Assembly: GCF_024105655.1 (NCBI RefSeq)
Contig: NZ_JAAAMH010000011.1
Span: 62,001-126,000 of the forward strand
DNA length: 64,000 nt
DNA from: Aliihoeflea sp. 40Bstr573
Lineage (GTDB): Bacteria > Pseudomonadota > Alphaproteobacteria > Rhizobiales > Rhizobiaceae
Direction: 5' to 3'
Part shown: piece after piece, positions 1-64,000 of the stretch
Layout: the number at the start of each line of letters is the position of its first letter
Position numbering within the stretch: the first letter of the stretch is position 1
The notes under the pieces: generated by a model
Told to the model about the DNA's origin: nothing
Databases searched by the model: none
What the model saw: the letters and a program-made list of their open reading frames with translations, nothing else
Translations under genes and position numbers: made by a program

Positions 1-965
1 CGCGGCAGGCCGGCGCCGACATCGTCCTTCTTGGCCATACCGCCGACGACCAGGCCGAAACGGTCGCGATGCGCCACGCTCGCGGTTCCGGCGACGGCCT
101 GCGCCGCGGCGATGCGGGCATGGCACCCGCCATGCTCTATCGCGACCGCACTTGGTTCGTGCGCCCGCTTCTGGGCACCTCACGCGCAGTTCTGCGCGAT
201 TGTTTGCGCGATGCCGGCCTCGGCTGGATCGACGACCCGAGCAATCGCGACCGCGCCTACGAGCGTGTCCGCATCCGCGAGTCTCGCCCGGAAGCACCGG
301 CGGACCCTGCCTCGCGGCTTGCCGACAGCGCCAGCGCAGCCGACCTTATCTCGTCCTCTATCACCCGTCCCGCGCCGGGCCTGCTGCGGCTCGACCCGGC
401 CATGCTCGCCAGCGATGGCTGCCTTACCGCGCTTCGCCTCCTGCTCGCCGTCTGCGGCGGGACGGAACACCTTCCAGATGAAGCGCGCGCGCAGGCCCTG
501 CTCGCCATGCTCGACCGGGAAAAAGCGCGCGCCACATTGTCGCGTGCGGTGGTCGACAAGCGTCACGGCTCGGTCTGGCTCCACCGCGAAAGCCGCGGCC
601 TTCCCGCGCCGGCGGCCCTTCCAGAGGACGCGATCTGGGACGGCCGCTTTCGCGCCGCCGCGCCGACCGGGAACGCGGAACTGATTGCGCCGGTCGGCAA
701 CGCCGCCGCCCATCTTGCCACCTGCGTCCCCCCCGGCGCCAGCCAAGCCCTTGTTATGGCTGCCTTGCGGGCCGAGCCGGGCATCTGGCGGGCCGGCTCG
801 TTCCAGCGGCAGACCGCCCCCGCGCAGCTTTGCCCGGTCCTTGCGCCCTGGAGGCTTTTCCTGCCGTCCTTCGACCTCGCGCCTGCCGCCGCCCTGCGAC
901 GTCTCTTTAGCCTTGCCGGCCTCCCGTCATCGCCTTGGCGCGACCACATTTTCCGCGGACCTTAA
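1..965 (+). CDS. tilS: tRNA(Ile)-lysidine synthetase, C-terminal part (5' end outside window)
   Basis: The gene is cut by the left edge of the window; the reading phase starts at base 3. TilS uses ATP to convert C34 of tRNA-Ile(CAU) to lysidine so that it reads AUA codons. The visible protein opens with LGHTADDQAET, the conserved HTADDQAET signature of the TilS N-type ATP pyrophosphatase domain. This is followed by the family's typical RGSGDGLRRGDAG and WIDDPSNRDRAYERVRIR segments. The C-terminal part is divergent, as is common in alphaproteobacteria. The N-terminal SGGxDS loop is not in the window. ftsH follows 109 bp downstream in the same direction, the usual tilS-ftsH order. The motifs are clear, so the call is confident. 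Confidence 0.93.
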   Translation, partial: RQAGADIVLLGHTADDQAETVAMRHARGSGDGLRRGDAGMAPAMLYRDRTWFVRPLLGTSRAVLRDCLRDAGLGWIDDPSNRDRAYERVRIRESRPEAPADPASRLADSASAADLISSSITRPAPGLLRLDPAMLASDGCLTALRLLLAVCGGTEHLPDEARAQALLAMLDREKARATLSRAVVDKRHGSVWLHRESRGLPAPAALPEDAIWDGRFRAAAPTGNAELIAPVGNAAAHLATCVPPGASQALVMAALRAEPGIWRAGSFQRQTAPAQLCPVLAPWRLFLPSFDLAPAAALRRLFSLAGLPSSPWRDHIFRGP

Positions 966-984
966 CCTCGCCGAAGAGCGGCGC

Positions 985-1013
985 TTGGCAAGGGTTCGCC
1001 AGCTTCCTATGTT
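985..1013 (+). promoter_or_regulatory. Predicted sigma70-type promoter of ftsH
   Basis: TTGGCA (985-990) and TATGTT (1008-1013) are separated by exactly 17 bases in the tilS-ftsH gap and lie 62 bases before the ftsH ATG. The -35 is preceded by C and the -10 by CC, close to the rhizobial CTTGAC/CTATAT pattern. This is a prediction from sequence only. Confidence 0.45.
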
Positions 1014-1074
1014 AGGCGCGAAGCTCTCAGCTTGGCACTTTGCCCGCGACCAGCGGGCATGAACGGGATGGACG

Positions 1075-3006
<1,932 letters not shown>

Positions 3007-3029
3007 TCCTCGGGATCATGAAATCGAAA

Positions 3030-3054
3030 GGCCGGGCTCGATGCCCGGCCTTTT
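3030..3054 (+). terminator. Rho-independent terminator of ftsH
   Basis: Perfect 8-bp stem GGCCGGGC / GCCCGGCC with a 5-base loop (3038-3042), followed by TTTT. It sits 24 bases after the ftsH stop and abuts the 3' end of the convergent racemase-like gene. Confidence 0.85.
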
Positions 3055-3058
3055 GCGT

Positions 3059-3769
3059 TCAGTAGACCCGCGGTGCCAGTCCGGACTGAAACCACGTCAC
3101 GAAGCTGGCGATGGAGAACACCGGCAGCCCGGTCGCCGCGCGGATATCAGCCGCATAGGGCACCATGTTGGTGCATTCGAGCACGATTGCGCCAAGGTCG
3201 GCATTGTCCGCCTGAAGTTCCTTCGCCGCCGCCACATTGTCGGCCCGCGCGGCCGCCACGTCGAGCGTCATCTCGTTGCCGAGGATCGCGCGGGTGAATT
3301 CGCGGCCACCCTCGGTCGAGCCGACCGGCGTTCCCGCCGGTACGCCCGCCCTTTCCAGATGAAGCGGCGTCAAAGTGGAACTCGAGATCGTCAGGATGCC
3401 TGCGCGCCTGCCCTTCGGCAGGAGCCGGTTCACCTGCGCCACCTGCATCAGCGACGAGGTCGCGACAGGCACGCCGACCGCTTCAGCGAGTTGTTCCTGG
3501 AATAGCGAGAGAAACCCGCAATTGGTGGTGATCCCGTCGACGCCGTCGGCGACGAGTTCGCGCGCAGCGGCGATGAAATCGTCCAGCAGTCCTTCGGCGT
3601 TTCGGCGCACAACCCGATCCGGAGAGGCCCCCCGCACGATCTTGTAGTGGACCGGGAACGGCCAGGAGAGCGCATTGCCCATGTCGCCGACGATGCGCGG
3701 AAACCGTGCCTCCAGCATCAGGATGCCAACCGCAGCTCCGTAGATCGCCTTGCCGCCCGTCGCCTGCAT
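3059..3769 (-). CDS. Aspartate/glutamate racemase superfamily protein
   Basis: A 236-residue cytosolic protein of the Asp/Glu/hydantoin racemase superfamily, PLP-independent enzymes that use two cysteines to abstract and donate the alpha proton. Both expected cysteines are present: Cys84 in TTNCGF and Cys199 in LECTNM. The start at 3769 is preceded by a GGAGG Shine-Dalgarno at good spacing; a longer in-frame extension to 3820 lacks one. It is divergent, across 94 bp, from an FAD amino-acid dehydrogenase followed by a TRAP transporter. This suggests racemisation of the imported substrate or interconversion of D and L forms. The specific substrate (aspartate, hydantoin, other) cannot be read from the sequence; a maleate isomerase-like or purely binding role is also possible. 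Confidence 0.8.
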   Translation of the reverse strand: MQATGGKAIYGAAVGILMLEARFPRIVGDMGNALSWPFPVHYKIVRGASPDRVVRRNAEGLLDDFIAAARELVADGVDGITTNCGFLSLFQEQLAEAVGVPVATSSLMQVAQVNRLLPKGRRAGILTISSSTLTPLHLERAGVPAGTPVGSTEGGREFTRAILGNEMTLDVAAARADNVAAAKELQADNADLGAIVLECTNMVPYAADIRAATGLPVFSIASFVTWFQSGLAPRVY

Positions 3770-3863
3770 GTCGTGCCTCCGTCTCGCGCCCTGCTCATGC
3801 CACGCCGGTGGAAATGTCACCAGACGGCTTGACCGGAAGAAGGGCTTCGGTCGCTATTCGCGC

Positions 3864-5120
3864 ATGGAAAAATCTTCGAATGCAAAGCCGATCGCAATCG
3901 TCGGCGCGGGCATCGTCGGCGTGTCGACGGCCATCTGGCTGCAGCGCGCCGGCCATGACGTCATCCTCGTCGACCGGGCCGGCCCCGGCGAAGGCACGAG
4001 CTATGGCAATGGCGGCGTTCTGGCCTCGGCGGCAATCGTCCCGGTCACGGTTCCCGGCCTCTTGAAGAAGGCGCCGGGGATGCTCTTCAGCCGAGAGCAG
4101 CCGCTCTTCCTCAAATGGTCCTATCTGCCGCGCCTAGCGCCCTGGCTGCGCCGCTATCTCGCCCACGCAACCGCCGACGAGGCGCGCCGCATCGCCACCG
4201 CCCTGCACCCAATCATCGGCGACAGCCTTGCCGACCACCAGGCGCTGTCGGCTGGCACCGACGCAGCCAGATGGCTGGTCCCGTCCGACTACGTGTTTCT
4301 TTACCGCGACCGTGCGGCCTTTGCCGCCGACGCCTTCGGCTGGTCCATTCGGCGCAGCCACGGTTTCGAATGGGACGAACTCGAAGGCCCCGATCTTCGG
4401 GCCTACGACCCGGTCTTCGCGCCGGCGAACGGATTCTGGGTGCGCCTGAAAGACCATGGCCGCATCGCCGACCCCGGCCGCTACGTGAAGGACCTTGCCG
4501 CCCATGCCGAGGCAAACGGCGCGCGCATCGTCAGGGCGCATGTGGACGATTTCGTCATCGAGAACGGGCGCGTCACCGGCCTGCGGGCCGGCGGCGATAC
4601 GATCCCCTGTTCCGGCGTCGTACTGACGACCGGCGTCTGGTCGAAGGCGCTTGCCGCAAAGCTCGGTGTCAACGTGCCGCTCGAAAGCGAGCGCGGCTAT
4701 CATTTGGAGCTGTGGGAGCCGAGCGCCATGCCCCGTTCGCCGGCGATGATCGCGGCGGCGAAGTTCGTCGTCACGCCGATGGAGAACCGGCTTCGCCTTG
4801 CCGGCATCGTCGAGTTCGGCGGGCTCGACGCGCCGCCCTCGCGCGCGCCCTTCGATCTCTTGATGCGCAACATTCGGGCCGCGATCCCTGACCTGACCTG
4901 GAAGGAGACGAAGGAATGGATGGGCCATCGCCCAGCCCCGTCGGACTCGATTCCGCTTATCGGGCCTGCGCCGAAGATCGCCGGCGCCTGGCTGGGCTTT
5001 GGCCATCACCATGTCGGCCTGACCGGCGGGCCGAAGACCGGCCGTTTGCTGGCGCAGCTTATTTCTGGCAGCAAGCCGAATATTGACCTTGCGCCCTACG
5101 CCCCCGCGCGCTTTGATTGA
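3864..5120 (+). CDS. FAD-dependent oxidoreductase, D-amino acid dehydrogenase (DadA) type
   Basis: 418 residues, the usual DadA size. An N-terminal Rossmann fold carries GAGIVGVSTA (from residue 14) and ends in the acidic ILVDRAG segment that binds the FAD ribose. The C-terminus carries the family's FGHHHVGLTGGPKTGRL region. The DadA family oxidises D-amino acids to 2-oxo acids and ammonia via imino acids, passing electrons to the respiratory chain. ATG at 3864 is the first in-frame start next to the Rossmann strand; upstream extension is poor. It is first in a run with the TRAP genes (56 bp to the binding protein) and divergent from a racemase-like gene. The context supports oxidation of an imported amino-acid-like compound. 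Hydroxyproline, sarcosine or another N-substituted amino acid cannot be excluded. Confidence 0.85.
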   Translation: MEKSSNAKPIAIVGAGIVGVSTAIWLQRAGHDVILVDRAGPGEGTSYGNGGVLASAAIVPVTVPGLLKKAPGMLFSREQPLFLKWSYLPRLAPWLRRYLAHATADEARRIATALHPIIGDSLADHQALSAGTDAARWLVPSDYVFLYRDRAAFAADAFGWSIRRSHGFEWDELEGPDLRAYDPVFAPANGFWVRLKDHGRIADPGRYVKDLAAHAEANGARIVRAHVDDFVIENGRVTGLRAGGDTIPCSGVVLTTGVWSKALAAKLGVNVPLESERGYHLELWEPSAMPRSPAMIAAAKFVVTPMENRLRLAGIVEFGGLDAPPSRAPFDLLMRNIRAAIPDLTWKETKEWMGHRPAPSDSIPLIGPAPKIAGAWLGFGHHHVGLTGGPKTGRLLAQLISGSKPNIDLAPYAPARFD

Positions 5121-5176
5121 AGCTTGAAGTTTCTCGTCAGAAGAACGGCCTCGAAGGCATCAGGAGAGGGTTGAAC

Positions 5177-6151
5177 ATGAAGAAGATCGCATCCGTGCTG
5201 GCATCCACCGCCATCGTGTCGATGGCGTCAGGCGCCGCATTCGCCGAAAAGTGGGATATGCCGCTCGCCTATCCGGCGACGAATTTCCACTCCGAGAACG
5301 CAGCCATGTTCGCGCAGTGCGTGACCGACGCCACCGGCGGCGAACTGGAGATCGTCACCCACCCGAACGGCGCTCTGTTCGCCGGCAACGACATCAAGCG
5401 CGCCATCCAGACCGGCCAGGCACCGATCGGCGAACGCCTGATTTCGGCCCATGCCAACGAGAACCCGCTCTTCGGCGTTGATTCCATCCCCTTCCTCGCC
5501 ACCTCCTTCGACGAATCTCACAAGCTGTGGGACGCCGCCTCCGAGGAGATGGCCAAGGTGCTCGACGAGCAGAACCTCGTCTATCTCTATGCCGTCGCAT
5601 GGCCGCCGCAGGGTCTCTACGCCAAGAAGGAGATCAACTCGGCCGCCGATCTCCAGGGCGTTAAGTTCCGCGCCTACAACGCCGCCACCGCCCGCATTGC
5701 CGACCTCGCCGGCATGGCGCCGGTACAGATCGAGGCCGCCGAACTCAGCCAGGCGCTCGCGACCGGCGTGGTCGAGAGCTTCGTTTCGTCGGGCTCGACC
5801 GGCGTCGATTCCAAGGTATGGGAAAGCCTGACCCATTTCTACGACGTTCAGGCCTGGCTTCCGCGCAACGTCGTCTTCGCCAACAAGGACGCCTTCGAGG
5901 CCCTCAGCGATGAGGTCCGCACGGCGGTCACCACCTGCGCAGACGAAGCGGGCACCGCCGGCAACGCCAAGGCCGAGGAACTGACCGCCGGCTATCTGAA
6001 GACGCTTGAGGAGAACGGCATGACCGTCGCCAAGCCGTCCGAAGAGCTGCGCGCAGAGCTCGCCGCCTTCGGCGAGACGATGACGAACGAGTGGGTCGAA
6101 AGCGCCGGCGAAGTCGGAGCGTCGATCGTCGAGGACTACCGCGCCCAGTAA
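5177..6151 (+). CDS. TRAP transporter substrate-binding protein (DctP family)
   Basis: 324-residue periplasmic binding protein. The first ~23 residues (MKKIASVLASTAIVSMASGA...AFA) form a clear Sec signal peptide. The mature part has the DctP pattern, including the LQGVKFRAYN region where the carboxylate-binding arginine is expected, and FVSSGSTGVDSKVWES. It captures an organic or amino acid for the DctQ/DctM permease. The start at 5177 follows AGGAGAGGG; an upstream in-frame start would destroy the signal peptide. A terminator-like hairpin between this gene and dctQ may keep binding-protein expression above that of the permease. The ligand is unknown; the adjacent dehydrogenase suggests an amino acid or derivative. 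Confidence 0.93.
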   Translation: MKKIASVLASTAIVSMASGAAFAEKWDMPLAYPATNFHSENAAMFAQCVTDATGGELEIVTHPNGALFAGNDIKRAIQTGQAPIGERLISAHANENPLFGVDSIPFLATSFDESHKLWDAASEEMAKVLDEQNLVYLYAVAWPPQGLYAKKEINSAADLQGVKFRAYNAATARIADLAGMAPVQIEAAELSQALATGVVESFVSSGSTGVDSKVWESLTHFYDVQAWLPRNVVFANKDAFEALSDEVRTAVTTCADEAGTAGNAKAEELTAGYLKTLEENGMTVAKPSEELRAELAAFGETMTNEWVESAGEVGASIVEDYRAQ

Positions 6152-6166
6152 GCGCGCATCGAACGG

Positions 6167-6200
6167 GGGCCCGGCGGCGCGCCGGGTCCTCATTTTCTTT
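6167..6200 (+). terminator. Intra-operon hairpin after dctP, probable attenuator
   Basis: Nine-pair stem GGGCCCGGC (6167-6175) / GCCGGGTCC (6181-6189) with one G-U pair, loop of 5, then TCATTTTCTTTT. It lies between the binding-protein and permease genes and resembles a leaky rho-independent terminator. Confidence 0.65.
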
Positions 6201-6220
6201 TCCGGCTAGCGGAGCAGGAC

Positions 6221-6754
6221 ATGAATGGCGCGGGGCGCGTGATACGCCGGTCGCTCGATGCGATCTATGACGGTGCCGGCCTTCTTGCCGCTGTTTGCCT
6301 CGTCGCGATCCTGATCGTGATCATGGTGCAGGTGGGCGCGCGCTGGATGGGCGTCACGATCCATGGCCCGGCCGAATATGCCGGCTATCTAATGGCGGCC
6401 GCCTCCTTCCTCGCCTTCGCCCACACGCTGAACCGCGGCGCCCACATCCGCGTCGGACTTTTGATGAACCTTCTGGGCGAGCGTCGCTTCTGGGCCGAGC
6501 TCTGGTGCCTTCTGGTCGCCTCGGCGGCGAGCATCTTCCTTGCCTGGTACGCCTGCAAGGCAGTCTACTGGTCCTGGAAGCTTGGCGACATCAGCCAGGC
6601 GCAGGACGCCACCCCGCTCTGGATCGTGCAGACCCCGGTCGCCGTGGGCGCGATCATCCTCGCCGTCTGCTTTGTCGACAATCTCGCAACCCTCCTCGTG
6701 ACCGGCCGGGACAACATCCGCCCCGACCTCGGCGAACAGAGCCGGGCGGAATAG
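6221..6754 (+). CDS. TRAP transporter small permease (DctQ family)
   Basis: 177 residues with four predicted membrane helices (roughly 22-44, 55-75, 92-115 and 132-155), the standard DctQ topology. It contains the family-typical GPAEYAGYLMAAASFLAFAHTLNRGAHIRV segment (described here as residues ~49-78). It pairs with the large permease encoded 4 bp downstream to form the membrane part of a sodium-driven TRAP importer. ATG at 6221 follows GGAGCAGGAC. Function is clear at family level; the substrate is not. Confidence 0.93.
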   Translation: MNGAGRVIRRSLDAIYDGAGLLAAVCLVAILIVIMVQVGARWMGVTIHGPAEYAGYLMAAASFLAFAHTLNRGAHIRVGLLMNLLGERRFWAELWCLLVASAASIFLAWYACKAVYWSWKLGDISQAQDATPLWIVQTPVAVGAIILAVCFVDNLATLLVTGRDNIRPDLGEQSRAE

Positions 6755-6758
6755 GTCA

Positions 6759-8084
6759 ATGGAACAGTTCTACGCGATCGGCCTCTTTCTCTTCGTCCTC
6801 TTCATCCTGCTCGGCTCCGGCGTCTGGATCGGCCTTGCGCTGCTCGGCGTCGCCTATGTCGGCATGGAGATGTTCACGGTGCGCCCGACCGGCGACGCGA
6901 TGATGACCGTCGTCTGGCGATCCGCCTCATCCTGGACGCTGACGGCCCTGCCGATGTTCATCTGGATGGGCGAGATTCTCTTTCGCACGCGCCTGTCGGA
7001 AGACATGTTCAAGGGCCTTGCGCCCTGGATGGCGCGGCTTCCCGGCGGGCTGATGCACACCAACATCGCCGGATGCGCGGTTTTCGCCGCCGTTTCGGGC
7101 TCCTCGGCCGCCACGCTCACGACCGTCGGCAAGATGACGATCCCCGAACTGCGCAGGCGGCAGTATCCCGAGCGCATGGTGATCGGCACGCTGGCCGGCG
7201 CGGCCACGCTCGGCCTGATGATCCCGCCATCGCTGACGCTCATCGTCTACGGCGTCTCGATCAACGAATCGATCACATCGCTGTTCATCGCCGGCATCAT
7301 TCCCGGCCTCGTCCTCGCCGGTCTCTTCATGCTCTACGTGGTTGCAGTCTCGCAGCTCTCGAAGAGCTACAATCCGACGCCCGAGCCGAAGATCAGCTTC
7401 ATGGAAAAGGTCAAGCTTTCGCGCTTCCTTGTCCCGGTCCTGCTCCTGATCCTGCTCGTCATCGGCTCGATGTATACCGGCATTGCGACTGCGACGGAGG
7501 CTGCCGCCATTGGCGTCGTCGGCGCGCTGGTGCTCGCCGCCGCCCAGCGCTCGCTCACCTGGTCCGTCTTCGTCGAAAGCCTGATGGGCGCGACGCGGAC
7601 ATCGGCGATGATCGCGCTGATCCTCGCCGGCGCCGCCTTCCTGACGCTCGCCATGGGCTTCACCGGCCTGCCGCGCGGGCTAGCCGCCTTCATCGCCTCG
7701 ATGGAACTGACCCAGTTCCAGCTCATCATGGTGCTGATGGTGTTCTACATCATCCTCGGCTGCTTCCTCGATGGCATCTCCATCGTGGTCCTGACCATTG
7801 CCATCGTCGAACCAATGGTGCGCCAGGCCGGCATCGACCTGATCTGGTTCGGCATCTTCGTCGTCGTGGTGGTCGAGATGGCGCAGATCACGCCGCCCAT
7901 CGGCTTCAACCTCTTCGTGCTGCAGGGCATGACCGGCCACCCGATGAGCTATATCGCCCGGGCGGCCCTTCCGATGTTCCTGATCATGTTTGGCATGATC
8001 CTTCTGCTGGTCGCCTTCCCTGAACTGGCGACATGGTTGCCCGAACAGGTTCGCCCGGTCCGTGGCGTGGCGCCGGCGGCGTGA
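6759..8084 (+). CDS. TRAP transporter large permease (DctM family)
   Basis: 441 residues with about 12 hydrophobic helices, the catalytic ion-coupled transport subunit. Characteristic features visible are FAAVSGSSAATLTTVGKM, GTLAGAATLGLMIPPS and the C-terminal VEMAQITPPIGFNLFVLQG. It starts 4 bp after dctQ. Its stop overlaps the GTG start of the next membrane-protein gene (GTGA at 8081-8084), which implies translational coupling of a fourth component to the TRAP system. Confidence 0.95.
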   Translation: MEQFYAIGLFLFVLFILLGSGVWIGLALLGVAYVGMEMFTVRPTGDAMMTVVWRSASSWTLTALPMFIWMGEILFRTRLSEDMFKGLAPWMARLPGGLMHTNIAGCAVFAAVSGSSAATLTTVGKMTIPELRRRQYPERMVIGTLAGAATLGLMIPPSLTLIVYGVSINESITSLFIAGIIPGLVLAGLFMLYVVAVSQLSKSYNPTPEPKISFMEKVKLSRFLVPVLLLILLVIGSMYTGIATATEAAAIGVVGALVLAAAQRSLTWSVFVESLMGATRTSAMIALILAGAAFLTLAMGFTGLPRGLAAFIASMELTQFQLIMVLMVFYIILGCFLDGISIVVLTIAIVEPMVRQAGIDLIWFGIFVVVVVEMAQITPPIGFNLFVLQGMTGHPMSYIARAALPMFLIMFGMILLLVAFPELATWLPEQVRPVRGVAPAA

Positions 8085-9007
8085 CGCTTCTGCGGCTGGC
8101 GGCCCGCCAAGGCCGCGCGATCCTGATTGCCGGTCTCGTGGTCGGCATCGGCTTTCCCGCCCTGGCCTTCGCGATGCGGCCCTGGATACCCGAGCTTGTT
8201 GCGGCCATGCTCTTCGTCGCCGCGCTTCGCATCGGACCCCGCGCCGCCTTCGGTGCCGCGCGCGACTTCGGCGCCGCCGTCGGCATCGCCGGTCTCTATC
8301 AGGTCGTCTTCCCCCTGGTCGCCATTGCGTTGTTCCTTGCACTCGGCTGGAACGGCGTCTTCGCCACGGCGATTATCCTCATGCTCGCAGCCTCGCCGAT
8401 CTCCGGCAGTCCCAACATCACGCTGATGACCGGCAACGATCCGGCACCCGCGCTGCGCCAGCTCGTGATCGGCACCGCGCTCCTGCCCCTGACCGTCATT
8501 CCCGTCTTCTGGCTGACGCCCGATCTCGGCAATCTGTCGGACGTCTTCGCCGCCGCCGCGCGACTTCTGGCGCTGATCCTCGCCGCGACCGGCCTCGGCT
8601 TCGCCATCCGCGCGACCGTCCTGCGCGATCCGGAACCCGAAACGCTCGCGGCCATCGACGGTGCGTCGGCGATCCTCATGGGCGTGGTGGTGGTCGGGCT
8701 GATGTCGGCGGTGGGACCGGCGATCTTCGACGATCCGGCCGGACTGGCGGTCGCGCTCGTCATCGTCTTCGCGGCGAATTTCGGCCTTCAGCTCGCCGCC
8801 GCAACGGCCCTGCGCGCAAGCGGCCGCCGCCATCTGGCCGCCCCGCTCGGCATCGTCGCGGGCAACCGCAACATCGCGCTTTTCATCGCCGCCCTGCCGG
8901 CAGCGGTGACCGACCCGCTGTTGCTCTTCATCGGCTGCTACCAGATCCCGATGTATTTGACGCCGATTCTGCTGGGTCGGTTTTACAGGCGAGAAACGGC
9001 CCTATAG
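8081..9007 (+). CDS. Polytopic membrane protein, bile acid:Na+ symporter-like
   Basis: 308 residues starting at GTG 8081, which overlaps the dctM stop as GTGA. Eight to ten hydrophobic helices are visible. The sequence has two features resembling the BASS/BART transporter superfamily: the polar break ILMLAASPISGSPNITLMTG, and near the C-terminus GNRNIALFIAALP, close to the GNRN signature of that group. The tight overlap indicates co-translation with the TRAP permease. It may be a second transporter or exporter for the same metabolite. Family assignment is moderate and no substrate can be given. Confidence 0.6.
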   Translation: MTLLRLAARQGRAILIAGLVVGIGFPALAFAMRPWIPELVAAMLFVAALRIGPRAAFGAARDFGAAVGIAGLYQVVFPLVAIALFLALGWNGVFATAIILMLAASPISGSPNITLMTGNDPAPALRQLVIGTALLPLTVIPVFWLTPDLGNLSDVFAAAARLLALILAATGLGFAIRATVLRDPEPETLAAIDGASAILMGVVVVGLMSAVGPAIFDDPAGLAVALVIVFAANFGLQLAAATALRASGRRHLAAPLGIVAGNRNIALFIAALPAAVTDPLLLFIGCYQIPMYLTPILLGRFYRRETAL

Positions 9008-9067
9008 GCCCCGCCCGGTTCGCGTCAGAGCGGCCGCCATTTGCAGGCCGCCCTGACGGAAATGCAA

Positions 9068-9412
9068 TCAGCCCTGGGCGGCGATCACGATGATCTCGAC
9101 CTTGTACTTCGGCGCCGCGAGCTTCGCTTCGCCGGTCGCGCGCGCGGGCGTGTTCGCCTTGTCGACCCAGGCGTCCCATGCTTCGTTCATCTCGGCGAAG
9201 TTCGCCATGTCGTCGAGCCAGATCTGGGCCGAGAGGATGCGCGACTTGGACGAGCCTGACAGCGCCAGCAGCCGGTCGACCTCCTTGAGGATCGATTCGG
9301 TCTGCGCCTTCACCGTGTCGCCGTCGCCGACCTGTCCGGCGAGATAGACGACGCCGTTGTGGATGTTGGCCTGGCTCATGCGCGGGCCGGTTTCGTGCCG
9401 GGTGATGGTCAT
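9068..9412 (-). CDS. RidA/YjgF family reactive-imine deaminase-like protein
   Basis: 114-residue protein of the Rid family. The family includes enzymes that hydrolyse reactive enamines and imines released by PLP- or FAD-dependent amino-acid enzymes. The segment YLAGQVG and the Arg in PARATGEAKLAAPKYKVEI, at the place of the active-site Arg105 of RidA, are present, so hydrolase activity is plausible. The start at 9412 follows AAGGA. It is the last gene of the seven-gene minus-strand run (67 bp after the nitrilase gene). It also lies end-to-end with the D-amino-acid dehydrogenase/TRAP unit, so it could serve either pathway. Confidence 0.85.
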   Translation of the reverse strand: MTITRHETGPRMSQANIHNGVVYLAGQVGDGDTVKAQTESILKEVDRLLALSGSSKSRILSAQIWLDDMANFAEMNEAWDAWVDKANTPARATGEAKLAAPKYKVEIIVIAAQG

Positions 9413-9479
9413 GGGAGTATCCTTCCGAGAAATTCCAGCAAGAGTGTGAAGCGGCTTTGCGTTCGGAATTTCGATATGG

Positions 9480-10253
9480 TCATGGGTTCATGTCTGCGAG
9501 ATAGCTGTTCGCTTCCGCCGAGGCTTGGTAGCGGCTCGGGTCGATCTGTGCAACGAGAAGCGCCTCGCCGCTCTCGCCGGCCTGCGCCAGCAGAGTTCCG
9601 TCCGGTGCGACGATCGCCGACAGGCCGGCATAGGCGAAGCGCTCGTCCGCCCCGCAATGATCCACATAGGCAAGGAAGACCTGGTTCTCGAAGGCGCGCA
9701 CCGGCACCATCTTGCGCGCGATGAAGGCGTCGTGGTCGCTCGCCGGCAACGCGGTCGGCACCAGCACGACGTCGACGCCCGCCCTTGCCAGCCGCCGCAC
9801 GTTTTCGGGAAACTCGACATCGTAGCAGATCAGGATGCCGAACTTCAGCCCGCCGCGCTCGAAGGTCACGGCATCGGGCTTGGCCTGTTCGAACAGCCCG
9901 CGCTCATAGGGCCCGTAGAGATTGCACTTGCGGTAGATCGTCGGCACCGCTTCGCCGTCCACGAACACCGCGCTGTTGCGCAGCGTCTCACCGTCGCGCT
10001 CGGAGAAGCCGGCGAGGACGGCGACGCCGGTCTGCGCCGCGATCTCGGACAGCCGCGCGACTTGCGCGCCTTCGGACGTCTCGGCTTTTTCGCGCACGGC
10101 GCGCCCGGCGCCATAGCCCGTCAGCGCCAGTTCCGGCGCGATCAGGATCGACGCGCCCTTGGCCGCCGCCTCGCGTGCCGCGCGCTCGATCTTCGCAAGG
10201 TTGGCGCCGACGTCGCCCGGCACGCTTTCCATCTGGTACGCGGCGATCTTCAT
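9480..10253 (-). CDS. Carbon-nitrogen hydrolase (nitrilase superfamily)
   Basis: 257 residues, standard length for a stand-alone nitrilase-fold amidase. The full catalytic set is visible: Glu41 (IAPELALTGYG), Lys109 (YRKCNLYG) and Cys143 (ILICYDVEFPE). These enzymes hydrolyse linear amides, carbamoyl groups or nitriles; close branches include N-carbamoylputrescine amidase and omega-amidase. The start ATG at 10253 overlaps the stop of the upstream ABC permease (TGATG), so the two are translationally coupled. With a ureohydrolase and polyamine-type importer in the same run, a role in degrading an imported guanidino, ureido or amide compound is a reasonable inference; the actual substrate is unknown. 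Confidence 0.9.
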   Translation of the reverse strand: MKIAAYQMESVPGDVGANLAKIERAAREAAAKGASILIAPELALTGYGAGRAVREKAETSEGAQVARLSEIAAQTGVAVLAGFSERDGETLRNSAVFVDGEAVPTIYRKCNLYGPYERGLFEQAKPDAVTFERGGLKFGILICYDVEFPENVRRLARAGVDVVLVPTALPASDHDAFIARKMVPVRAFENQVFLAYVDHCGADERFAYAGLSAIVAPDGTLLAQAGESGEALLVAQIDPSRYQASAEANSYLADMNP

Positions 10254-11053
10254 CAGCTTTCGTCCGACGAGAGCGCGCCGAGGAGCCGCGGCAGGTCGTC
10301 GAACCGCGCCACCAGCCCGAAGATCAGCGCTGCAAGCGCGACGAAGAACACCGACACCGACGCCATGGTGGGCGTATAGCCGTAGCGCAGCGCGTTGAAG
10401 ATCTTGATCGGCAGCGTTTCCATGGTGAACCCCACGGTCATGTAGGCGACGATGTATTCGTTGAGTGACAGCACGAACACGAAGGCGAAGCCCGACACCA
10501 GATAGGGCAGTATCAGCGGCAGGACCACCGTGCGCAGAACCGTGCGGTCGCTCGCGCCCATGGTCGACGCCGCTTCCACGAGCGACCTGTCGATGGAGGC
10601 GAAGCCGAGGGTGAGCGTCACCAGCGGCAGCGTGACGAAGAAGATGCCGTGCGAGATGATCGCCGTCCACCACTGGCCGTAGGCGCCCGCCGTCGTCCAG
10701 AAGGTCAGGAAGCCGAGCGCGGTGATGACGGGTGGCAGCACGAAGGGTGCGACGCCCAGAAGCTGGAACACGTTCGCCCAAGGCGCGATCCGCCGCCACA
10801 GGAACCAGGCGAGCGGCAGCGCGATCAGCACCGCCAGCGTCGCGGCGAGGGTCGCAAGCAGCAGCGAGTTCATCAGCGCCTGCCGCCAGCTGTCGTCGGT
10901 GAAGATCGCCGCATACCAGGAAAGCGAAAAGCCCTCCGGCGGAAAGGTCAGGTTCTGGCGCTCGTTCACCGAAACGCCCGCGACCACGACGATTGGCGCG
11001 GCAAGGAAGATCGCGATGAGAGCAAGGTAGAGGCGCGTCAGGGCCGTGCTCAT
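10253..11053 (-). CDS. ABC transporter permease, PotC-like
   Basis: 266-residue inner-membrane permease with six predicted helices. It carries the EAA-type cytoplasmic loop around SLVEAASTMGASDRTVLRTVVLPLILP. Similarity is to the spermidine/putrescine PotC branch. The start at 11053 overlaps the end of the first permease (ATG within the last 4 bases), and the stop overlaps the nitrilase start. It pairs with the permease encoded directly upstream. A longer in-frame extension runs through the partner gene and is not credible. Confidence 0.92.
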   Translation of the reverse strand: MSTALTRLYLALIAIFLAAPIVVVAGVSVNERQNLTFPPEGFSLSWYAAIFTDDSWRQALMNSLLLATLAATLAVLIALPLAWFLWRRIAPWANVFQLLGVAPFVLPPVITALGFLTFWTTAGAYGQWWTAIISHGIFFVTLPLVTLTLGFASIDRSLVEAASTMGASDRTVLRTVVLPLILPYLVSGFAFVFVLSLNEYIVAYMTVGFTMETLPIKIFNALRYGYTPTMASVSVFFVALAALIFGLVARFDDLPRLLGALSSDES

Positions 11054-11904
11054 GCCGCATCTCCCTTGCGCCCGACAAGGAGCGTCAGGCCCACCAGCGC
11101 CAGCGACATCAGGACGAGGAATACGGCCATCGCGGCGGCGAACGGCATGTTCGACTGGTAGATCGCCTGGTCGGTGATCAGGACTGACAGCGTCCAGTGC
11201 TGGGGCCGGCCCAGAATCTGCGGCAGGAGATACGCGCCGAGCGCGAAGACGAAAACCATGATCAGCGTCGCCACGATCGTGTTGCGCAGGCCCGGCACGA
11301 CCACGTTGAAGAACGCGCGGACGGGCGAGGCGCCGAGCGTGCGTGCGGCTTCGGTCAGCGTCGGGTCGAGCCGTACGATGGCAGGGTAGAGGATCAGCAC
11401 CGTATAGGGCAGCGCCTGGTAGACCATCGCGGTCAGGACCGCGCCGAAGCCGGGATAGAGCGCGCGCGGCTCGGCCATCAATCCCGCCCAGACGAGCAGA
11501 TTGGTGACGCCGGCGGTGCGTGAGAAAAGCGTCGACCAGGCAAAGCCGATGATGACTTCCGACAGCGACAGGACGGACAAGAGCGCGACCAGCCAGACCA
11601 CCTGCACGCGCCGGCTCGCCTTCGAGATCAGCCAGGTGAACGGGAACCCGATCGCGACGCACACCAGCGCCACCATGACCGCAAGCATGATCGAAAAGCC
11701 CAGCACGCCGCCAAAGAAGGCGGACAGGAACCGCTCGTAATTGTCGAAGATGAAGGCCGGCGTATAGAACCCGCCCTGCTGGCGCTGGAAGAACGAAACG
11801 GCGACCATCGTGCCGAATGGCACGACGAAGAAGGCGACCAGCATGAAGCCGGGAAAGACCAGCGGGGCGTAGTCCGCAACGCTCTTCGGCGCCTCGCGTC
11901 TCAT
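11050..11904 (-). CDS. ABC transporter permease, PotB-like
   Basis: 284 residues, six predicted helices, and an EAA loop at TLTEAARTLGASPVRAFFNVVVPG. It forms the membrane channel with the PotC-like permease for uptake of a small cationic compound. The start at 11904 overlaps the end of the ATPase gene by 4 bases, and the 3' end overlaps the next permease. This overlapping chain shows that ATPase, PotB-like, PotC-like and nitrilase are one transcription and translation unit. Confidence 0.93.
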   Translation of the reverse strand: MRREAPKSVADYAPLVFPGFMLVAFFVVPFGTMVAVSFFQRQQGGFYTPAFIFDNYERFLSAFFGGVLGFSIMLAVMVALVCVAIGFPFTWLISKASRRVQVVWLVALLSVLSLSEVIIGFAWSTLFSRTAGVTNLLVWAGLMAEPRALYPGFGAVLTAMVYQALPYTVLILYPAIVRLDPTLTEAARTLGASPVRAFFNVVVPGLRNTIVATLIMVFVFALGAYLLPQILGRPQHWTLSVLITDQAIYQSNMPFAAAMAVFLVLMSLALVGLTLLVGRKGDAA

Positions 11905-12938
11905 GACTTCAGCACCACCGCGCTTTGCGCCGGTATGCGCACGCCGACCTTCTGGCCGGCGACGAGATCGGCGCGGTCGCGCGGTGTGGTCACCGCGACG
12001 ATGGTCGCACCGGAAACGTCGACGAAGGTTTCGATCGTGCCGCCAAGATCGCGCACGAAGGTGACCGTACCGTCCAGCGCACCCTCGCCCGGCGCGGTGA
12101 TCTGGACGTCCTCGGGCCGCACGGAGAGCGTCCCGGCACGTGCTCCGTCCGCCATCGCGACATCCGGCAGCGCGGTACCGAGCGCGGTGACGCGACCCGC
12201 GCTGTCGCTTTCGACGGCGAGAAGATTGGTCGAGCCGATGAACCCGGCGACGAAGCTGTCTGCCGGGCGGCGATAGATTTCCACCGGCGGCGCGGCCTGG
12301 CGGATACGGCCTTCGCCCATGACGACGACGAGGTCGGCCATGGTCATCGCCTCGCGCTGGTCGTGGGTGACGACGATGGTGGTGATGCCGAGCTGTTGCT
12401 GGAGCTGGCGCAGTTCCACCTGCATCGCCTCGCGCAGTTTGGCGTCGAGCGCGGAGAGCGGCTCGTCGAGCAGGAAGAGGCGCGGCGAGATGGCGAGCGC
12501 ACGGGCGATCGCCACCCGCTGGCGCTGGCCGCCGGAGAGCTTGGCGACCGGGCGCTTCGCAAAATCGGCCAGGTGGATGAGCTTCAGGAGCTCGTCCACC
12601 CGCGCGCTCTGCTCGGCCTTCGAGGCGCCGCGTATGCGCAGAGGATAGGCGATGTTGTCGCCGACATTGAGATGCGGGAACAGTGCGAGCGACTGGAACA
12701 CCATGCCGAAGTCGCGGTTGTGCGTCGGCGTCGCGGTGATGTCCTGCCCGTCGACCACGACGGCGCCCGAACTCGGCTCCTCAAGCCCCGCGATCATGCG
12801 CAGCAATGTGGTCTTGCCGCAGCCCGATGGGCCGAGCAGGCACACGAACGTGCCTGGCGGCACGTCGAGGCTGACATTGTCGACGGCTTTGAAGTCGCCG
12901 AACCTTTTGGTGATCGCCTTGAGCGCGAGACCCGTCAT
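11901..12938 (-). CDS. ABC transporter ATP-binding protein, PotA-like
   Basis: 345-residue ATPase. Walker A is GPSGCGKTT, the ABC signature is LSGGQRQR, Walker B is LFLLDEPLSALD and the switch histidine is in VTHDQ. A C-terminal TOBE-type regulatory domain (about 265-345) is typical of PotA/FbpC-like importers. The start at 12938 follows GGGACAG at good spacing; the open frame continues upstream through a repeat element, but that part is not coding-like. It powers the PotB/PotC-like permeases encoded downstream. Confidence 0.94.
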   Translation of the reverse strand: MTGLALKAITKRFGDFKAVDNVSLDVPPGTFVCLLGPSGCGKTTLLRMIAGLEEPSSGAVVVDGQDITATPTHNRDFGMVFQSLALFPHLNVGDNIAYPLRIRGASKAEQSARVDELLKLIHLADFAKRPVAKLSGGQRQRVAIARALAISPRLFLLDEPLSALDAKLREAMQVELRQLQQQLGITTIVVTHDQREAMTMADLVVVMGEGRIRQAAPPVEIYRRPADSFVAGFIGSTNLLAVESDSAGRVTALGTALPDVAMADGARAGTLSVRPEDVQITAPGEGALDGTVTFVRDLGGTIETFVDVSGATIVAVTTPRDRADLVAGQKVGVRIPAQSAVVLKS

Positions 12939-13044
12939 CGCTGTCCCGTCTTTCCGATGGTCCGGGCTGCCAACGCCGCCCGGAAGATTGTGGTTCCCGA
13001 CGCACCGAGCAGGGCAACTGCCGCCGGGCGCGTCGAGATTCGGG

Positions 13045-13150
13045 GTCAGGACGAGCCGAAAACGGTGGTCTTCGAGAACCGGAGCGGAGCGTACTTTCCG
13101 CACGTGAGCACTGGAAGCGCAGAAGACTGCCGTTTGCAGGCCGTCCTGAC
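13045..13150. repeat. Palindromic intergenic repeat, copy 1 (between binding-protein and ATPase genes)
   Basis: The ends are perfect 9-bp inverted repeats GTCAGGACG (13045-13053) and CGTCCTGAC (13142-13150). An inner arm AAACGGTGGTCTTC pairs with GAAGACTGCCGTTT (12 of 14 matching). The core CGAGAACCGGAGCGGAGCG followed by TACTTT is shared with the copy at 14318. The whole can fold into one long hairpin in the RNA. Its spurious translation contains FENRSGAYF, which I remember from Mesorhizobium-like genomes. Confidence 0.85.
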
Positions 13151-13169
13151 GTGAATATCGTCGCGCCCG

Positions 13170-14258
13170 TCAGCCGGCGATCATCTCGGTCCACTTCTGG
13201 TTCAGGAAGTCGTCCCGCGTCTGGTAGAGATCGTAGCGCGGGATGATCGGATCGATGTCCGACGACACGGCGGCAAATTCCTCGTCGGTGAGTTGCGTCA
13301 GTTCGCGCTTGATCGTCGGCGCGGTGCCGACCTTCTGCGACATCAGCGTCTGGGTTTCGGCGCGCGTCATGTAGTCGATGAAGAGATGCGCTTCCTCGAC
13401 CTTCTGCGACGCGCGGCTCAAGGCCCACGCGCCGGAATCCAGAATGCCGCCTTCCTGCGGGAAGGTCGAGCGGACCGGGTTGCCGTCGGCCGCCGCAAGG
13501 CCGGTGACGTCGTGGTAGTACTGGCCCATCGGGATTTCGCCCGACTTCAGCGCCTGTTCGAACTGCGCCTCGTCGCGATACCACAGCCGCACGTTCGGCT
13601 TCACCTCGGCCAGCTTCTGGAACACCTCTTCCAGCCCCTCGTCGGTGCTGAGATGGTCGGTGCCGCCGAAGAAGGTCTTGGCGGTGACTTCCAGCAGGAA
13701 GGAGTTGGAGACGAGCGCGAGAAGGCCGAGGCGATCGGCATTCGCCGGATCCCAAAGCGCCTGCCAGGAGGTCGGCGCCTCGGGATAGACGTCGGTGTTG
13801 GTGACGAGCGTGATGTACCAGGCCACCGCGCCTATGCCGCACACGCGTCCGTCCGGATATTTGTTGACCGAGCGCTCGAGCAGATTGTCGGCATTGGTGA
13901 TCTTGGCGAGGTCGAGCGGCTGCCAGAGCTCCGTCGCCTGACCCTTGAGCATGGCGACCTGCGCCATCATCGACAAATCGGCCGGCGCCTGGTTGGCGCG
14001 CGCGGCCTGCTCGAGCTGGACGAGCCAGGCCTCGCCGGTCGGCTCGGCGATGGATTCGACCGCGATGCCGGTTTCCTCGGTGAAAGCCGGGAAGATGTGC
14101 TCGTCGAACGAATCCTTGAAATAGCCGCCATAGACGCCGACCTTGATCGAGCGGTCCTGCGCCCGCAGGATCGAGGGCATGGCGAGCATGCCGGCCGTCA
14201 TCGCCGTGCCGGCGAGCACCGTGCGCCGGCTCACATTGGTGGTCAGAAACTTCTTCAT
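13170..14258 (-). CDS. ABC transporter substrate-binding protein, PotD/PotF-like, Tat signal
   Basis: 362 residues. The N-terminus has a twin-arginine signal (SRRTVLAGTAM) ending near SILRAQD. The mature part is a family 1 periplasmic binding protein of the polyamine type, with VGVYGGYFKDSFDEHIFPAF at its start and a GAVAWYITLVTNTDVYPEAP mid-section. It should deliver the ligand to the PotABC-like transporter encoded downstream. The gene is bracketed on both sides by direct copies of a hairpin repeat, so its mRNA segment is separated from both neighbours by strong stem-loops. A polyamine, agmatine or guanidino acid ligand is inferred from context only. Confidence 0.9.
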   Translation of the reverse strand: MKKFLTTNVSRRTVLAGTAMTAGMLAMPSILRAQDRSIKVGVYGGYFKDSFDEHIFPAFTEETGIAVESIAEPTGEAWLVQLEQAARANQAPADLSMMAQVAMLKGQATELWQPLDLAKITNADNLLERSVNKYPDGRVCGIGAVAWYITLVTNTDVYPEAPTSWQALWDPANADRLGLLALVSNSFLLEVTAKTFFGGTDHLSTDEGLEEVFQKLAEVKPNVRLWYRDEAQFEQALKSGEIPMGQYYHDVTGLAAADGNPVRSTFPQEGGILDSGAWALSRASQKVEEAHLFIDYMTRAETQTLMSQKVGTAPTIKRELTQLTDEEFAAVSSDIDPIIPRYDLYQTRDDFLNQKWTEMIAG

Positions 14259-14317
14259 CGTCGTTCCTCTTATGTGGCCTTTGCGGCCGTTCCCTTGTTC
14301 CCAATTCAGCCCGGGTA

Positions 14318-14431
14318 TTCGGGGCTGTGCGAGGCGAAAACGTCTGGTTTCGAGAACCGGAGCGGAGCGTACTTTCGTACGTGAGCACCGGAAGCGCAGA
14401 AAGCAGGCGTTTGCAGACCGCTCAGAGCCGA
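14318..14431. repeat. Palindromic intergenic repeat, copy 2 (between ureohydrolase and binding-protein genes)
   Basis: Same core as copy 1, CGAGAACCGGAGCGGAGCG, then GTGAGCACCGGAAGCGCAGAA, in the same orientation. Arms GAAAACGTCTGGTTTC and GAAAGCAGGCGTTTGC pair at 13 of 16 positions. The right end, CGCTCAGAGCCGAA, pairs imperfectly with TTCGGGGCTGTGCG at the left end and runs over the ureohydrolase stop codon. Confidence 0.82.
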
Positions 14432-15477
14432 ATGATGGATGGACTGAACACCATCAGGCTCAGAATTTCAAACAGCACCTGTGCTCCCGCATGGGCAGTG
14501 TTGGTCGTCGAATCGTATTGCGGCGCGACCTCGACCACGTCGCCGCCGACGAGATCGACGCCCTTCAGGCCGCGCAGGAGTTCCAGCACCTCGCGCGTCG
14601 TCAGCCCGCCCACTTCCGGCGTGCCGGTTCCGGGCGCGAAGGAGGGGTCGAGGCTGTCGATGTCGAAGGAGAGATAGGTCGGCCCATCGCCGACGATGGC
14701 GCGCGCCTTTTCGATGATCGCGGGAATGCCGAGCCGGTCGACCTCCTCGGCATGGATCACCGTCATGCCGCTCTCGTAGGAGAACTCCCACAGATATTCG
14801 GCCGAGCCGCGAATGCCGATCTGGATCGTCCGCGTCGGATCGAGCACGCCGTCGAGCACCGCATTGCGGAACGGCCCGCCATGGTGGAACTTGGTTTGAT
14901 CGAACGATCCGCTCGTATCGCAATGCGCGTCGATATGGATCAGCCCGACCGGCCGGTCCCGGCCGACCGCCTTCAGGATCGGGTGGGTGATCGAATGATC
15001 GCCGCCGACGCCGAGCGGCACGACGCCCGCATCCACCATGCGTGTCACATGCGCCTCGATGTCGTCATGGCTCTGCTCCAGCCGGTAGCGGCTGGCAAAC
15101 GGCACGTCGCCGATGTCGGCCACGCGCAGTTCCTGAACCGGCGCACATTCGAGCACGTGGTTGTAGGGTCCGATCCGCTCGATCGTCCGAAGCGCGCGCG
15201 GCCCGAAGCGCGAGCCGTTGCGGTTTGTGACGCCCAGATCCATCGGCACGCCGTAGATGCCGACCTGCAGGTCGCCGAAATCGGGCGCGGCCGGGTCGAT
15301 GGCATGGTGCGGCGCGGTCAGGAAGGTCGGCATGCCGGCATAGGGCGCGAGCCGCGTGCCGGATTTGGAGAAGATCTTCTCGGCCACCTTGCGAAAGCGG
15401 GGGTCGGCGATGTCGCCGCCTGTGCCGTCCGCGAACTTGTCGCGCAAGGCTTCGAGTTTCGCCTGATCCCAGCCCAT
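14422..15477 (-). CDS. Ureohydrolase (agmatinase / guanidino-acid hydrolase family)
   Basis: 351 residues. All manganese ligand motifs of the arginase/agmatinase fold are present: His161 in GGDHSIT, D183-A-H185-x-D187 in HIDAHCDTSG, and Asp272/Asp274 in SFDIDSLDP, followed by APGTGTPEVGG. These enzymes split guanidino compounds into urea and an amine. The N-terminal extension and the FHHGGPFRNAV segment fit the agmatinase/guanidinobutyrase/guanidinopropionase branches rather than classical arginase; the substrate cannot be fixed. The start at 15477 follows AAGGAG at good spacing. It heads the minus-strand run ureohydrolase, PotD-, PotA-, PotB-, PotC-like genes, nitrilase, RidA. A LysR gene is divergent 105 bp away. 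Confidence 0.9.
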   Translation of the reverse strand: MGWDQAKLEALRDKFADGTGGDIADPRFRKVAEKIFSKSGTRLAPYAGMPTFLTAPHHAIDPAAPDFGDLQVGIYGVPMDLGVTNRNGSRFGPRALRTIERIGPYNHVLECAPVQELRVADIGDVPFASRYRLEQSHDDIEAHVTRMVDAGVVPLGVGGDHSITHPILKAVGRDRPVGLIHIDAHCDTSGSFDQTKFHHGGPFRNAVLDGVLDPTRTIQIGIRGSAEYLWEFSYESGMTVIHAEEVDRLGIPAIIEKARAIVGDGPTYLSFDIDSLDPSFAPGTGTPEVGGLTTREVLELLRGLKGVDLVGGDVVEVAPQYDSTTNTAHAGAQVLFEILSLMVFSPSIIRL

Positions 15478-15546
15478 TGCCTGCTCCTTGTTCGCTGCCG
15501 CGTGCCGCATAATGTTTTGGCAGTATCGAATTGTTGAGGCAGTGCC

Positions 15547-15560
15547 ATTGAAAATGCAAT
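15547..15560. promoter_or_regulatory. Candidate LysR-type binding site between ureohydrolase and LysR genes
   Basis: ATTG-N6-CAAT (15547-15550 and 15557-15560) is a perfect inverted repeat in an AT-rich part of the divergent gap. It lies close to the LysR gene start. LysR proteins usually autoregulate from such shared intergenic sites; the assignment is inference. Confidence 0.3.
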
Positions 15561-15582
15561 TGATATTGTTGTAGCGCTCGCT

Positions 15583-16602
15583 ATGAGCTTTCTTCACATC
15601 GGAAACCCACGCTTGGCACCGCGTCTGCCCCCGCTCAATCCCCTGCGCGCCTTCGAGGCCGCAGCCCGTCACGGCTCGCTGACCAAGGCGGCGGCGGAGC
15701 TGTCGGTGACGCATGGTGCGGTCAGCCACCAGATCAGGGCGCTGGAATCCGCTCTCGACGTGCAGCTCTTCGAGCGCGGCGGCCACCGCCTGAAACTCAC
15801 CGCCCATGGCGCCGAGCTCCTGCCTTCCGTCTCGACCGCGTTCGCCGAGATCGCGGGCGCCACTGCCCGGCTGACGCGGCCTTCGAGCGCCGGTGCGCTG
15901 TCGGTCACCTGCGTGCCCGCGCTTCTGTCGTTCTGGCTCCTGCCGCGCCTTTCCTCCTTCACCGCGCGCTTTCCCGACATCCGCCTCACCCTGGACGCCG
16001 CCAACGACGCGGACCTGATCCACTCCCCCGGCATCGACATCTGCGTCCTTTACGGCGACGGCAACTGGACCGATTGCTGGTCGCGCCGGCTGACCGGGCT
16101 CGATCTTTTTCCGGTCGTCTCACCCTCGCTCATCAACAACCGGCCGATCCGCACCATTCGCGACATGAAGGAGCACATCCTCCTGCACGCCGATGACGGG
16201 CGCGAGTGGAACACCTGGCTGTCGGCCGCCGATGCGCTCGACCTGAAGCGCAACGCGCACCACCACATGTGCGACGCGCGGCTTGCCATCGAGGCGGCAA
16301 TCCACGGCTATGGCGTGGCGCTCGGCGACACGGTGACCGCGAGCCGCTTCCTCGCTTCCGGCCAGCTCGTCGCGCCCTTCAGCCTCGCCGTGCCGGCGGT
16401 CGATGCCTTCCACGTCGCCTGCCGTTCGGACCTGCGCTCCGCGCCGGTCGTGCAGGTCTTCATCGATTGGCTCACCGCCGAATTCGCCGCCACCGACGCC
16501 CGCGCCGAGCCGCAGACGAGCGCTCGCCGTTCAATCCGGCGTTCCACACCCGCCCCGCGCAAGACGCTGGGCCGAAAAGCCGCCAAATCCCGCAAGTCCT
16601 GA
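15583..16602 (+). CDS. LysR family transcriptional regulator, GcvA-like
   Basis: 339 residues. An N-terminal winged helix-turn-helix (about 18-75, with SLTKAAAELSVTHGAVSHQIRALE) is followed by a periplasmic-binding-like effector domain to about residue 310. The C-terminal ~30 residues are Arg/Lys-rich and outside the domain. It resembles the GcvA/AmpR branch. It is divergent from the ureohydrolase operon, so it is the likely regulator of that cassette. An aminotransferase gene starts 14 bp after it and may be co-transcribed. ATG at 15583 is the start; the leader MSFLHIGNPRLAPRLPP precedes the HTH. Confidence 0.92.
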   Translation: MSFLHIGNPRLAPRLPPLNPLRAFEAAARHGSLTKAAAELSVTHGAVSHQIRALESALDVQLFERGGHRLKLTAHGAELLPSVSTAFAEIAGATARLTRPSSAGALSVTCVPALLSFWLLPRLSSFTARFPDIRLTLDAANDADLIHSPGIDICVLYGDGNWTDCWSRRLTGLDLFPVVSPSLINNRPIRTIRDMKEHILLHADDGREWNTWLSAADALDLKRNAHHHMCDARLAIEAAIHGYGVALGDTVTASRFLASGQLVAPFSLAVPAVDAFHVACRSDLRSAPVVQVFIDWLTAEFAATDARAEPQTSARRSIRRSTPAPRKTLGRKAAKSRKS

Positions 16603-16616
16603 GAACCCGCCCCCGC

Positions 16617-17789
16617 ATGATGAGACCGCGCCTCAATCCGCTGATCGCCAGCCTGTCCGCCCCGCCGATCCCCGCCGTCCAGGCCTGGGGCCGCGCCTAT
16701 GACGGCCGCCTCGGCCCGCTGGTCGACCTTTCCCAGGCCGTGCCCGGCTACCCGCCCGAGCCGCGCATGCTGAACTGGCTCGCTGAAGCTGCCGGCTCCG
16801 TCGCGGCTTGCGGTTATGGGCCGATCGAAGGCGAGGACGAACTGCGCGCAGCCTACGCCTCCCATCAGGCCGAACTCTACGGCGCGCCGGTCGCGGCCGA
16901 GAACATCCACGTCACCTCGGGATGCAACCAGGCCTTCGTCACCGCCGCGATGGCGGTCGCCGGCGTCGGCGATGCGATCCTGATGACCAACCCGTGCTAC
17001 TTCAACCACGAGACGACGCTAGAAATGCTTGGCATCGCACCGCGCTATGTCCGCTGCCATGCCGAAAATGGCTTCCTGCCGCGGGTCGAGGACGTCGCCG
17101 CCGCGATTGCGCCCGACATCCGCGCGCTGGCCATCGTCACGCCCAACAACCCGACCGGCGCAATCTATCCGCCCGCGCTCCTCGCCGACCTTCTGGCGCT
17201 TTGCCGCGACAGGGGCATCTGGCTCATCCTCGACGAGACCTATCGCGATTTCCTGCCGCTCGGCACCTTGCGCCCGCATGAGCTCTTTTCCGAGCCGCTC
17301 TGGCAGGACAATCTGATCGGCCTCTACTCCTTCTCGAAATCGTTCTGCATTCCCGGCCATCGCCTCGGCGCGGTCACCGCCTCGCCGCTGATGGTGGATG
17401 CCGTCGCCAGGATCATGGACAATGTGCAGATCTGCGCGCCCCGCGCCCCGCAGATCGCGGTCGCCTCGGCCATCGCGCCGCTCGCCGCCTGGCGCGAGGA
17501 CAACCGCGCCGAGATCGCCCGCCGCGCCGATGCGCTGCGCGCGGCGCTGGATGGCGTCAACGGCTGGACGCTCGACGCGCTCGGCGCCTACTTCGCGTTC
17601 CTGCGCCATCCGTTCGAGGGCGAAAGCTCGATCCGCATCTCCGAACGCCTCGCCCGCGAGGCCGGCATCGTCACCATCCCCGGCGCCTTCTTCGGCCCCG
17701 GCAACGAGCGGCACCTTCGCGTGGCATTCGCCAATGCGACGGCGCAGGTGTTGCGCACGCTGCCGGAAAGGCTGCGGGCGATAACCTAG
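16617..17789 (+). CDS. PLP-dependent aminotransferase, class I/II
   Basis: 390 residues, fold type I. Visible are the cofactor-binding VTSGCNQAFVTAA region, NNPTGAIYPP, the DETYRDF segment binding the pyridine nitrogen, the Schiff-base lysine in YSFSKSFCIPGHRLG, and the carboxylate-binding arginine near HLRVAFAN. It transfers an amino group from an amino acid or amine to a 2-oxo acid. It follows the LysR gene by 14 bp in the same direction, so co-transcription is likely. It could process the product of the guanidino cassette, but this is inferred from position only. Two adjacent ATG codons (16617 and 16620) are possible starts. Confidence 0.88.
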   Translation: MMRPRLNPLIASLSAPPIPAVQAWGRAYDGRLGPLVDLSQAVPGYPPEPRMLNWLAEAAGSVAACGYGPIEGEDELRAAYASHQAELYGAPVAAENIHVTSGCNQAFVTAAMAVAGVGDAILMTNPCYFNHETTLEMLGIAPRYVRCHAENGFLPRVEDVAAAIAPDIRALAIVTPNNPTGAIYPPALLADLLALCRDRGIWLILDETYRDFLPLGTLRPHELFSEPLWQDNLIGLYSFSKSFCIPGHRLGAVTASPLMVDAVARIMDNVQICAPRAPQIAVASAIAPLAAWREDNRAEIARRADALRAALDGVNGWTLDALGAYFAFLRHPFEGESSIRISERLAREAGIVTIPGAFFGPGNERHLRVAFANATAQVLRTLPERLRAIT

Positions 17790-17806
17790 CTTTCTCCGGC
17801 TCGGCC

Positions 17807-18688
17807 TTACGCGAACAGCGCCCGATCCTTCTCCACCGCCTGCGCGATGAACCCCGCCACCGCCTGTATCCGTCGAACCGGCCGCACCGACTCGTGATAG
17901 ACCAGCCAGTAGGCGCGCCGGATCGGCTTGATCGCCTCGACAAGCACCAGTTCGGGGTGCCTGCGCGCGATGAACGAGTGCAGGATGCCCACCCCGGCGC
18001 CTGCCCGCACCGCCTCGACCTGCCCCAGAGCCGACGACACCGAGAACCGCGCCTGCCATTGCGGATGGAACTGGTGTGCATAGTCGAGTGACGGGCTGAC
18101 GATCAGGTCCGGCACATAGCCGATCAGCCGGTGGCGCGGCAGGTCGTCGGTCGATTGCGGCAGGCCATGCGCCTCGGCATATGTGCGCGAGACGTAGAGC
18201 GCGAGCGTGTAGTCGACGAGCTTTGCCGCCACCAGCCGGCCTTCGGTCGGACGGTCGACGGTGATCGCGATGTCCGCCTCGTGCCTCGACAGCGAGAAGG
18301 AGCGCGGCACCGGGACAAGCTGCAGGTCGAGATCGGCGTGGAGCGCGGAGAATTCCGGCAGGCGTCCGGCGAGATAGGCGACGCCGAACCCGTCCGGCGC
18401 GCCGATCCGCACCGTTCCCGAAAGCGTCGTTTCCTCGCCCGCGACTTCCGATCGTGCGGCGATCATGTCGGCTTCCATGCGCTCGGCGACCTGCAGGAAG
18501 CGCTGGCCCTCCGGCGTCAGTTCGCAGCCTGTCGTCAGCCGGTTGAGAAGCTTGGCGCCGAGCGCGGATTCGAGCGCCACCATGCGCCGCGAGACGGTCG
18601 CGTGGTTGAGCCCGAGCCTTTTGCCGGCCCCCAGAATCTGGCCGGATCGCGCCACCGCCAGAAACACGCGCATGTCGTCCCAATTCAT
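17807..18688 (-). CDS. LysR family transcriptional regulator
   Basis: 293 residues. The N-terminal HTH reads MNWDDMRVFLAVARSGQILGAGKRLGLNHATVSRR (residues 1-35), followed by a LysR effector domain. Start 18688 has GAGGAGATTTCC before it. The gene is divergent from mmsA across 161 bp and convergent with the aminotransferase (17 bp gap). Divergence makes mmsA its probable target, and an inverted repeat lies in the shared gap. This branch (NWDDMRVFLAVAR) is common next to acyl-semialdehyde dehydrogenase genes, from general knowledge of such neighbourhoods. Confidence 0.9.
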   Translation of the reverse strand: MNWDDMRVFLAVARSGQILGAGKRLGLNHATVSRRMVALESALGAKLLNRLTTGCELTPEGQRFLQVAERMEADMIAARSEVAGEETTLSGTVRIGAPDGFGVAYLAGRLPEFSALHADLDLQLVPVPRSFSLSRHEADIAITVDRPTEGRLVAAKLVDYTLALYVSRTYAEAHGLPQSTDDLPRHRLIGYVPDLIVSPSLDYAHQFHPQWQARFSVSSALGQVEAVRAGAGVGILHSFIARRHPELVLVEAIKPIRRAYWLVYHESVRPVRRIQAVAGFIAQAVEKDRALFA

Positions 18689-18719
18689 GGAAATCTCCTC
18701 CCCGGCTCCCATACCGCGT

Positions 18720-18735
18720 TGCACCATTTCGTGCA
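18720..18735. promoter_or_regulatory. Candidate LysR operator upstream of mmsA
   Basis: TGCAC-N6-GTGCA is a perfect inverted repeat located 31 bases from the LysR start and 114 bases from the mmsA start, within the divergent promoter region. It fits a LysR-type site but is short. Confidence 0.35.
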
Positions 18736-18849
18736 CCTTCTTTCTTGCGCATTGATCCTTGCACAGCGGCTTGCGCGCGCCTGACGTTGCAATGGTGTCC
18801 TCATGCGCAGAAGATGCGCGCCAAACCGGATAAGCTTAGGGAGATCCTC

Positions 18850-20346
18850 ATGATCGAGGTCGGACATTTCATCGGCGGCAAGCGCGTCGCCGGCAAGAGC
18901 GGTCATACCGCTGACATCATGCAGCCGATGGACGGCTCGGTGCGTGGCAAGGTCGCGCTCGCCTCGCGCGAAGAACTGCGCGAAGCGGTCGAGAACGCCA
19001 AGCAGGCGCAAATCGGCTGGGCCGCGACCAATCCGCAGCGCCGCGTGCGCATCCTTATGAAGTTCCTCGACCTCGTCCAGAACGAGTATGACGAACTCGC
19101 CGAGATGCTGGCCCGCGAGCATGGCAAGACCATCCCCGACGCCAAGGGCGACATCCAGCGCGGCCTCGAAGTGATCGAGGTCTGCATCGGCGCGCCGCAT
19201 CTGATGAAGGGCGAATATACCGACGGCGCCGGCCCCGGCATCGACGTCTATTCGCTGCGCCAGCCGCTCGGCGTTGTCGCCGGCATCACCCCGTTCAACT
19301 TCCCGGCCATGATCCCGCTGTGGAAGATCGGCCCGGCCATCTCCGCCGGCAATGCCTTCATCCTGAAGCCGTCCGAGCGCGATCCGTCCGTGCCGATGCG
19401 CATCGCCGAACTCTTCATCGAGGCGGGTCTTCCGGCCGGCGTCCTCAACGTCGTCAATGGCGGCAAGGAGGTCGTCGACGGCATCCTCGACGATCCGGAC
19501 ATCAAGGCCGTGGGCTTCGTCGGCTCGACGCCGATCGCGCAGTACATCTATTCGCGCGCGACCGCGAACGGCAAGCGCGCCCAGTGCTTCGGCGGCGCCA
19601 AGAACCACATGATCATCATGCCCGACGCCGACATGGACCAGACGGTCGATGCGCTGATCGGCGCCGGCTACGGCTCGGCGGGCGAGCGCTGCATGGCGAT
19701 CTCGGTTGCCGTTCCCGTCGGCAAGGAGACTGCCGACCGCCTCGTCGAAAAGCTGATCCCGCGCGTCGAGGCGCTTAAGATCGGTTCCTCGCTCGACGCC
19801 TCGGCAGATTTCGGCCCGGTCGTCACCAGCGAAGCGCTGGCGCGTATCAAGTCCTATGTCGACACGGGCGTGAAGGAAGGCGCCGACCTCGTTGTCGACG
19901 GTCGCGACTTCAAGATGCAGGGCTACGAGAACGGCTACTACATGGCCGGCTGCCTGTTCGACAACGTCACGCCCGACATGAAGATCTACAAGGAAGAGAT
20001 CTTCGGTCCGGTCCTGTCGGTGGTGCGCGCCAACAATTACGAGGAAGCGCTGCGCCTGCCCAACGAGCACGAATACGGCAACGGCGTCTCGATCTTCACG
20101 CGCGACGGCGATGCTGCCCGCGACTTCGCCGCCCGCGTCCAGGTCGGTATGGTCGGCGTGAACGTGCCGATCCCGGTCCCGATCGCCTACTACACCTTCG
20201 GCGGCTGGAAGGCCTCCGGCTTCGGCGACCTGAACCAGCACGGCCCCGACGCCTTCCGCTTCTACACCAAGACCAAGACCGTCACTTCCCGCTGGCCCTC
20301 GGGCATCAAGGACGGCGCCGAGTTCGTCATCCCGACGATGAACTGA
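18850..20346 (+). CDS. mmsA: Methylmalonate-semialdehyde dehydrogenase (CoA-acylating)
   Basis: 498 residues, standard for MmsA. It converts methylmalonate semialdehyde or malonate semialdehyde to propionyl-CoA or acetyl-CoA in valine, beta-alanine and inositol breakdown. Family features: GITPFNFPAMIPLWKIGPAI, VGFVGSTPIAQYIY, catalytic Cys281 in GSAGERCMAIS, and the C-terminal FGGWKASGFGDLNQHG. ATG 18850 follows AGGGAG; residues upstream of it are not family-like. It is controlled by a divergent LysR. The product propionyl-CoA connects to the prpE-like gene at the right end only metabolically. A PHA-related bdhA is convergent. Confidence 0.94.
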   Translation: MIEVGHFIGGKRVAGKSGHTADIMQPMDGSVRGKVALASREELREAVENAKQAQIGWAATNPQRRVRILMKFLDLVQNEYDELAEMLAREHGKTIPDAKGDIQRGLEVIEVCIGAPHLMKGEYTDGAGPGIDVYSLRQPLGVVAGITPFNFPAMIPLWKIGPAISAGNAFILKPSERDPSVPMRIAELFIEAGLPAGVLNVVNGGKEVVDGILDDPDIKAVGFVGSTPIAQYIYSRATANGKRAQCFGGAKNHMIIMPDADMDQTVDALIGAGYGSAGERCMAISVAVPVGKETADRLVEKLIPRVEALKIGSSLDASADFGPVVTSEALARIKSYVDTGVKEGADLVVDGRDFKMQGYENGYYMAGCLFDNVTPDMKIYKEEIFGPVLSVVRANNYEEALRLPNEHEYGNGVSIFTRDGDAARDFAARVQVGMVGVNVPIPVPIAYYTFGGWKASGFGDLNQHGPDAFRFYTKTKTVTSRWPSGIKDGAEFVIPTMN

Positions 20347-20354
20347 ACCACCCG

Positions 20355-20374
20355 CCAGGCGCTTAGTCGCCTGG
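20355..20374. terminator. Hairpin after mmsA
   Basis: CCAGGCG (20355-20361) / CGCCTGG (20368-20374) with a 6-base loop, 9 bases after the mmsA stop. There is no T-run on either strand, so it is a weak or rho-assisted terminator at best. It lies in the tail-to-tail gap with bdhA. Confidence 0.4.
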
Positions 20375-20389
20375 TATCATACCACGCCG

Positions 20390-20435
20390 ACGTCTCCCTC
20401 CCCCTTGTGGGGAGGGGTACGGGGTGGGGGTCCCC
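20390..20435. repeat. Dispersed CCCTCCCCCTTGTGGGGAGGG-type repeat, copy A
   Basis: CCCTCCCCCTTGTGGGGAGGG followed by TACGGGGTGGGGGTCCCC. The inner part is a short inverted repeat (CCTCCCC/GGGGAGG). Related copies lie at 45517, 45618, 48625 and 61477. All are between genes, here between the convergent mmsA and bdhA. Confidence 0.85.
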
Positions 20436-20488
20436 AACGATCCGCCCCCTCGCTCGGGGCGCTCCCTTTCCGGATGCAAGCCGCAGTC

Positions 20489-21277
20489 CTACTGCGCCGT
20501 CCACCCGCCATCCACCGACACCGTCGTCCCCGTAATCTGCGCTGCGTCGTCGGAGCACAGGAACGCGACCGTGCCGGCGATCTGGTCGACCGTGGCGAAT
20601 TCCTTCGAGGGCTGTTTGCGCAGGACGTGTTCGGCGACGACCGTCTCCCGATCGAGCCCCTTTTGCGCCATCAGATCCTCGATCTGGGTTTCGACGAGCG
20701 GCGTCAGCACGAAGCCGGGGCAAACGGCGTTGCAGGTGATGCCCTGTCCGGCGGTCTCGAGCGCCGTCGTCTTCGACAGGCCGACGATCCCGTGCTTGGC
20801 CGCCACATAAGCCGACTTGTTGACGGAGGCGCGCAGCCCGTGCGCCGAGGCGATGTTGACGATGCGCCCGAAGCCGGCCTCGCGCATGATCGGCAGGGCT
20901 ACCGCCGTCGTGTGGAAGGCCGAGGTCAGGTTGATCGCGATGATGCGGTCCCACTGGTTCACCGGAAAGCTTTCGATCGGCGAGACGTGCTGGACGCCGG
21001 CATTGTTGACGAGGACATGAACCGCGCCGAAGGCGTCAGCGGCGTCCCTGACGAGCCTGCGCGCATCCTCGCCCTTCGACATGTCGGCGGCAACATAGAG
21101 CGCCTCGACGCCGAACTCGGCGGCGAGGCTCTCGGCAAGCGCCCGGTCTTCGCTCGCATCGGTGAACGAGTTCAGCACGAGGTTGTATCCGGCAGCGCCG
21201 AGCCGCCGTGCGCTCGCAAGACCGATGCCCGAAGTCGACCCCGTCACGATTGCCGTTTTTCTCGCCGTCATGGCCAT
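20489..21277 (-). CDS. bdhA: D-beta-hydroxybutyrate dehydrogenase
   Basis: 262 residues, short-chain dehydrogenase fold. NAD-binding TGSTSGIG is near residue 12, NNAG follows, and the catalytic SAYVAAKHG (Tyr-x3-Lys) is present. The C-terminal FLCSDDAAQITGTTVSVDGGWTAQ is typical of bacterial BdhA. It oxidises 3-hydroxybutyrate to acetoacetate during turnover of poly-3-hydroxybutyrate, which agrees with the phaA/phaB/phaR genes 25 kb away. The start is either 21277 or the ATG six bases in; both give a normal N-terminus and no strong Shine-Dalgarno decides. It is divergent from ispG. Confidence 0.9.
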   Translation of the reverse strand: MAMTARKTAIVTGSTSGIGLASARRLGAAGYNLVLNSFTDASEDRALAESLAAEFGVEALYVAADMSKGEDARRLVRDAADAFGAVHVLVNNAGVQHVSPIESFPVNQWDRIIAINLTSAFHTTAVALPIMREAGFGRIVNIASAHGLRASVNKSAYVAAKHGIVGLSKTTALETAGQGITCNAVCPGFVLTPLVETQIEDLMAQKGLDRETVVAEHVLRKQPSKEFATVDQIAGTVAFLCSDDAAQITGTTVSVDGGWTAQ

Positions 21278-21314
21278 GTCATCCCGTTTTGTTGTGCTCG
21301 TCGCCATCGAACAT

Positions 21315-21336
21315 ATATTGCAGCGCATCACAATAT
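21315..21336. promoter_or_regulatory. Inverted repeat in the bdhA-ispG divergent gap
   Basis: ATATTG (21315-21320) and CAATAT (21331-21336) are separated by 10 bases in the AT-rich centre of the 138-bp gap. They could be a regulator site or promoter element for bdhA; no specific regulator can be named. Confidence 0.3.
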
Positions 21337-21415
21337 GGACGCGCGACGCCTTGCTCCGGCCCGATGGCGGGTTTAATCCGGAAAGCGTTCGGCGCCACCA
21401 GATGAGGCAGGCCAA

Positions 21416-22669
21416 GTGAATCCGCATGTTCAGTTTCTCGATCGTCCGCTGACGCGCCGGATCTCGGTTCCGGTGCCGGTAGGCGGCGTTCTCGTCGGCG
21501 GCGCGGCGCCCGTCGTCGTCCAGTCGATGACGAATACCGACACCGCCGACATCGACGCGACGGTCGCGCAGATCGCCGCGCTCCATCGCGCCGGCTCTGA
21601 AATCGTGCGCATCACGGTCGACCGCGACGAGAGCGCGGCCGCCGTTCCCAGGATTCGCGAGCGGCTGGAACGCGTCGGCGTCGACGTGCCGCTCGTGGGC
21701 GACTTCCACTATATCGGTCACAAGCTGCTCGCCGATCATCCGGCCTGCGCCGAGGCGCTTGCGAAATACCGCATCAATCCGGGCAATGTCGGCTTCAAGG
21801 ACAAGAAGGACAGGCAGTTCGCCGCCATCGTCGAGACGGCGATCCGGCACGACAAGCCGGTGCGCATCGGCGTCAACTGGGGCTCGCTCGACCAGGAACT
21901 CCTCACCCGCCTGATGGACGACAATCAGGCAAAAGGCTTCCCGATGACCGCCCAGGAAGTCACGCGCGAGGCGATCGTGCAGTCCGCGATCCTGTCGGCC
22001 GAACTCGCCGAGGAGATCGGGCTGGCGCGCGAGCGGATCATCCTGTCGGCCAAGGTTTCCCAGGTGCAGGACCTGATCGCGGTCTATGTCGAGTTGGCGA
22101 AGCGCTCGAACCACGCGCTGCATCTTGGCCTCACCGAGGCCGGCATGGGCACCAAGGGCATCGTCGCCTCGTCGGCCGCGATGGGCATCCTGTTGCAGCA
22201 GGGCATCGGCGACACGATCCGCATCTCGCTGACCCCGGAGCCGGGCGGCGACCGCACCCGAGAGGTGCAGGTGGCGCAGGAACTGTTGCAGACCATGGGA
22301 TTTCGCCAGTTCCTGCCGGTGGTCGCGGCCTGCCCGGGCTGCGGCCGCACGACCTCGACCGTCTTCCAGGAACTCGCCCAGACCATCGAGGGTGACCTTC
22401 GCCGCAACATGCCGGTCTGGCGCGAGCAATATCCGGGCGTGGAAAACCTAAAGGTCGCGGTGATGGGCTGCATCGTCAACGGCCCGGGCGAATCGAAGCA
22501 TGCCGATATCGGCATTTCGCTGCCCGGCACCGGCGAGACGCCCGCCGCGCCCGTCTTCATCGACGGGGCCAAGGCGGCAACCTTGCGCGGACCGGCAATC
22601 GCCGCCGACTTCCAGGTGATGGTCGCCGACTATATCGAAAAGCGCTTCGGGCGCGGCACGGGCGCCTGA
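21416..22669 (+). CDS. ispG: 4-hydroxy-3-methylbut-2-en-1-yl diphosphate synthase (GcpE)
   Basis: 417 residues with a GTG start at 21416, giving [20 protein letters not shown]. IspG is the penultimate enzyme of the MEP isoprenoid pathway and carries a 4Fe-4S cluster. Its ligands are visible as Cys306 and Cys309 (ACPGCGRTT) and Cys352 ([10 protein letters not shown]), with Glu359 as the fourth. VQSMTNTDT near the N-terminus is diagnostic. The single-module bacterial form is seen here. A lytic transglycosylase gene follows after 2 bp, and ispA, another isoprenoid gene, lies just beyond it on the other strand, so isoprenoid genes are loosely clustered. Confidence 0.97.
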
Positions 22670-22671
22670 GC

Positions 22672-23511
22672 ATGCGGGCGCGGGCGCTTCTTGCAGCCCT
22701 CGCCATCGCGCTTGGCGCGTCGCCTTCGCACACCGCCGAGAAGGCCGCGCCGACCATCGGGCTCGTCTGCGACCTGATCGAGGAACATGCGGGCAGGAAT
22801 GGCCTGCCCGAGCAGTATTTCGCCCGCCTGATCTGGAAGGAAAGCCGGTTCAACCCGAACGCGGTCAGCCCGGTCGGCGCGCAGGGCATCGCCCAGTTCA
22901 TGCCCGGCACGGCGGCGCTGCGCGGCCTTGCCGACAGTTTCGACCTGCATCAGGCGCTCGCCGCCTCCGCGAACTATCTCGCCGACCTCACCGAGAAATA
23001 CGGCAATCTCGGCCTTGCCGCCGCTGCCTACAATTCGGGCGAGGGACGCGTGTCGCGCTGGCTCGCCTCCGGTGGCTTCTTGCCGCTGGAAACCGAGAAC
23101 TACGTGCTCGACATCATGGGTGCCCCGGCCGACGCCTTCATCGGCGTCAGGAAAGCGGTCGAGGTGCAGCCGCTCGACGACGAGATGCCCTTCGGCCAGG
23201 CCTGCCGCGAACTGCCCGTCTCCGGCGCATCGATGGTGGCGATGGCGACGGTGCCGGTGCTGCCCTGGGGAATCCAGGTCGCCGGCAATTTCCGCCGCGA
23301 CGCGGCGGTGCGGCAATGGCAGCGCCTGCGCCAGCAGCATGCGCGGGTCCTGTCGGGGCACGAGCCGGTCGTCAGCCGCATGCGCAACGGACGCTCGCGC
23401 GCCGGCATCTATGCGGTACGCATAGGCGCTGAAACGCGCGGCGAGGCCGACCGCATCTGCACGGCGCTGCGTGGCTCCGGCGGCTCATGCGTCGTTTTGA
23501 AGAACAGATAG
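22672..23511 (+). CDS. Lytic transglycosylase with C-terminal SPOR-like domain
   Basis: 279-residue exported protein. A signal peptide covers about residues 1-21. The SLT/Slt70-type domain has catalytic Glu57 in WKESRFNPNAVSPVGAQGIAQF and the AAYNSGEGRVSRWL motif. The last ~80 residues (WGIQVAGNF ... YAVRIGAETRGEADRICTAL) look like a SPOR domain, which binds denuded glycan at division sites. It would cleave peptidoglycan glycan strands in the periplasm. It starts 2 bp after ispG, so it is expressed with it. Its 3' end is 4 bp from the convergent ispA. The SPOR assignment is from pattern recognition. Confidence 0.88.
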   Translation: MRARALLAALAIALGASPSHTAEKAAPTIGLVCDLIEEHAGRNGLPEQYFARLIWKESRFNPNAVSPVGAQGIAQFMPGTAALRGLADSFDLHQALAASANYLADLTEKYGNLGLAAAAYNSGEGRVSRWLASGGFLPLETENYVLDIMGAPADAFIGVRKAVEVQPLDDEMPFGQACRELPVSGASMVAMATVPVLPWGIQVAGNFRRDAAVRQWQRLRQQHARVLSGHEPVVSRMRNGRSRAGIYAVRIGAETRGEADRICTALRGSGGSCVVLKNR

Positions 23512-23515
23512 AACG

Positions 23516-24433
23516 CTACCGGTCCCGCTCGGCCACGAACCGTGCCGTCGCCATCAAGATCACCGCCCGGTCGCCATAGGGCGCGATCAGCTCACACGCC
23601 TGCGCGACGAGCCCGCCCAACTGCCGCCGCGCCCAGGCCTCGCCGTGCAGCGCGACAAGCGTGCCCTTGCCAGCGGCCGCATCCTTGCCGGTCGCCTTGC
23701 CCATCGCCTCCGGTGTGGAGCTATGGTCGAGAAGATCGTCGGCGAGCTGGAAGGCAAGGCCGATGGCGGAGCCGAACTCGGCCAACCGCTCCACGTCGCC
23801 CTGCGGCGCGCCGGCCGCGATCGCCCCGGCCTCGCAGGCAAAGCGGATCAGCGCCCCGGTCTTCATCGCCTGCAGGCGGATGATGCCGGCCTCGTCGGGC
23901 GTGTCGCGCTCGGCGGCAAGGTCCAGCGCCTGCCCGCCCACCATGCCGCCGATCCCTGCGGCGCGCGCGAGCTTTGAAATGAGCGCGACACGCGCCTCGG
24001 CGCTCAGCTCCGTCGCCGGATCGGCAATGATGTCGAAGGCCAGCGTCAGGAGCGCGTCGCCGGCGAGAATCGCGGCTGCCTCGTCGAACGCCCTGTGCAC
24101 CGTTGGCTGTCCGCGCCGAAGATCGTCGTCGTCCATCGCCGGCAGGTCGTCATGGACGAGCGAATAGGAATGGACGCATTCGAGCGCCGCCGCGACGCGC
24201 AGGATCGCCTCGCCATCGGCGCCGAAGAGCGCGGCGCTTTCGAGGACGAGAAAGGGGCGAAGCCGCTTGCCGCCATTGAGGACGCCGTGGCGCATGGCGG
24301 CGAGGAGGCGCTCGGGCCGGGCGAGTTCGCCGGGAAGCGGGTGTGCGCCCAGGAGCGCGTCGAGCATCGCCTCGACGCGCAATGCGGCGCCGGCAAGAAG
24401 GGTTTCGAAGTCGATCTGGCTTTCATCGTGCAT
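23516..24433 (-). CDS. ispA: Polyprenyl synthetase, farnesyl (geranyl) diphosphate synthase type
   Basis: 305 residues. The first aspartate-rich motif is in LVHDDLPAMDDDDLRRG and the second in FQLADDLLD; GGKRLRPFLV binds the isopentenyl diphosphate. The short loop with two extra residues in the first motif (DDxxxxD) fits bacterial type II FPP synthases (IspA). It condenses IPP and DMAPP to FPP for undecaprenyl and quinone synthesis. Start 24433 gives MHDESQIDFETLLAG. It is divergent from mtgA and tail-to-tail with the lytic transglycosylase. A GGPP synthase specificity cannot be excluded from sequence alone. Confidence 0.9.
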   Translation of the reverse strand: MHDESQIDFETLLAGAALRVEAMLDALLGAHPLPGELARPERLLAAMRHGVLNGGKRLRPFLVLESAALFGADGEAILRVAAALECVHSYSLVHDDLPAMDDDDLRRGQPTVHRAFDEAAAILAGDALLTLAFDIIADPATELSAEARVALISKLARAAGIGGMVGGQALDLAAERDTPDEAGIIRLQAMKTGALIRFACEAGAIAAGAPQGDVERLAEFGSAIGLAFQLADDLLDHSSTPEAMGKATGKDAAAGKGTLVALHGEAWARRQLGGLVAQACELIAPYGDRAVILMATARFVAERDR

Positions 24434-24567
24434 GGTGTGGCAATCGCCTCTGCCGGCTGCCCGGTCAAGCGATATCGGCGATGCAATCGCGCGCGACGAT
24501 CGCCGCGATTGCGCGCGTGGGCGCGAGCCGCTAGACGGGGAACGGTGTCTGGACATGGAAGAGACGG

Positions 24568-25329
24568 GTGGACGAGCCTGCAATCGAGGTCGAACCGCGC
24601 AGGGCCGAAAGGCCTGAAGCCTTGACGCTCCTGAAGCCGCGCCGCAAGCGCCGCCCGGGGCTGCGCTGGGTCGGGCGCGCCGTGATCGTGCTCGTCGCGC
24701 TGGCGCTCTTGCCGCTCGTTCTGACGCTGCTCTACCGCCTGCCCGCCGTTCCGGCGCCATCCACGCTGATGATCAAGGACGTCGTGACCCTTCAGGGCTA
24801 CGACCGGCGCTGGGTGCCGATCGACGAGATGGGGACGGCGATCGTCCACTCGGTGATGATGTCGGAGGATGGCCAGTTCTGCGCCCATGATGGCGTCGAC
24901 TGGCCGGCGCTCAATGCCGTCATCGAGGATGCCATGTCGGGCGAGCGCACGCGCGGCGCATCGACCATCACCATGCAGACGGCCAAGAACCTCTTCCTGT
25001 GGCACGGCCGCTCCGTCATCCGCAAAGGCATCGAAGTGCCGCTGTCGCTCTATCTCGACGCTGTGCTGCCGAAGAGGCGGATCATGGAAATCTATCTCAA
25101 CATCGCCGAGTGGGGACCGAACATCTATGGCGTGGAGGCAGCCGCCCAGCACCATTTCGGCCGTTCCGCGCGCGATCTGTCCGCCCGGCAGGCGGCGCTT
25201 CTGGCCGTCACGCTGCCCAACCCGCTGAACCGGAACCCGGCCAATCCGGGCCAGGGCCTCTCGCGCCTGGCGGGAACGATCGAGGCGCGCGCCAACCAGG
25301 CCGGCGCCTATGTTTCCTGCCTGCGCTGA
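24568..25329 (+). CDS. mtgA: Monofunctional biosynthetic peptidoglycan transglycosylase
   Basis: 253 residues with one N-terminal membrane helix (about 37-58) and a GT51 domain. Its motif includes [16 protein letters not shown] (catalytic Glu in SED), [15 protein letters not shown] and [20 protein letters not shown]. It polymerises lipid II glycan chains at the periplasmic face without a transpeptidase domain. A GTG at 24568 is used; the ATG at 24555 is in another frame. It is followed by rpmF after 144 bp, the order commonly seen in rhizobia. Confidence 0.95.
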
Positions 25330-25473
25330 GCGCCGGAAAAAATTCGAGGCCGAGTCTGGTCAACCGGCCGCGAGGCGTGTATAGGCACCGCAACCTTTCG
25401 CAGAATTCGGCCAGTTGCAGGCCCTTGACCCAAGGGCGGCGCAGGCCATTGACCGATATCCGGAGCAGGACAA

Positions 25474-25656
25474 ATGGCTGTACCCAAAAGGAAAACTTCG
25501 CCTTCGAAGCGCGGCATGCGCCGCTCGGCCGATGCGCTGAAGTCCCCGACCTTCACTGAAGACAAGAATTCCGGCGAGATGCGCCGCCCGCACCACATCG
25601 ACCTGAAGACGGGCATGTATCGCGGCCGCCAGGTGCTGACGCCCAAGGAAGGCTGA
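25474..25656 (+). CDS. rpmF: 50S ribosomal protein L32
   Basis: 60 residues, [20 protein letters not shown]..., with the alphaproteobacterial L32 ending [17 protein letters not shown]. It is a structural protein of the large subunit. It lacks the zinc-binding cysteines found in some other bacteria, as usual in this class. ATG 25474 follows GGAGCAGGACAA. A strong terminator comes 21 bases after the stop. Confidence 0.98.
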
Positions 25657-25677
25657 GCCTTTCGACAGAACGTGAAA

Positions 25678-25702
25678 AAGCCGGGCATTGCCCGGCTTTT
25701 TT
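25678..25702. terminator. Bidirectional rho-independent terminator
   Basis: Stem AAGCCGGGC (25678-25686) / GCCCGGCTT (25690-25698) with loop ATT, preceded by an A-run and followed by TTTT. It can end rpmF on the plus strand and the exported-protein gene on the minus strand. Confidence 0.9.
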
Positions 25703-25722
25703 GTTGCCTGCGTTGCGTTCGA

Positions 25723-26109
25723 TCAGACGTCCGCGCCGCGAACCATCTGCGTCGATTCCCAGCCTTCGCCGGCCGAGATGATGCAGCTCTTGCCGTCCGT
25801 TCCGGTGGCCAGGATCGTCCACGAGCCGCTATCGGACACGAAGACTTCGACGACCGCGTTGTTGTCCACCATGCCGACCGCCGTCGCGCTCTCCTTGAAC
25901 TGCGTCTCCAGCTCGGACACGATGTTGGAGCGCTCCGAGCACATGTTCATCGAGAGCATGTTGGCGTTGAGCGCCGGCGTCTCGACGGCGGGCGCTTCTG
26001 GCTGAACGGCGGCGAGATCGGCATTGGGGCTTGTAGCGGAAGCAAAGGGGAGAGCGGTCAAAACCATCGCTGCTGCCGTTGCTGAGACGATAAGAGCTGT
26101 GCGTGCCAT
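25723..26109 (-). CDS. Small exported protein of unknown function
   Basis: 128 residues. A signal peptide spans about 1-25 (MARTALIVSATAAAMVLTAL, cut after the SAT/FAS region). The mature part is Ala/Pro/Glu-rich to residue ~45, then a compact domain with two cysteines (NMCSERSN and GKSCIIS) and SWTILATGTDGKSCIISAG. I recognise this only as a type of hypothetical secreted protein seen in rhizobia. A disulfide between the two cysteines is possible. Start 26109 follows AGGAGGTG, a strong Shine-Dalgarno. It lies after a glutaredoxin-MauE fusion in the same direction, but a 189-bp gap with an inverted repeat suggests separate expression. Confidence 0.75.
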   Translation of the reverse strand: MARTALIVSATAAAMVLTALPFASATSPNADLAAVQPEAPAVETPALNANMLSMNMCSERSNIVSELETQFKESATAVGMVDNNAVVEVFVSDSGSWTILATGTDGKSCIISAGEGWESTQMVRGADV

Positions 26110-26250
26110 TGGATGCACCTCCTGGCGTTCGGTCAGCTGGGAAGACGATCTACCAAAATGCCCTGCCCGACCCGGAAATATTTCTGCCACCCGCGGCGGC
26201 CTCGGGGAAACAAGGGTTAAGCCAGTCTATCCGTTCCATCACGGTTGTGT

Positions 26251-26266
26251 GACGTTGCGTAACGTC
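26251..26266. promoter_or_regulatory. Inverted repeat GACGTT-GCGT-AACGTC
   Basis: Perfect 6-bp arms with a 4-base centre. It lies 33 bases downstream of the glutaredoxin-MauE stop and 142 bases before the exported-protein start (both genes on the minus strand). There is no T-run, so an operator is as likely as a terminator. Confidence 0.3.
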
Positions 26267-26298
26267 GCGCGCCGCAACCGTCTCGTTCCAAGCCGGGT

Positions 26299-27063
26299 CT
26301 AGTGAACCGCCGGCTTGGCCACCATCCACAGCGCCATGCCGACCATCATCAGGTTCTCCGTCAGCGACACGAAGCCGAGCGGCACGTTCGATCCGCCTCC
26401 GACGCAGGCGCATTTGAGGTCACGCCGGTCAATATAGACGGCCTTGAATACCGAGGCCGCGCCGATCGTGCCGATGACAAGTGCGAGCGGAACGGAAAGC
26501 CACATCAGCGCGCCGGCGACCATCAGGAGACCCGCCAGCGTTTCCGCATAGGGATAGATGTAGCCATATGGCACCCAGCGCATGGCCAGCAGGTCGTAGT
26601 TGAGGAACATCGTCGAGAAGCCTTCGACGTCGCGTAGCTTCTGCAGTCCGAGCAGCACCATCGCGACGGCGATGAACCATTCGATCGTGCGCACCGGCTC
26701 GATTGTGCCCGACACCGCCCAGCTCATCGCGGCCGCAAGCGCCAGCGCCACGCCGAAGATAGCGATGACGGGCTTGTACGTCGTCTCGCCATCCCTCAGC
26801 ACCGTCTTGCCGAAATGGAGGCGCAGATCGTCATAGCCGCCAACCCTGTCGCCACCAATGAACGTCTGTGGCGTCGTCTTGACGCCATGCGTCTCCTTGA
26901 ACGCGTCGGTTTCCTCGCGCGTCTTCAGGTGATGGTCCTCGACCGTATAGCCCTGACGCTCGAGGAGCGCCTTCGACTTCAGCCCGTAAGGGCATGTGTG
27001 GCCGGGCATGACCATGCGGTAGAGCACAGCCTGCCTGGAATCGATTGCTGTCTGCGTGGACAT
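26299..27063 (-). CDS. Glutaredoxin-MauE/DoxX-like membrane fusion protein
   Basis: 254 residues in two parts. Residues ~12-85 are a glutaredoxin fold with active site CPYGLKSK (a monothiol-type CPYG in which the second cysteine is Gly), cis-Pro in KTTPQTFIGG and the glutathione-binding GGYDDLRLHFG. Residues ~95-250 have four hydrophobic helices resembling MauE/DoxX-type membrane proteins, ending with a cysteine pair in LKCACVGGGSN. MauE is linked to disulfide formation in methylamine dehydrogenase maturation, so this fusion may carry out thiol transfer at the membrane. Start ATG 27063 is followed by MSTQTAIDSRQ. The target is unknown. Confidence 0.82.
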   Translation of the reverse strand: MSTQTAIDSRQAVLYRMVMPGHTCPYGLKSKALLERQGYTVEDHHLKTREETDAFKETHGVKTTPQTFIGGDRVGGYDDLRLHFGKTVLRDGETTYKPVIAIFGVALALAAAMSWAVSGTIEPVRTIEWFIAVAMVLLGLQKLRDVEGFSTMFLNYDLLAMRWVPYGYIYPYAETLAGLLMVAGALMWLSVPLALVIGTIGAASVFKAVYIDRRDLKCACVGGGSNVPLGFVSLTENLMMVGMALWMVAKPAVH

Positions 27064-27153
27064 GATGCGTCCCTTCCTCGTCTGCCGTTACCGGCGGAAA
27101 TCTCACGGTGAGAACGAGATAAGGTCTCCAGTCGCTGGAAGGTCAAGGCTGCG

Positions 27154-27741
27154 TCAGCCCGCGCGCATCGCCGCGAGCAGCACCGCGACATAGCCGTCTC
27201 GTAGCCGCAACTGCTCCTGGAGTGGGGGCATGCGCAGCTTCATCCCGTCGATCGCGTCCAGCAGCATGTCGGCATAGACGCGCGGCGGCAGCGGCGTCGG
27301 CCCGCCGGCGGCGATGGCCGTCTCGACAAGTTCGATCATGCGCCCGCGCCCCGTCGCGACCACCTCGGCGGCAAGGCTCGTCTTCATGTCGAGGATTTCG
27401 GCGCCATGCGGCGACGCTTCGACCTCGCCGACGAGATCCATCACGCAGGTCAGCGCACCGGCAAGCTTTTCCGGCAGCTCGCCCGGTCCCGCAAACACAG
27501 CCTCCGCATTCGAGACGGCGTATTGCATGAACGCCGTCGCCAGCGCGCGGTAGATGTCGGTCTTGTTGCGGAACTGGAGATAGAGAGCCGGCCGCGAAAT
27601 CTCCGCCGCCTTGGCGATGTCGTCCATCGTCGTGCGCTGGTAGCCATAGGCGAGAAAGCAACCCATGGCGCCGTCGAGGATTCGTGCGCGGCGCTCGTCG
27701 TCGCAATTGGCGAACAGCATATCGGAAAGAGACTGTGTCAT
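27154..27741 (-). CDS. TetR/AcrR family transcriptional regulator
   Basis: 195 residues. The N-terminal helix-turn-helix contains RILDGAMGCFLAYGYQRTTMDDIAKAAE followed by ISRPALYLQFRNKTDIYRAL. The C-terminal ligand domain is typical in size. Start 27741 gives MTQSLSDMLFANCDDERR. It is divergent from a molybdenum hydroxylase gene pair across 82 bp that hold a perfect TTGACAAA palindrome, so it most likely represses itself and the hydroxylase genes, with induction by a small aromatic or aldehyde ligand. Confidence 0.92.
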   Translation of the reverse strand: MTQSLSDMLFANCDDERRARILDGAMGCFLAYGYQRTTMDDIAKAAEISRPALYLQFRNKTDIYRALATAFMQYAVSNAEAVFAGPGELPEKLAGALTCVMDLVGEVEASPHGAEILDMKTSLAAEVVATGRGRMIELVETAIAAGGPTPLPPRVYADMLLDAIDGMKLRMPPLQEQLRLRDGYVAVLLAAMRAG

Positions 27742-27751
27742 TGCATCCTGT

Positions 27752-27776
27752 TTGACAAAATAACAGAATTTGTCAA
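27752..27776. promoter_or_regulatory. Probable TetR operator overlapping divergent promoters
   Basis: TTGACAAA (27752-27759) and TTTGTCAA (27769-27776) form a perfect 8-bp inverted repeat with a 9-base centre. Each arm contains TTGACA, the -35 consensus, on one strand, so a bound TetR would block both the tetR and the hydroxylase promoters. It lies 11 bases from the tetR start. Confidence 0.65.
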
Positions 27777-27823
27777 TATGTTCTGAATACCAGACAAGCC
27801 GAGGGATGGAAAAGGCTGACGCC

Positions 27824-28282
27824 ATGCGGCTGAACGTCAACGGAACCGCGATCCAGATAGATGCCGAGCCGGACATGCCGCTCCTGTGGGCGCTGCGCGA
27901 TCTCGCCGGCATTCTGGGTCCGAAATTCGGCTGTGGCATCGCAGCTTGCGGCGCCTGCACGGTGCTGGTCGACGGCGCGCCGGTTCGCTCCTGCGTGATG
28001 CCGGTCAGCCAGGCGACAGGCGAAATCGTCACCATTGAGGGCATCGGCACGGCCGGAGAGCTCCATCCCGTGCAGCAGGCCTGGATCGACGAGCAGGTCT
28101 CGCAGTGCGGCTATTGCCAGGCCGGCCAGATCATGACGGCCGTCGCGTTGCTCGAGGCAAACCCCTCTCCCACCGACGAGGACATCGACAAGGCCTTCGG
28201 CGGCAACCTGTGCCGCTGCGGCACATATCCGCGTATCCGTGCGGCGGTGAAGCGTGCTGCCGGCGCGCCGGCGGGAGCCTGA
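27824..28282 (+). CDS. 2Fe-2S subunit of a molybdenum hydroxylase (isoquinoline 1-oxidoreductase alpha type)
   Basis: 152 residues from ATG 27824 (a second ATG at 27806 would add six residues). A plant-type [2Fe-2S] site ([15 protein letters not shown]) is followed by the four-helix second [2Fe-2S] domain with [10 protein letters not shown] and CRCGTYPRI. This is the small subunit of xanthine-oxidase-family enzymes that lack an FAD subunit. It passes electrons from the molybdopterin subunit, encoded 4 bp downstream, toward a cytochrome. The TetR operator is just upstream. The substrate (N-heterocycle or aldehyde) is not determined. Confidence 0.93.
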
Positions 28283-28286
28283 CGCC

Positions 28287-30563
28287 ATGTCCCGGCTCGG
28301 CACCATCACCAGGCGTACCTTTCTCGTCGGCGCGGTCGCGATCGCCGGCGGCGTCGCCTTCGGCGCATGGTATGTCCGCCGGCCCTACGCCAACCCGCTG
28401 CTCGACGAACTCGGCGATGACGAGGTTGCCTTCAATCCCTTCGTCAAGATCGGCGAGGATGAGACGATCACCATCATCGCGCCGCGCGCCGAGATGGGTC
28501 AGGGCATCTCCACCACGCTCGCCGCCTTCGTCGCCGAGGAACTGGATGTGCGGCTCGATCAGGTCAGCGTCGAGCACGGCCCCGCCTCGCCCGCCTACTA
28601 CAACGCGGCGATGATGGAAGAGGCAGGCCCCTTCCCCTTCTTCGACGAGAGCCTGATGGCCGAGGTCGTACGCAGCAGTTTCGGCACCGTCGCCAAGGTG
28701 CTTGGCCTGCAGGCGACGGGCGGCTCGTCCTCGACCCGCGACGGCTTCGTGCGCATGCGCCAGGCCGGTGCCGCCGCTCGCATCATGCTCACCGAGGCCG
28801 CCGCCCGCCGTTTGGGCGTGGCCGCCGCGGAGCTGACGACGGCGGACGGCGCGGTGATCTACGAGGCTTCCGGCCAGCGCCTGACCTATGGCGCGCTCGC
28901 GCGCGACGCTGCAGGAATCGAGCCGCCCTCCAACATCCGCTTGCGCGAACCTTCCCACTGGAAGCTTCTCGGAACCTCCCAGCAGCGCGTCGACATGCTC
29001 GCCAAGGCGACCGGCGCGCCCGTCTTCGGCATCGACGTTTCCGCGCCGGACATGCTCTTTGGCACGGTGAAGATGAGCCCGGTTTTCTGGCGCGAGCCGG
29101 CGAATGCGGATTTATCGAAAGCGGAGGCCGTGCCGGGCGTCATCCGCATCGTGCCGATCGCCTCGACCTATGGCCACGGCTTCGGCATCCTCGCCACCAA
29201 CACCTGGGCAGCCTTCCGTGCCGCAAACCTGATCGAGGCGGATTGGGGCACGCCCGACTATCCGGCCGACAGTGCCGCGATCGATGCGCGGCTGACGGAG
29301 GCGCTGGCCGACCCGGCGTCCGGCTCGTCGATGCGCAATGACGGCGACGTTGAAACGCTCTTCGCGGACGCCCCGCGCGACCGGTTCGTCGAGGCCGAGT
29401 ACACCGTGCCGCTTCTGGCCCATGCATGCATGGAGCCGATGAACGCGACCGCGAAGATCGCCGACGGCAAGCTCACGGTCTGGGCGCCCAATCAGGTGCC
29501 GACGCTCACCGCGCAGCTTTGCGCCTCCGCGCTCGGCATGGACACGGAAGACGTCACGGTCCACACGACGCAGATGGGCGGCGGCTTCGGTCGGCGCGAG
29601 GTGGACTTCTCGATCTACGCCGCGCTCCTTGCGGACGCTGCCGGCGGACGCCCCGTCAAGGTCACGTGGACGCGCGAGGAGGACATCCGACGCGACGTCT
29701 TCCGCCCCGCCGCGAAAGGCCGCTTCCGCGCCCGCCTCGACGATGCAGGCTTGCCCGTCGCGCTCGACATGACGATCGCCGCGCCCTCCATCCTCGGCAG
29801 CGTCATGCGCCGGACCTTCCCGTCGATCTCGCCCGTCGGTCCCGACGCCACGATCACCCAAGGCGCGCACGACCAGCCTTATGCGATCGAGAACTACCGC
29901 GTGCGCGGTATCAAGGCCGATCTCGGCGTGCCGGTCGGCTTCTGGCGATCGGTCGGCCTCTCCTTCAACACCTATTTCCATGAAGGCTTCCTCGACGAGA
30001 TCGCGGTCGCGGGCGGGATCGACCCTGTCGAGCTGCGCCGCCGGCTCGTCGCCGACTATCCCGCCGCGCTCGGCGTCGTCGACCGCGTCGCCGAGATGGC
30101 AAACTGGGGCGAGCGGGTAGCTGAAGGCCGCGCGCGCGGTTTCGCCTTCGCGCTCGCCTTCGGCTCGTGGGTCGCCCAGATCGTCGAGATCGCCGAAACC
30201 CCGGCCGGCATCCGCATCGAGAAGACCTGGATCGCCGCCGATGTCGGCATCGCGCTCGACCCGTCGATCATCGAGGCGCAGCTCGTCTCCGGCGCGGTCT
30301 TCGGTTTCTCCTCGGCGATGAACCAGGAGATCACCCTTCGCGAGGGCCGCGTCGAGCAGTCGAACTTCCACGACTACGACGCGATGCGCATGCACCAGTG
30401 CCCCCGGTTCGAGATCGCGATCCTCGAAAACGCCGAGAAGATGGGCGGCGTCGGCGAACTTTCGACGCCGACTTCCATCGCCGCCCTCGCCAACGCGGTC
30501 TTCGCGCTGACGGGCAAGCGCGTTCGTCAGTTGCCCCTGTCACGCGAGGTCGCCTTCGCATGA
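28287..30563 (+). CDS. Molybdopterin-binding subunit of a xanthine-oxidase-family oxidoreductase (isoquinoline 1-oxidoreductase beta type)
   Basis: 758 residues. A Tat signal (TRRTFLVGAVAIAGGVAFG) at the N-terminus marks export of the folded cofactor-loaded complex to the periplasm. Molybdopterin-binding features are HACMEPMNATAKI, QMGGGFGRREVDFSIYAALL and the active-site region KMGGVGELSTPTSIAALANAVF with the conserved Glu. Domain order follows aldehyde oxidase large subunits of the single-chain beta type. It works with the 2Fe-2S subunit upstream (4 bp gap). Its stop overlaps the ATG of a cytochrome c-like gene (ATGA at 30560), which would be the electron acceptor but is frameshifted in this sequence. 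Confidence 0.93.
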   Translation: MSRLGTITRRTFLVGAVAIAGGVAFGAWYVRRPYANPLLDELGDDEVAFNPFVKIGEDETITIIAPRAEMGQGISTTLAAFVAEELDVRLDQVSVEHGPASPAYYNAAMMEEAGPFPFFDESLMAEVVRSSFGTVAKVLGLQATGGSSSTRDGFVRMRQAGAAARIMLTEAAARRLGVAAAELTTADGAVIYEASGQRLTYGALARDAAGIEPPSNIRLREPSHWKLLGTSQQRVDMLAKATGAPVFGIDVSAPDMLFGTVKMSPVFWREPANADLSKAEAVPGVIRIVPIASTYGHGFGILATNTWAAFRAANLIEADWGTPDYPADSAAIDARLTEALADPASGSSMRNDGDVETLFADAPRDRFVEAEYTVPLLAHACMEPMNATAKIADGKLTVWAPNQVPTLTAQLCASALGMDTEDVTVHTTQMGGGFGRREVDFSIYAALLADAAGGRPVKVTWTREEDIRRDVFRPAAKGRFRARLDDAGLPVALDMTIAAPSILGSVMRRTFPSISPVGPDATITQGAHDQPYAIENYRVRGIKADLGVPVGFWRSVGLSFNTYFHEGFLDEIAVAGGIDPVELRRRLVADYPAALGVVDRVAEMANWGERVAEGRARGFAFALAFGSWVAQIVEIAETPAGIRIEKTWIAADVGIALDPSIIEAQLVSGAVFGFSSAMNQEITLREGRVEQSNFHDYDAMRMHQCPRFEIAILENAEKMGGVGELSTPTSIAALANAVFALTGKRVRQLPLSREVAFA

Positions 30564-31136
30564 GGTTTTTGATAGCGCTCATCCTGCTGGCCCTGCCTGC
30601 GCCCGTGCTCGCGCAGGATTCGGCCGCGCGGGAGGCCGCGCCTTGCTGAATGGCAGAAGGTCTACGAGGTCTTTTCCCACCCGCGCTGCGCCAATTGCCA
30701 CACCGAGGACGACCACCCGCGCTGGTCGGGCGCGCATTACGGCGCAACGCGCATCCACCCCTTCAACGTGCGGCGCGGGCCGGACGGTTTTGGCAATACG
30801 GGCATGACCTGCCAGACCTGCCATCAGGAAACGAATGCGCAGATCCCGCACGGCCCGCCTGGGGCGCCGAACTGGCACCTCGCGCCAGCCGAGATGGTCT
30901 GGTTCGAAAAGAGCTCGGCCGAGATCTGCGCCCAGATCAAGGACCCGGACCGCACCGGCGGCATGGACCTCGAAGCGGTCGCGGTCCACGTCCGCGACGA
31001 CGCGCTGGTCGCATGGGGCTGGGACCCCGGTCCCGGCCGCGAACCCGCGCCCGGCTCGGCCGGGGAAACCTTTGCGGCGCTCGAACGCTGGACGGCGCTC
31101 GGCGCGCCCTGTCCTGCGCAAGAGGCCGGCGAATGA
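30560..31136 (+). pseudogene. Di-heme c-type cytochrome-like subunit, interrupted by a frameshift
   Basis: ATG 30560 overlaps the stop of the hydroxylase subunit. It encodes a signal peptide (MRFLIALILLALPAPVLAQ) and about 10 more residues, then stops at 30647-30649. In the +1-shifted frame the protein continues without interruption as LAEWQKVYEVFSHPRCANCH and on through a second heme site CQTCH to a stop at 31136. Removing one C at 30641/30642 (GCGCCTTGCTG) joins both parts into a ~191-residue periplasmic cytochrome with two CxxCH motifs. This is either a recent inactivating mutation or a sequencing error. A cytochrome at this place fits the electron acceptor of the molybdenum hydroxylase. 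Confidence 0.8.
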
Positions 31137-31320
31137 ACTGTCCGCAGAATTGGCAGGAGTGATGGATGGATGACGAATTGTGACTGTTTGCGCACAGCGC
31201 GATGATGTAGAAGCCCGCGTGGTTTCAGACCGTTTGAAGACGGGATCGAGCAGCGCCATCTGAAGCGAGGGCGAAGGCGCGAAGATGCGCCCGCAGGTCC
31301 CGAAACCGGATTAACCGACA

Positions 31321-32457
31321 ATGTCGAAGTTCAAGTTTCACAAGGTCGCGGCGATCGCCGTGTTTGTCGCCACGGCTGCGTGGGTGACCACAGGCGAGTT
31401 TTCGTCCGTGGGCTCTGCGCAGAACGAGACCGGCTCTCAAGAGTCCGAGGCACCTCAGGTCGAGGCCAAGCGCCACACCGTGGCCGTCGTGCGCCCGCCC
31501 CGCGTCGAGCATTCGCGCGCCATCCGCATGTCCGGCCTGACCGAGGCCGACAAGCGTTCGGTCCTTGCCGCCCGCTCCGCCGGCATCATCGCCGAATTGC
31601 CGATTTCCAAGGGCCAGACCGTCCAGGCGGGCGACCTCATTTTGCGGCTCGATGCCGAGGGCAAGGAGGCTGCCGTCGAGACCGCGCGCCAGTTGCTCTC
31701 GCAGCGCGAAGCTGAAGCACAGGCCGCCGAGCGTCTCGTCCAGTCCGGTTCGCTGCCGCGGCTCCAGGCCGACAATGCCCGCTCGGCGCTGGCCGCGGCG
31801 CGCTCGCAGCTCGAGGAAGCGCTGGCCGAGCTCACCCGCAACGAGGTCCGCGCGCCCTTTTCCGGCCTGATCGACCGCGTCAATGTCGAGATCGGCGGCT
31901 CGGTCATGCTGGGCACCGAGATCGCCACGATCCTCGCCCTCGATCCGATCGTCGCCACCGGCGAGGTCGGCGAGCGCGACCTTGGCTACGTCACGCGCGG
32001 CGACCGCGCCGAGGTGCGCCTCGTCAATGGCGACGTCGTCGAAGGCGAAATCCGCTACATCTCGCGCGACGCGTCGAGCCAGACCCGTACCTTCCAGGTC
32101 GAGGTGGCCATCGACAATCCGGACAACGACATCCCCGCCGGCATGACGACCGAGATGACGCTGCGCGCCAAGCCGGTCGAATCGGTCCGCCTGCCGCGCT
32201 CCGTCGTCACGCTGAGCATGGAGGGCGATCTTGGCATCCGCGCCGTCGACCCGGCCGGCAAGGTCCTATTCGTACCGATCGATCTCGTCGACGACACGCC
32301 CGAAGGGCTGATGCTGGCCGGCATTCCGGCCGATGCCCGCGTCATCGTCTCCGGCCAGGACCTCGTCGCCGAGGGCGACACGGTCAACGCCATCGAGGCC
32401 GACGAGGAGACGATCCGCGGCCTGGCAGGCGAAGTCGCCCGCGCCGGAACCGAATAA
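31321..32457 (+). CDS. RND efflux periplasmic adaptor (membrane fusion protein)
   Basis: 378 residues. A hydrophobic N-terminal segment (about 8-24) acts as signal/anchor without a lipobox cysteine. The HlyD/AcrA-type lipoyl halves (GIIAELPISKGQTVQAGDLILRL and RAPFSGLIDRVNVEIGGSV), a helical hairpin (residues ~120-170, QLLSQREAEAQAAERLV) and beta-barrel domain follow. It bridges the inner-membrane pump encoded 57 bp downstream and an outer-membrane channel, whose gene is not in this window. ATG 31321. The preceding 184 bp contain no gene and no obvious regulator site. Confidence 0.93.
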   Translation: MSKFKFHKVAAIAVFVATAAWVTTGEFSSVGSAQNETGSQESEAPQVEAKRHTVAVVRPPRVEHSRAIRMSGLTEADKRSVLAARSAGIIAELPISKGQTVQAGDLILRLDAEGKEAAVETARQLLSQREAEAQAAERLVQSGSLPRLQADNARSALAAARSQLEEALAELTRNEVRAPFSGLIDRVNVEIGGSVMLGTEIATILALDPIVATGEVGERDLGYVTRGDRAEVRLVNGDVVEGEIRYISRDASSQTRTFQVEVAIDNPDNDIPAGMTTEMTLRAKPVESVRLPRSVVTLSMEGDLGIRAVDPAGKVLFVPIDLVDDTPEGLMLAGIPADARVIVSGQDLVAEGDTVNAIEADEETIRGLAGEVARAGTE

Positions 32458-32514
32458 TACGATTGCGGCCGGGAAGGGCCACGGCCTTTCTCCGCGCGCC
32501 AGGGACGATCCGCT

Positions 32515-35500
32515 ATGAACATTGTTCGCATAGCCATCAACAATGCCCGCCTGACGATCTCGATCCTCCTGTTCCTGGTCGTGGCGGGCGCGCTGTCCTA
32601 CCAGTCGATCCCGAAGGAGGCCGAGCCCGACATCGCGATCCCGATCATCTATGTGAGCCTGGCCTATCAGGGCATCTCGCCGGAGGATTCGGAAAGGCTT
32701 CTGCTGCGGCCCGTCGAGATGCAGATGAAGGGCCTGTCTGGCGTCAAGGAAATGCGCTCTGCCGCCTATGAAGGCGGCGGCTTCGTGCTGGTCGAGTTCC
32801 AGCCGGGCTATGACTTCTCCAACGCCCTGGAAGACGTGCGCGCCAAGGTGTCCGACGCACGGCGCGAACTGCCGCAGGGTGTCGAGGAGCCGACCGTCAA
32901 CGAGGTGAATGTCTCCGAGTTCCCGGTCCTCGTCGTCACCTTGTCCGGCGATCTGCCCGAGCGCGTCCTCGCCCACACGGCGCGCGAATTGCGCGACCGT
33001 ATCGAGGAAGTGCCGGGCGTGCTCGAGGGCGCGCTGCAGGGCACGCGCGACGAGCAGGTCGACGTGGTGATCGATCCGGTCAAGCTTTCCTCCTACGGAC
33101 TTCAGCTCGATCAGATGATCCAGGGCGTCAATGCCGGCAACAGCCTCGTGGCCGCCGGCGCGCTGCAGGGCGCCGAAGGCCGCTACCCGGTCAAGGTCCC
33201 CTCGCTGATCGAGAATGTCGAGGACGTCGCCAACCTGCCGATCGTCGCCGGCCCGAATGCGGTCGTGCGCGCGCAGGACCTTGCCACCATCCGCTCCACC
33301 TTCAAGGAAGCCGACACGATCACCCGCCTCGACGGGCGTCCCGCCATCGCCATCGAGGTCAAGAAGCGCTCCGGCGCAAATCTGATCGACACGGTCGACC
33401 AGGTGAAGGTCGTGGCTGCGGCCTTCCAGGAATCGCTCCCCATCGCGGTGGACATCTCCTACAGCCAGGACAAGTCGGACATGGTCCGCCAGCTCCTCGG
33501 CGACCTGCAGAACCACGTCCTGATCGCGGTCATCCTGGTCTTCATCGTCATCCTCTATGCGCTGTCGGGCCGTGCCTCGCTCCTCATCGGCCTGGCCATT
33601 CCCGCATCGTTCCTGATGGGCATCCTGGCGCTTTCGCTGATGGGCTACACGGTCAACATGATCGTCCTGTTCAGCCTGATCCTGGCGGTGGGGATGCTGG
33701 TCGACGATGCCATCATCGTCACCGAGTTCGCCGAGCGTCGCATGGCCGAAGGCATGGACAAGCGCGCTGCTTTCGAACTGGCGGCAAACCGCATGGCCGG
33801 CCCCGTCATAGCGGCGACCATGACGCGCATCGCGGCCTTCTCGCCGCTGCTCTTCTGGCCCGGCATCGTCGGCGAGTTCATGAAGTATCTGCCGCTCACG
33901 CTGATCGTGACGCTGTCGGCATCGATGCTCTTCGCGCTGGTCTTCACGCCGACGCTCGGCGCGATGTTCGCCAAGGCCGAGCCGCATCCGGAGGGCAAGC
34001 CCGACGGGCTCTACATGGCGATCGTGAAAAAGGCCGTCGCTTTCCCCAAGACGGTCCTGCTCCTTACCGTCGGCCTGCTCGTCGGCGTCCAGTACAGCTA
34101 CACGCAATATGGCGCGGGCGTCGAATTCTTCCCCAATGTCGAGCCCGAATACGGCCTGATGTACGTCCATGCACGCGGCAATCTCTCGCTTGCCGAAATG
34201 GATGCGGCCACGCGCCAGGCGGAAGAGCGGCTTCTCGGCTGGCCCGGCGTCTCGTCCGTCTACACCCGCGTCGGCCAGACGCGCGGCGGCGGGCAGGACA
34301 TCGACGAGGACGTCGTCGGCGTCATCCAGTACGAGTTCCTCGACTGGCGCGAACGCAAGGCCGCCAGCGAAATCCTGAACGATTTGCGCGCCGAGATGTC
34401 GGGCATTCCCGGAGTCGAGGTCCAGGTGCGCGTGCCCGAAGCCGGTCCGCCGACCGGACAGCCGATCCAGGTGCGCCTGTCGGCGGCGAACCCGGAAGGG
34501 CTCAAGGATCAGGCCGCCGCGGTTGCCGCCCGTATCGCGCAGATTCCCGGCGTCATCGAGATTTCGGACGGCCTGCCGCCGCCTGGCGTCGACTGGGCGC
34601 TCAAAGTCGATCGCGCCAAGGCGGCGCTCTACGGCGTCTCGCCGAGCCAGGTCGGCACGGTCGTCCAGCTCGTCACCACCGGTCTGAAGCTCACCGACTA
34701 CCGCCCGGCCGGCGTCGACGACGCGGTCGACATCCGCCTGCGCCTGCCCGACGACCGCCGCACGCTGTCGAGCCTCGACCAGCTCAGGGTCCAGACGCCG
34801 CAGGGCGCGGTGCCGATCTCGAACTTCGTCACCCGCGAGCCGCAGGCGCGGACGGGCATCCTCAACCGCATCGACGGCGAACGCACGATCGTTGTCCAGG
34901 CCAACATTGCCACCGGCTATCAGGTCGCCGAGGTCCAGGCTGAAGTCACGCAGGCCCTGTCCGAGATGGATATGGGCCAGAACCGGTGGCGCCTTGCCGG
35001 TTCGAGCGAGGAAAGCGCCGAGGCGAGCGCCTTCCTGACCAAGGCGTTCGGCGCTGCGATCTTCCTGATCTTCGTGGTGTTGCTCGCCCAGTTCAACAAG
35101 TTCACCAGCGTCTTCCTGGTGCTGATGACGGTGGTCATGTCGACGATCGGCGTCTTCCTTGGCCTACTGTTGACCGGGCAGACCTTCGGCGTCGTGATGT
35201 CGGGCATCGGCATCATCGCGCTCGCCGGCGTGGTGGTGAACAACAACATCGTCCTGATCGACACCTATGACCTCCTGCGTCACGAGGGCATGTCGAAGAT
35301 GGACGCGATCCTGCAGACCTGCCGCGAGCGCGCCCGTCCGGTCGTGCTCACCGCCCTGTCTGCGATCTTCGGTGTCGCGCCGATTGCCTTCGGCCTCGGG
35401 CTCGAGCTCTTCCACCACGAGACGACGATCAACGCGCCGTCGACGCAGTGGTGGATCTCGCTCTCCTCGGCGATCGTCTACGGCCTGTCCTTCGCTACGG

Positions 35501-35661
35501 TGCTGACGCTGGTCGTCACGCCGGCGGCGCTGATGGTGTTCACGCGCGAGCACGTCAAGCCGGGAGAGACGCGCCGGACCTTCTGGCAGTGGCTCTTACG
35601 CCGCAAGCCGAAGGAAACGGCCGAAAAGACCCCCGACGCGCTGCCAGCGCCCGCCGAATAG
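32515..35661 (+). CDS. RND efflux transporter permease (AcrB/MdtB family)
   Basis: 1048 residues, normal for HAE1/HME-like RND pumps. Two repeats of one plus five helices with large periplasmic loops are visible. The TM4 proton-relay segment reads FSLILAVGMLVDDAIIVTEF with the essential Asp pair, and the second half has GIIALAGVVVNNNIVLID. It exports a drug or metabolite by proton antiport. The N-terminus MNIVRIAINNARLTISILLF is typical of the envelope-stress/multidrug subgroup. It forms an operon with the adaptor. No outer-membrane factor lies nearby, so a TolC encoded elsewhere must be used. Substrate unknown. Confidence 0.95.
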   Translation: MNIVRIAINNARLTISILLFLVVAGALSYQSIPKEAEPDIAIPIIYVSLAYQGISPEDSERLLLRPVEMQMKGLSGVKEMRSAAYEGGGFVLVEFQPGYDFSNALEDVRAKVSDARRELPQGVEEPTVNEVNVSEFPVLVVTLSGDLPERVLAHTARELRDRIEEVPGVLEGALQGTRDEQVDVVIDPVKLSSYGLQLDQMIQGVNAGNSLVAAGALQGAEGRYPVKVPSLIENVEDVANLPIVAGPNAVVRAQDLATIRSTFKEADTITRLDGRPAIAIEVKKRSGANLIDTVDQVKVVAAAFQESLPIAVDISYSQDKSDMVRQLLGDLQNHVLIAVILVFIVILYALSGRASLLIGLAIPASFLMGILALSLMGYTVNMIVLFSLILAVGMLVDDAIIVTEFAERRMAEGMDKRAAFELAANRMAGPVIAATMTRIAAFSPLLFWPGIVGEFMKYLPLTLIVTLSASMLFALVFTPTLGAMFAKAEPHPEGKPDGLYMAIVKKAVAFPKTVLLLTVGLLVGVQYSYTQYGAGVEFFPNVEPEYGLMYVHARGNLSLAEMDAATRQAEERLLGWPGVSSVYTRVGQTRGGGQDIDEDVVGVIQYEFLDWRERKAASEILNDLRAEMSGIPGVEVQVRVPEAGPPTGQPIQVRLSAANPEGLKDQAAAVAARIAQIPGVIEISDGLPPPGVDWALKVDRAKAALYGVSPSQVGTVVQLVTTGLKLTDYRPAGVDDAVDIRLRLPDDRRTLSSLDQLRVQTPQGAVPISNFVTREPQARTGILNRIDGERTIVVQANIATGYQVAEVQAEVTQALSEMDMGQNRWRLAGSSEESAEASAFLTKAFGAAIFLIFVVLLAQFNKFTSVFLVLMTVVMSTIGVFLGLLLTGQTFGVVMSGIGIIALAGVVVNNNIVLIDTYDLLRHEGMSKMDAILQTCRERARPVVLTALSAIFGVAPIAFGLGLELFHHETTINAPSTQWWISLSSAIVYGLSFATVLTLVVTPAALMVFTREHVKPGETRRTFWQWLLRRKPKETAEKTPDALPAPAE

Positions 35662-35678
35662 CTGTTTTAGCGGCTCAT

Positions 35679-35709
35679 GAAGCGGCCCGCGGAACTTGCG
35701 GGCCGCTTC
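35679..35709. terminator. Long perfect hairpin after the RND operon
   Basis: GAAGCGGCCCGC (35679-35690) / GCGGGCCGCTTC (35698-35709), a 12-bp perfect stem with a 7-base loop GGAACTT, 18 bases after the RND stop. No T-run follows, but the stem is strong enough to act as a terminator or 3'-end stabiliser. Confidence 0.6.
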
Positions 35710-35766
35710 GCGCATTATCGGCGAAGAACAGGATCGTCCTGTTCAAGGAGAGTTGGGGAACTTGCC

Positions 35767-35925
35767 ATGTCAGTCGGAACGATTCTGATCATTATTCTGA
35801 TCCTGATCCTGCTCGGCGCCATTCCGGCCTGGCCGCACTCGCGCGGCTGGGGCTACGGCCCGTCGGGCATCCTCGGGGTCGTCCTGGTAGTAGTGCTGAT
35901 CCTCGTGTTGATGGGCCGAATCTAG
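35767..35925 (+). CDS. Small hydrophobic DUF3309-type protein
   Basis: 52 residues: MSVGTILIIILILILLGAIP, then AWPHSRGWGYGPSGILGVVLVVVLILVLMGRI split by a Trp/Gly-rich turn. This is the DUF3309 pattern of two short membrane helices flanking the motif PAWPHSRGWGYGPSG. Function unknown; members are widespread in alphaproteobacteria. ATG 35767 follows GGGGAAC. A terminator-like hairpin lies on each side, so it is a monocistronic gene. Confidence 0.85.
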   Translation: MSVGTILIIILILILLGAIPAWPHSRGWGYGPSGILGVVLVVVLILVLMGRI

Positions 35926-35973
35926 CGCACCGGCGCCACCGATCCGGTCCTCCGCGAGACGGAGCACGCCTTC

Positions 35974-36001
35974 GCCCGGCAGCGCAAACGCGCTGCCGGG
36001 C
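35974..36001. terminator. Terminator between DUF3309 gene and convergent epimerase-like gene
   Basis: GCCCGGCAGCGC (35974-35985) / GCGCTGCCGGGC (35990-36001), a 12-bp perfect stem with loop AAAC, followed by GTTACTTCTTT. It probably serves both converging genes. Confidence 0.75.
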
Positions 36002-36011
36002 GTTACTTCTT

Positions 36012-36956
36012 TCAGGCCGCCTTCTGCCGCGTCATGTCGCGGACCACGTTCTCCATCGCACCTTCCATTGAGTTCTCACGCAAGTCGGGAACGAGGCCTG
36101 CCAGCTTGCGCCCGTCGAGCGAGTGCGGCGCGCGCCACAGATAGGACATCGCCGCCAGTTCCCGAATCATCGGCACGAACAGTCCCGCGGCGCGCAGGAG
36201 CGGCCATGGCACGCCGCGCCGCAGGAGAGGCCGCCCGACCGCGCGCTCCGTTGCGGCCTTCATCTCCTGCCCCGTCACCGTATGGCCGGCGAAATGCAGC
36301 ACCTCGAACGGCGCAAGGTCCGCGCGCCGCTCTGCGACCGCCACGAAAGCCAGCGCAAGATCCGGCAGGTAGGCAAAGGAATGCGCAACGTCCATCGGGC
36401 CCGGCCAGGTGAAGACGCCCTTGTCCAGCTTGGCGAGCACGAGTTCGTCGAGCCACGTCCCCGGCTTCTCGCCGCCGTAGAAATCGCCGGCCCGGATGAC
36501 GATGGTGCGCACGCCGTCCAGCCGCGCAGCCGCCTCCAGCATCGACTCCATCTCGATGCGAATGCGGGCCTTCGCGGTCGAGCCGATCTGCGGATCGCCC
36601 TCCGCCATGTTCATCCCGATCTCGAGACCGAAATTGTAGACGTTCCCAGGCAGCATGATCGTCGCGCCATTCACGCGCGCAGCCTCCAGCACGTTCCGCG
36701 CCAACGGCATCACCTTTTCCTCCCACTCGGTGTAGAGCGGGTTCAGCCCATGGACGATGATGTCGGCGCCTTTGCAAACCGCGACCAGTGCGTCGCCGTC
36801 GCTTGCGTCGGCCGCGACCGGCTCCACGCCGGCGGCAAGGCTCTGCGCCTTCGCACCGCGCGCAACGCCCCTGACCAGCCAGCCGGCGGCGACGAATGCC
36901 TTGGCGATCTCGTGTCCGACCCGTCCGCCAGCGCCCAGTATGACCACCGTTTTCAT
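36012..36956 (-). CDS. NAD(P)-binding epimerase/dehydratase family protein
   Basis: 314 residues, atypical short-chain dehydrogenase (NmrA/epimerase-like). The Rossmann motif is GAGGRVGHEIAKAF at residues ~8-21. The catalytic Tyr-x3-Lys is not obvious; the central MLPGNVYNFG segment is typical of this subgroup. Start 36956 follows GATGGAGC; a longer frame to 37019 crosses the promoter of the divergent LysR gene and is unlikely. The divergent LysR gene at 37063 probably regulates it. Substrate unknown. Confidence 0.82.
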   Translation of the reverse strand: MKTVVILGAGGRVGHEIAKAFVAAGWLVRGVARGAKAQSLAAGVEPVAADASDGDALVAVCKGADIIVHGLNPLYTEWEEKVMPLARNVLEAARVNGATIMLPGNVYNFGLEIGMNMAEGDPQIGSTAKARIRIEMESMLEAAARLDGVRTIVIRAGDFYGGEKPGTWLDELVLAKLDKGVFTWPGPMDVAHSFAYLPDLALAFVAVAERRADLAPFEVLHFAGHTVTGQEMKAATERAVGRPLLRRGVPWPLLRAAGLFVPMIRELAAMSYLWRAPHSLDGRKLAGLVPDLRENSMEGAMENVVRDMTRQKAA

Positions 36957-37062
36957 GTTCCAGCTCCATCGTCGCGTTTCGATGGACGGATCATCCGCCT
37001 TTCGAATAAGAATGGACATTCGCCAAATTCGACGCGTGATTATTCATTTTCGGATAGATTAC

Positions 37063-37947
37063 ATGACCGACTGGTCTTTGATCCGTTCCTTCTACGCCGT
37101 TGCCGAGACGGGCAGCCTGTCGGCCGCCGCGCGCCGGCTCGGCATGTCGCAACCCTCCCTCGGCCGGCACATCCAGGCGCTCGAAGCCGAACTCGGCCTC
37201 ACGCTCTTCCAGCGCGGGCCACGCGGCTACGCACCGACCGAGGAGGGAGCCCGGCTCTTCGCCCGCGCATCCGAAATGAACGCCGCCGCCGACGGATTTG
37301 CGCGCCTTGCCACCGGCCGCGCCGAGGCGCTCGCTGGCACCGTGCGCATCAGCGCCAGCGAAATCGTCGCCGCCTATGTGCTGCCGGAAATTCTCGAGCC
37401 GCTGTGTCGATCCGAGCCCGCCATCGAGATCGAGATCGTCGCCTCAAACACGGTCGAAAACCTTCTGCGCCGCGACGCGGACATCGCGGTCCGCATGGTC
37501 GAGCCCTCGCAGCTCGACCTCGTCGCCCGCAAGATCGCGGACCTGCCGCTTTGCGCTTGCGCATCCACGGCCTATCTCGACCGGCGCGGACGCCCCGGAA
37601 ATCCCGAAGATCTGATCGACCACGACCTGGTCGGCTATGATCGCGGCCTCGACCTCATCGCCGGCTTCCGCGGCTTCGGCGTCGAGATCGACCGCCACGC
37701 CTTCGGCGTGCGCACCGACAACCAGATCGTATTCTGGGAGCTGGTGAAGTCCGGGCTCGGCATCGGCTTTGCCCAGCGGGGGCTCGTGCGCCGAACTTGC
37801 GGCGTCGAAATCGTCCTTGCCGGCATGACGCTGCCGGCCCTGCCGATGTGGCTTGCCATGCACCGTGACGTGCGCGCCTCGCCGCGCATCCGCCGCGTGG
37901 CCGAGCACCTGCACGAACACCTGAAGGCCTATGCGATGACTTTCTGA
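37063..37947 (+). CDS. LysR family transcriptional regulator
   Basis: 294 residues. HTH: MTDWSLIRSFYAVAETGSLS (residues 1-20) continuing AAARRLGMSQPSLGRHIQALE. Then comes the LysR effector domain. ATG 37063 is in the 106-bp divergent gap to the epimerase-like gene, its likely target. Its last 19 bases overlap the 3' end of the convergent MFS gene, so the two coding regions share DNA at 37929-37947. Confidence 0.92.
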   Translation: MTDWSLIRSFYAVAETGSLSAAARRLGMSQPSLGRHIQALEAELGLTLFQRGPRGYAPTEEGARLFARASEMNAAADGFARLATGRAEALAGTVRISASEIVAAYVLPEILEPLCRSEPAIEIEIVASNTVENLLRRDADIAVRMVEPSQLDLVARKIADLPLCACASTAYLDRRGRPGNPEDLIDHDLVGYDRGLDLIAGFRGFGVEIDRHAFGVRTDNQIVFWELVKSGLGIGFAQRGLVRRTCGVEIVLAGMTLPALPMWLAMHRDVRASPRIRRVAEHLHEHLKAYAMTF

Positions 37948-39086
37948 CGATCCGCCGTCGCGACGAGCCGCGCAAGCGCGGCAAGCGTGAACAGCACCAG
38001 CGCAAGCGCGACGAAAATCGGCGCGAAGCCTGTTCGCTCGCCGATGAAGCCGATCGCCGACGGCGCGACGAGGATGCCCGAATAACCCATCGTGGTCGCG
38101 ACGCTCATCCCGACGCCCGGCGACAGGCCCGGCTGGTTGCCCGCTGCCGAAAAGGCGATCGGCACGACATTGGCGATGCCGAGACCGGCCAGCGCGAAGA
38201 ACGCGATAGACAGCGAAGCGCCAGGCGACAGGCCGGCGCCAACCAGCCCGAGCCCCGCGATCAGGCACGAGACCCGCATCGTCGTGACCGCCCCGAACCG
38301 GTTTCGGATGGCGTCGCCCGAAAAGCGCATCAAGGCCATCGCGCCGGAAAATCCGGCAAAGGCGAGGCTCGCCGTGGCGACGGACGAGCCAAGTTCGCGC
38401 TGCAGGTAGAGCGCGGCCCAGTCCAGCACCGCCCCCTCGGGGATCATGCCGAACAACGCCGCCAGCCCGAGCAGATAGGGCAGCGGCGTCAGCGGCCAGC
38501 GTGTCGCTGGCTTTTCGGCATGCGCGGCCGGCCGGTCGTGCAAGGACCACGCCAGCATCGCGACGACGACCGCCGCTGATATGGCGGCGACGACGACCGC
38601 CTGCGCCAATGCGCCATGCGCCTGAAGCAGCGCGCCGCCCGCCGCCGCGCCGGCAAAGCCGCCAAGGCTCCAGAAGCCGTGCGAAGACGACATGATCGCG
38701 CGGTCCAGTTTGCGCTCCACCGCGACGGCATTGGCATTCATCGCCACATCCATGCCGCCGGTGATCGCGCCGAAGCAGAACATCGCCAAACCCGCGCTGG
38801 CAAAGCCGGGAGCGAGGACCACGGCGGGAAGCGCAAACGGCAGGAGGACGGCAAATCCGGCCAACGGCCGCTGGGATCCGTGCCGCGCGATCAACCCGCC
38901 GCACCACGGCATCGCGACCAGAGCGCCAAGGCCGAAGACGAGAATCAAGAGGCCGAGCCGGCTTTCCGTCACCTCCAGCCGCTCCATGAGCGCCGGGATT
39001 TGCGGTGCCCATGCGCCAATGACGAGCCCATTGGCCAGGAAGGCGAGCGCGACGGCAATACGGATTCGAGGAAATCCCGGATTCAC
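37929..39086 (-). CDS. MFS transporter
   Basis: 385 residues with about 12 membrane helices. The start is GTG at 39086, preceded by GGGAG at good spacing. Features include GLLILVFGLGALVAMPWCGGLIARHGSQR between helices 2 and 3 (residues ~44-72) and MDVAMNANAVAVERKLDRAIMSSSHGFWSLGG, which resembles the YbjJ/fucose-permease-like sugar or drug MFS branch. Substrate not known. It overlaps the 3' end of the LysR gene by 19 bp and is divergent from the SH3-protein gene. Confidence 0.88.
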   Translation of the reverse strand: MNPGFPRIRIAVALAFLANGLVIGAWAPQIPALMERLEVTESRLGLLILVFGLGALVAMPWCGGLIARHGSQRPLAGFAVLLPFALPAVVLAPGFASAGLAMFCFGAITGGMDVAMNANAVAVERKLDRAIMSSSHGFWSLGGFAGAAAGGALLQAHGALAQAVVVAAISAAVVVAMLAWSLHDRPAAHAEKPATRWPLTPLPYLLGLAALFGMIPEGAVLDWAALYLQRELGSSVATASLAFAGFSGAMALMRFSGDAIRNRFGAVTTMRVSCLIAGLGLVGAGLSPGASLSIAFFALAGLGIANVVPIAFSAAGNQPGLSPGVGMSVATTMGYSGILVAPSAIGFIGERTGFAPIFVALALVLFTLAALARLVATADRQKVIA

Positions 39087-39131
39087 GTTTCGTTACTCCC
39101 TGCAATATGCAATTTGGTCTAAATGGCCAAT

Positions 39132-39145
39132 TTAAATCGATTTAA
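39132..39145. promoter_or_regulatory. 14-bp palindrome TTAAATCGATTTAA upstream of the MFS gene
   Basis: A perfect uninterrupted palindrome in the AT-rich 268-bp gap between the divergent MFS (starts 39086) and SH3-protein (starts 39355) genes. It is 46 bases from the MFS start, a typical operator position. The regulator is unknown. Confidence 0.45.
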
Positions 39146-39354
39146 TATCGGTTGTACAAATAATTTCGTTGCGTGACAAGTCCGCCACAGCCTCCGGAAG
39201 CTTAACGCGTGATTAACTCGGGCTCATCAGCGCCACAATCGATGGTATGGTCGCGCGAAGAGGGATTCACGAATTTCGCTTCGCGCCCCGTCTCTGCCCG
39301 CTTTTTGCCGGGCAGTGCCACGCCGCGCCAAGCACAAACAGCCAGGGTGAAGGC

Positions 39355-40194
39355 ATGTCTACAGACAATCCGCGTCGACGCATCGACTGGAATGGCGAGG
39401 GACTGGACCAGGGAGCGGCTCCGGTTCTGAAATCACGCAGCCTCCTGCGCAAGGCTTCCGTGCCGGCCGCGATCGGTCTCGCCGGACTTGCGCTCGTCGG
39501 CGCGCTCGCCGCAGGCCCGCTCATTCGCAGCATGGCCAGTTCCGACACCGCCACGAACGCCCTCGTCGCCGAGACGGTCGACACCGCCGCCCTCGCCCAG
39601 CCCGAACCTGCCGAAGAAACCGCAATCGCCGACGCACCGGCACTCGCTGCCGCCGAACCGGCCCGCACGGCGGCCCCCGAGCCCACTGCGACAACCCAGT
39701 CCAAAATCTCCGCGCCGACGCAATCGGCCGGCCTCGCTGCGGACGATCCGCGCTGGAGCGCCGAGGCGCTGTCGGTCGACGAAGACAAACTGACTGCGCT
39801 CAAGCAGGCCGTCGACGAAACCGTGGCCGCTGCCGAGATCGCCGGCGCCATGGGCAACATCGAAGGGCTGACGACTTCGGGCATTCCGGCCACCGCCGCC
39901 GGCTTTGCCCCCTCGCGCCCCGCATCGCCGGCTTCCGAGCGCAGCGCGTTCGATGCCGCCCTCGTCACCGAGGACGAGAAGGTCGAAGCCGAGCCCGTTG
40001 TCGCGTCGTCCAATCTCAGCCCCGCCAAGGCCACGCAGTACGTGAACATGCGCGCGGCTCCGGAGGATGGCGCCGCCGTTCTGACCGTCGTGCCCGCCAA
40101 CGCGTCGATTGAGGCGGAGACCGATTGCCGCTGGTGCGAAGTCAGCTACAAGGGCCAGAAGGGCTACATCTTCCAGTCCTTCATCACCCGCTGA
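39355..40194 (+). CDS. Membrane-anchored SH3-domain protein
   Basis: 279 residues. A cytosolic N-terminus (1-30) is followed by one membrane helix (about 36-54, SVPAAIGLAGLALVGALAAG), a long Ala/Pro/Glu-rich linker (about 60-220), and a C-terminal bacterial SH3 domain (about 225-279) with YVNMRAAPEDGAAVLTVVP, a cysteine pair in TDCRWCEVSY and GYIFQSFITR. SH3b domains of this type sit in the periplasm and bind peptidoglycan or proteins. ATG 39355 follows AGGGTGAAGGC. A terminator follows. The precise role is unknown. Confidence 0.85.
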   Translation: MSTDNPRRRIDWNGEGLDQGAAPVLKSRSLLRKASVPAAIGLAGLALVGALAAGPLIRSMASSDTATNALVAETVDTAALAQPEPAEETAIADAPALAAAEPARTAAPEPTATTQSKISAPTQSAGLAADDPRWSAEALSVDEDKLTALKQAVDETVAAAEIAGAMGNIEGLTTSGIPATAAGFAPSRPASPASERSAFDAALVTEDEKVEAEPVVASSNLSPAKATQYVNMRAAPEDGAAVLTVVPANASIEAETDCRWCEVSYKGQKGYIFQSFITR

Positions 40195-40216
40195 TCGGCA
40201 TCGCCGGAATTTGAGC

Positions 40217-40244
40217 AAGGCCCGGCTTCGACCGGGCCTTTTCC
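40217..40244. terminator. Terminator between SH3-protein gene and pyc
   Basis: AAGGCCCGG (40217-40225) / CCGGGCCTT (40232-40240) with a 6-base loop, then TTCC. It lies between two convergent genes and ends 4 bases before the pyc stop. Confidence 0.8.
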
Positions 40245-40247
40245 ATT

Positions 40248-43200
40248 TCAGCCGGCGTAGACGACCAGGAGGTCCTTGGCGTCGATCTGGTCGCCGGCGC
40301 GCACCAGAACCTCTGCAATCTCGCCGTCGCGCTCGGCATGGAGCGCGGTTTCCATCTTCATCGCCTCGATCGAAAGCAGCACGTCGCCGGCCGACACCTT
40401 CTGCCCGGCGGAAACGGCGAGCGTCGAGACCACCCCCGGCATCGGCGCGCCGACATGGGCTCCGTTGCCCGCTTCCGCCTTGGCCCGCGCCTTCGCGCCG
40501 CCCGCCCCATGCGTTCGGTTTGGAACTTTCACGCGCCGCGGCTGGCCATTGAGTTCGAAGAACACGGTCACCATGCCCTTCTCATCGGTCTCGCCGATCG
40601 CAAGGCAGCGGATCACGAGCGTCTTGCCGCGCTCGATCTCGACGAAGATCTCGTCCTCCTGTTCCATGCCGTAAAAATAGACCGGCGTCGGCAGTGTCGA
40701 GACGGGACCGTATTCGTCCTGCGCGGCGGCGAAGTCCGAGAACACTTTCGGATACATCAGCCAGGATGCGAACTCGAAATCGGAAAGTGCGCGCTCCAGC
40801 TTCTCCTCGATGCTCTTGCGATCCGCGTCGAGATCGGCCGGCGCAAGCAGCGAACCGGGGCGAACGGTGATCGGCTTCTCGCCCTTCAGTGCCTTCTTCT
40901 GCAGGCCCACCGGCCAGCCCTTCGGCGGCTGGCCGAGATCGCCTTTCAGCATGGAGACGACGGAGTCGGGAAAGGAGATGTCCTTGCCCGGATTCTCGAC
41001 ATCTTCCACCGTCAGATCCTGGCTGACCATCATCAGCGCCATGTCGCCGACGACCTTCGACGACGGCGTCACCTTGACGATGTCGCCGAACATCAGATTG
41101 GCGTCGTGATAGGCCTGCGCGACGTCGTGCCAGCGGGATTCCAGCCCCAGCGAACGCGCCTGCTCCTTCAGGTTGGTGAATTGTCCGCCCGGCATCTCGT
41201 GCAGATAGACCTCCGAGGCCGGCCCTTTCAGGTCGCTCTCGAACGCGGCGTACTGGTTGCGCACCGCCTCCCAGTAGAGCGAAATCTTCCGGATCCATTC
41301 GGGGTCGAGCCCGGGGTCGCGTGCATCGCCCTTCAGCGCCTCCACGATCGAGCCGAGGCAGGGCTGCGAAGTGTTGCCCGAAAGCGCATCCATTGCCGCG
41401 TCGATCACGTCCACGCCACCTTCCACCGCCGCCAGCACGGTCGCCGCCGCGATGCCGGACGTATCATGCGTATGGAAATGGAGCGGCAGGTCCGTTTCCT
41501 CGCGCAGCGTGCGGAACAGCATCTTCGCCGCCGCCGGCTTCAGCAGCCCCGCCATGTCCTTGATGGCGATGATATGTGCGCCGGCCGCCTCCAGTTCGCG
41601 CGCGAGCCCGACATAGTATTTGAGGTCGTACTTGGCCCGGTCGGGGTCGTTGATGTCGCCGGTGTAGCAGATCGCCGCTTCGCAAAGCCGCCCCTCCTCG
41701 CGCACCGCGTCCATCGAGACACGCATGTTCTCCACCCAGTTGAGGCAGTCGAAGACGCGGAAGAGGTCGATGCCCCCGGCCGCTGCCTGCCGCACGAAAT
41801 AGCGCACCACATTGTCGGGATAGTTCGTGTAGCCGACGCCATTCGCCCCGCGCAGCAGCATCTGCAAGAGGATGTTCGGCGCCCCCTCGCGCACCTTGGC
41901 GAGCCGCTCCCACGGGTCCTCCGTGAGGAACCGCATCGCGACGTCGAACGTCGCCCCGCCCCAGCATTCGAGCGACAGAAGCTGCGGCAGCGCCCGCGCA
42001 TAGGTGCCGGCGATCGCCGCGATGTCGTGCGTGCGCATGCGTGTGGCAAGCAGCGACTGGTGACCGTCGCGCATCGTCGTGTCGGTCACGAGCACCTTCT
42101 TCTCGGCCCGCATCCATTTCGCAAAGGCTTCCGGCCCGTCCGCGTCGAGCCGCTGCTTGGTCCCGTCGGGCACCGCGCCGCCGACGAACGGCACCTTCGG
42201 CTTCAGCGCATCCGCCTTCGGCTTCGGCCGTCCGCGCGCCTCGGGGTGCCCGTTCACCGAAACATCGGCGAGATAGTTCAAGAGCTTCGTCGCCCGGTCC
42301 TGCCGCTTCACCGCCGTGAAGAGCTCGGGCGTCGTGTCGATGAACTTGGTCGTATAGGAATTGTCGCGGAAACTTGGGTGCCCGATGATCGCCTCGAGAA
42401 AGGTCAGGTTGGTCGCCACGCCGCGAATGCGAAACTCCCGCAGTGCCCGGTCCATTCTCAGAATCGTCTCGTCGGCAGACGGCGACCACGCCGTCACCTT
42501 CTCCAGAAGCGGATCGTAGAACCGCGTGATGACCGCGCCCGAATAGGCCGTGCCTCCGTCGAGCCGGATTCCGAAGCCCGTCGCGCCGCGATAGGCGGTG
42601 ATCCGGCCATAGTCGGGGATGAAATTCTGCTCCGGGTCCTCGGTCGTGATCCGGCATTGCAGCGCGTGGCCGTTCAGCCAAATCCTGTCCTGCGCCGGCA
42701 CGCCCGACTCAGCCGTGCCGATCGCCGCCCCTTCAAGGATGCGAATCTGCGCCTTGACGATGTCGATCCCGGTCACCTCCTCGGTCACCGTATGTTCGAC
42801 CTGGATGCGCGGATTGACCTCGATGAAGTAGAACTTCCCCGTATCGGCATCCGTCAGGAATTCGACCGTGCCCGCGCCGACATAATCCGTGGCCTTGGCG
42901 ATCTTCAGGGCATGGGCGCACAATTCCGCCCGCTGCTGCGCGTCGAGATAGGGCGCGGGCGCGCGCTCCACGACCTTCTGGTTGCGCCGCTGGATCGAGC
43001 AGTCGCGCTCGAAAAGGTGGACGGCATTGCCATGGGTGTCGCCCAGCACCTGCACCTCGACATGGCGCGCGCGTTCGACCAGTTTTTCCAGATAGACCTC
43101 GTCCTTGCCGAAGGCGGCCTTGGCCTCCCGCTTGGCCTCCGTCACCTCGCGGGCGAGGTCGGCCTCGGCGCGGATCGCGCGCATCCCCCGCCCGCCACCG

Positions 43201-43709
43201 CCCCACGAGGCCTTCAGCATCACCGGGTAGCCGATCTCGGCAGCCATCGTCTTCACCGCATCCATGTCGTCCGGCAGCGGCTCGGTCGCCGGCACCACCG
43301 GCACGCCCACTTCGATGGCGAGGTTGCGCGCTGCGACCTTGTTGCCGAGCCGGCGCATCGTCTCAGGCGTTGGCCCGATGAACACGATGCCGTTTTCCGC
43401 ACAGGCCTCCGCGAATTCCGGGCTTTCCGACAAAAGTCCGTAGCCCGGATGGATCGCATCCGCCCCGGAGAGCTTCGCCACCCGGATCACCTCGTCGATC
43501 GACAGATAGCTTTCGATCGGCCCCAGATCCTTCGCCAGATGCGCGCCGCGCCCGACCTGATAGCTCTCGTCCGCCTTGAAGCGATGCAGCGAATACTTGT
43601 CCTCCTCCGCCCAGATCGCGACGGTCTTGATGCCGAGTTCGTTGGCCGCGCGGAACACGCGGATCGCGATTTCGGATCGGTTGGCGACGAGGATTTTCTG
43701 GATCTGCAA
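40248..43709 (-). CDS. pyc: Pyruvate carboxylase
   Basis: 1153 residues, the normal length for single-chain pyruvate carboxylase. Biotin carboxylase domain: residues ~1-455 with ILVANRSEIAIRVFRAANEL at the start, GGGGRGM and FIEVNPRIQVEHTVTEE. Carboxyltransferase domain: ~535-1000 with TTMRDGHQSLLATRMR and HFHTHDTSG. Biotin carrier domain: C-terminal with EAMKMET, biotinyl Lys1118. It makes oxaloacetate from pyruvate and bicarbonate. The start is a TTG at 43709, preceded by GGAGGG and giving MQIQKILVANR. No ATG or GTG begins the conserved domain, and the 62-residue in-frame extension has no family resemblance. It is divergent from the ggt-like gene. Confidence 0.96.
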   Translation of the reverse strand: MQIQKILVANRSEIAIRVFRAANELGIKTVAIWAEEDKYSLHRFKADESYQVGRGAHLAKDLGPIESYLSIDEVIRVAKLSGADAIHPGYGLLSESPEFAEACAENGIVFIGPTPETMRRLGNKVAARNLAIEVGVPVVPATEPLPDDMDAVKTMAAEIGYPVMLKASWGGGGRGMRAIRAEADLAREVTEAKREAKAAFGKDEVYLEKLVERARHVEVQVLGDTHGNAVHLFERDCSIQRRNQKVVERAPAPYLDAQQRAELCAHALKIAKATDYVGAGTVEFLTDADTGKFYFIEVNPRIQVEHTVTEEVTGIDIVKAQIRILEGAAIGTAESGVPAQDRIWLNGHALQCRITTEDPEQNFIPDYGRITAYRGATGFGIRLDGGTAYSGAVITRFYDPLLEKVTAWSPSADETILRMDRALREFRIRGVATNLTFLEAIIGHPSFRDNSYTTKFIDTTPELFTAVKRQDRATKLLNYLADVSVNGHPEARGRPKPKADALKPKVPFVGGAVPDGTKQRLDADGPEAFAKWMRAEKKVLVTDTTMRDGHQSLLATRMRTHDIAAIAGTYARALPQLLSLECWGGATFDVAMRFLTEDPWERLAKVREGAPNILLQMLLRGANGVGYTNYPDNVVRYFVRQAAAGGIDLFRVFDCLNWVENMRVSMDAVREEGRLCEAAICYTGDINDPDRAKYDLKYYVGLARELEAAGAHIIAIKDMAGLLKPAAAKMLFRTLREETDLPLHFHTHDTSGIAAATVLAAVEGGVDVIDAAMDALSGNTSQPCLGSIVEALKGDARDPGLDPEWIRKISLYWEAVRNQYAAFESDLKGPASEVYLHEMPGGQFTNLKEQARSLGLESRWHDVAQAYHDANLMFGDIVKVTPSSKVVGDMALMMVSQDLTVEDVENPGKDISFPDSVVSMLKGDLGQPPKGWPVGLQKKALKGEKPITVRPGSLLAPADLDADRKSIEEKLERALSDFEFASWLMYPKVFSDFAAAQDEYGPVSTLPTPVYFYGMEQEDEIFVEIERGKTLVIRCLAIGETDEKGMVTVFFELNGQPRRVKVPNRTHGAGGAKARAKAEAGNGAHVGAPMPGVVSTLAVSAGQKVSAGDVLLSIEAMKMETALHAERDGEIAEVLVRAGDQIDAKDLLVVYAG

Positions 43710-43887
43710 GGAAGGCCCTCCAGCTTGCGTGGGGCCGCATGGTGCAGCGCAACCACCAGCGGACGCAAGGTCAAAACATTGAAAGCTCCCCTTGGCGCAG
43801 GGCGCCATTGATCTTGCCGAACTGAACATGCGAACTATTACCCGACCGGCCTCGGGACCATCGGGCCGAAATGGGAGAGACAAACGC

Positions 43888-45477
43888 ATGCGCAATTTCG
43901 ACCTGCCCGGCCGCTCGGCCGTCTATGCCGACAACGGCATGGCCGCGACATCGCACCCGCTCGCCACCATGACCGCGCTCTCGGTGCTCCGGTCGGGCGG
44001 AAATGCCGTCGATGCGGCCATCGCCGCCTGCGCGACGCTCTGCGTGGTCGAACCGCACATGACCGGCATCGGCGGCGACTGCTTCGTCATCCTCGCCGAA
44101 CCCGACGGAAAGATTCACGGCCTGAACGGGTCCGGCCGCGCGCCGATGGCGGCCGATCCGGAATGGTTTCGCGAAAAGGGCCTCAACGCGATGCCCGAGC
44201 ACGGCGCTCTGCCGATCACAGTTCCCGGCGCCATCGATGCCTGGGAAAAGCTCGCGAACCGCTTCGGCAGAAAGGGCTTCGACGAACTCTTCACCGATGC
44301 CATCCGCTACGGGGAAGAGGGCTACGCCGTTCATGGACGCGTCGCCCTCGACTGGCCGAAGGCCGTCGACCTCCTGTCAAGGGATGCCGGCGGTGCAAAG
44401 CACTATCTCGTCGATGGCAAGGCCCCGCCGGTCGGCTCGCGCCACGCGGCGCCCGCGCTCGCCAGGACCTTCCGCGCGATAGCGAAGGACGGTTCGAAGG
44501 CCTTCTACCAGGGCGAAATCGGCGCCGAGATCGCCGCCACGGTCAAGTCGCTCGGTGGCCTCTTGACCGAGTCCGACCTCGCCGCCGTCTCGGCGGATTG
44601 GGTCGACACGATCGCGACGCGCTACGGCGACTACGACGTCCACGAGATCCCGCCCAACGGCCAGGGCATCACGGCTTTGATCCTGTTGCGCCTGATGGCA
44701 AAGCTCGGCGCCGGCCGCCTCGCGCCGGATTCGGCCGATCGCGTCCACATGGAAATCGAGGCCGCGCGTATCGCCTATTCGGTCCGCGACCACCTGGTCG
44801 CCGATCCGAACACCATGACCGTGACGCCGGCCGAACTCCTGTCGGACGCCTATATCGACGCGCTCGCCTCGCGCATTGACATGGCCCGCCGCAACGACGA
44901 CATCGCACCGCCGCAAATGCCGTCCTCGGACACCGTCTATCTGACGGTCGTCGACCGCGACCGCCGCGCCGTCTCCTTCATCAACTCGACCTATCACGGC
45001 TTCGGCTCGAAGGTCGTGACGGAGAAATCCGGCATAACCCTCCAGAACCGCGGCGCCGGCTTCTCGCTCGCCGCCGGCCATCCCAACGAGATCGGCCCCG
45101 GCAAGCGGCCGATGCACACCATCATCCCGGCCATGGCGACGCGGGGCGGCAAGGCGGCGATCTCCTTCGGCGTCATGGGCGGCGACTACCAGCCCATGGG
45201 CCACGCCCATGTTCTCTCCAACATCGCCGACCACAGCATGGACCCGCAGGCCGCCATCGACCACCCCCGCATCTTCTGGGAAGATACCGGCGAAATCCTC
45301 AACGCCGAAACCGGCATCGGCCCCGACATCCGCGCCGAACTCGAACGCCGTGGTCACCGTGTCCAGAACGCCCCGGCCCCCCATGGCGGCGGCCAGGCGA
45401 TCGTCATCGACGAAAAATCCGGCTTCCTCATCGCCGGTTCCGACCCCCGCAAGGACGGTTGCGCAATGGGTTGGTAG
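43888..45477 (+). CDS. Gamma-glutamyltransferase family Ntn-hydrolase
   Basis: 529 residues, expected to self-cleave before Thr349 in SSDTVYLTVVDRD, the catalytic N-terminal nucleophile. Other family features: SGGNAVDAAIAACATLCVVEPHMTGIGGDCF, NGSGRAP, and GKRPMHTIIPAM followed by FGVMGGDYQPMGHAH. It hydrolyses or transfers gamma-glutamyl or related amide groups. No signal peptide is seen, so it is cytoplasmic, unlike periplasmic GGT of E. coli. Cytosolic members include enzymes acting on other amides (for example oxamate amidohydrolase-like). ATG 43888 follows GGGAGAG; a longer frame from 43792 lacks such a site. Confidence 0.9.
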   Translation: MRNFDLPGRSAVYADNGMAATSHPLATMTALSVLRSGGNAVDAAIAACATLCVVEPHMTGIGGDCFVILAEPDGKIHGLNGSGRAPMAADPEWFREKGLNAMPEHGALPITVPGAIDAWEKLANRFGRKGFDELFTDAIRYGEEGYAVHGRVALDWPKAVDLLSRDAGGAKHYLVDGKAPPVGSRHAAPALARTFRAIAKDGSKAFYQGEIGAEIAATVKSLGGLLTESDLAAVSADWVDTIATRYGDYDVHEIPPNGQGITALILLRLMAKLGAGRLAPDSADRVHMEIEAARIAYSVRDHLVADPNTMTVTPAELLSDAYIDALASRIDMARRNDDIAPPQMPSSDTVYLTVVDRDRRAVSFINSTYHGFGSKVVTEKSGITLQNRGAGFSLAAGHPNEIGPGKRPMHTIIPAMATRGGKAAISFGVMGGDYQPMGHAHVLSNIADHSMDPQAAIDHPRIFWEDTGEILNAETGIGPDIRAELERRGHRVQNAPAPHGGGQAIVIDEKSGFLIAGSDPRKDGCAMGW

Positions 45478-45516
45478 GTCTGCGGCGCGGGATGGTCGGC
45501 ACCGGTTTTGGTGAAG

Positions 45517-45664
45517 GCGACCCCCACCCTTTATCCCTCCCCACAAGGGGGAGGGAGTTCGTCAGCGTCGTTTTTTTCCTGTCAATGCAAGTGCCAAGCG
45601 GAAGGCTGAGCGCAACGAAGACGCCCTCCCTCCCCCTTGTGGGGAGGGATAAAGGGTGGGGGTC
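45517..45664. repeat. Inverted pair of dispersed CCCTCCCCCTTGTGGGGAGGG-type repeats, copies B and C
   Basis: Copy B (45517-45562) reads GACCCCCACCCTTTATCCC then TCCCCACAAGGGGGAGGG. Copy C (45618-45664) is its reverse complement over ~37 bases, ending TAAAGGGTGGGGGTC. With a 55-bp centre they make a ~148-bp imperfect palindrome filling most of the tail-to-tail gap between the ggt-like gene and phaR. Confidence 0.88.
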
Positions 45665-45729
45665 AATTCAGAAAAAAAGCCGGCTCCGCGATCGACAATT
45701 CAGCGCCCAGAAGCGCCGACGCGCCGAAC

Positions 45730-46338
45730 CTACCGCCCCATCTGATCCAGCTTGCGCTGCATCGCGGCGATCTGTTCCTTCAGTTCGGAAAGATCGTCGC
45801 CCTTCGCCGCTTCGGGCTCGTCCTCGCCCTTCGCCGCCTCGCCCCCAGCCGCGCCGTGCATCGGAAAGGGCGTGAACATGCGCATCGCGTTCTGGAACAT
45901 CTCGGCATTGCGCCGGGCCTGGTCTTCCATCGCCTTCAGCGGCGCGGCCATCGGCATCATGCCCATGGGCGTCTTCCCCATCGCATCCTTCATTTGCTGG
46001 CGAAAGCGCTCCTGCTCCTTGGCGAAGGCCACCATCGACTGCTCGAGGAAGCTTGGCACCACCATCTGCATCTGGTCGCCGTAAAAGGCGATGAGCTGGC
46101 GCAGGAACGGGATCGGCAGCATGTTCTGGCCGTCGCGGTTTTCCAGCTCGAAGATGATCTGCGTCAGCACCGAATGCGTGATGTCGTCGCCGGACTTGGC
46201 GTCCTGCACCGTGAAATCCTCGCCGCGCTTGACCATCTCGGCCAGGTCTTCCAGCGTCACATATGTGCTCGTGCCCGTATTGTAGAGACGGCGGTTTGCG
46301 TATTTCTTGATGGCCACCGGATCGGTCTTTGCGGGCAT
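45730..46338 (-). CDS. phaR: Polyhydroxyalkanoate synthesis repressor
   Basis: 202 residues. The N-terminal PHB/PHA accumulation regulator DNA-binding domain (IKKYANRRLYNTGTSTYVTL, continuing EDLAEMVKRGEDFTVQDAKSGDDIT) and a PHB_acc domain with QMQMVVPSFLEQSM are clear. The C-terminus is acidic with a short coiled coil (ELKEQIAAMQRKLDQMG). PhaR binds PHB granules and DNA and represses phasin and pha genes until granules form. Start 46338 follows GGGAGCC. It is divergent from phaA; the shared 216-bp gap contains repeated palindromes that could be its operator. The preceding gene-free stretch holds a repeat pair. Confidence 0.95.
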   Translation of the reverse strand: MPAKTDPVAIKKYANRRLYNTGTSTYVTLEDLAEMVKRGEDFTVQDAKSGDDITHSVLTQIIFELENRDGQNMLPIPFLRQLIAFYGDQMQMVVPSFLEQSMVAFAKEQERFRQQMKDAMGKTPMGMMPMAAPLKAMEDQARRNAEMFQNAMRMFTPFPMHGAAGGEAAKGEDEPEAAKGDDLSELKEQIAAMQRKLDQMGR

Positions 46339-46415
46339 GTAGCTGGCTCCCAGTGATTTAACCGACTGTTTCCGCTCGGCAAGCTTTGAGGATATGCGCA
46401 AAAGGCGGGCAATTG

Positions 46416-46425
46416 AAAGCGCTTT
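46416..46425. promoter_or_regulatory. Palindrome AAAGCGCTTT, site 1, phaR-phaA gap
   Basis: Perfect 10-bp palindrome, repeated exactly at 46511-46520. It lies 78 bases from the phaR start. A candidate binding site in the divergent regulatory region; the binding protein is inferred. Confidence 0.45.
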
Positions 46426-46439
46426 GTGCAGCGCACGAA

Positions 46440-46472
46440 GCCCATCGCCGGCCCATCGCTGGCCCATCGCCG
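46440..46472. repeat. Three tandem 11-bp repeats (GCCCATCGCCG)
   Basis: Units at 46440-46450, 46451-46461 (one change, GCCCATCGCTG) and 46462-46472, between the two AAAGCGCTTT palindromes. The 11-bp period is close to one helical turn, so three copies face the same side of the DNA. Confidence 0.8.
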
Positions 46473-46510
46473 GTTTGACTTGGGCGCGCCGAGACGGCAA
46501 GAAATGCGTC

Positions 46511-46520
46511 AAAGCGCTTT
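46511..46520. promoter_or_regulatory. Palindrome AAAGCGCTTT, site 2, close to phaA start
   Basis: Identical to the site at 46416, 34 bases before the phaA ATG and therefore overlapping its probable promoter or leader. Confidence 0.45.
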
Positions 46521-46554
46521 TTCGCGCTCCCTCATCGTTCCGGAGTAACCCGAC

Positions 46555-47742
46555 ATGTCTGAGATGAATTCGATCGTCGTCGCGAGCGCCGCGCGCACGC
46601 CCGTCGGCTCTTTCAACGGCGCATTCGCCACCGTCCCCGCGCACGAGCTCGGAGCGGTCGCCATCAAGGCCGCCCTCGAGCGCGCCGGCGTCGACCCGAA
46701 GGACGTCGACGAGGTCATCATGGGCCAGATCTTGCAGGCCGCGCAGGGCCAAAACCCGGCCCGCCAGGCCGCGATGGCCGCCGGCATCCCGCAGGAGGCG
46801 ACCGCGTGGAGCATGAACCAGCTCTGCGGCTCGGGCCTGCGCGCCGTCGCGCTCGGCATGCAGCAGATCGCAACCGGCGATGCGAAGATCATCGTCGCCG
46901 GCGGCCAGGAATCCATGTCCATGGCGCCTCACGCGGCCTATCTGCGCTCGGGCCAGAAGATGGGCGACTTCAAGATGATCGACACCATGATCAAGGACGG
47001 CCTGTGGGATGCGTTCCACGGCTACCACATGGGCAACACCGCCGAGAACGTCGCCCGCCAGTGGCAGCTTTCGCGCGACGAGCAGGACAAGTTCGCCGTC
47101 GCCTCGCAGAACAAGGCCGAGGCCGCGCAGAAGGCCGGCAAGTTCAAGGACGAGATCGTCCCCGTCACGATCAAGGGCCGCAAGGGCGACACCATTGTCG
47201 AGGACGACGAATACATCCGCCACGGCGCCACGCTCGACGCCATGGCGAAGCTGAAGCCCGCCTTCGACAAGGAGGGCACCGTCACCGCCGCCAATGCGTC
47301 CGGCATCAATGACGGCGCAGCCGCCGTCGTCCTGATGAGCGAGGCGGAGGCCAGGCGCCGTGGCATCACGCCGCTTGCCCGCATCGTCTCCTGGGCGACC
47401 GCCGGCGTCGACCCGCAGATCATGGGCACCGGCCCGATCCCCGCCTCGCGCAAGGCGCTCGAAAAGGCCGGCTGGTCGGTCGCTGATCTCGACCTCGTGG
47501 AAGCCAACGAAGCCTTCGCCGCGCAGGCCTGCGCGGTCAACAAGGACATGGGCTGGGACCCGCAGATCGTGAATGTGAATGGCGGCGCCATCGCCATCGG
47601 CCATCCGATCGGCGCCTCGGGCGCCCGCGTCTTCAACACGCTGCTCTTCGAGATGAAGCGCCGTGGCGCGCAAAAGGGCCTCGCGACGCTGTGCATCGGC
47701 GGCGGCATGGGCGTTGCCATGTGCGTCGAAGCGATGAACTGA
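46555..47742 (+). CDS. phaA: Acetyl-CoA acetyltransferase (beta-ketothiolase)
   Basis: 395 residues, biosynthetic thiolase. Catalytic Cys91 ([13 protein letters not shown]), the base His in [17 protein letters not shown] and Cys380 in [13 protein letters not shown] are all present. It condenses two acetyl-CoA to acetoacetyl-CoA for poly-3-hydroxybutyrate. ATG 46555 follows CGGAGTAAC. A UUCG-loop terminator separates it from phaB, so part of the transcripts may stop after phaA. The regulator gene phaR is divergent. Confidence 0.97.
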
Positions 47743-47748
47743 TTGCGC

Positions 47749-47775
47749 AGGGCGGCGTTCGCGCCGCCCTCGTTT
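47749..47775 (+). terminator. UUCG-tetraloop terminator between phaA and phaB
   Basis: AGGGCGGCG (47749-47757), loop TTCG (47758-47761), CGCCGCCCT (47762-47770), then CGTTTTT. A 9-bp perfect stem with an extra-stable C(UUCG)G-type loop and a T-run: a textbook rho-independent terminator inside the phaAB unit. Confidence 0.88.
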
Positions 47776-47829
47776 TTCAAGAAGACGCCGAGAACGGCGC
47801 TGGGGAGATGAACATCAATGGGAGAGAAC

Positions 47830-48552
47830 ATGACACGCACAGCACTCGTCACCGGCGGCTCGCGCGGCATTGGCGCCGCGATTTCCGTCGCGCTCACCAC
47901 TGCCGGCTACAAGGTCGCCGCGACCTATGCCGGAAATGACGAGAAGGCCGAGGCTTTCAGGAAGGAGACCGGCATTCCCGTCTTCAAGTGGGACGTGTCG
48001 AGCTACGATGCCTGCAAGGCCGGCATCGAAAAGGTCGAGGCCGAGATCGGCCCCATCGACGTCCTCGTCAACAATGCCGGCATCACGCGCGACGCCATGT
48101 TTCACAAGATGACGCCGGACATGTGGAACGAGGTGATCAACACCAATTTGACCGGCCTGTTCAACATGACGCATCCGGTCTGGACCGGCATGCGCGAGAG
48201 GAAGTTCGGCCGCGTCATCAACATCTCGTCGATCAACGGCCAGAAGGGCCAGATGGGCCAGGCGAACTACTCCGCCGCCAAGGCCGGCGATCTCGGCTTC
48301 ACCAAGGCGCTCGCCCAGGAAGGCGCCAAGGCCGGCATCACCGTCAACGCCATCTGCCCCGGCTATATCGGCACCGACATGGTGATGGCCGTGCCCGAAA
48401 AGGTGCGCGAGAGCATCATCGCGCAGATCCCCGTCGGCCGCCTCGGCGAGCCCGCTGAGATTGCCCGCTGCGTCGTCTTCCTCGCCTCCGACGACGCCGG
48501 TTTCATCACCGGCTCGACGATCTCGGCCAATGGCGGTCAGTACTTCGTCTGA
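47830..48552 (+). CDS. phaB: Acetoacetyl-CoA reductase
   Basis: 240 residues, short-chain dehydrogenase. NADPH-binding TGGSRGIGAA begins near residue 8, then NNAGITRDAMFHKM, the catalytic Ser-Tyr-Lys set in SSINGQKGQMGQANYSAAK, and the C-terminal STISANGGQYFV typical of PhaB. It reduces acetoacetyl-CoA to (R)-3-hydroxybutyryl-CoA for PHB. The preferred start is 47830, preceded by GGGAGAGAAC; an in-frame ATG at 47818 adds MGEN. It follows phaA by 87 bp across the UUCG terminator. No phaC gene is in the window. Confidence 0.97.
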   Translation: MTRTALVTGGSRGIGAAISVALTTAGYKVAATYAGNDEKAEAFRKETGIPVFKWDVSSYDACKAGIEKVEAEIGPIDVLVNNAGITRDAMFHKMTPDMWNEVINTNLTGLFNMTHPVWTGMRERKFGRVINISSINGQKGQMGQANYSAAKAGDLGFTKALAQEGAKAGITVNAICPGYIGTDMVMAVPEKVRESIIAQIPVGRLGEPAEIARCVVFLASDDAGFITGSTISANGGQYFV

Positions 48553-48624
48553 TCTCGACGGATGGTGGGATTTCTCGCAGGGGACCACCCTGTATCCAGG
48601 CGGACGGGTTGGCATCAGCGCCGG

Positions 48625-48676
48625 CGCCCTCCCTCCCCCTTGTGGGGAGGGATAAAAGGGTGGGGGTCCCCTTCGC
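48625..48676. repeat. Dispersed CCCTCCCCCTTGTGGGGAGGG-type repeat, copy D
   Basis: CGCCCTCCCTCCCCCTTGTG then GGGAGGGATAAAAGGGTGGG and GGTCCCCTTCGC. Same orientation as copies A and C. It lies 73 bases after the phaB stop. Confidence 0.88.
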
Positions 48677-48960
48677 AAAAAATGTTCACATCCAGTGCAC
48701 ACCCTGTGCAAACATGGTGGACAAGCGTCCCAGACGTGACCCCGAAACCCACACAACCAGAACAGACCATGAATCCCCTGAGTCAGCGATTCGGTCCCGG
48801 TTCGTTCAGGACTCGTTCCGGTTGTGCGCACACCGGTACTCTGGCGAATGACACCGCGACACACTATGTGGGGCCGGCTTGCCTCGCGGCCATTCACTTG
48901 CGCCCACCACGATGCTAACCGTTCTCGACGACAGTCGGCCGGAAAGGCCCTATTGATTAG
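48677..48960. other. Gene-free region upstream of the helicase gene
   Basis: Together with copy D this makes a 408-bp gap between phaB and the helicase. It contains a TGCAC-ACCCT-GTGCA inverted repeat (48696-48710) and no convincing reading frame with a ribosome site. The helicase ATG at 48961 lacks a strong Shine-Dalgarno. I see no clear promoter consensus. Confidence 0.5.
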
Positions 48961-51900
48961 ATGAACATCCAGCCCCGCCCGTCGCAGCCCCTGATCCTGT
49001 CAGGCCGCGATGTGACCGCGATCCTCGGTCCGACCAATACCGGCAAGACGCATCTGGCGATCGAGCGCATGGTCGCGCATGAGACAGGCGTCATCGGCCT
49101 GCCGCTGCGGCTGCTCGCGCGCGAGGTCTATGCACGCGTCTGCGAGAAGGTCGGTGCGGCCAAAGTCGCACTCGTCACTGGCGAGGAGAAGATCGTCCCG
49201 CCGGGCGCGCGCTATTCGGTCTGCACGGTCGAGGCGATGCCGCGCGAGACCGACGCCGCCTTCGTCGCCATCGACGAGGTTCAGCTCGCCGCGGACCTCG
49301 AGCGCGGTCACATCTTCACCGACCGCATCCTGCACTTGCGCGGCCGCCAGGAAACGCTGCTTCTCGGCGCCGCCACCATGCGCGGCATCCTGGAAAAGCT
49401 CCTGCGCGGCATTTCGGTCGTCACCCGCCCGCGCATGTCGCACCTTGCCTATGCCGGTTCGAAGAAACTGACCCGCCTGCCGCGCCGCACGGCCATTGTC
49501 GCCTTCTCGGCAGACGAGGTCTACGCCATCGCCGAACTGATCCGCCGCCAGCGCGGGGGTGCCGCCGTTGTGCTCGGCGCGCTCTCCCCGCGCACCCGCA
49601 ACGCGCAGGTGCAACTCTATCAGTCGGGCGATGTCGACTATCTCATCGCCACCGACGCGATCGGCATGGGTTTGAACCTCGACGTCGACCACGTCGCCTT
49701 CGCCCAGAACCGCAAGTTCGACGGCTTCCAGTATCGCGAATTGACGCCGGCCGAGATGGGTCAGATCGCCGGCCGCGCCGGCCGCCATCTGCGCGACGGC
49801 ACCTTCGGCGTCACCGGCCAGGTCGACCCGCTGCCTGACGAACTCGTCGAGCGCGTCGAGGCGCACAATTTCGACAGCGTGAAGGTGCTGCAATGGCGCA
49901 GCGCCGAATTCGACTTCTCCTCGCTCGATGCGCTCAAGCGGTCCATCGACGCCGTTCCCCCGGTCGAGGGCCTGACGCGCGCGCTGCCGGCGGTCGACGC
50001 CAAGGCGCTCGACATCCTCTCGCGCGACGAGCGCGTGCGCAATCTGGCGAATACGCCCAAGCGCGTCGCCATGCTGTGGGACGCCTGTGCCCTGCCGGAC
50101 TATCGCCGCATCGCGCCCGCGCAGCATGCCGAGCTCATCGGCTCGATGTTCATCGATCTGGCGACCAAGGGCCATGTCGACGCCGACTACATGGCCGAAC
50201 AGGTGCGCCGTGCGGATTCGACCGCGGGCGACATCGACGCGCTGTCGCACCGGATCGCCCAGATCCGGACCTGGACCTTCGTTTCGAACCGGCCGGGCTG
50301 GCTTGCCGACCCGGTTCATTGGCAGGAAAAAACACGCGATATCGAGGACAGATTGTCCGATGCGCTTCACGAGCGATTGACGAAACGCTTCGTAGACCGC
50401 AGGACATCCGTGCTGATGCGGCGCTTAAGAGAAAACAGTATGCTTGAAGCTGAAATCAATCCGACCGGCGAGGTCCTCGTCGAGGGCCATCATGTGGGCG
50501 AGCTGCAGGGCTTCCGCTTCACCGCCGACCAGAAGGCGGAAGGCGAGGATGCCAAGGCCGTTCGCGCTGCCGCGCAAAAGGCGCTGGCGAGCGAGTTCGA
50601 AACGCGGGCCGAGCGCTTTTCCGCATCGGCCAATGGCGATTTCGCGCTCACGGCCGACGGCCTCGTGCGCTGGATCGGCGCGCCCGTCGCCTCGCTGACG
50701 ACAGGCGATGACGCGCTGCGCCCGCGCGCGATCCTGCTCGCCGACGAACAGTTGACCGGCCCCGCGCGCGACAAGGTCGCCGCCCGCATCGAGCGTTTCG
50801 TCAACTACCAGATCGAGACGGCCCTCAAGCCGCTGTTCGATCTCCAGGCCGCAGACCAGCTTTCGGGCATGGCGCGCGGCATCGCGTTCCAGATCGTCGA
50901 GAATTTCGGCCTTCTGAACAGGCGGGACGTCTCGGAAGATGTCCGCGCGCTCGACCAGGAAGCCCGCGCCGCGCTGCGCCGCCTCGGCGTGCGCTTCGGC
51001 GCGTTCCACGTCTTCGTGCCGGCACTCCTCAAGCCCGGTCCTGCCGGTATCGTCACGCTCCTTTGGGCGCTGAAGAACGACGGCAAGGACAAGCCCGGCT
51101 TCGGCGACGTCGTCAACGCGCTTGCCTCGGGCCGCACGTCCGTCGTCGTCGACCAGGCGATCGACAAGGAATTCTACCGTCTCGCCGGCTACCGCAATCT
51201 TGGCCGCCGCGCCGTCCGCGTCGACATTCTCGAGCGCCTCGCCGACCTGATCCGCCCCGCGCTTGGCTGGAAGGCGGGCAGCGGTGCGCGCCCGGAAGGC
51301 GCGTTCGACGGCAATGCCTTCCTCGTCACGCCGGCGATGATGTCGATCCTCGGCGCCACTGCCGAAGACATGGAAGAAATCCTCAAGGGTCTTGGCTATC
51401 GCGGCGAGACGAAACCCGAAGCGGAAATCAGGGCGAAACTCGACGCATTCGATGCCGAAGCCCGCGCCAAGGCCGAGAAACCATCGGCCGAGGCTCCGGT
51501 CGAAACCGCAAAGAGCGCTGAACCTGCGCCGGCAGACGTGCAACCGACGGACCAGCCTGCCGCCGAGCCTGTCACGGAAGCCGACGCAACCGAGCGTGTG
51601 GCCGAAGCCGAGCCGGTAGCCCAGGCCGCCGCCGAGCCCGCTCCAGAAGCACCGGCAGAGCCCGCCGCCGAAGCGGCTGCCGTGCCGGCGACCGAGGCCG
51701 CGCCGCAGGACCCCGGGACGGGCGAGGAGCCCGAGGCGCCGAAGACGATCACCATCTGGCGTCAGGGCCGCTTCGAAGGCCGTCCGCGCCGCGAACGGGG
51801 CAACCGCAACGCGCGCAACCGTGGCGCGGCGCAAGCCGAGGACGCAGCTCCGGGCGAGAAGCGCGCCTTCCGCGGCAAGCCGCGCGGCGACGGCGCCGGC

Positions 51901-52131
51901 CGTTCGGATCGCGGTCCGGGCAACGGGCCGCAGCGCGGCCGCGATGAAAGGCCGCGTGGCGGAAAGCCGGGAGGCAAGCCCGGCGGACAGAGGGATGGCA
52001 AGCGGGACGGCAAGCCGTCCGGCGAGCGTCGCTGGGAGGCACAACCCCCGCGCGACGCGAAACCGGCCAAGCTCGATCCGGATTCGCCCTTCGCCAAGCT
52101 CGCTGCGCTCAAGGAGCAATTGAAGAAATAG
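48961..52131 (+). CDS. SUV3-like DEAD/DEAH RNA helicase with Arg/Gly-rich C-terminal tail
   Basis: 1056 residues. Superfamily 2 helicase core at the N-terminus: motif I GPTNTGKT (23-30), motif II DEVQ (105-108), motif VI QIAGRAGR (268-275). GPTNTGKT and DEVQ are diagnostic of the SUV3 branch, the RNA helicase of the mitochondrial degradosome, and alphaproteobacterial homologues are expected ancestors. A SUV3-type C-terminal region extends to about 830. Then follow ~100 Ala/Glu/Pro-rich acidic residues and ~110 Arg/Gly/Lys-rich basic residues that probably bind RNA. The gene is followed with zero spacing by an S4 RNA-binding protein. A role in RNA decay or ribosome-related RNA remodelling is inferred. 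Confidence 0.92.
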   Translation: MNIQPRPSQPLILSGRDVTAILGPTNTGKTHLAIERMVAHETGVIGLPLRLLAREVYARVCEKVGAAKVALVTGEEKIVPPGARYSVCTVEAMPRETDAAFVAIDEVQLAADLERGHIFTDRILHLRGRQETLLLGAATMRGILEKLLRGISVVTRPRMSHLAYAGSKKLTRLPRRTAIVAFSADEVYAIAELIRRQRGGAAVVLGALSPRTRNAQVQLYQSGDVDYLIATDAIGMGLNLDVDHVAFAQNRKFDGFQYRELTPAEMGQIAGRAGRHLRDGTFGVTGQVDPLPDELVERVEAHNFDSVKVLQWRSAEFDFSSLDALKRSIDAVPPVEGLTRALPAVDAKALDILSRDERVRNLANTPKRVAMLWDACALPDYRRIAPAQHAELIGSMFIDLATKGHVDADYMAEQVRRADSTAGDIDALSHRIAQIRTWTFVSNRPGWLADPVHWQEKTRDIEDRLSDALHERLTKRFVDRRTSVLMRRLRENSMLEAEINPTGEVLVEGHHVGELQGFRFTADQKAEGEDAKAVRAAAQKALASEFETRAERFSASANGDFALTADGLVRWIGAPVASLTTGDDALRPRAILLADEQLTGPARDKVAARIERFVNYQIETALKPLFDLQAADQLSGMARGIAFQIVENFGLLNRRDVSEDVRALDQEARAALRRLGVRFGAFHVFVPALLKPGPAGIVTLLWALKNDGKDKPGFGDVVNALASGRTSVVVDQAIDKEFYRLAGYRNLGRRAVRVDILERLADLIRPALGWKAGSGARPEGAFDGNAFLVTPAMMSILGATAEDMEEILKGLGYRGETKPEAEIRAKLDAFDAEARAKAEKPSAEAPVETAKSAEPAPADVQPTDQPAAEPVTEADATERVAEAEPVAQAAAEPAPEAPAEPAAEAAAVPATEAAPQDPGTGEEPEAPKTITIWRQGRFEGRPRRERGNRNARNRGAAQAEDAAPGEKRAFRGKPRGDGAGRSDRGPGNGPQRGRDERPRGGKPGGKPGGQRDGKRDGKPSGERRWEAQPPRDAKPAKLDPDSPFAKLAALKEQLKK

Positions 52132-52512
52132 ATGGAAGGAACCGCCCGCCAGCGGATCGACAAATGGCTGTTCTTCGCCCGCGTGGCGAAGTCCCGTTCG
52201 CTGGCGGCAAAGTTCGTCCAGGCCGGCAAGGTCCGGCTGAACCGCGAGAAGATCGACCAGGCGGCCCACAGCGTGAAGCCCGGCGATGTCCTGACCATCT
52301 CGCTCGACCGGCGCATCCTCGTGCTGAAGATCCTCCTGCCCGGAACGCGGCGCGGCCCGTTCGAGGAGGCCCGCACGCTCTACGAGGACTTGTCGCCTCC
52401 GCCCGAGGCCAAGGCCGCCGAGCTGCCGCCTGTCGCCGAGCGCGATCGCGGCGCTGGCCGCCCGACCAAGCGCGAGCGCCGCGAGATCGACCGCTTCGAA
52501 GGACGTGATTGA
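52132..52512 (+). CDS. S4-domain RNA-binding protein (Hsp15/HslR-like)
   Basis: 126 residues. The N-terminal S4 fold reads RQRIDKWLFFARVAKSRSLA followed by AAKFVQAGKVRLNREKIDQAAH; the C-terminal third is charged and basic. Hsp15 binds free 50S subunits carrying stalled nascent chains. The ATG directly follows the helicase stop (TAGATG), so translation is coupled. It probably acts with the helicase on ribosomal or stalled-complex RNA; this link is inferred from gene order. Confidence 0.92.
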   Translation: MEGTARQRIDKWLFFARVAKSRSLAAKFVQAGKVRLNREKIDQAAHSVKPGDVLTISLDRRILVLKILLPGTRRGPFEEARTLYEDLSPPPEAKAAELPPVAERDRGAGRPTKRERREIDRFEGRD

Positions 52513-52665
52513 GCCATCGGACCGGGAAAAGGAATCCGGTCTGGAATTCCATTCCTCGCAAGCGCCGATCGGCGCATCATGCGACCCTTGTCACGGCGTC
52601 CCGAACTCGCTACGTGACCACCCGAAAGACTTTGCAGCGCCTTTGGAAGGCCGGAGCCGGCACCT

Positions 52666-53004
52666 ATGACCTACCTCGTCACCGACAATTGCATCAAGTG
52701 CAAGTACATGGACTGCATCGAGGTGTGCCCGGTCGACTGCTTCTACGAGGGCGACAACATGCTCGTCATCCATCCCGACGAGTGCATCGATTGCGGCGTC
52801 TGCGAGCCCGAATGCCCGGCCGAGGCGATCAAGCCTGATACCGAGCCGGGGCTTGAGAAATGGCTTGAAATCAACACCGAATACGCCCAGAAGTGGCCGA
52901 ACATCACGGCCAAGAAGGAGCCGCCGGCGGACGCCAAGGAGTTCGATGGCGAAGAGGGCAAGTTCGAGAAGTACTTCTCTGCCGAGGCCGGCACAGGCGA
53001 CTGA
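52666..53004 (+). CDS. fdxA: Ferredoxin FdxA (7Fe-8S type)
   Basis: 112 residues. Two cluster motifs are visible: [20 protein letters not shown] and [20 protein letters not shown]. The first has the extra spacing typical of a [3Fe-4S]/[4Fe-4S] ferredoxin. The C-terminal ~50 residues ([19 protein letters not shown]) are the alphaproteobacterial FdxA extension. It is a soluble electron carrier; the redox partner is unknown. ATG 52666 is about 153 bp after the S4 gene. Confidence 0.96.
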
Positions 53005-53100
53005 CGCCTCACGCTTGTCCGATATGCGGCATCGCGCCGCAGCTATGGCGAATCACGACGCGTCCTAGCGGCGCTGGCGTTGCGCGGCTAGTGCAAATGG

Positions 53101-53130
53101 TTGATTCTGTCCACATTTTGTGTTACACAA
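53101..53130 (+). promoter_or_regulatory. Predicted carD promoter with palindrome TTGTGTTACACAA
   Basis: TTGATT (53101-53106) and TACACA (53124-53129) are 17 bases apart. A perfect 13-base palindrome TTGTGT-T-ACACAA (53118-53130) overlaps the -10. The carD start is 242 bases downstream, so the transcript would have a long leader. The rest of the 367-bp fdxA-carD gap holds GC-rich hairpins (GGCCGG...CCGGCC, about 53290-53345) and no gene. Confidence 0.4.
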
Positions 53131-53371
53131 TCACGACATGCCGGTGACAAACGTCGATTTCGTGCGCAAGCGCATCAATCACTGAAAGGTGGGACTCAAT
53201 ACGGACCAGGGCGATCTGGGCCGCGCTTCACCATTTCAGGTGAGCTTGGCTTTTTCCTTGGTTTGGCAGTCCGCTCTTTTGTCCCGACACCATGCTGGCC
53301 GGTTTCACCCGGCCGTTTCCGGATGACCGGCCCTGTCAGAGGCCGGTATCGCAACAGGGAGTATCGGGCGT

Positions 53372-53950
53372 ATGGCAACCCAGCAGAAGAAATCCGCGGC
53401 GCGTAACGGTTTCAAGACCGGTGAGTTCATCGTCTATCCTGCCCACGGCGTGGGCCAGATCGCGACGATCGAGGAACAGGAGGTCGCGGGCCACAAGCTG
53501 GAACTCTTCGTCATCGATTTCCAGAAGGACAAGATGCGTTTGAAGGTACCGGTCGCCAAGGCCGTGTCCATCGGCATGCGCAAGCTGTCCGAAACGGATT
53601 ATGTCGACCGCGCGCTCCAGGTCGTCCAGGGCCGCGCCCGCGTGAAGCGCACCATGTGGTCGCGTCGCGCGCAGGAATACGATGCGAAGATCAATTCGGG
53701 CGACCTGATTTCGATCTCCGAAGTCGTGCGCGACCTCTACCGCGCCGAGAACCAGCCTGAGCAGTCCTATTCCGAGCGCCAGCTCTATGAGGCGGCCCTC
53801 GACCGCATGGCCCGCGAGATCGCGGCGGTCAACCGCGTCTCCGACACCGAGGCCGTGCGTCTGATCGAGATCAACCTCAACAAGGGTCCCAAGCGCGGCG
53901 CCAAGGCCGACAACGAAGAGTCCGAGACGGAGCAGGAAGAAGCCGCATAA
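53372..53950 (+). CDS. carD: CarD/CdnL family RNA polymerase-binding regulator
   Basis: 192 residues. The N-terminal CarD_CdnL_TRCF domain reads KTGEFIVYPAHGVGQIATIE, which binds the RNA polymerase beta subunit. The helical C-terminal domain (about 75-165, with SRRAQEYDAKINSGDLISISEVVRDLYR) contacts promoter DNA. The last ~25 residues are acidic. CdnL-type proteins stabilise open complexes at rRNA and other promoters. ATG 53372 follows AGGGAGTATCGGGCGT. A strong terminator follows. An RpoH-type sigma gene is next, so two RNA polymerase partners are adjacent. Confidence 0.96.
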   Translation: MATQQKKSAARNGFKTGEFIVYPAHGVGQIATIEEQEVAGHKLELFVIDFQKDKMRLKVPVAKAVSIGMRKLSETDYVDRALQVVQGRARVKRTMWSRRAQEYDAKINSGDLISISEVVRDLYRAENQPEQSYSERQLYEAALDRMAREIAAVNRVSDTEAVRLIEINLNKGPKRGAKADNEESETEQEEAA

Positions 53951-53977
53951 GGCCGAACCGCTTCATCCCAACTGACG

Positions 53978-54006
53978 AAAGACCCGGCCCCCGCGCCGGG
54001 TCTTTT
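53978..54006 (+). terminator. Rho-independent terminator of carD
   Basis: AAAGACCCGGC (53978-53988) / GCCGGGTCTTT (53995-54005), an 11-bp perfect stem with a 6-base loop and a T-run. Confidence 0.92.
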
Positions 54007-54213
54007 CGTTTGGGGCGTCTGGGCCCGGAAGCGCGCGATGGAACCGCAGCTCCGCCGCCGCGTTTGAACCATGCATGCGCGCAGAAACCATCGCGCTGCG
54101 TCAAGACCGGACGGCCAGGCAGAGACACCTCGACGCTGCTCGATGATCCGAAATTTGGTGCGGCCCGTAGAGAAGACAAGACCAGACGCAGCAACATCGG
54201 GAGCGCTTCGGCC

Positions 54214-55074
54214 ATGGAAAGTAGCTCAAGAAGTTCGATGATCCGGGCGGCCATGAAGGCGCCTTATCTCGCCCGCGAGGAAGAGCTTGAACTGGCGATC
54301 CAGTGGAAAGAGAAACGGGACCAGAACGCGCTCCACAAGATCACCACCGCCCATATGCGCCTCGTCATCTCGATGGCCTCCAAGTTCCGCCATTTCGGCC
54401 TTTCCATGAGCGACCTGATCCAGGAGGGCCATGTCGGCCTCCTCGAGGCTGCGGCCCGCTTCGAGCCCGACCGCGAAGTCCGTTTTTCGACCTACGCGAC
54501 CTGGTGGATCAGGGCGTCGATGCAGGACTACATCCTGCGCAACTGGTCGATCGTGCGAGGCGGAACGTCGTCGGCGCAAAAGGCGCTGTTCTTCAATCTG
54601 CGCCGCCTGCGCGCCAAGCTGCAGAGCGGCCCGGAAAACCTGTCCAACGCCGATCTCTACCGGCAAGTCTCCGTCGCCCTCGGCGTTAACGAGGCCGATG
54701 TCGCGATGATGGATGCGCGCCTGTCCGGCCCCGACACCTCGCTCAACGCTCCGGTCATGGACGACTCGCCCGGCGGCACCGACCGCATGGCCTTCCTCGT
54801 CTCCGATGCCCCCTTGCCCGACGAGGTGGTGACCGACACGATCGACACCGAGCGGCGCAGCAAGTGGCTGTCCGGCGCGCTCACGGCGCTCAACCCGCGC
54901 GAGTTGAAGATCATCCGCGAACGGCGCCTGCGCGAAGACGGTGCCACGCTGGAATCGCTCGGCGAGCGGCTTGGCATCTCGAAGGAACGCGTGCGCCAGA
55001 TCGAAAGCCGCGCGCTCGAAAAGCTGCGCACTGCGCTCGTCAATGGCAACCCGCATATGGCCGGCAGCGCCTGA
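54214..55074 (+). CDS. rpoH: RNA polymerase sigma factor RpoH (sigma32 family, RpoH2-like)
   Basis: 286 residues. Region 1.2/2 has MRLVISMASKFRHFGLSMSD continuing LIQEGHVGLLEAA; region 2.4 has FSTYATWWIRASMQDYILRN; the RpoH-box-like stretch after it reads SSAQKALFFNLRRLRAKL, as in sigma32. Region 4.2 ends SLGERLGISKERVRQIESRA. Rhizobia carry two or more rpoH copies; the serine-rich start MESSSRSSM and divergent middle suggest the RpoH2 type, which serves oxidative or photo-oxidative stress. The assignment to RpoH2 rather than RpoH1 is tentative. ATG 54214 follows CGGGAGC; upstream frame to 54010 is not conserved-looking. Confidence 0.92.
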   Translation: MESSSRSSMIRAAMKAPYLAREEELELAIQWKEKRDQNALHKITTAHMRLVISMASKFRHFGLSMSDLIQEGHVGLLEAAARFEPDREVRFSTYATWWIRASMQDYILRNWSIVRGGTSSAQKALFFNLRRLRAKLQSGPENLSNADLYRQVSVALGVNEADVAMMDARLSGPDTSLNAPVMDDSPGGTDRMAFLVSDAPLPDEVVTDTIDTERRSKWLSGALTALNPRELKIIRERRLREDGATLESLGERLGISKERVRQIESRALEKLRTALVNGNPHMAGSA

Positions 55075-55096
55075 CGCGGCATGTCGCCCGCAAGCG

Positions 55097-56581
55097 CTAG
55101 CGGTCGGAAACGATCTTCACCCGGTCGCCGACCGACAGGCTGGCGCCCGGCCCAAGCCCGTTGAGCAGCTGGAACAGTTCCATCGGCCGGTCTGTCCCGA
55201 CCATCCGTCCCGCCATCGAGGCGACGTTGTCGCCTGCTCCGACCTGTACGACGCGGATGCGCAGCGGACGTATCTGCGCCTTTTCCGCATCAGAGAGCGT
55301 GCGGAAGCTCGCCGCCACGGAATTCGCGACGGCCTGCAGATTGTTGCTGGCGAGCGGCGCGGCGGTCAAAAGACGATAGACCTGCCGGCCCGAGCGGATC
55401 AGCGTCACGTCGAACTGCCAGCCCTCGGCGCGCGCCTGCGCGTTCACCGCTTCGTTGCCGTTGATCGTCGTCTGCCGCACTGACGCCGGATCGAGCCCGG
55501 CGACCCAGCCCGACTGCACATAGGCGGCAAGGGACTGGCGCGGCTCCACCGTCACGCCATCGAAGCGCACGGCCATGTCGCCCGGCCCTGCGGCGGTGAC
55601 GGCCGCGGCCGAATTGTCGATCACGAAGCCCTGCGGCACCTCGAAGGAAACGCCGAGGATCGGATGGACGAAGGACGTGCCGCGCACGAAGCCTTCCTCC
55701 GGCGTATCGCCGAAAAGCATGCCGTCGATGCCGTCGAGAAATGCATTGCGCTCGCGGTTGCCGACGCCCGGCATGCCGAACTGGCGCGCATGGCGCGTGG
55801 CAAGGTCGATGCGCTGGGGCGCGTTGGGGTGGCTGGCGAGGAAGTCGAGGCTGCGATTGGCCGACGATTCCACCGTGCGCGATTCCGCATAGGCGGCCAT
55901 CGACTGCAGGAAGCGCGACGCCGCATAGGGGTCGTAACCTGCGCGGCCGATCGACTTGATGCCGATCGCATCGGCTTCCAGTTCCTGGTTGCGCGAGAAC
56001 TGCGCGAGCCGCAGCTTGCCGCGGATGAGCGCCACCTGCCCGCCGGTGTCGCCGCCGCCCAGAACGTCGGAGACGACGCGCGCGGCAAGCACCTCCTCGG
56101 CCTCCTTCTGCTGGCGCTGAATGCCGTGATTGGCCGTCACATGCGCCATCTCGTGCGCGACCACGGCCGCCACTTCCGCCGAATCGTTGGCGAGCGCGAG
56201 AAGGCCGCGCGTCAGATAGAGGAACCCGCCCGGCAGCGCGAACGCGTTGATGTTGGGCGAGTTGAGGATGGTGATCTGGTAGGTCTGGTTCGGATTTTCC
56301 GGGTCGAGCGTCAAAGAGCCGACGATGCGCGCGATCGACCGTTCGAGCTTCGGGTCGGAATATTCCCCGCCATAGGTGGCCAGGATGCGCGGATGCTGCT
56401 CACGCGCGATCGCCGCCATGCGGTCGTCGCGCGTCACGCTGTCGACGGTCACCGGATTGGCGGAGGGCTTGAAGGCGTCCTCGTTGAGCGAAGCCGCGTC
56501 GAATGCCTGGCATGAGGTCAGCGCCGTGGCCAGCATCAGGGCGATCGCGAGCCGGCCAAGGCTTCTCGGGCCGGCCTTCAT
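55097..56581 (-). CDS. M48 family metalloprotease, lipoprotein, with C-terminal LysM-like domain
   Basis: 494 residues. A lipoprotein signal ends in the lipobox LTSC (acylated Cys24). The M48 zinc site HEMAH is at 143-147 and the third ligand Glu is in NQELEADAIG. Between ~300 and 430 lies a beta-rich domain of unknown role. The last ~55 residues (VQVGAGDNVASMAGRMVGTD ... LSVGDRVKIVSD) resemble a LysM peptidoglycan-binding unit. It is related to BepA/YfgC proteins, which guard outer-membrane protein assembly, so it probably sits in the periplasm anchored by lipid. Start 56581 is chosen because it gives the signal peptide directly. Confidence 0.88.
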   Translation of the reverse strand: MKAGPRSLGRLAIALMLATALTSCQAFDAASLNEDAFKPSANPVTVDSVTRDDRMAAIAREQHPRILATYGGEYSDPKLERSIARIVGSLTLDPENPNQTYQITILNSPNINAFALPGGFLYLTRGLLALANDSAEVAAVVAHEMAHVTANHGIQRQQKEAEEVLAARVVSDVLGGGDTGGQVALIRGKLRLAQFSRNQELEADAIGIKSIGRAGYDPYAASRFLQSMAAYAESRTVESSANRSLDFLASHPNAPQRIDLATRHARQFGMPGVGNRERNAFLDGIDGMLFGDTPEEGFVRGTSFVHPILGVSFEVPQGFVIDNSAAAVTAAGPGDMAVRFDGVTVEPRQSLAAYVQSGWVAGLDPASVRQTTINGNEAVNAQARAEGWQFDVTLIRSGRQVYRLLTAAPLASNNLQAVANSVAASFRTLSDAEKAQIRPLRIRVVQVGAGDNVASMAGRMVGTDRPMELFQLLNGLGPGASLSVGDRVKIVSDR

Positions 56582-56762
56582 GCCAAAATCAGGTTCGATC
56601 GCTCGTGCGGCCAGATCGGCCTCCCAACTCTTCGACGGGACTCGGCGCGCATATCGTGGCGCGATGCCCGCGCAGACAACAGAAACCTTGAGGAAAGACA
56701 AGTCCCCTTCCGCCTGTCTGCTCTGTGCCTCGCGATTGTGGTGACATGCAGGCGTTTTGCCG

Positions 56763-57488
56763 TCAAAGCGTGGGCAGGCGTCCCGCATAATCACTGAAAA
56801 CGCTTGGTGCATCGGGTCCGAAGAAGGTCTCGGCCGGACCGTCCGCCGCGACCGTGCCGTCGGCGAGGAAAATGATTCGCCCCGCGAGCGCGCGCGCATC
56901 CTCCGGCTGGTGGGTGACGAAGACGATCGTCATGCCGGTCTTGGACGCAAGGGCGCGCACCAGTTCCACCATGTCCGCCCTCAGCGCCGGGCCGAGCGAG
57001 GCAAAGGGTTCGTCGAGAAGGAGCAAGGGCCGCTGCCGCACCAGCGCGCGGGCAATCGCGACCCGCTGGCGCTCGCCTCCCGAAAGCTCGGACGGCAAAC
57101 GCTCCTCCTTGCCCGCAAGTCCGACATCGGCGAGCGCCTCGGCGATATCGGTCCGGTCCTGCCCTGAAAGCCGCAGCCCCGGCGAACGCCCGAGCCCGAC
57201 ATTTTGCGCGACCGACAGGTGATGGAAGAGATTGTTCTCCTGGAACACCATCGACACCGGGCGCTTCGCCGGATCGAGCTCTGTCACGTCGGTTCGCTCG
57301 ATCAGGATTCGCCCGCCCTGCGGTGCCTCGAAACCGGCAACGAGGTGCAGGAGTGTCGACTTTCCAGACCCGCTGGCGCCAAGGAGTGCGACGACGCTGC
57401 CCGCCGCGATGTCGATGTCGAAGCGCATCACGGCCCCGCCGGGATAGGCGAAGCGCACCTGATCGAGTTGTAGCTGTGCGCCCGTCAT
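56763..57488 (-). CDS. thiQ: Thiamine/TPP ABC transporter ATP-binding protein
   Basis: 241 residues. Walker A GASGSGKST, signature LSGGERQR, Walker B LLLLDEPFASLGP. It powers import of thiamine and its phosphates. The start ATG overlaps the thiP stop (ATGA, 57485-57488). It is the last gene of thiBPQ, which is under a TPP riboswitch, so it is repressed by intracellular TPP. Confidence 0.95.
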   Translation of the reverse strand: MTGAQLQLDQVRFAYPGGAVMRFDIDIAAGSVVALLGASGSGKSTLLHLVAGFEAPQGGRILIERTDVTELDPAKRPVSMVFQENNLFHHLSVAQNVGLGRSPGLRLSGQDRTDIAEALADVGLAGKEERLPSELSGGERQRVAIARALVRQRPLLLLDEPFASLGPALRADMVELVRALASKTGMTIVFVTHQPEDARALAGRIIFLADGTVAADGPAETFFGPDAPSVFSDYAGRLPTL

Positions 57489-59095
57489 ATCCGCCTTCGC
57501 CCGAACCATTCGGCCGCCAGCATCAGGATCAGCGTCAAAAGCGCAAGCAGCAGCGCGATCCCCGCCGCGTCCGCTGTCCGGTAGCTGCCCATGCGCGCGA
57601 GCAAGAGATAGGGAAGCGTCTGCACCGCATCCGAACCGAACAGCGCGATGACGCCGAGATCGCCGAGCGACAGCGCCATGGCAAAGGCGAAGGCGGTGCC
57701 GAGCGGGCGGCGCATCAGCGGCCAGTCGACGAGCCGCAGCCGCGCAAGGCCGCCAAGCCCAAGCGATGCCGACAGCCGGTCGTAGCGCGCTGCCGCCGCA
57801 TCATGCGCCGGCCGGATGACCCTCAGTGCAAATGGCAGCGCCATGACGGCATTGACCGCGACCACCATCGGCGCGGCCAGCGCCAGCACGTTGCCCGACT
57901 GCCGCAACAGGATGAACCAACCGGCGCCGACCACGATCGGCGGCACGACAAGCACGAAGCCCGCGCCCGTATCCATCGCCCGCTCCAGAAGCCCGGCCGG
58001 CCCGCCCCGCCGCGCCACTTCCAGCCGCTGGCGCGCCCGCACGAGCGAAACCGCCAGGAGCAGCGTTCCGCCGGCGGCAAGCGCGGAAAGCTGGAGGCTC
58101 GTGATCGCCGCCGCATGCACGGCCGGATCTCCCGCCAGCCGCGCCAGTTCCGCCCGCAGGCCCGAAACGACGACCGCCGCCATCGGCGCGGCGACGAACA
58201 CGAAGGCCAGCGCGATCAAGATCCCGTCCGCCAGGCGCCCCGCCGAGCCGCGATGCGCCGGCCGCCTTGCGACCGTTGCCATCGCCGCGTCGCCAACCAG
58301 GTCTCCGACCGCCTTGCGCAGCGCAAGCACGGCGGCAAGCGTCAGCGCCACCTGCACGGCCACCAGCGCAACCGCGCGCGCCGGGTCGAAATCGAAGCGC
58401 AGCGCCTGGTAGATCGCGACCTCCAGCGTCGTCGCACGCGGCCCGCCGCCGAGGATCAGGACGATGGTGAAGGACGTCACGCACAGCATGAAGACGAGGC
58501 CCGCGACGCCGGCAAGGCTTGCACGTATCACCGGCCATTCGACGAACCGGAACGTCGCCCAAGGTCCGAAGCCGAGCTGGCTCGCCAGCCGCCACCGGTC
58601 GTTCGGCACCGTCTCGAGCGCCTGCAGGAAAAGCCGCGTCGCCAGCGGCACGTTGAAGAAGGCATGCGCCACGAGAATGCCGGGCAAGCCATATATCCCC
58701 GGCCAGCGCGCCCCCCCCAGCGCCGTCAGCGGCTCGGCAAGCAGCCCCGCCCGCCCCAGGAGTGCCAGAATGCCAAGCGCCGCGACGATCGCCGGCAGGG
58801 CGAGCGGCACCGCGAACAGCGCCAGCAACCACCGCCGGCCGAAGAAATCCGGCCGCCGCGCCAAGGCGCGGGCGACGAAGATGGCCGGCACGACGGAAAC
58901 GAGCATCGACAGCGCCGCTTGCCACAGCGTGAAGCGTGCGACGCGCACGAGATAGGTATCGAATGCGCTGACCGCGCCGGAAGGATCCCGCGCGCCTTCG
59001 ACGATCAACCCCGCGAACGCCCCGCCGAGGAGGAGGGCGATGGCGCCGAGGGCGAAGATGCCGGGTGTGACCGCCCCCAGGCGCAAGCGCTTCAA
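57485..59095 (-). CDS. thiP: Thiamine/TPP ABC transporter permease
   Basis: 536 residues, a fused two-domain permease with about 12 helices, as in ThiP. Both halves have an EAA-like loop (ALETVPNDRWRLASQLGFGP and the second near RYDRLSASLGLGGLARLRLVDWP). The most upstream start is a TTG at 59095, 7 bp after the thiB stop; a GTG eight codons later is the alternative, and no ATG lies near the N-terminus. Co-transcribed with thiB and thiQ. Confidence 0.94.
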   Translation of the reverse strand: MKRLRLGAVTPGIFALGAIALLLGGAFAGLIVEGARDPSGAVSAFDTYLVRVARFTLWQAALSMLVSVVPAIFVARALARRPDFFGRRWLLALFAVPLALPAIVAALGILALLGRAGLLAEPLTALGGARWPGIYGLPGILVAHAFFNVPLATRLFLQALETVPNDRWRLASQLGFGPWATFRFVEWPVIRASLAGVAGLVFMLCVTSFTIVLILGGGPRATTLEVAIYQALRFDFDPARAVALVAVQVALTLAAVLALRKAVGDLVGDAAMATVARRPAHRGSAGRLADGILIALAFVFVAAPMAAVVVSGLRAELARLAGDPAVHAAAITSLQLSALAAGGTLLLAVSLVRARQRLEVARRGGPAGLLERAMDTGAGFVLVVPPIVVGAGWFILLRQSGNVLALAAPMVVAVNAVMALPFALRVIRPAHDAAAARYDRLSASLGLGGLARLRLVDWPLMRRPLGTAFAFAMALSLGDLGVIALFGSDAVQTLPYLLLARMGSYRTADAAGIALLLALLTLILMLAAEWFGRRRI

Positions 59096-59102
59096 ATCCC
59101 GA

Positions 59103-60104
59103 TCACCTGTTCATCACCGCCAGCCACTCATCCACCCACGCCGCACGGTTGGCGGCGATCTCCTCCGGGGGCAATTGCAGCGCATCTTCCGGCGCGACGG
59201 CGTCCTCGAACACCGGATTGAGCGGCTCCGAGGTCGGCCCCGCCGGAAACATCCAGTTGTGTTCCGGAATGGCGTCCTGAAACCCCGGCCCTGTCATGAA
59301 GGTCAGGAATTCCTTCGTCAGAGGGTTCTCCGCGCCTTTCACCGTCGCCGCGGCGACTTCCACCTGCAGGTAATGTCCCTCCTCGAAGATCGCCGCCTGG
59401 TAGCGGTCGGTGCGCTCGGCGATCTGGTGATAGGCGGGCGACGTCGTATAGGAGAGCACCATCGGCGCCTCGCCGGAGGTGAAGAGCCCGTACGCCTCGC
59501 TCCAGCCGGGCGTCACGGTCAGCACCCGCGCCGAAAGCTTCTGCCACGCCGCTTCGGCTTCCTCGCCATAGACCGCCTTCATCCACAAAAGCAGGCCGAG
59601 CCCCGGCGTCGATGTGCGCGGGTCCTGGATGACGATCTTCTGTTCCGCGTCACCGTCGACGAGTTCGGCAAGGCTCGCGGGCGGCGTGGCGATCGCCTCC
59701 GTGTCGTAGACGAAGGCGAAATAGCCGTAGTCGAATGGCACGAACATGTCGTCCGTCCAGCCGCCGGGCACCGAGACGGCTTCCAGCGAAACGCCATGCG
59801 GGGCGAACAGGCCGCTCTCGCGCGCTTCATGGGTCAGGTTCGTGTCGAGGCCGAGCACGATATCGGCCTCGGTGCCCTCGCCCTCCAGCTTCAACCGGTT
59901 CAACAGCGCGACGCCGTCGGCTGCCGATACGAAGTCGACCGTGCAGCCGCACTCGGCCTCGAAGGCGGTCTTGACCAGCGGTCCCGGCCCCCATTCGGCG
60001 GTGAAGCTCTCATAGGTATAGACGGTCAGCGTTTCCTGCGCAGTCGCGGGCAGCGCCAGTATTGCCGCCAGAACGCTGCCTGTGAGAATGGGAATGGATT
60101 TCAT
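59103..60104 (-). CDS. thiB: Thiamine/TPP-binding periplasmic protein
   Basis: 333 residues. A Sec signal peptide ([23 protein letters not shown]) precedes a family 1 binding protein with [18 protein letters not shown], the standard ThiB opening, and [17 protein letters not shown]. Two ATG codons (60107 and 60104) follow AGGAGG; 60104 gives the better spacing. It binds thiamine, TMP and TPP in the periplasm. The leader carries a TPP riboswitch and a stem that can hide the ribosome site. Confidence 0.96.
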
Positions 60105-60107
60105 CAT

Positions 60108-60145
60108 GCGCCTCCTTGTCAAACACGGGGTTGAAGGACAGGCGC
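60108..60145 (-). promoter_or_regulatory. Possible Shine-Dalgarno sequestering stem of the TPP switch
   Basis: On the RNA, GCGCCTGTCCTT (60145-60134) can pair with AAGGAGGCGC (60117-60108), which contains the thiB ribosome site: GCGCCT with AGGCGC and CCTT with AAGG, with a 2-base GU bulge. It lies between the riboswitch and the start codon and suggests translational control. Confidence 0.5.
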
Positions 60146-60161
60146 TTCGATCTTCGCGTCT

Positions 60162-60242
60162 AATCCCTCCGCCGGTACAAACCGGATCAGGTTCTGCGGG
60201 TTGGCATTCGCCTCTCAGCCGCGCACGCGGCACCCCGTTAGA
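60162..60242 (-). promoter_or_regulatory. TPP riboswitch (THI element) upstream of thiBPQ
   Basis: Reading the minus strand: GGGGTGCC, then GGCTGAGAGG (complement of 60211-60220), then ACCCGCAGAACCTGATCCGG, ending GGAGGGATT (complement of 60162-60170). These are the conserved CUGAGA and ACCUGAUC cores of TPP aptamers in the right order. It lies 58 bases before the thiB start. TPP binding would lower expression of the importer. Confidence 0.96.
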
Positions 60243-60424
60243 GTGCTTCAAGACATAGAATGAGCCGCCCGCAGGCGCAAGATCGGCCAGCTACGCTAAC
60301 CAATTTCCCGCATCGATCGCATTTCCCGATTATTCAATCGATTGGAGAACTTGGCGCGGCATTCCGTTTGTCGAACCCATCTGCTATGCGCCTTGCCGAT
60401 CATATCATCAGGAGAATTTGCAAG

Positions 60425-61450
60425 ATGACGGAACGTCTCGAAGACATCGCGCTCGCCATGGTCGCCGACGGCAAGGGCATTCTGGCCGCCGACGAAAGCT
60501 CCGGCACGATCAAGAAGCGTTTCGACGCCATTGGGGTGGAATCGACCGAAGAGAACCGCCGCGACTATCGCGAGATGATGTTCCGGGCCGACGACGCCAT
60601 GAAAAACCACATCTCCGGCGTCATTCTCTATGACGAGACGATCCGCCAGAAGGCCGCCGACGGCACCCCGCTCGTCGACATCATCAAGGCCGCAGGCGCC
60701 ATCCCCGGCATCAAGGTCGACGCAGGCGCCAAGCCGCTCGCCGGCTTTCCGGGCGACACGATCACCGAAGGCCTCGACGGCCTGCGCGAGCGCTTGGCCG
60801 AGTATTACGAGCTCGGCGCGCGCTTTGCCAAATGGCGCGCCGTGATCGACATCAACGAGGAGGAGAACGTTCCTTCCGCCACCGCCATCGACGCCAACTG
60901 CCACGCGCTCGCCCGCTATGCCGCGCTCTGCCAGGAAGCCGGCATCGTCCCGATCGTCGAGCCGGAAGTCCTGATGGACGGCACGCACGATATCGACACC
61001 TGCTACGAGGTGACCAAGGTCACGCTCTTGCAGCTCTATTCCGAGCTCTATGCCGCCGACGTCAACCTCGCCGGCACGATCCTCAAGCCGAACATGGTCG
61101 TTCCCGGCAAGAAGTCGGGCACCAAGGCCTCGCCCGAACAGGTCGCCGAGAAGACGCTGAAGGTCTTCCGCGAGACCGTCCCGGTCGCCGTTCCGGGCAT
61201 CGCCTTCCTCTCCGGCGGCCAGTCCGACGAGGAAGCGACCGCCAACCTCAACGCCATGAACGCGGCCGGCCCGCTGCCATGGAAGCTCACTTTCTCCTAC
61301 GGCCGTGCCCTCCAGGCCGCCCCGCAGAAGGCCTGGGCCGGCAGACAGGAAAACGTCGCCGCCGCGCAGAAGGCCTTCGCCCACCGCGCCCGCATGAACG
61401 GCCTCGCCGCGCAGGGCAAGTGGTCGCCGGATCTCGAAAAGCAGGGCTGA
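60425..61450 (+). CDS. Fructose-bisphosphate aldolase, class I
   Basis: 341 residues of the eukaryotic-like class I family (no metal; Schiff base). GILAADESSGTIKKRF is the family N-terminal signature, and the Schiff-base Lys221 lies in GTILKPNMVVPG. LSGGQSDEEATANLNAMN and SYGRALQ bind phosphate. It interconverts fructose 1,6-bisphosphate with the triose phosphates. ATG 60425 follows CAGGAGAA. Upstream the 317-bp gap holds the TPP riboswitch on the other strand and a CAATCGATTG palindrome (60335-60344). A terminator is present at 61563. Confidence 0.96.
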   Translation: MTERLEDIALAMVADGKGILAADESSGTIKKRFDAIGVESTEENRRDYREMMFRADDAMKNHISGVILYDETIRQKAADGTPLVDIIKAAGAIPGIKVDAGAKPLAGFPGDTITEGLDGLRERLAEYYELGARFAKWRAVIDINEEENVPSATAIDANCHALARYAALCQEAGIVPIVEPEVLMDGTHDIDTCYEVTKVTLLQLYSELYAADVNLAGTILKPNMVVPGKKSGTKASPEQVAEKTLKVFRETVPVAVPGIAFLSGGQSDEEATANLNAMNAAGPLPWKLTFSYGRALQAAPQKAWAGRQENVAAAQKAFAHRARMNGLAAQGKWSPDLEKQG

Positions 61451-61476
61451 AGTCTCATCGGCATCGCGCAACGATG

Positions 61477-61529
61477 ACGCCCTCCCTCCCCTTTAGCGGC
61501 GAGAGACAATGGTGGGGTCCCCTTCGCGG
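61477..61529. repeat. Dispersed CCCTCC-type repeat, degenerate copy E
   Basis: GACGCCCTCCCTCCCCTTTA then GCGGCGAGAGACAATGGTGG and GGTCCCCTTCGCGG. Flanks match copy D (including GGTCCCCTTCGC) but the central inverted repeat is decayed. It lies after the aldolase gene. Confidence 0.75.
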
Positions 61530-61562
61530 AAACCCTTCCCCGCCCCGGTCACAGTGACGCAG

Positions 61563-61595
61563 AAGCCCGGATACCAACCATCCGGGCTTTTTCTT
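61563..61595 (+). terminator. Rho-independent terminator after the aldolase gene
   Basis: AAGCCCGGA (61563-61571) / TCCGGGCTT (61581-61589) with a 9-base loop, then a TTTTTC run. Located beyond repeat copy E and 29 bases before the next gene. Confidence 0.85.
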
Positions 61596-61623
61596 TCCGC
61601 CCCCGCGCTTTTATATACGCGCC

Positions 61624-62355
61624 ATGCCCAGCCTTCTTCCACTCCTCACCTGGCTCGCCTTCCCGGTCTATGTCTGGCAGGGGCTTGGCGTGCGCCGCCG
61701 CGTGCAGCGCATGCTGCCGGCGCAGGGCCCGGTGATCCACCGCATCGACGGCACCGGCGAGCCGATCAACCTTCTCGTTCTCGGCGATTCCTCTGCCGCC
61801 TCCGTTGGCGTCGAGAGCTCCGAGCGCGGCCTTGCCGCCCGCATCGCCCACCGTGCGCACGCGGCGACCGGCCGGCCCGTCGTGTGGCGTGCCGCCGGCT
61901 TCAACTCCGCCACGGCCGGCCGCCTGCGCGACCATGTCGTGCCCAACATGGACCCCGGCCACTGGACGCATCTGGTGCTGACGGTCGGCTCCAACGACGC
62001 CAAGAACTTCCACACCGGCGCCCGCTTCAACCGCGAATTCGGCACGCTGCTCTACGCCCTTCGCGCCAAATGGCCCGAGGCGCGCGTCGTCTGGTCGCCG
62101 GTCGTGGAAATGTCGCTGATGCCCGCTTTGCCGCCCGCGCTCGGCCGCATCCTCGAAATCCGCGCCGGGCTGATCAACTATTGGGGCCATCGCCTGTGCC
62201 TGGAACGCGGCGCCGTGCCCGCCACCCGCCTGCCGATCGACGATCCTGTCGCCGGCTTTTCGCTCGACGGCTTCCACGCATCCGAAGCCGGCTACGACCG
62301 CTGGGCCGAGCACCTTCTCCCGCTGCTTCTCGACACGACGATTACCGAAGCCTGA
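61624..62355 (+). CDS. SGNH/GDSL-family hydrolase (esterase-like)
   Basis: 243 residues. An N-terminal hydrophobic segment (residues 1-20) could be a membrane anchor. SGNH blocks: block I LLVLGDSSAASVGV (nucleophile Ser in GDSS), block III LTVGSNDAKNF, and block V SLDGFHASEAGYDRWAE (catalytic Asp and His). The family includes esterases, lipases and acyl-transfer or deacetylating enzymes acting on carbohydrates. Substrate unknown. It stands alone after the aldolase terminator. Confidence 0.88.
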   Translation: MPSLLPLLTWLAFPVYVWQGLGVRRRVQRMLPAQGPVIHRIDGTGEPINLLVLGDSSAASVGVESSERGLAARIAHRAHAATGRPVVWRAAGFNSATAGRLRDHVVPNMDPGHWTHLVLTVGSNDAKNFHTGARFNREFGTLLYALRAKWPEARVVWSPVVEMSLMPALPPALGRILEIRAGLINYWGHRLCLERGAVPATRLPIDDPVAGFSLDGFHASEAGYDRWAEHLLPLLLDTTITEA

Positions 62356-62410
62356 ACCATCGTCGCAATCGACGGACGCAAAACCGCTTCGCACTTTTGC
62401 TGCGATTGCT

Positions 62411-62572
62411 TTAGTTCGGCCTCACCAGCACCGTCAGCATCATCACCGCGATCGCCGCCACGGCGATCTTCCAGAAATCGCCGCGCTTCTTCAGCCCCGG
62501 CAGGCCGAGCGGCCTGATCACCTGCACCACCATGGCGGCGATGAACAGGAACGCCACCACTTTCGTTTGCAT
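62411..62572 (-). CDS. Small two-helix membrane protein, unknown function
   Basis: 53 residues: MQTKVVAFLFIAAMVVQVIR, then PLGLPGLKKRGDFWKI and a second helix AVAAIAVMMLTVLVRPN. The start at 62572 gives a compact two-helix hairpin. The pattern resembles small hypothetical proteins annotated in rhizobia. It lies between convergent (SGNH) and divergent (acyl-CoA synthetase) neighbours and is likely monocistronic. No function can be assigned. Confidence 0.65.
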   Translation of the reverse strand: MQTKVVAFLFIAAMVVQVIRPLGLPGLKKRGDFWKIAVAAIAVMMLTVLVRPN

Positions 62573-62681
62573 CTCGATCCTCGCGATTCGACCCGCCACC
62601 CTATAGCAGCCAATCCGACTTTTGCCGAACTGGACACGCCGTTCCCCGCCCGCTACCTCAAGGGCAGCAGGGAGGAACCGC

Positions 62682-64000
62682 ATGTCGCGCTATCATCAGG
62701 TCTATGAAAGCTGGAAGTCCGATCCTGAAGGCTTCTGGCGCGACGCCGCCAAACTCGTCGACTGGACCCGCCCCCCGCAACAGATCTTCGACCCGTCCGC
62801 CGGCATCTACGGCCGCTGGTTCCCCGACGCGGAATGCAACACCTGCCACAACGCCGTCGACCGCCATGTCGAGCGCGGCCGCGCCGACCAGCTCGCGCTT
62901 GTCCACGACAGCGCCATCACCGGCACGGTGCGCAAATTCACCTATGCCGAGCTCAAGGCCGAGATCGTGGCGCTCGCCGCAGTCTTGGCTGACAGCGGCA
63001 TCGGCAAGGGCGACGTCGTCATCATCTACATGCCGATGGTCGCCGAAGCCGCCATCGCCATGCTCGCCTGCGCCCGCCTCGGCGCGGTCCATTCGGTCGT
63101 CTTCGGCGGCTTTGCCGCGCGCGAGCTCGCCACCCGCATCGACGACGCCAAGCCCAAGGCCATCATCACCGCCTCCTGCGGCCTCGAACCCGGCCGCACG
63201 ATCGCCTACCAGCCCCTCTACGACGGCGCGATCAGCATCGCGAAGCACAAGGTCGAGACCGTCATCGTCCTCCAGCGCGTTGAGCAAACCGCCGCCCTCA
63301 CCCCCGGCCGCGACATCGACTATGCCGCCGCCACCGCAAAAGCCAAATCCGACGCGCGCGAAATCCCTTGCGTCCCCGTCAAGGCGACCGACCCGCTCTA
63401 CATCCTCTACACCTCCGGCACGACCGGCCAGCCCAAGGGCGTGGTGCGCGACAATGGCGGCCATCTGGTCGTGCTCGCCTGGTCGATGGAAAACGAGTTC
63501 GGCGTCCAGCCGGGCGAGGCGTTCTGGGCGGCGTCGGATGTCGGCTGGGTCGTCGGCCATTCCTACATCGTCTACGCGCCGCTCATCCATGGCTGCACGA
63601 CGATCCTGTTCGAGGGCAAGCCCGTCGGCACGCCAGATGCGGGCACCTATTGGCGCGTGATTTCCGACCACAGCGTCGTCGCGCTCTTCACCGCCCCCAC
63701 CGCCTTCCGCGCCATCAAGGGGCAGGACCCGAAAGGCGAGTTTGTCCAAAAATACGACCTCACAAAATTCCGAACCCTGTTCCTGGCCGGCGAGCGCGCC
63801 GATCCCGAAACGATCAAATGGGCGGAAAACCAGCTCCAAAAGCCCGTCATCGACCATTGGTGGCAGACGGAAACCGGCGCGCCGATCACGCAGAACCCGG
63901 TCGGCCTCGGCACCCTGCCGGTCAAATACGGCTCGCCCGGCGTGCCCATGCCCGGCTGGCAGATGGAAATCCTCGACGATTCCGGCCATCCCGTTCCGCG
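62682..64000 (+). CDS. prpE: Propionyl-CoA synthetase-type acyl-CoA ligase, N-terminal part (3' end outside window)
   Basis: About 439 residues are visible before the window ends. The start ATG 62682 follows GGGAGGAACCGC. The N-terminal SRYHQVYESWKSDPEGFWRD segment and the AMP-binding motif YILYTSGTTGQPKGVVRDNG match the PrpE branch of the acetyl-CoA synthetase family; DHWWQTETGAPI follows. It would activate propionate (or acetate) to its CoA ester. Acetyl-CoA synthetase proper usually has KKGVLHT-like sequence after the TSG motif, so PrpE is preferred. Related C3 metabolism in the window is mmsA. Confidence 0.88.
   Translation, partial: MSRYHQVYESWKSDPEGFWRDAAKLVDWTRPPQQIFDPSAGIYGRWFPDAECNTCHNAVDRHVERGRADQLALVHDSAITGTVRKFTYAELKAEIVALAAVLADSGIGKGDVVIIYMPMVAEAAIAMLACARLGAVHSVVFGGFAARELATRIDDAKPKAIITASCGLEPGRTIAYQPLYDGAISIAKHKVETVIVLQRVEQTAALTPGRDIDYAAATAKAKSDAREIPCVPVKATDPLYILYTSGTTGQPKGVVRDNGGHLVVLAWSMENEFGVQPGEAFWAASDVGWVVGHSYIVYAPLIHGCTTILFEGKPVGTPDAGTYWRVISDHSVVALFTAPTAFRAIKGQDPKGEFVQKYDLTKFRTLFLAGERADPETIKWAENQLQKPVIDHWWQTETGAPITQNPVGLGTLPVKYGSPGVPMPGWQMEILDDSGHPVP

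Follow-up and report, generated by a model that had tools for sequence, protein, structure and literature searches.

A conserved ureohydrolase, ABC importer and nitrilase cassette in Aliihoeflea as a possible operon for scavenging nitrogen from arginine-derived guanidino compounds

We analyzed a stretch of 64,000 nucleotides from Aliihoeflea sp. 40Bstr573 (the window) and found a gene cassette that probably serves to scavenge nitrogen from guanidino compounds derived from arginine, consisting of an importer, a 4-guanidinobutyramide amidase, and a guanidinobutyrase. We put the probability of this reading at about 0.58. On this best reading, the cassette would cover the later steps of the known arginine monooxygenase route and lack the monooxygenase itself. 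It forms a seven-gene run on the minus strand at 9068-15477, listed here with two genes of the plus strand:

14422..15477, minus strand: SpeB2-type ureohydrolase (guanidino acid hydrolase), 351 aa; Pfam Arginase, 298.7 bits
13170..14258, minus strand: PotD-like solute-binding protein, 362 aa; Pfam SBP_bac_8, 92 bits
11901..12938, minus strand: PotA-like ATPase, 345 aa; Pfam ABC_tran, 134.9 bits, and TOBE_2
11050..11904, minus strand: PotB-like permease, 284 aa; Pfam BPD_transp_1 (the two permeases score 46.9 and 47.1 bits)
10253..11053, minus strand: PotC-like permease, 266 aa; Pfam BPD_transp_1 (scores as above)
9480..10253, minus strand: nitrilase-fold amidase, 257 aa, proposed 4-guanidinobutyramide hydrolase; CN_hydrolase, 165.8 bits
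9068..9412, minus strand: RidA/Rid-family protein, 114 aa, optional member; Ribonuc_L-PSP, 85.4 bits
15583..16602, plus strand: GcvA-like LysR regulator, divergent; LysR_substrate and HTH_1
16617..17789, plus strand: class I/II aminotransferase, frequent partner of the cassette; Aminotran_1_2 and NF005732 (domain search run from 16632, five codons short of the start at 16617)

All seven genes were present where an earlier note on this DNA had placed them, and the coordinates and Pfam matches bear out its description of a seven-gene run with a divergent LysR gene and overlaps of 1 to 4 bases from the ATPase through both permeases to the nitrilase: potA/potB and potB/potC overlap by 4 bases each and potC/nitrilase by 1 base. 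The gaps are 163 bases between the ureohydrolase gene and potD, 231 between potD and potA, and 67 between the nitrilase and RidA genes. The LysR protein scores 292.2 bits against the GcvA subfamily model (cutoff 288). A promoter scan gave 0 sites, with 0.7 expected, and was uninformative.

The ureohydrolase possesses the motifs GGDHS, DAHCD, and FDIDSLDP, and the solved structures nearest to it are a 3-guanidinopropionase and a guanidinobutyrase. It is likely an orthologue of Sinorhizobium meliloti SpeB2, because an S. meliloti record contains an 81.6% identical ureohydrolase gene in the same gene order. In the excerpts of PMC7268258 used here, SpeB2 is reported from assays to act on 4-guanidinobutanoate, 4-guanidinobutyraldehyde, and 2-ketoarginine, and ArgI2 and SpeB are given as the agmatinases of S. 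meliloti. The earlier note therefore went too far in calling the substrate undefined: by analogy with the assayed SpeB2, to which the window enzyme would be functionally equal, it appears largely defined. In the public records viewed, the orthologous genes carry the labels agmatinase, unnamed ABC transporter, and carbon-nitrogen hydrolase. The ureohydrolase passes the agmatinase model TIGR01230 (197.3 bits, cutoff 174.3), and its PRK02190 score of 277.6 is under the cutoff of 302. A role as guanidine hydrolase was considered and rejected, as the kinship to 7esr/7oi1, which we take to be guanidine hydrolase, amounts to 148.9 bits versus 288.3 for the guanidinopropionase; no Rfam family, guanidine riboswitches included, was matched at the gathering score within 6000-21000. 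The genome encodes two urease alpha matches, so urea could be used.

The cassette is widespread across many plant-associated genera. The ureohydrolase-potDABC set, with or without the nitrilase gene, was found again in many genera, and this recurrence places the gene order beyond chance. Within the family, the nitrilase gene lies at most 10 kb from a SpeB2-like ureohydrolase gene in 34 of 43 nitrilase matches; the other nine lie away from it, some of them adjoining unrelated-looking genes. (These 43 matches, and a set of 64, were cut at 44% and 61% identity, respectively, where the lists show a gap.) Beyond the family, 8 of 10 other genomes from this class show the linkage; the pair also occurs in rearranged orders in other families and in Actinomycetota. 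The conserved neighborhood for which the earlier note had proposed to search is thus present, and the pairing supports its suggestion that a guanidino compound is imported and broken down by two C-N hydrolases.

Neighborhoods were counted in the 70 loci longer than 19 kb (one of them, L090, an empty row) among the best 80 of at least 564 related stretches, a sample that leans to close relatives. Among these 70, potC accompanies all 33 nitrilase genes, and the nitrilase gene is absent from 13 of the 46 pot loci. A LysR gene was called in at least 59 of the 70, a lower bound because over-long ureohydrolase calls swallowed it in the window and in L033. The aminotransferase gene was found in 36 loci, that is, in 29 of 33 with the nitrilase gene versus 7 of 37 without it, which makes it the frequent partner that had been anticipated. 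RidA, previously counted in the core set, did not hold that place: 2 of the 70 loci encode it, and relaxing the threshold still gave no more than 2 among the 80. Genes in the relatives' loci were called with a codon-usage script; L167, L182, L183, L186, L208, and L215 yielded few or no calls, and the ureohydrolase gene was lost in calling in L090 and L098. The labels class III aminotransferase, gamma-glutamyltransferase, glutamine-synthetase-like, iron alcohol dehydrogenase, alcohol dehydrogenase, and MFS were given by eye from the sequence. PDB searches were run with one protein each for the flavin enzyme (L181), the DauA homologue (L040), and the cyclodeaminase-family gene (L162).

The nitrilase possesses the triad Glu41-Lys109-Cys143, with Glu147 four residues after the catalytic Cys. 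In our trees its closest company is a set of partner amidases of flavin amino-acid 2-monooxygenases, in one supported clade in which all 35 rows have Glu at position 147. The trees were built from a selection of rows (51 and 43, with lengths of 200-330 aa) and their inner order is resolved in part; the clade of 35, from the 43-row tree, includes L206 and L207, which have no known partner. Among 11 matches in the phylum sample, 10 have a relative of the nitrilase adjoining the flavin enzyme. In L180 and L181, a gene resembling flavin amino-acid oxidases/monooxygenases borders the whole set (best PDB match in L181: 3we0, E 1.5e-243), as does a 2-ketoarginine decarboxylase gene (5-guanidino-2-oxopentanoate decarboxylase, NF005712, 695.7 and 702 bits, cutoff 500). 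This decarboxylase gene adjoins the ureohydrolase-nitrilase pair in L179 as well; it was seen only in these three loci, which belong to a family other than that of the window. A Tsukamurella operon has the order speB-permease-CN hydrolase-flavin enzyme and was the only one of the flavin-enzyme plasmid neighborhoods (5 viewed of 11 records) with a ureohydrolase; that of Thioclava has no annotated amidase beside the flavin enzyme. In S. meliloti Ak57 the nitrilase is split between frames, and in two further Sinorhizobium records it matches in two pieces. Our candidate substrate for the window amidase is 4-guanidinobutyramide.

The importer missed all Pot equivalog or subfamily cutoffs (PotA subfamily 337.5/355.6, PotB 120.9/348, PotC 119.8/326, and PotD 54.4/582 bits). 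Its proposed ligand is a guanidino compound that is cationic and lacks a carboxylate, most likely 4-guanidinobutyramide. Section 9 of PMC7268258, as excerpted, does not list SMc01963-66 with the transporters required in symbiosis. RidA passes its domain model (Ribonuc_L-PSP cutoff 27.3 bits), scores 52.5 bits against the Rid subfamily TIGR00004 (under the cutoff of 106.25), and has PSPTO_0102 and NMB1025 as best PDB matches. The aminotransferase scores 549.2 bits against NF005732 (cutoff 366); the arginine transaminase identified in S. meliloti, AspC (SMc02262), is a different gene according to the same PMC7268258 excerpts. Two other roles were set aside. A canavanine gamma-lyase reading of the aminotransferase found no link in the excerpts of PMC10018355 and PMC10367076, and a beta-alanine route with the mmsA-like gene at 18814-20346 was dropped, as L033, L161, and L143, of the same genus or species, are the only loci where this gene neighbors the cassette; other mmsA-like matches are 30-33% identical and are different aldehyde dehydrogenases.

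In the proposed pathway, PotDABC would import a cationic guanidino compound, and the amidase, encoded by a gene that at its start overlaps potC, the last of the permease genes, would hydrolyze 4-guanidinobutyramide to 4-guanidinobutyrate and ammonia. The SpeB2-type ureohydrolase would then convert 4-guanidinobutyrate to GABA and urea, and may also convert 2-ketoarginine, presumably formed from internal arginine by the aminotransferase, to 5-amino-2-oxopentanoate and urea. Where present, RidA would clear imines. The earlier note knew of no described pathway of exactly this composition, which was too strong, as hydrolysis of an amide ahead of the release of urea is part of the arginine monooxygenase route, the first two steps of which are arginine to 4-guanidinobutyramide to 4-guanidinobutyrate (PMC5082578, as excerpted). 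A flavin arginine 2-monooxygenase was not matched in the window genome at E<=1e-20, and 5 of 151 family genomes have a match; the scavenging reading therefore has to assume that the amide comes from outside the cell or from some other source, which counts against it. So do the pot loci without the nitrilase gene, the nine nitrilase matches away from the ureohydrolase, the split or two-piece nitrilase of Sinorhizobium, the plasmid neighborhoods of the flavin enzyme without a ureohydrolase, or in Thioclava without an annotated amidase, the congener L143 with RidA, nitrilase, and aminotransferase but no ureohydrolase, and the absence of SMc01963-66 from the transporters listed for symbiosis.

The first alternative is arginine transamination only, in which the aminotransferase would form 2-ketoarginine, a compound that SpeB2 accepts, the ureohydrolase would remove urea, and the nitrilase would be an omega-amidase clearing the 2-oxoglutaramate formed with glutamine as amino donor. 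The tracking of the nitrilase by the aminotransferase favors it, as do L143, a congener that keeps RidA, nitrilase, and aminotransferase alone, without the ureohydrolase, and the P2C-reductase/ornithine-cyclodeaminase-family gene near the ureohydrolase in L162, L174, L175, and L176. However, the Arg at the position after Cys-x-Asp-x that we take to be needed in omega-amidases is Glu147 in the window and Glu throughout the clade, in contrast to the Arg of three rows on the deaminated-glutathione-amidase side of the tree; four of the 33 nitrilase loci have no aminotransferase, and L180 and L181 have the hydrolase pair without it. We consider this alternative unlikely.

Slightly less likely still is a broad or lysine-type omega-aminoamide hydrolase, similar to DavA, whose position would reflect general polyamine or amide scavenging rather than one pathway. 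The partner monooxygenases of the clade include the lysine type (DavB/DavA, in the excerpted literature), relatives of the nitrilase also occur in other operons, and most amidase-monooxygenase pairs have no ureohydrolase in the stretch viewed, which is only 4.6 kb for L226-L236. The recurrence of the ureohydrolase-nitrilase pair in rearranged orders argues against it, as does the decarboxylase adjoining the pair in L179, L180, and L181.

An improbable reading is that the nitrilase hydrolyzes the carbamoyl group of a ureido analogue, for example 4-ureidobutyrate or citrulline's 2-oxo acid, in parallel to the ureohydrolase on the guanidino form, so that both would converge on GABA or 5-amino-2-oxopentanoate; the N-carbamoylputrescine amidase model is matched weakly (92.8 bits, cutoff 410), but the only AguB-like sequence among the tree rows lies apart from the clade, with Trp at position 147, and the partner genes make amides, not ureido compounds. 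Least probable of all is that the divergent aminotransferase is an O2-using PLP enzyme that replaces the flavin monooxygenase by oxidatively decarboxylating arginine to 4-guanidinobutyramide, the cassette then being a complete arginine monooxygenase pathway: PLP enzymes oxidizing arginine are known, as is one making a carboxamide (PMC7497351, as excerpted), and this would explain the 29 of 33 versus 7 of 37 loci, the three genes kept in L143, and the flavin enzyme without aminotransferase in L180 and L181 (in G319 and G416 the aminotransferase is not matched at E<=1e-80), but among solved structures its nearest relatives are ordinary aminotransferases, MppP is absent from the best 60 of 108 matches, and G187 has both the flavin enzyme and a 44% identical aminotransferase.

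If the scavenging reading is true, it would assign rhizobial genes to the amidase step in a route that the excerpts used here otherwise describe only from Streptomyces biosynthesis papers. It would also question the common agmatinase label, suggest that rhizobia scavenge 4-guanidinobutyramide from their surroundings, and supply a candidate importer and a candidate amidase for the arginine network that has been proposed to fuel nitrogen fixation in symbiosis.

Compared with known systems, the closest solved ureohydrolases by sequence are Pseudomonas aeruginosa GpuA and GbuA (288.3 and 254.6 bits), whose gene surroundings presumably differ from the cassette. SpeB2 and SMc01963-66 of S. meliloti share the order of ureohydrolase, binding protein, ATPase, and two permeases and belong to the arginine transamination network (PMC7268258, PMC2912261); this system differs in that its nitrilase is split between frames in the record examined and that the excerpts of both papers mention neither nitrilase nor RidA. 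In L199, no RidA was matched, and a divergent LysR gene and the aminotransferase were found. DavA (5-aminovaleramidase), the partner of the lysine monooxygenase DavB, is presumably a member of the family of the window nitrilase, which falls in a clade with amidases adjoining flavin amino-acid oxidases/monooxygenases; in contrast to DavB/DavA, as excerpted, the window amidase has a ureohydrolase and a Pot-like importer for partners, and no flavin enzyme. The Tsukamurella operon has the amidase and ureohydrolase types joined by a monooxygenase-family flavin enzyme. Finally, the arginine monooxygenase route followed by guanidinobutyrase uses an amidase and a guanidinobutyrase, whose putative counterparts here lie side by side, with an ABC importer and an aminotransferase instead of the monooxygenase.

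Seven genes lie on the minus strand, as an earlier note on this DNA had placed them, with two divergent neighbours recognized by Pfam:

9068-15477, minus strand: ureohydrolase, binding protein, ATPase, two permeases, nitrilase-fold hydrolase and RidA
Divergent from the cassette: LysR gene and class I/II aminotransferase gene

Adjacent genes in the cassette overlap by 4, 4 and 1 bases or are separated by 163, 231 and 67 bases, and both hydrolases have their catalytic motifs. The window genome comprises 69 contigs (4.2 Mb); among the matches listed, the nearest named record comes from a Rhizobiaceae metagenome bin whose ureohydrolase is 99% identical. Both gaps flanking potD (13043-13156 and 14321-14433, 77-82% alike) are filled by a roughly 100-base dispersed repeat, which has nine matches in the genome, the window one included. 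On the plus strand, 6221-9007 encodes a membrane protein that no NCBIfam model matches and contains two ORFs resembling small and large TRAP permeases, ending just beyond RidA; near the cassette, these were matched only in loci L033 and L161. Urease alpha has two matches in this genome (G000:C13 and G000:C68).

The ureohydrolase and the nitrilase are conserved together. The ureohydrolase group is well set off (64 matches at ≥61% identity, in 59 of 151 Rhizobiaceae genomes), and the nitrilase, at ≥44% identity, has 43 matches in 42 genomes. Both occur in 38 genomes, the nitrilase alone in 4, the ureohydrolase alone in 21 and neither in 88 (Fisher p 3e-16, overstated since the genomes are related). 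The ureohydrolase lies within 10 kb in 34 of the 43 nitrilase matches; the other nine are sited away from it. Beyond the family, 10 of 288 other alphaproteobacterial genomes have the nitrilase at E≤1e-50, and in eight, from four families, a ureohydrolase starts within about 5 kb of it, which was not found in G178 and G326. In reverse, 36 other genomes match the ureohydrolase at E≤1e-90, and 8 of them have the nitrilase. L155 (G068:C1, 8497-11741) may carry a remote version of this pair: there, a distant ureohydrolase (35%) and a distant nitrilase (38%) adjoin each other and a LuxR-regulator-looking gene.

Gene content was counted in 70 loci, namely those longer than 19 kb among 80 named loci, the best 80 of 564 related stretches. 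Here potC is present in 46, the nitrilase in 33, the aminotransferase in 36 and LysR in at least 59. All 33 nitrilase-bearing loci have potC, and 13 of the 46 pot loci lack the nitrilase. RidA is an optional member, found in 2 of the 70 loci and, at a loose threshold, still only 2 of the 80, plus 4 of 36 other searched loci (L143, L161, L162 and L174). The aminotransferase tracks the nitrilase (29/33 loci with it vs 7/37 without), and in L143, from a congener, RidA, nitrilase and aminotransferase are grouped without ureohydrolase or importer. In two genomes outside the family, G318 and G191, the aminotransferase is close to the ureohydrolase; in G415 it is not, and G363 has it with neither hydrolase matched. 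L051, a contig titled Bacillus subtilis SK6B4, carries potDABC and an 82% identical ureohydrolase, and looks mislabelled or mixed. Two of the nine nitrilase matches sited away from the ureohydrolase, in L144 and L150, are close relatives (53-57%) that accompany genes resembling, by eye, glutamine synthetase and iron alcohol dehydrogenase, together with a different Pot-like importer; this grouping may serve a glutamylated-amine route.

The candidate substrate of the nitrilase-fold amidase comes from its partners elsewhere. In L181 and L180, from another alphaproteobacterial family, potDABC, ureohydrolase and nitrilase (in L180 with an alcohol-dehydrogenase-like gene between the two hydrolases) occur with a TPP enzyme and a roughly 560-residue flavin enzyme, whose best PDB match in L181 is the L-amino acid oxidase/monooxygenase 3we0 (E 1.5e-243). 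L179 has ureohydrolase, nitrilase and TPP enzyme, and its stretch contains no pot genes or flavin enzyme. All three TPP enzymes pass the 5-guanidino-2-oxopentanoate decarboxylase model (667 to 702 bits, cutoff 500). An Azospirillum plasmid encodes LysR, potDABC, speB and nitrilase, and a Tsukamurella plasmid, from another phylum, has speB (40% identical to the window ureohydrolase), permease, CN hydrolase (43% to the window nitrilase) and flavin enzyme (58% to that of L181) as one run.

The flavin enzyme has 11 matches in 378 Pseudomonadota genomes (eight from one family), ten of them adjoined by a nitrilase relative; in G004 (L203) the two genes overlap. Neighbourhoods were examined for 5 of 11 plasmid records: the amidase adjoins the flavin enzyme in Tsukamurella, Sulfitobacter and Haematobacter, Arthrobacter has a 36% relative about 4.5 kb away, no annotated amidase lies beside it in Thioclava, and a ureohydrolase is near in Tsukamurella only. 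The pair of flavin enzyme and amidase is thus common and often not guanidino-specific; the pointer to arginine is a ureohydrolase adjoining the pair.

In a tree of 43 chosen rows, cassette and partner amidases fall in one clade of 35 rows (support 100/97). Every row of the clade has Glu at window position 147, where the other eight carry Arg in 3 cases, Trp in 4 and Leu in 1; Glu147 would suit a positively charged substrate. The nearest solved relatives of the ureohydrolase, by PDB search, are 3-guanidinopropionase and guanidinobutyrase. Amino-acid 2-monooxygenase is described as converting arginine to 4-guanidinobutyramide, hydrolysed on to 4-guanidinobutyric acid (PMC5082578), and lysine likewise to an amide (DavB/DavA). 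The pairing of a monooxygenase-partner type of amidase with a guanidinobutyrase thus points to 4-guanidinobutyramide as the likely substrate. Some findings sit less easily with this reading: the tie of the aminotransferase to the nitrilase, the pot loci that lack the nitrilase, the nitrilase matches sited elsewhere and the nitrilases in pieces in Sinorhizobium. In addition, a search of the window genome found no flavin monooxygenase of the cassette-partner kind. The amide might be taken up by the importer, which would account for the amidase-permease gene overlap, or be made by some other enzyme.

A polar amino-acid-type importer adjoins the ureohydrolase in 41 of the 70 named loci (from the best 80 of 564), and in 16 this importer, LysR and ureohydrolase are the sole tracked genes; its binding protein in L040 scores 121 bits against the Lys/Arg/Orn family, below the cutoff of 256.35. 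From this company, we infer an amino-acid-like ureohydrolase substrate and a related yet different Pot cargo. Other neighbours of related ureohydrolases are compatible with 2-ketoarginine and 4-guanidinobutyrate: an ornithine cyclodeaminase/mu-crystallin family gene (L162, L174, L175 and L176; best PDB matches in L162, where RidA sits between it and the ureohydrolase, 7rbp, cyclodeaminase/mu-crystallin, and 6t3e, pyrroline-2-carboxylate reductase), a DauA D-arginine dehydrogenase homologue (8 of the best 80 of 564 loci; L040 against 3nyc, E 1.5e-84) and, read by eye in L168-L171 and partly L172, genes resembling class III aminotransferase, gamma-glutamyltransferase and aldehyde dehydrogenase.

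A Sinorhizobium meliloti record (labelled pSymB although 3.7 Mb long) has an 81.6% identical ureohydrolase gene. Genes for the binding protein, the ATPase and both permeases come after it, and those for LysR and the aminotransferase are divergent. SMc01967 (speB2) through SMc01963 are arranged in this order (PMC2912261). According to that source, their expression is lowered in a tolC mutant, by -18.7, -12.4, -7.4, -5.8 and -5.2 fold along the operon, a gradient that might fit a single transcript. SpeB2 of S. meliloti is reported to act on 4-guanidinobutanoate, 4-guanidinobutyraldehyde and 2-ketoarginine (PMC7268258); its equation with SMc01967 is based on the shared name. Some of these genes are reported as up in a glnB glnK mutant at high nitrogen (PMC3596328) and in an hfq mutant (PMC2848018), and section 9 of PMC7268258 does not list them among transporters required in symbiosis. 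In the pSymB-labelled record, from S. meliloti Ak57, the nitrilase is divided between two open frames (L199, 14165-14943); it is matched as two pieces in two other Sinorhizobium records. Searches on ureohydrolase-nitrilase, 4-guanidinobutyramide, speB2, guanidinobutyrase, arginine monooxygenase and rhizobial guanidinobutyrate transport, reaching few subscription papers, found, among the papers listed, no title or abstract describing the cassette. The enzymology is known, but this set of genes seems to be undescribed, as do the importer within it and its spread in rhizobia.
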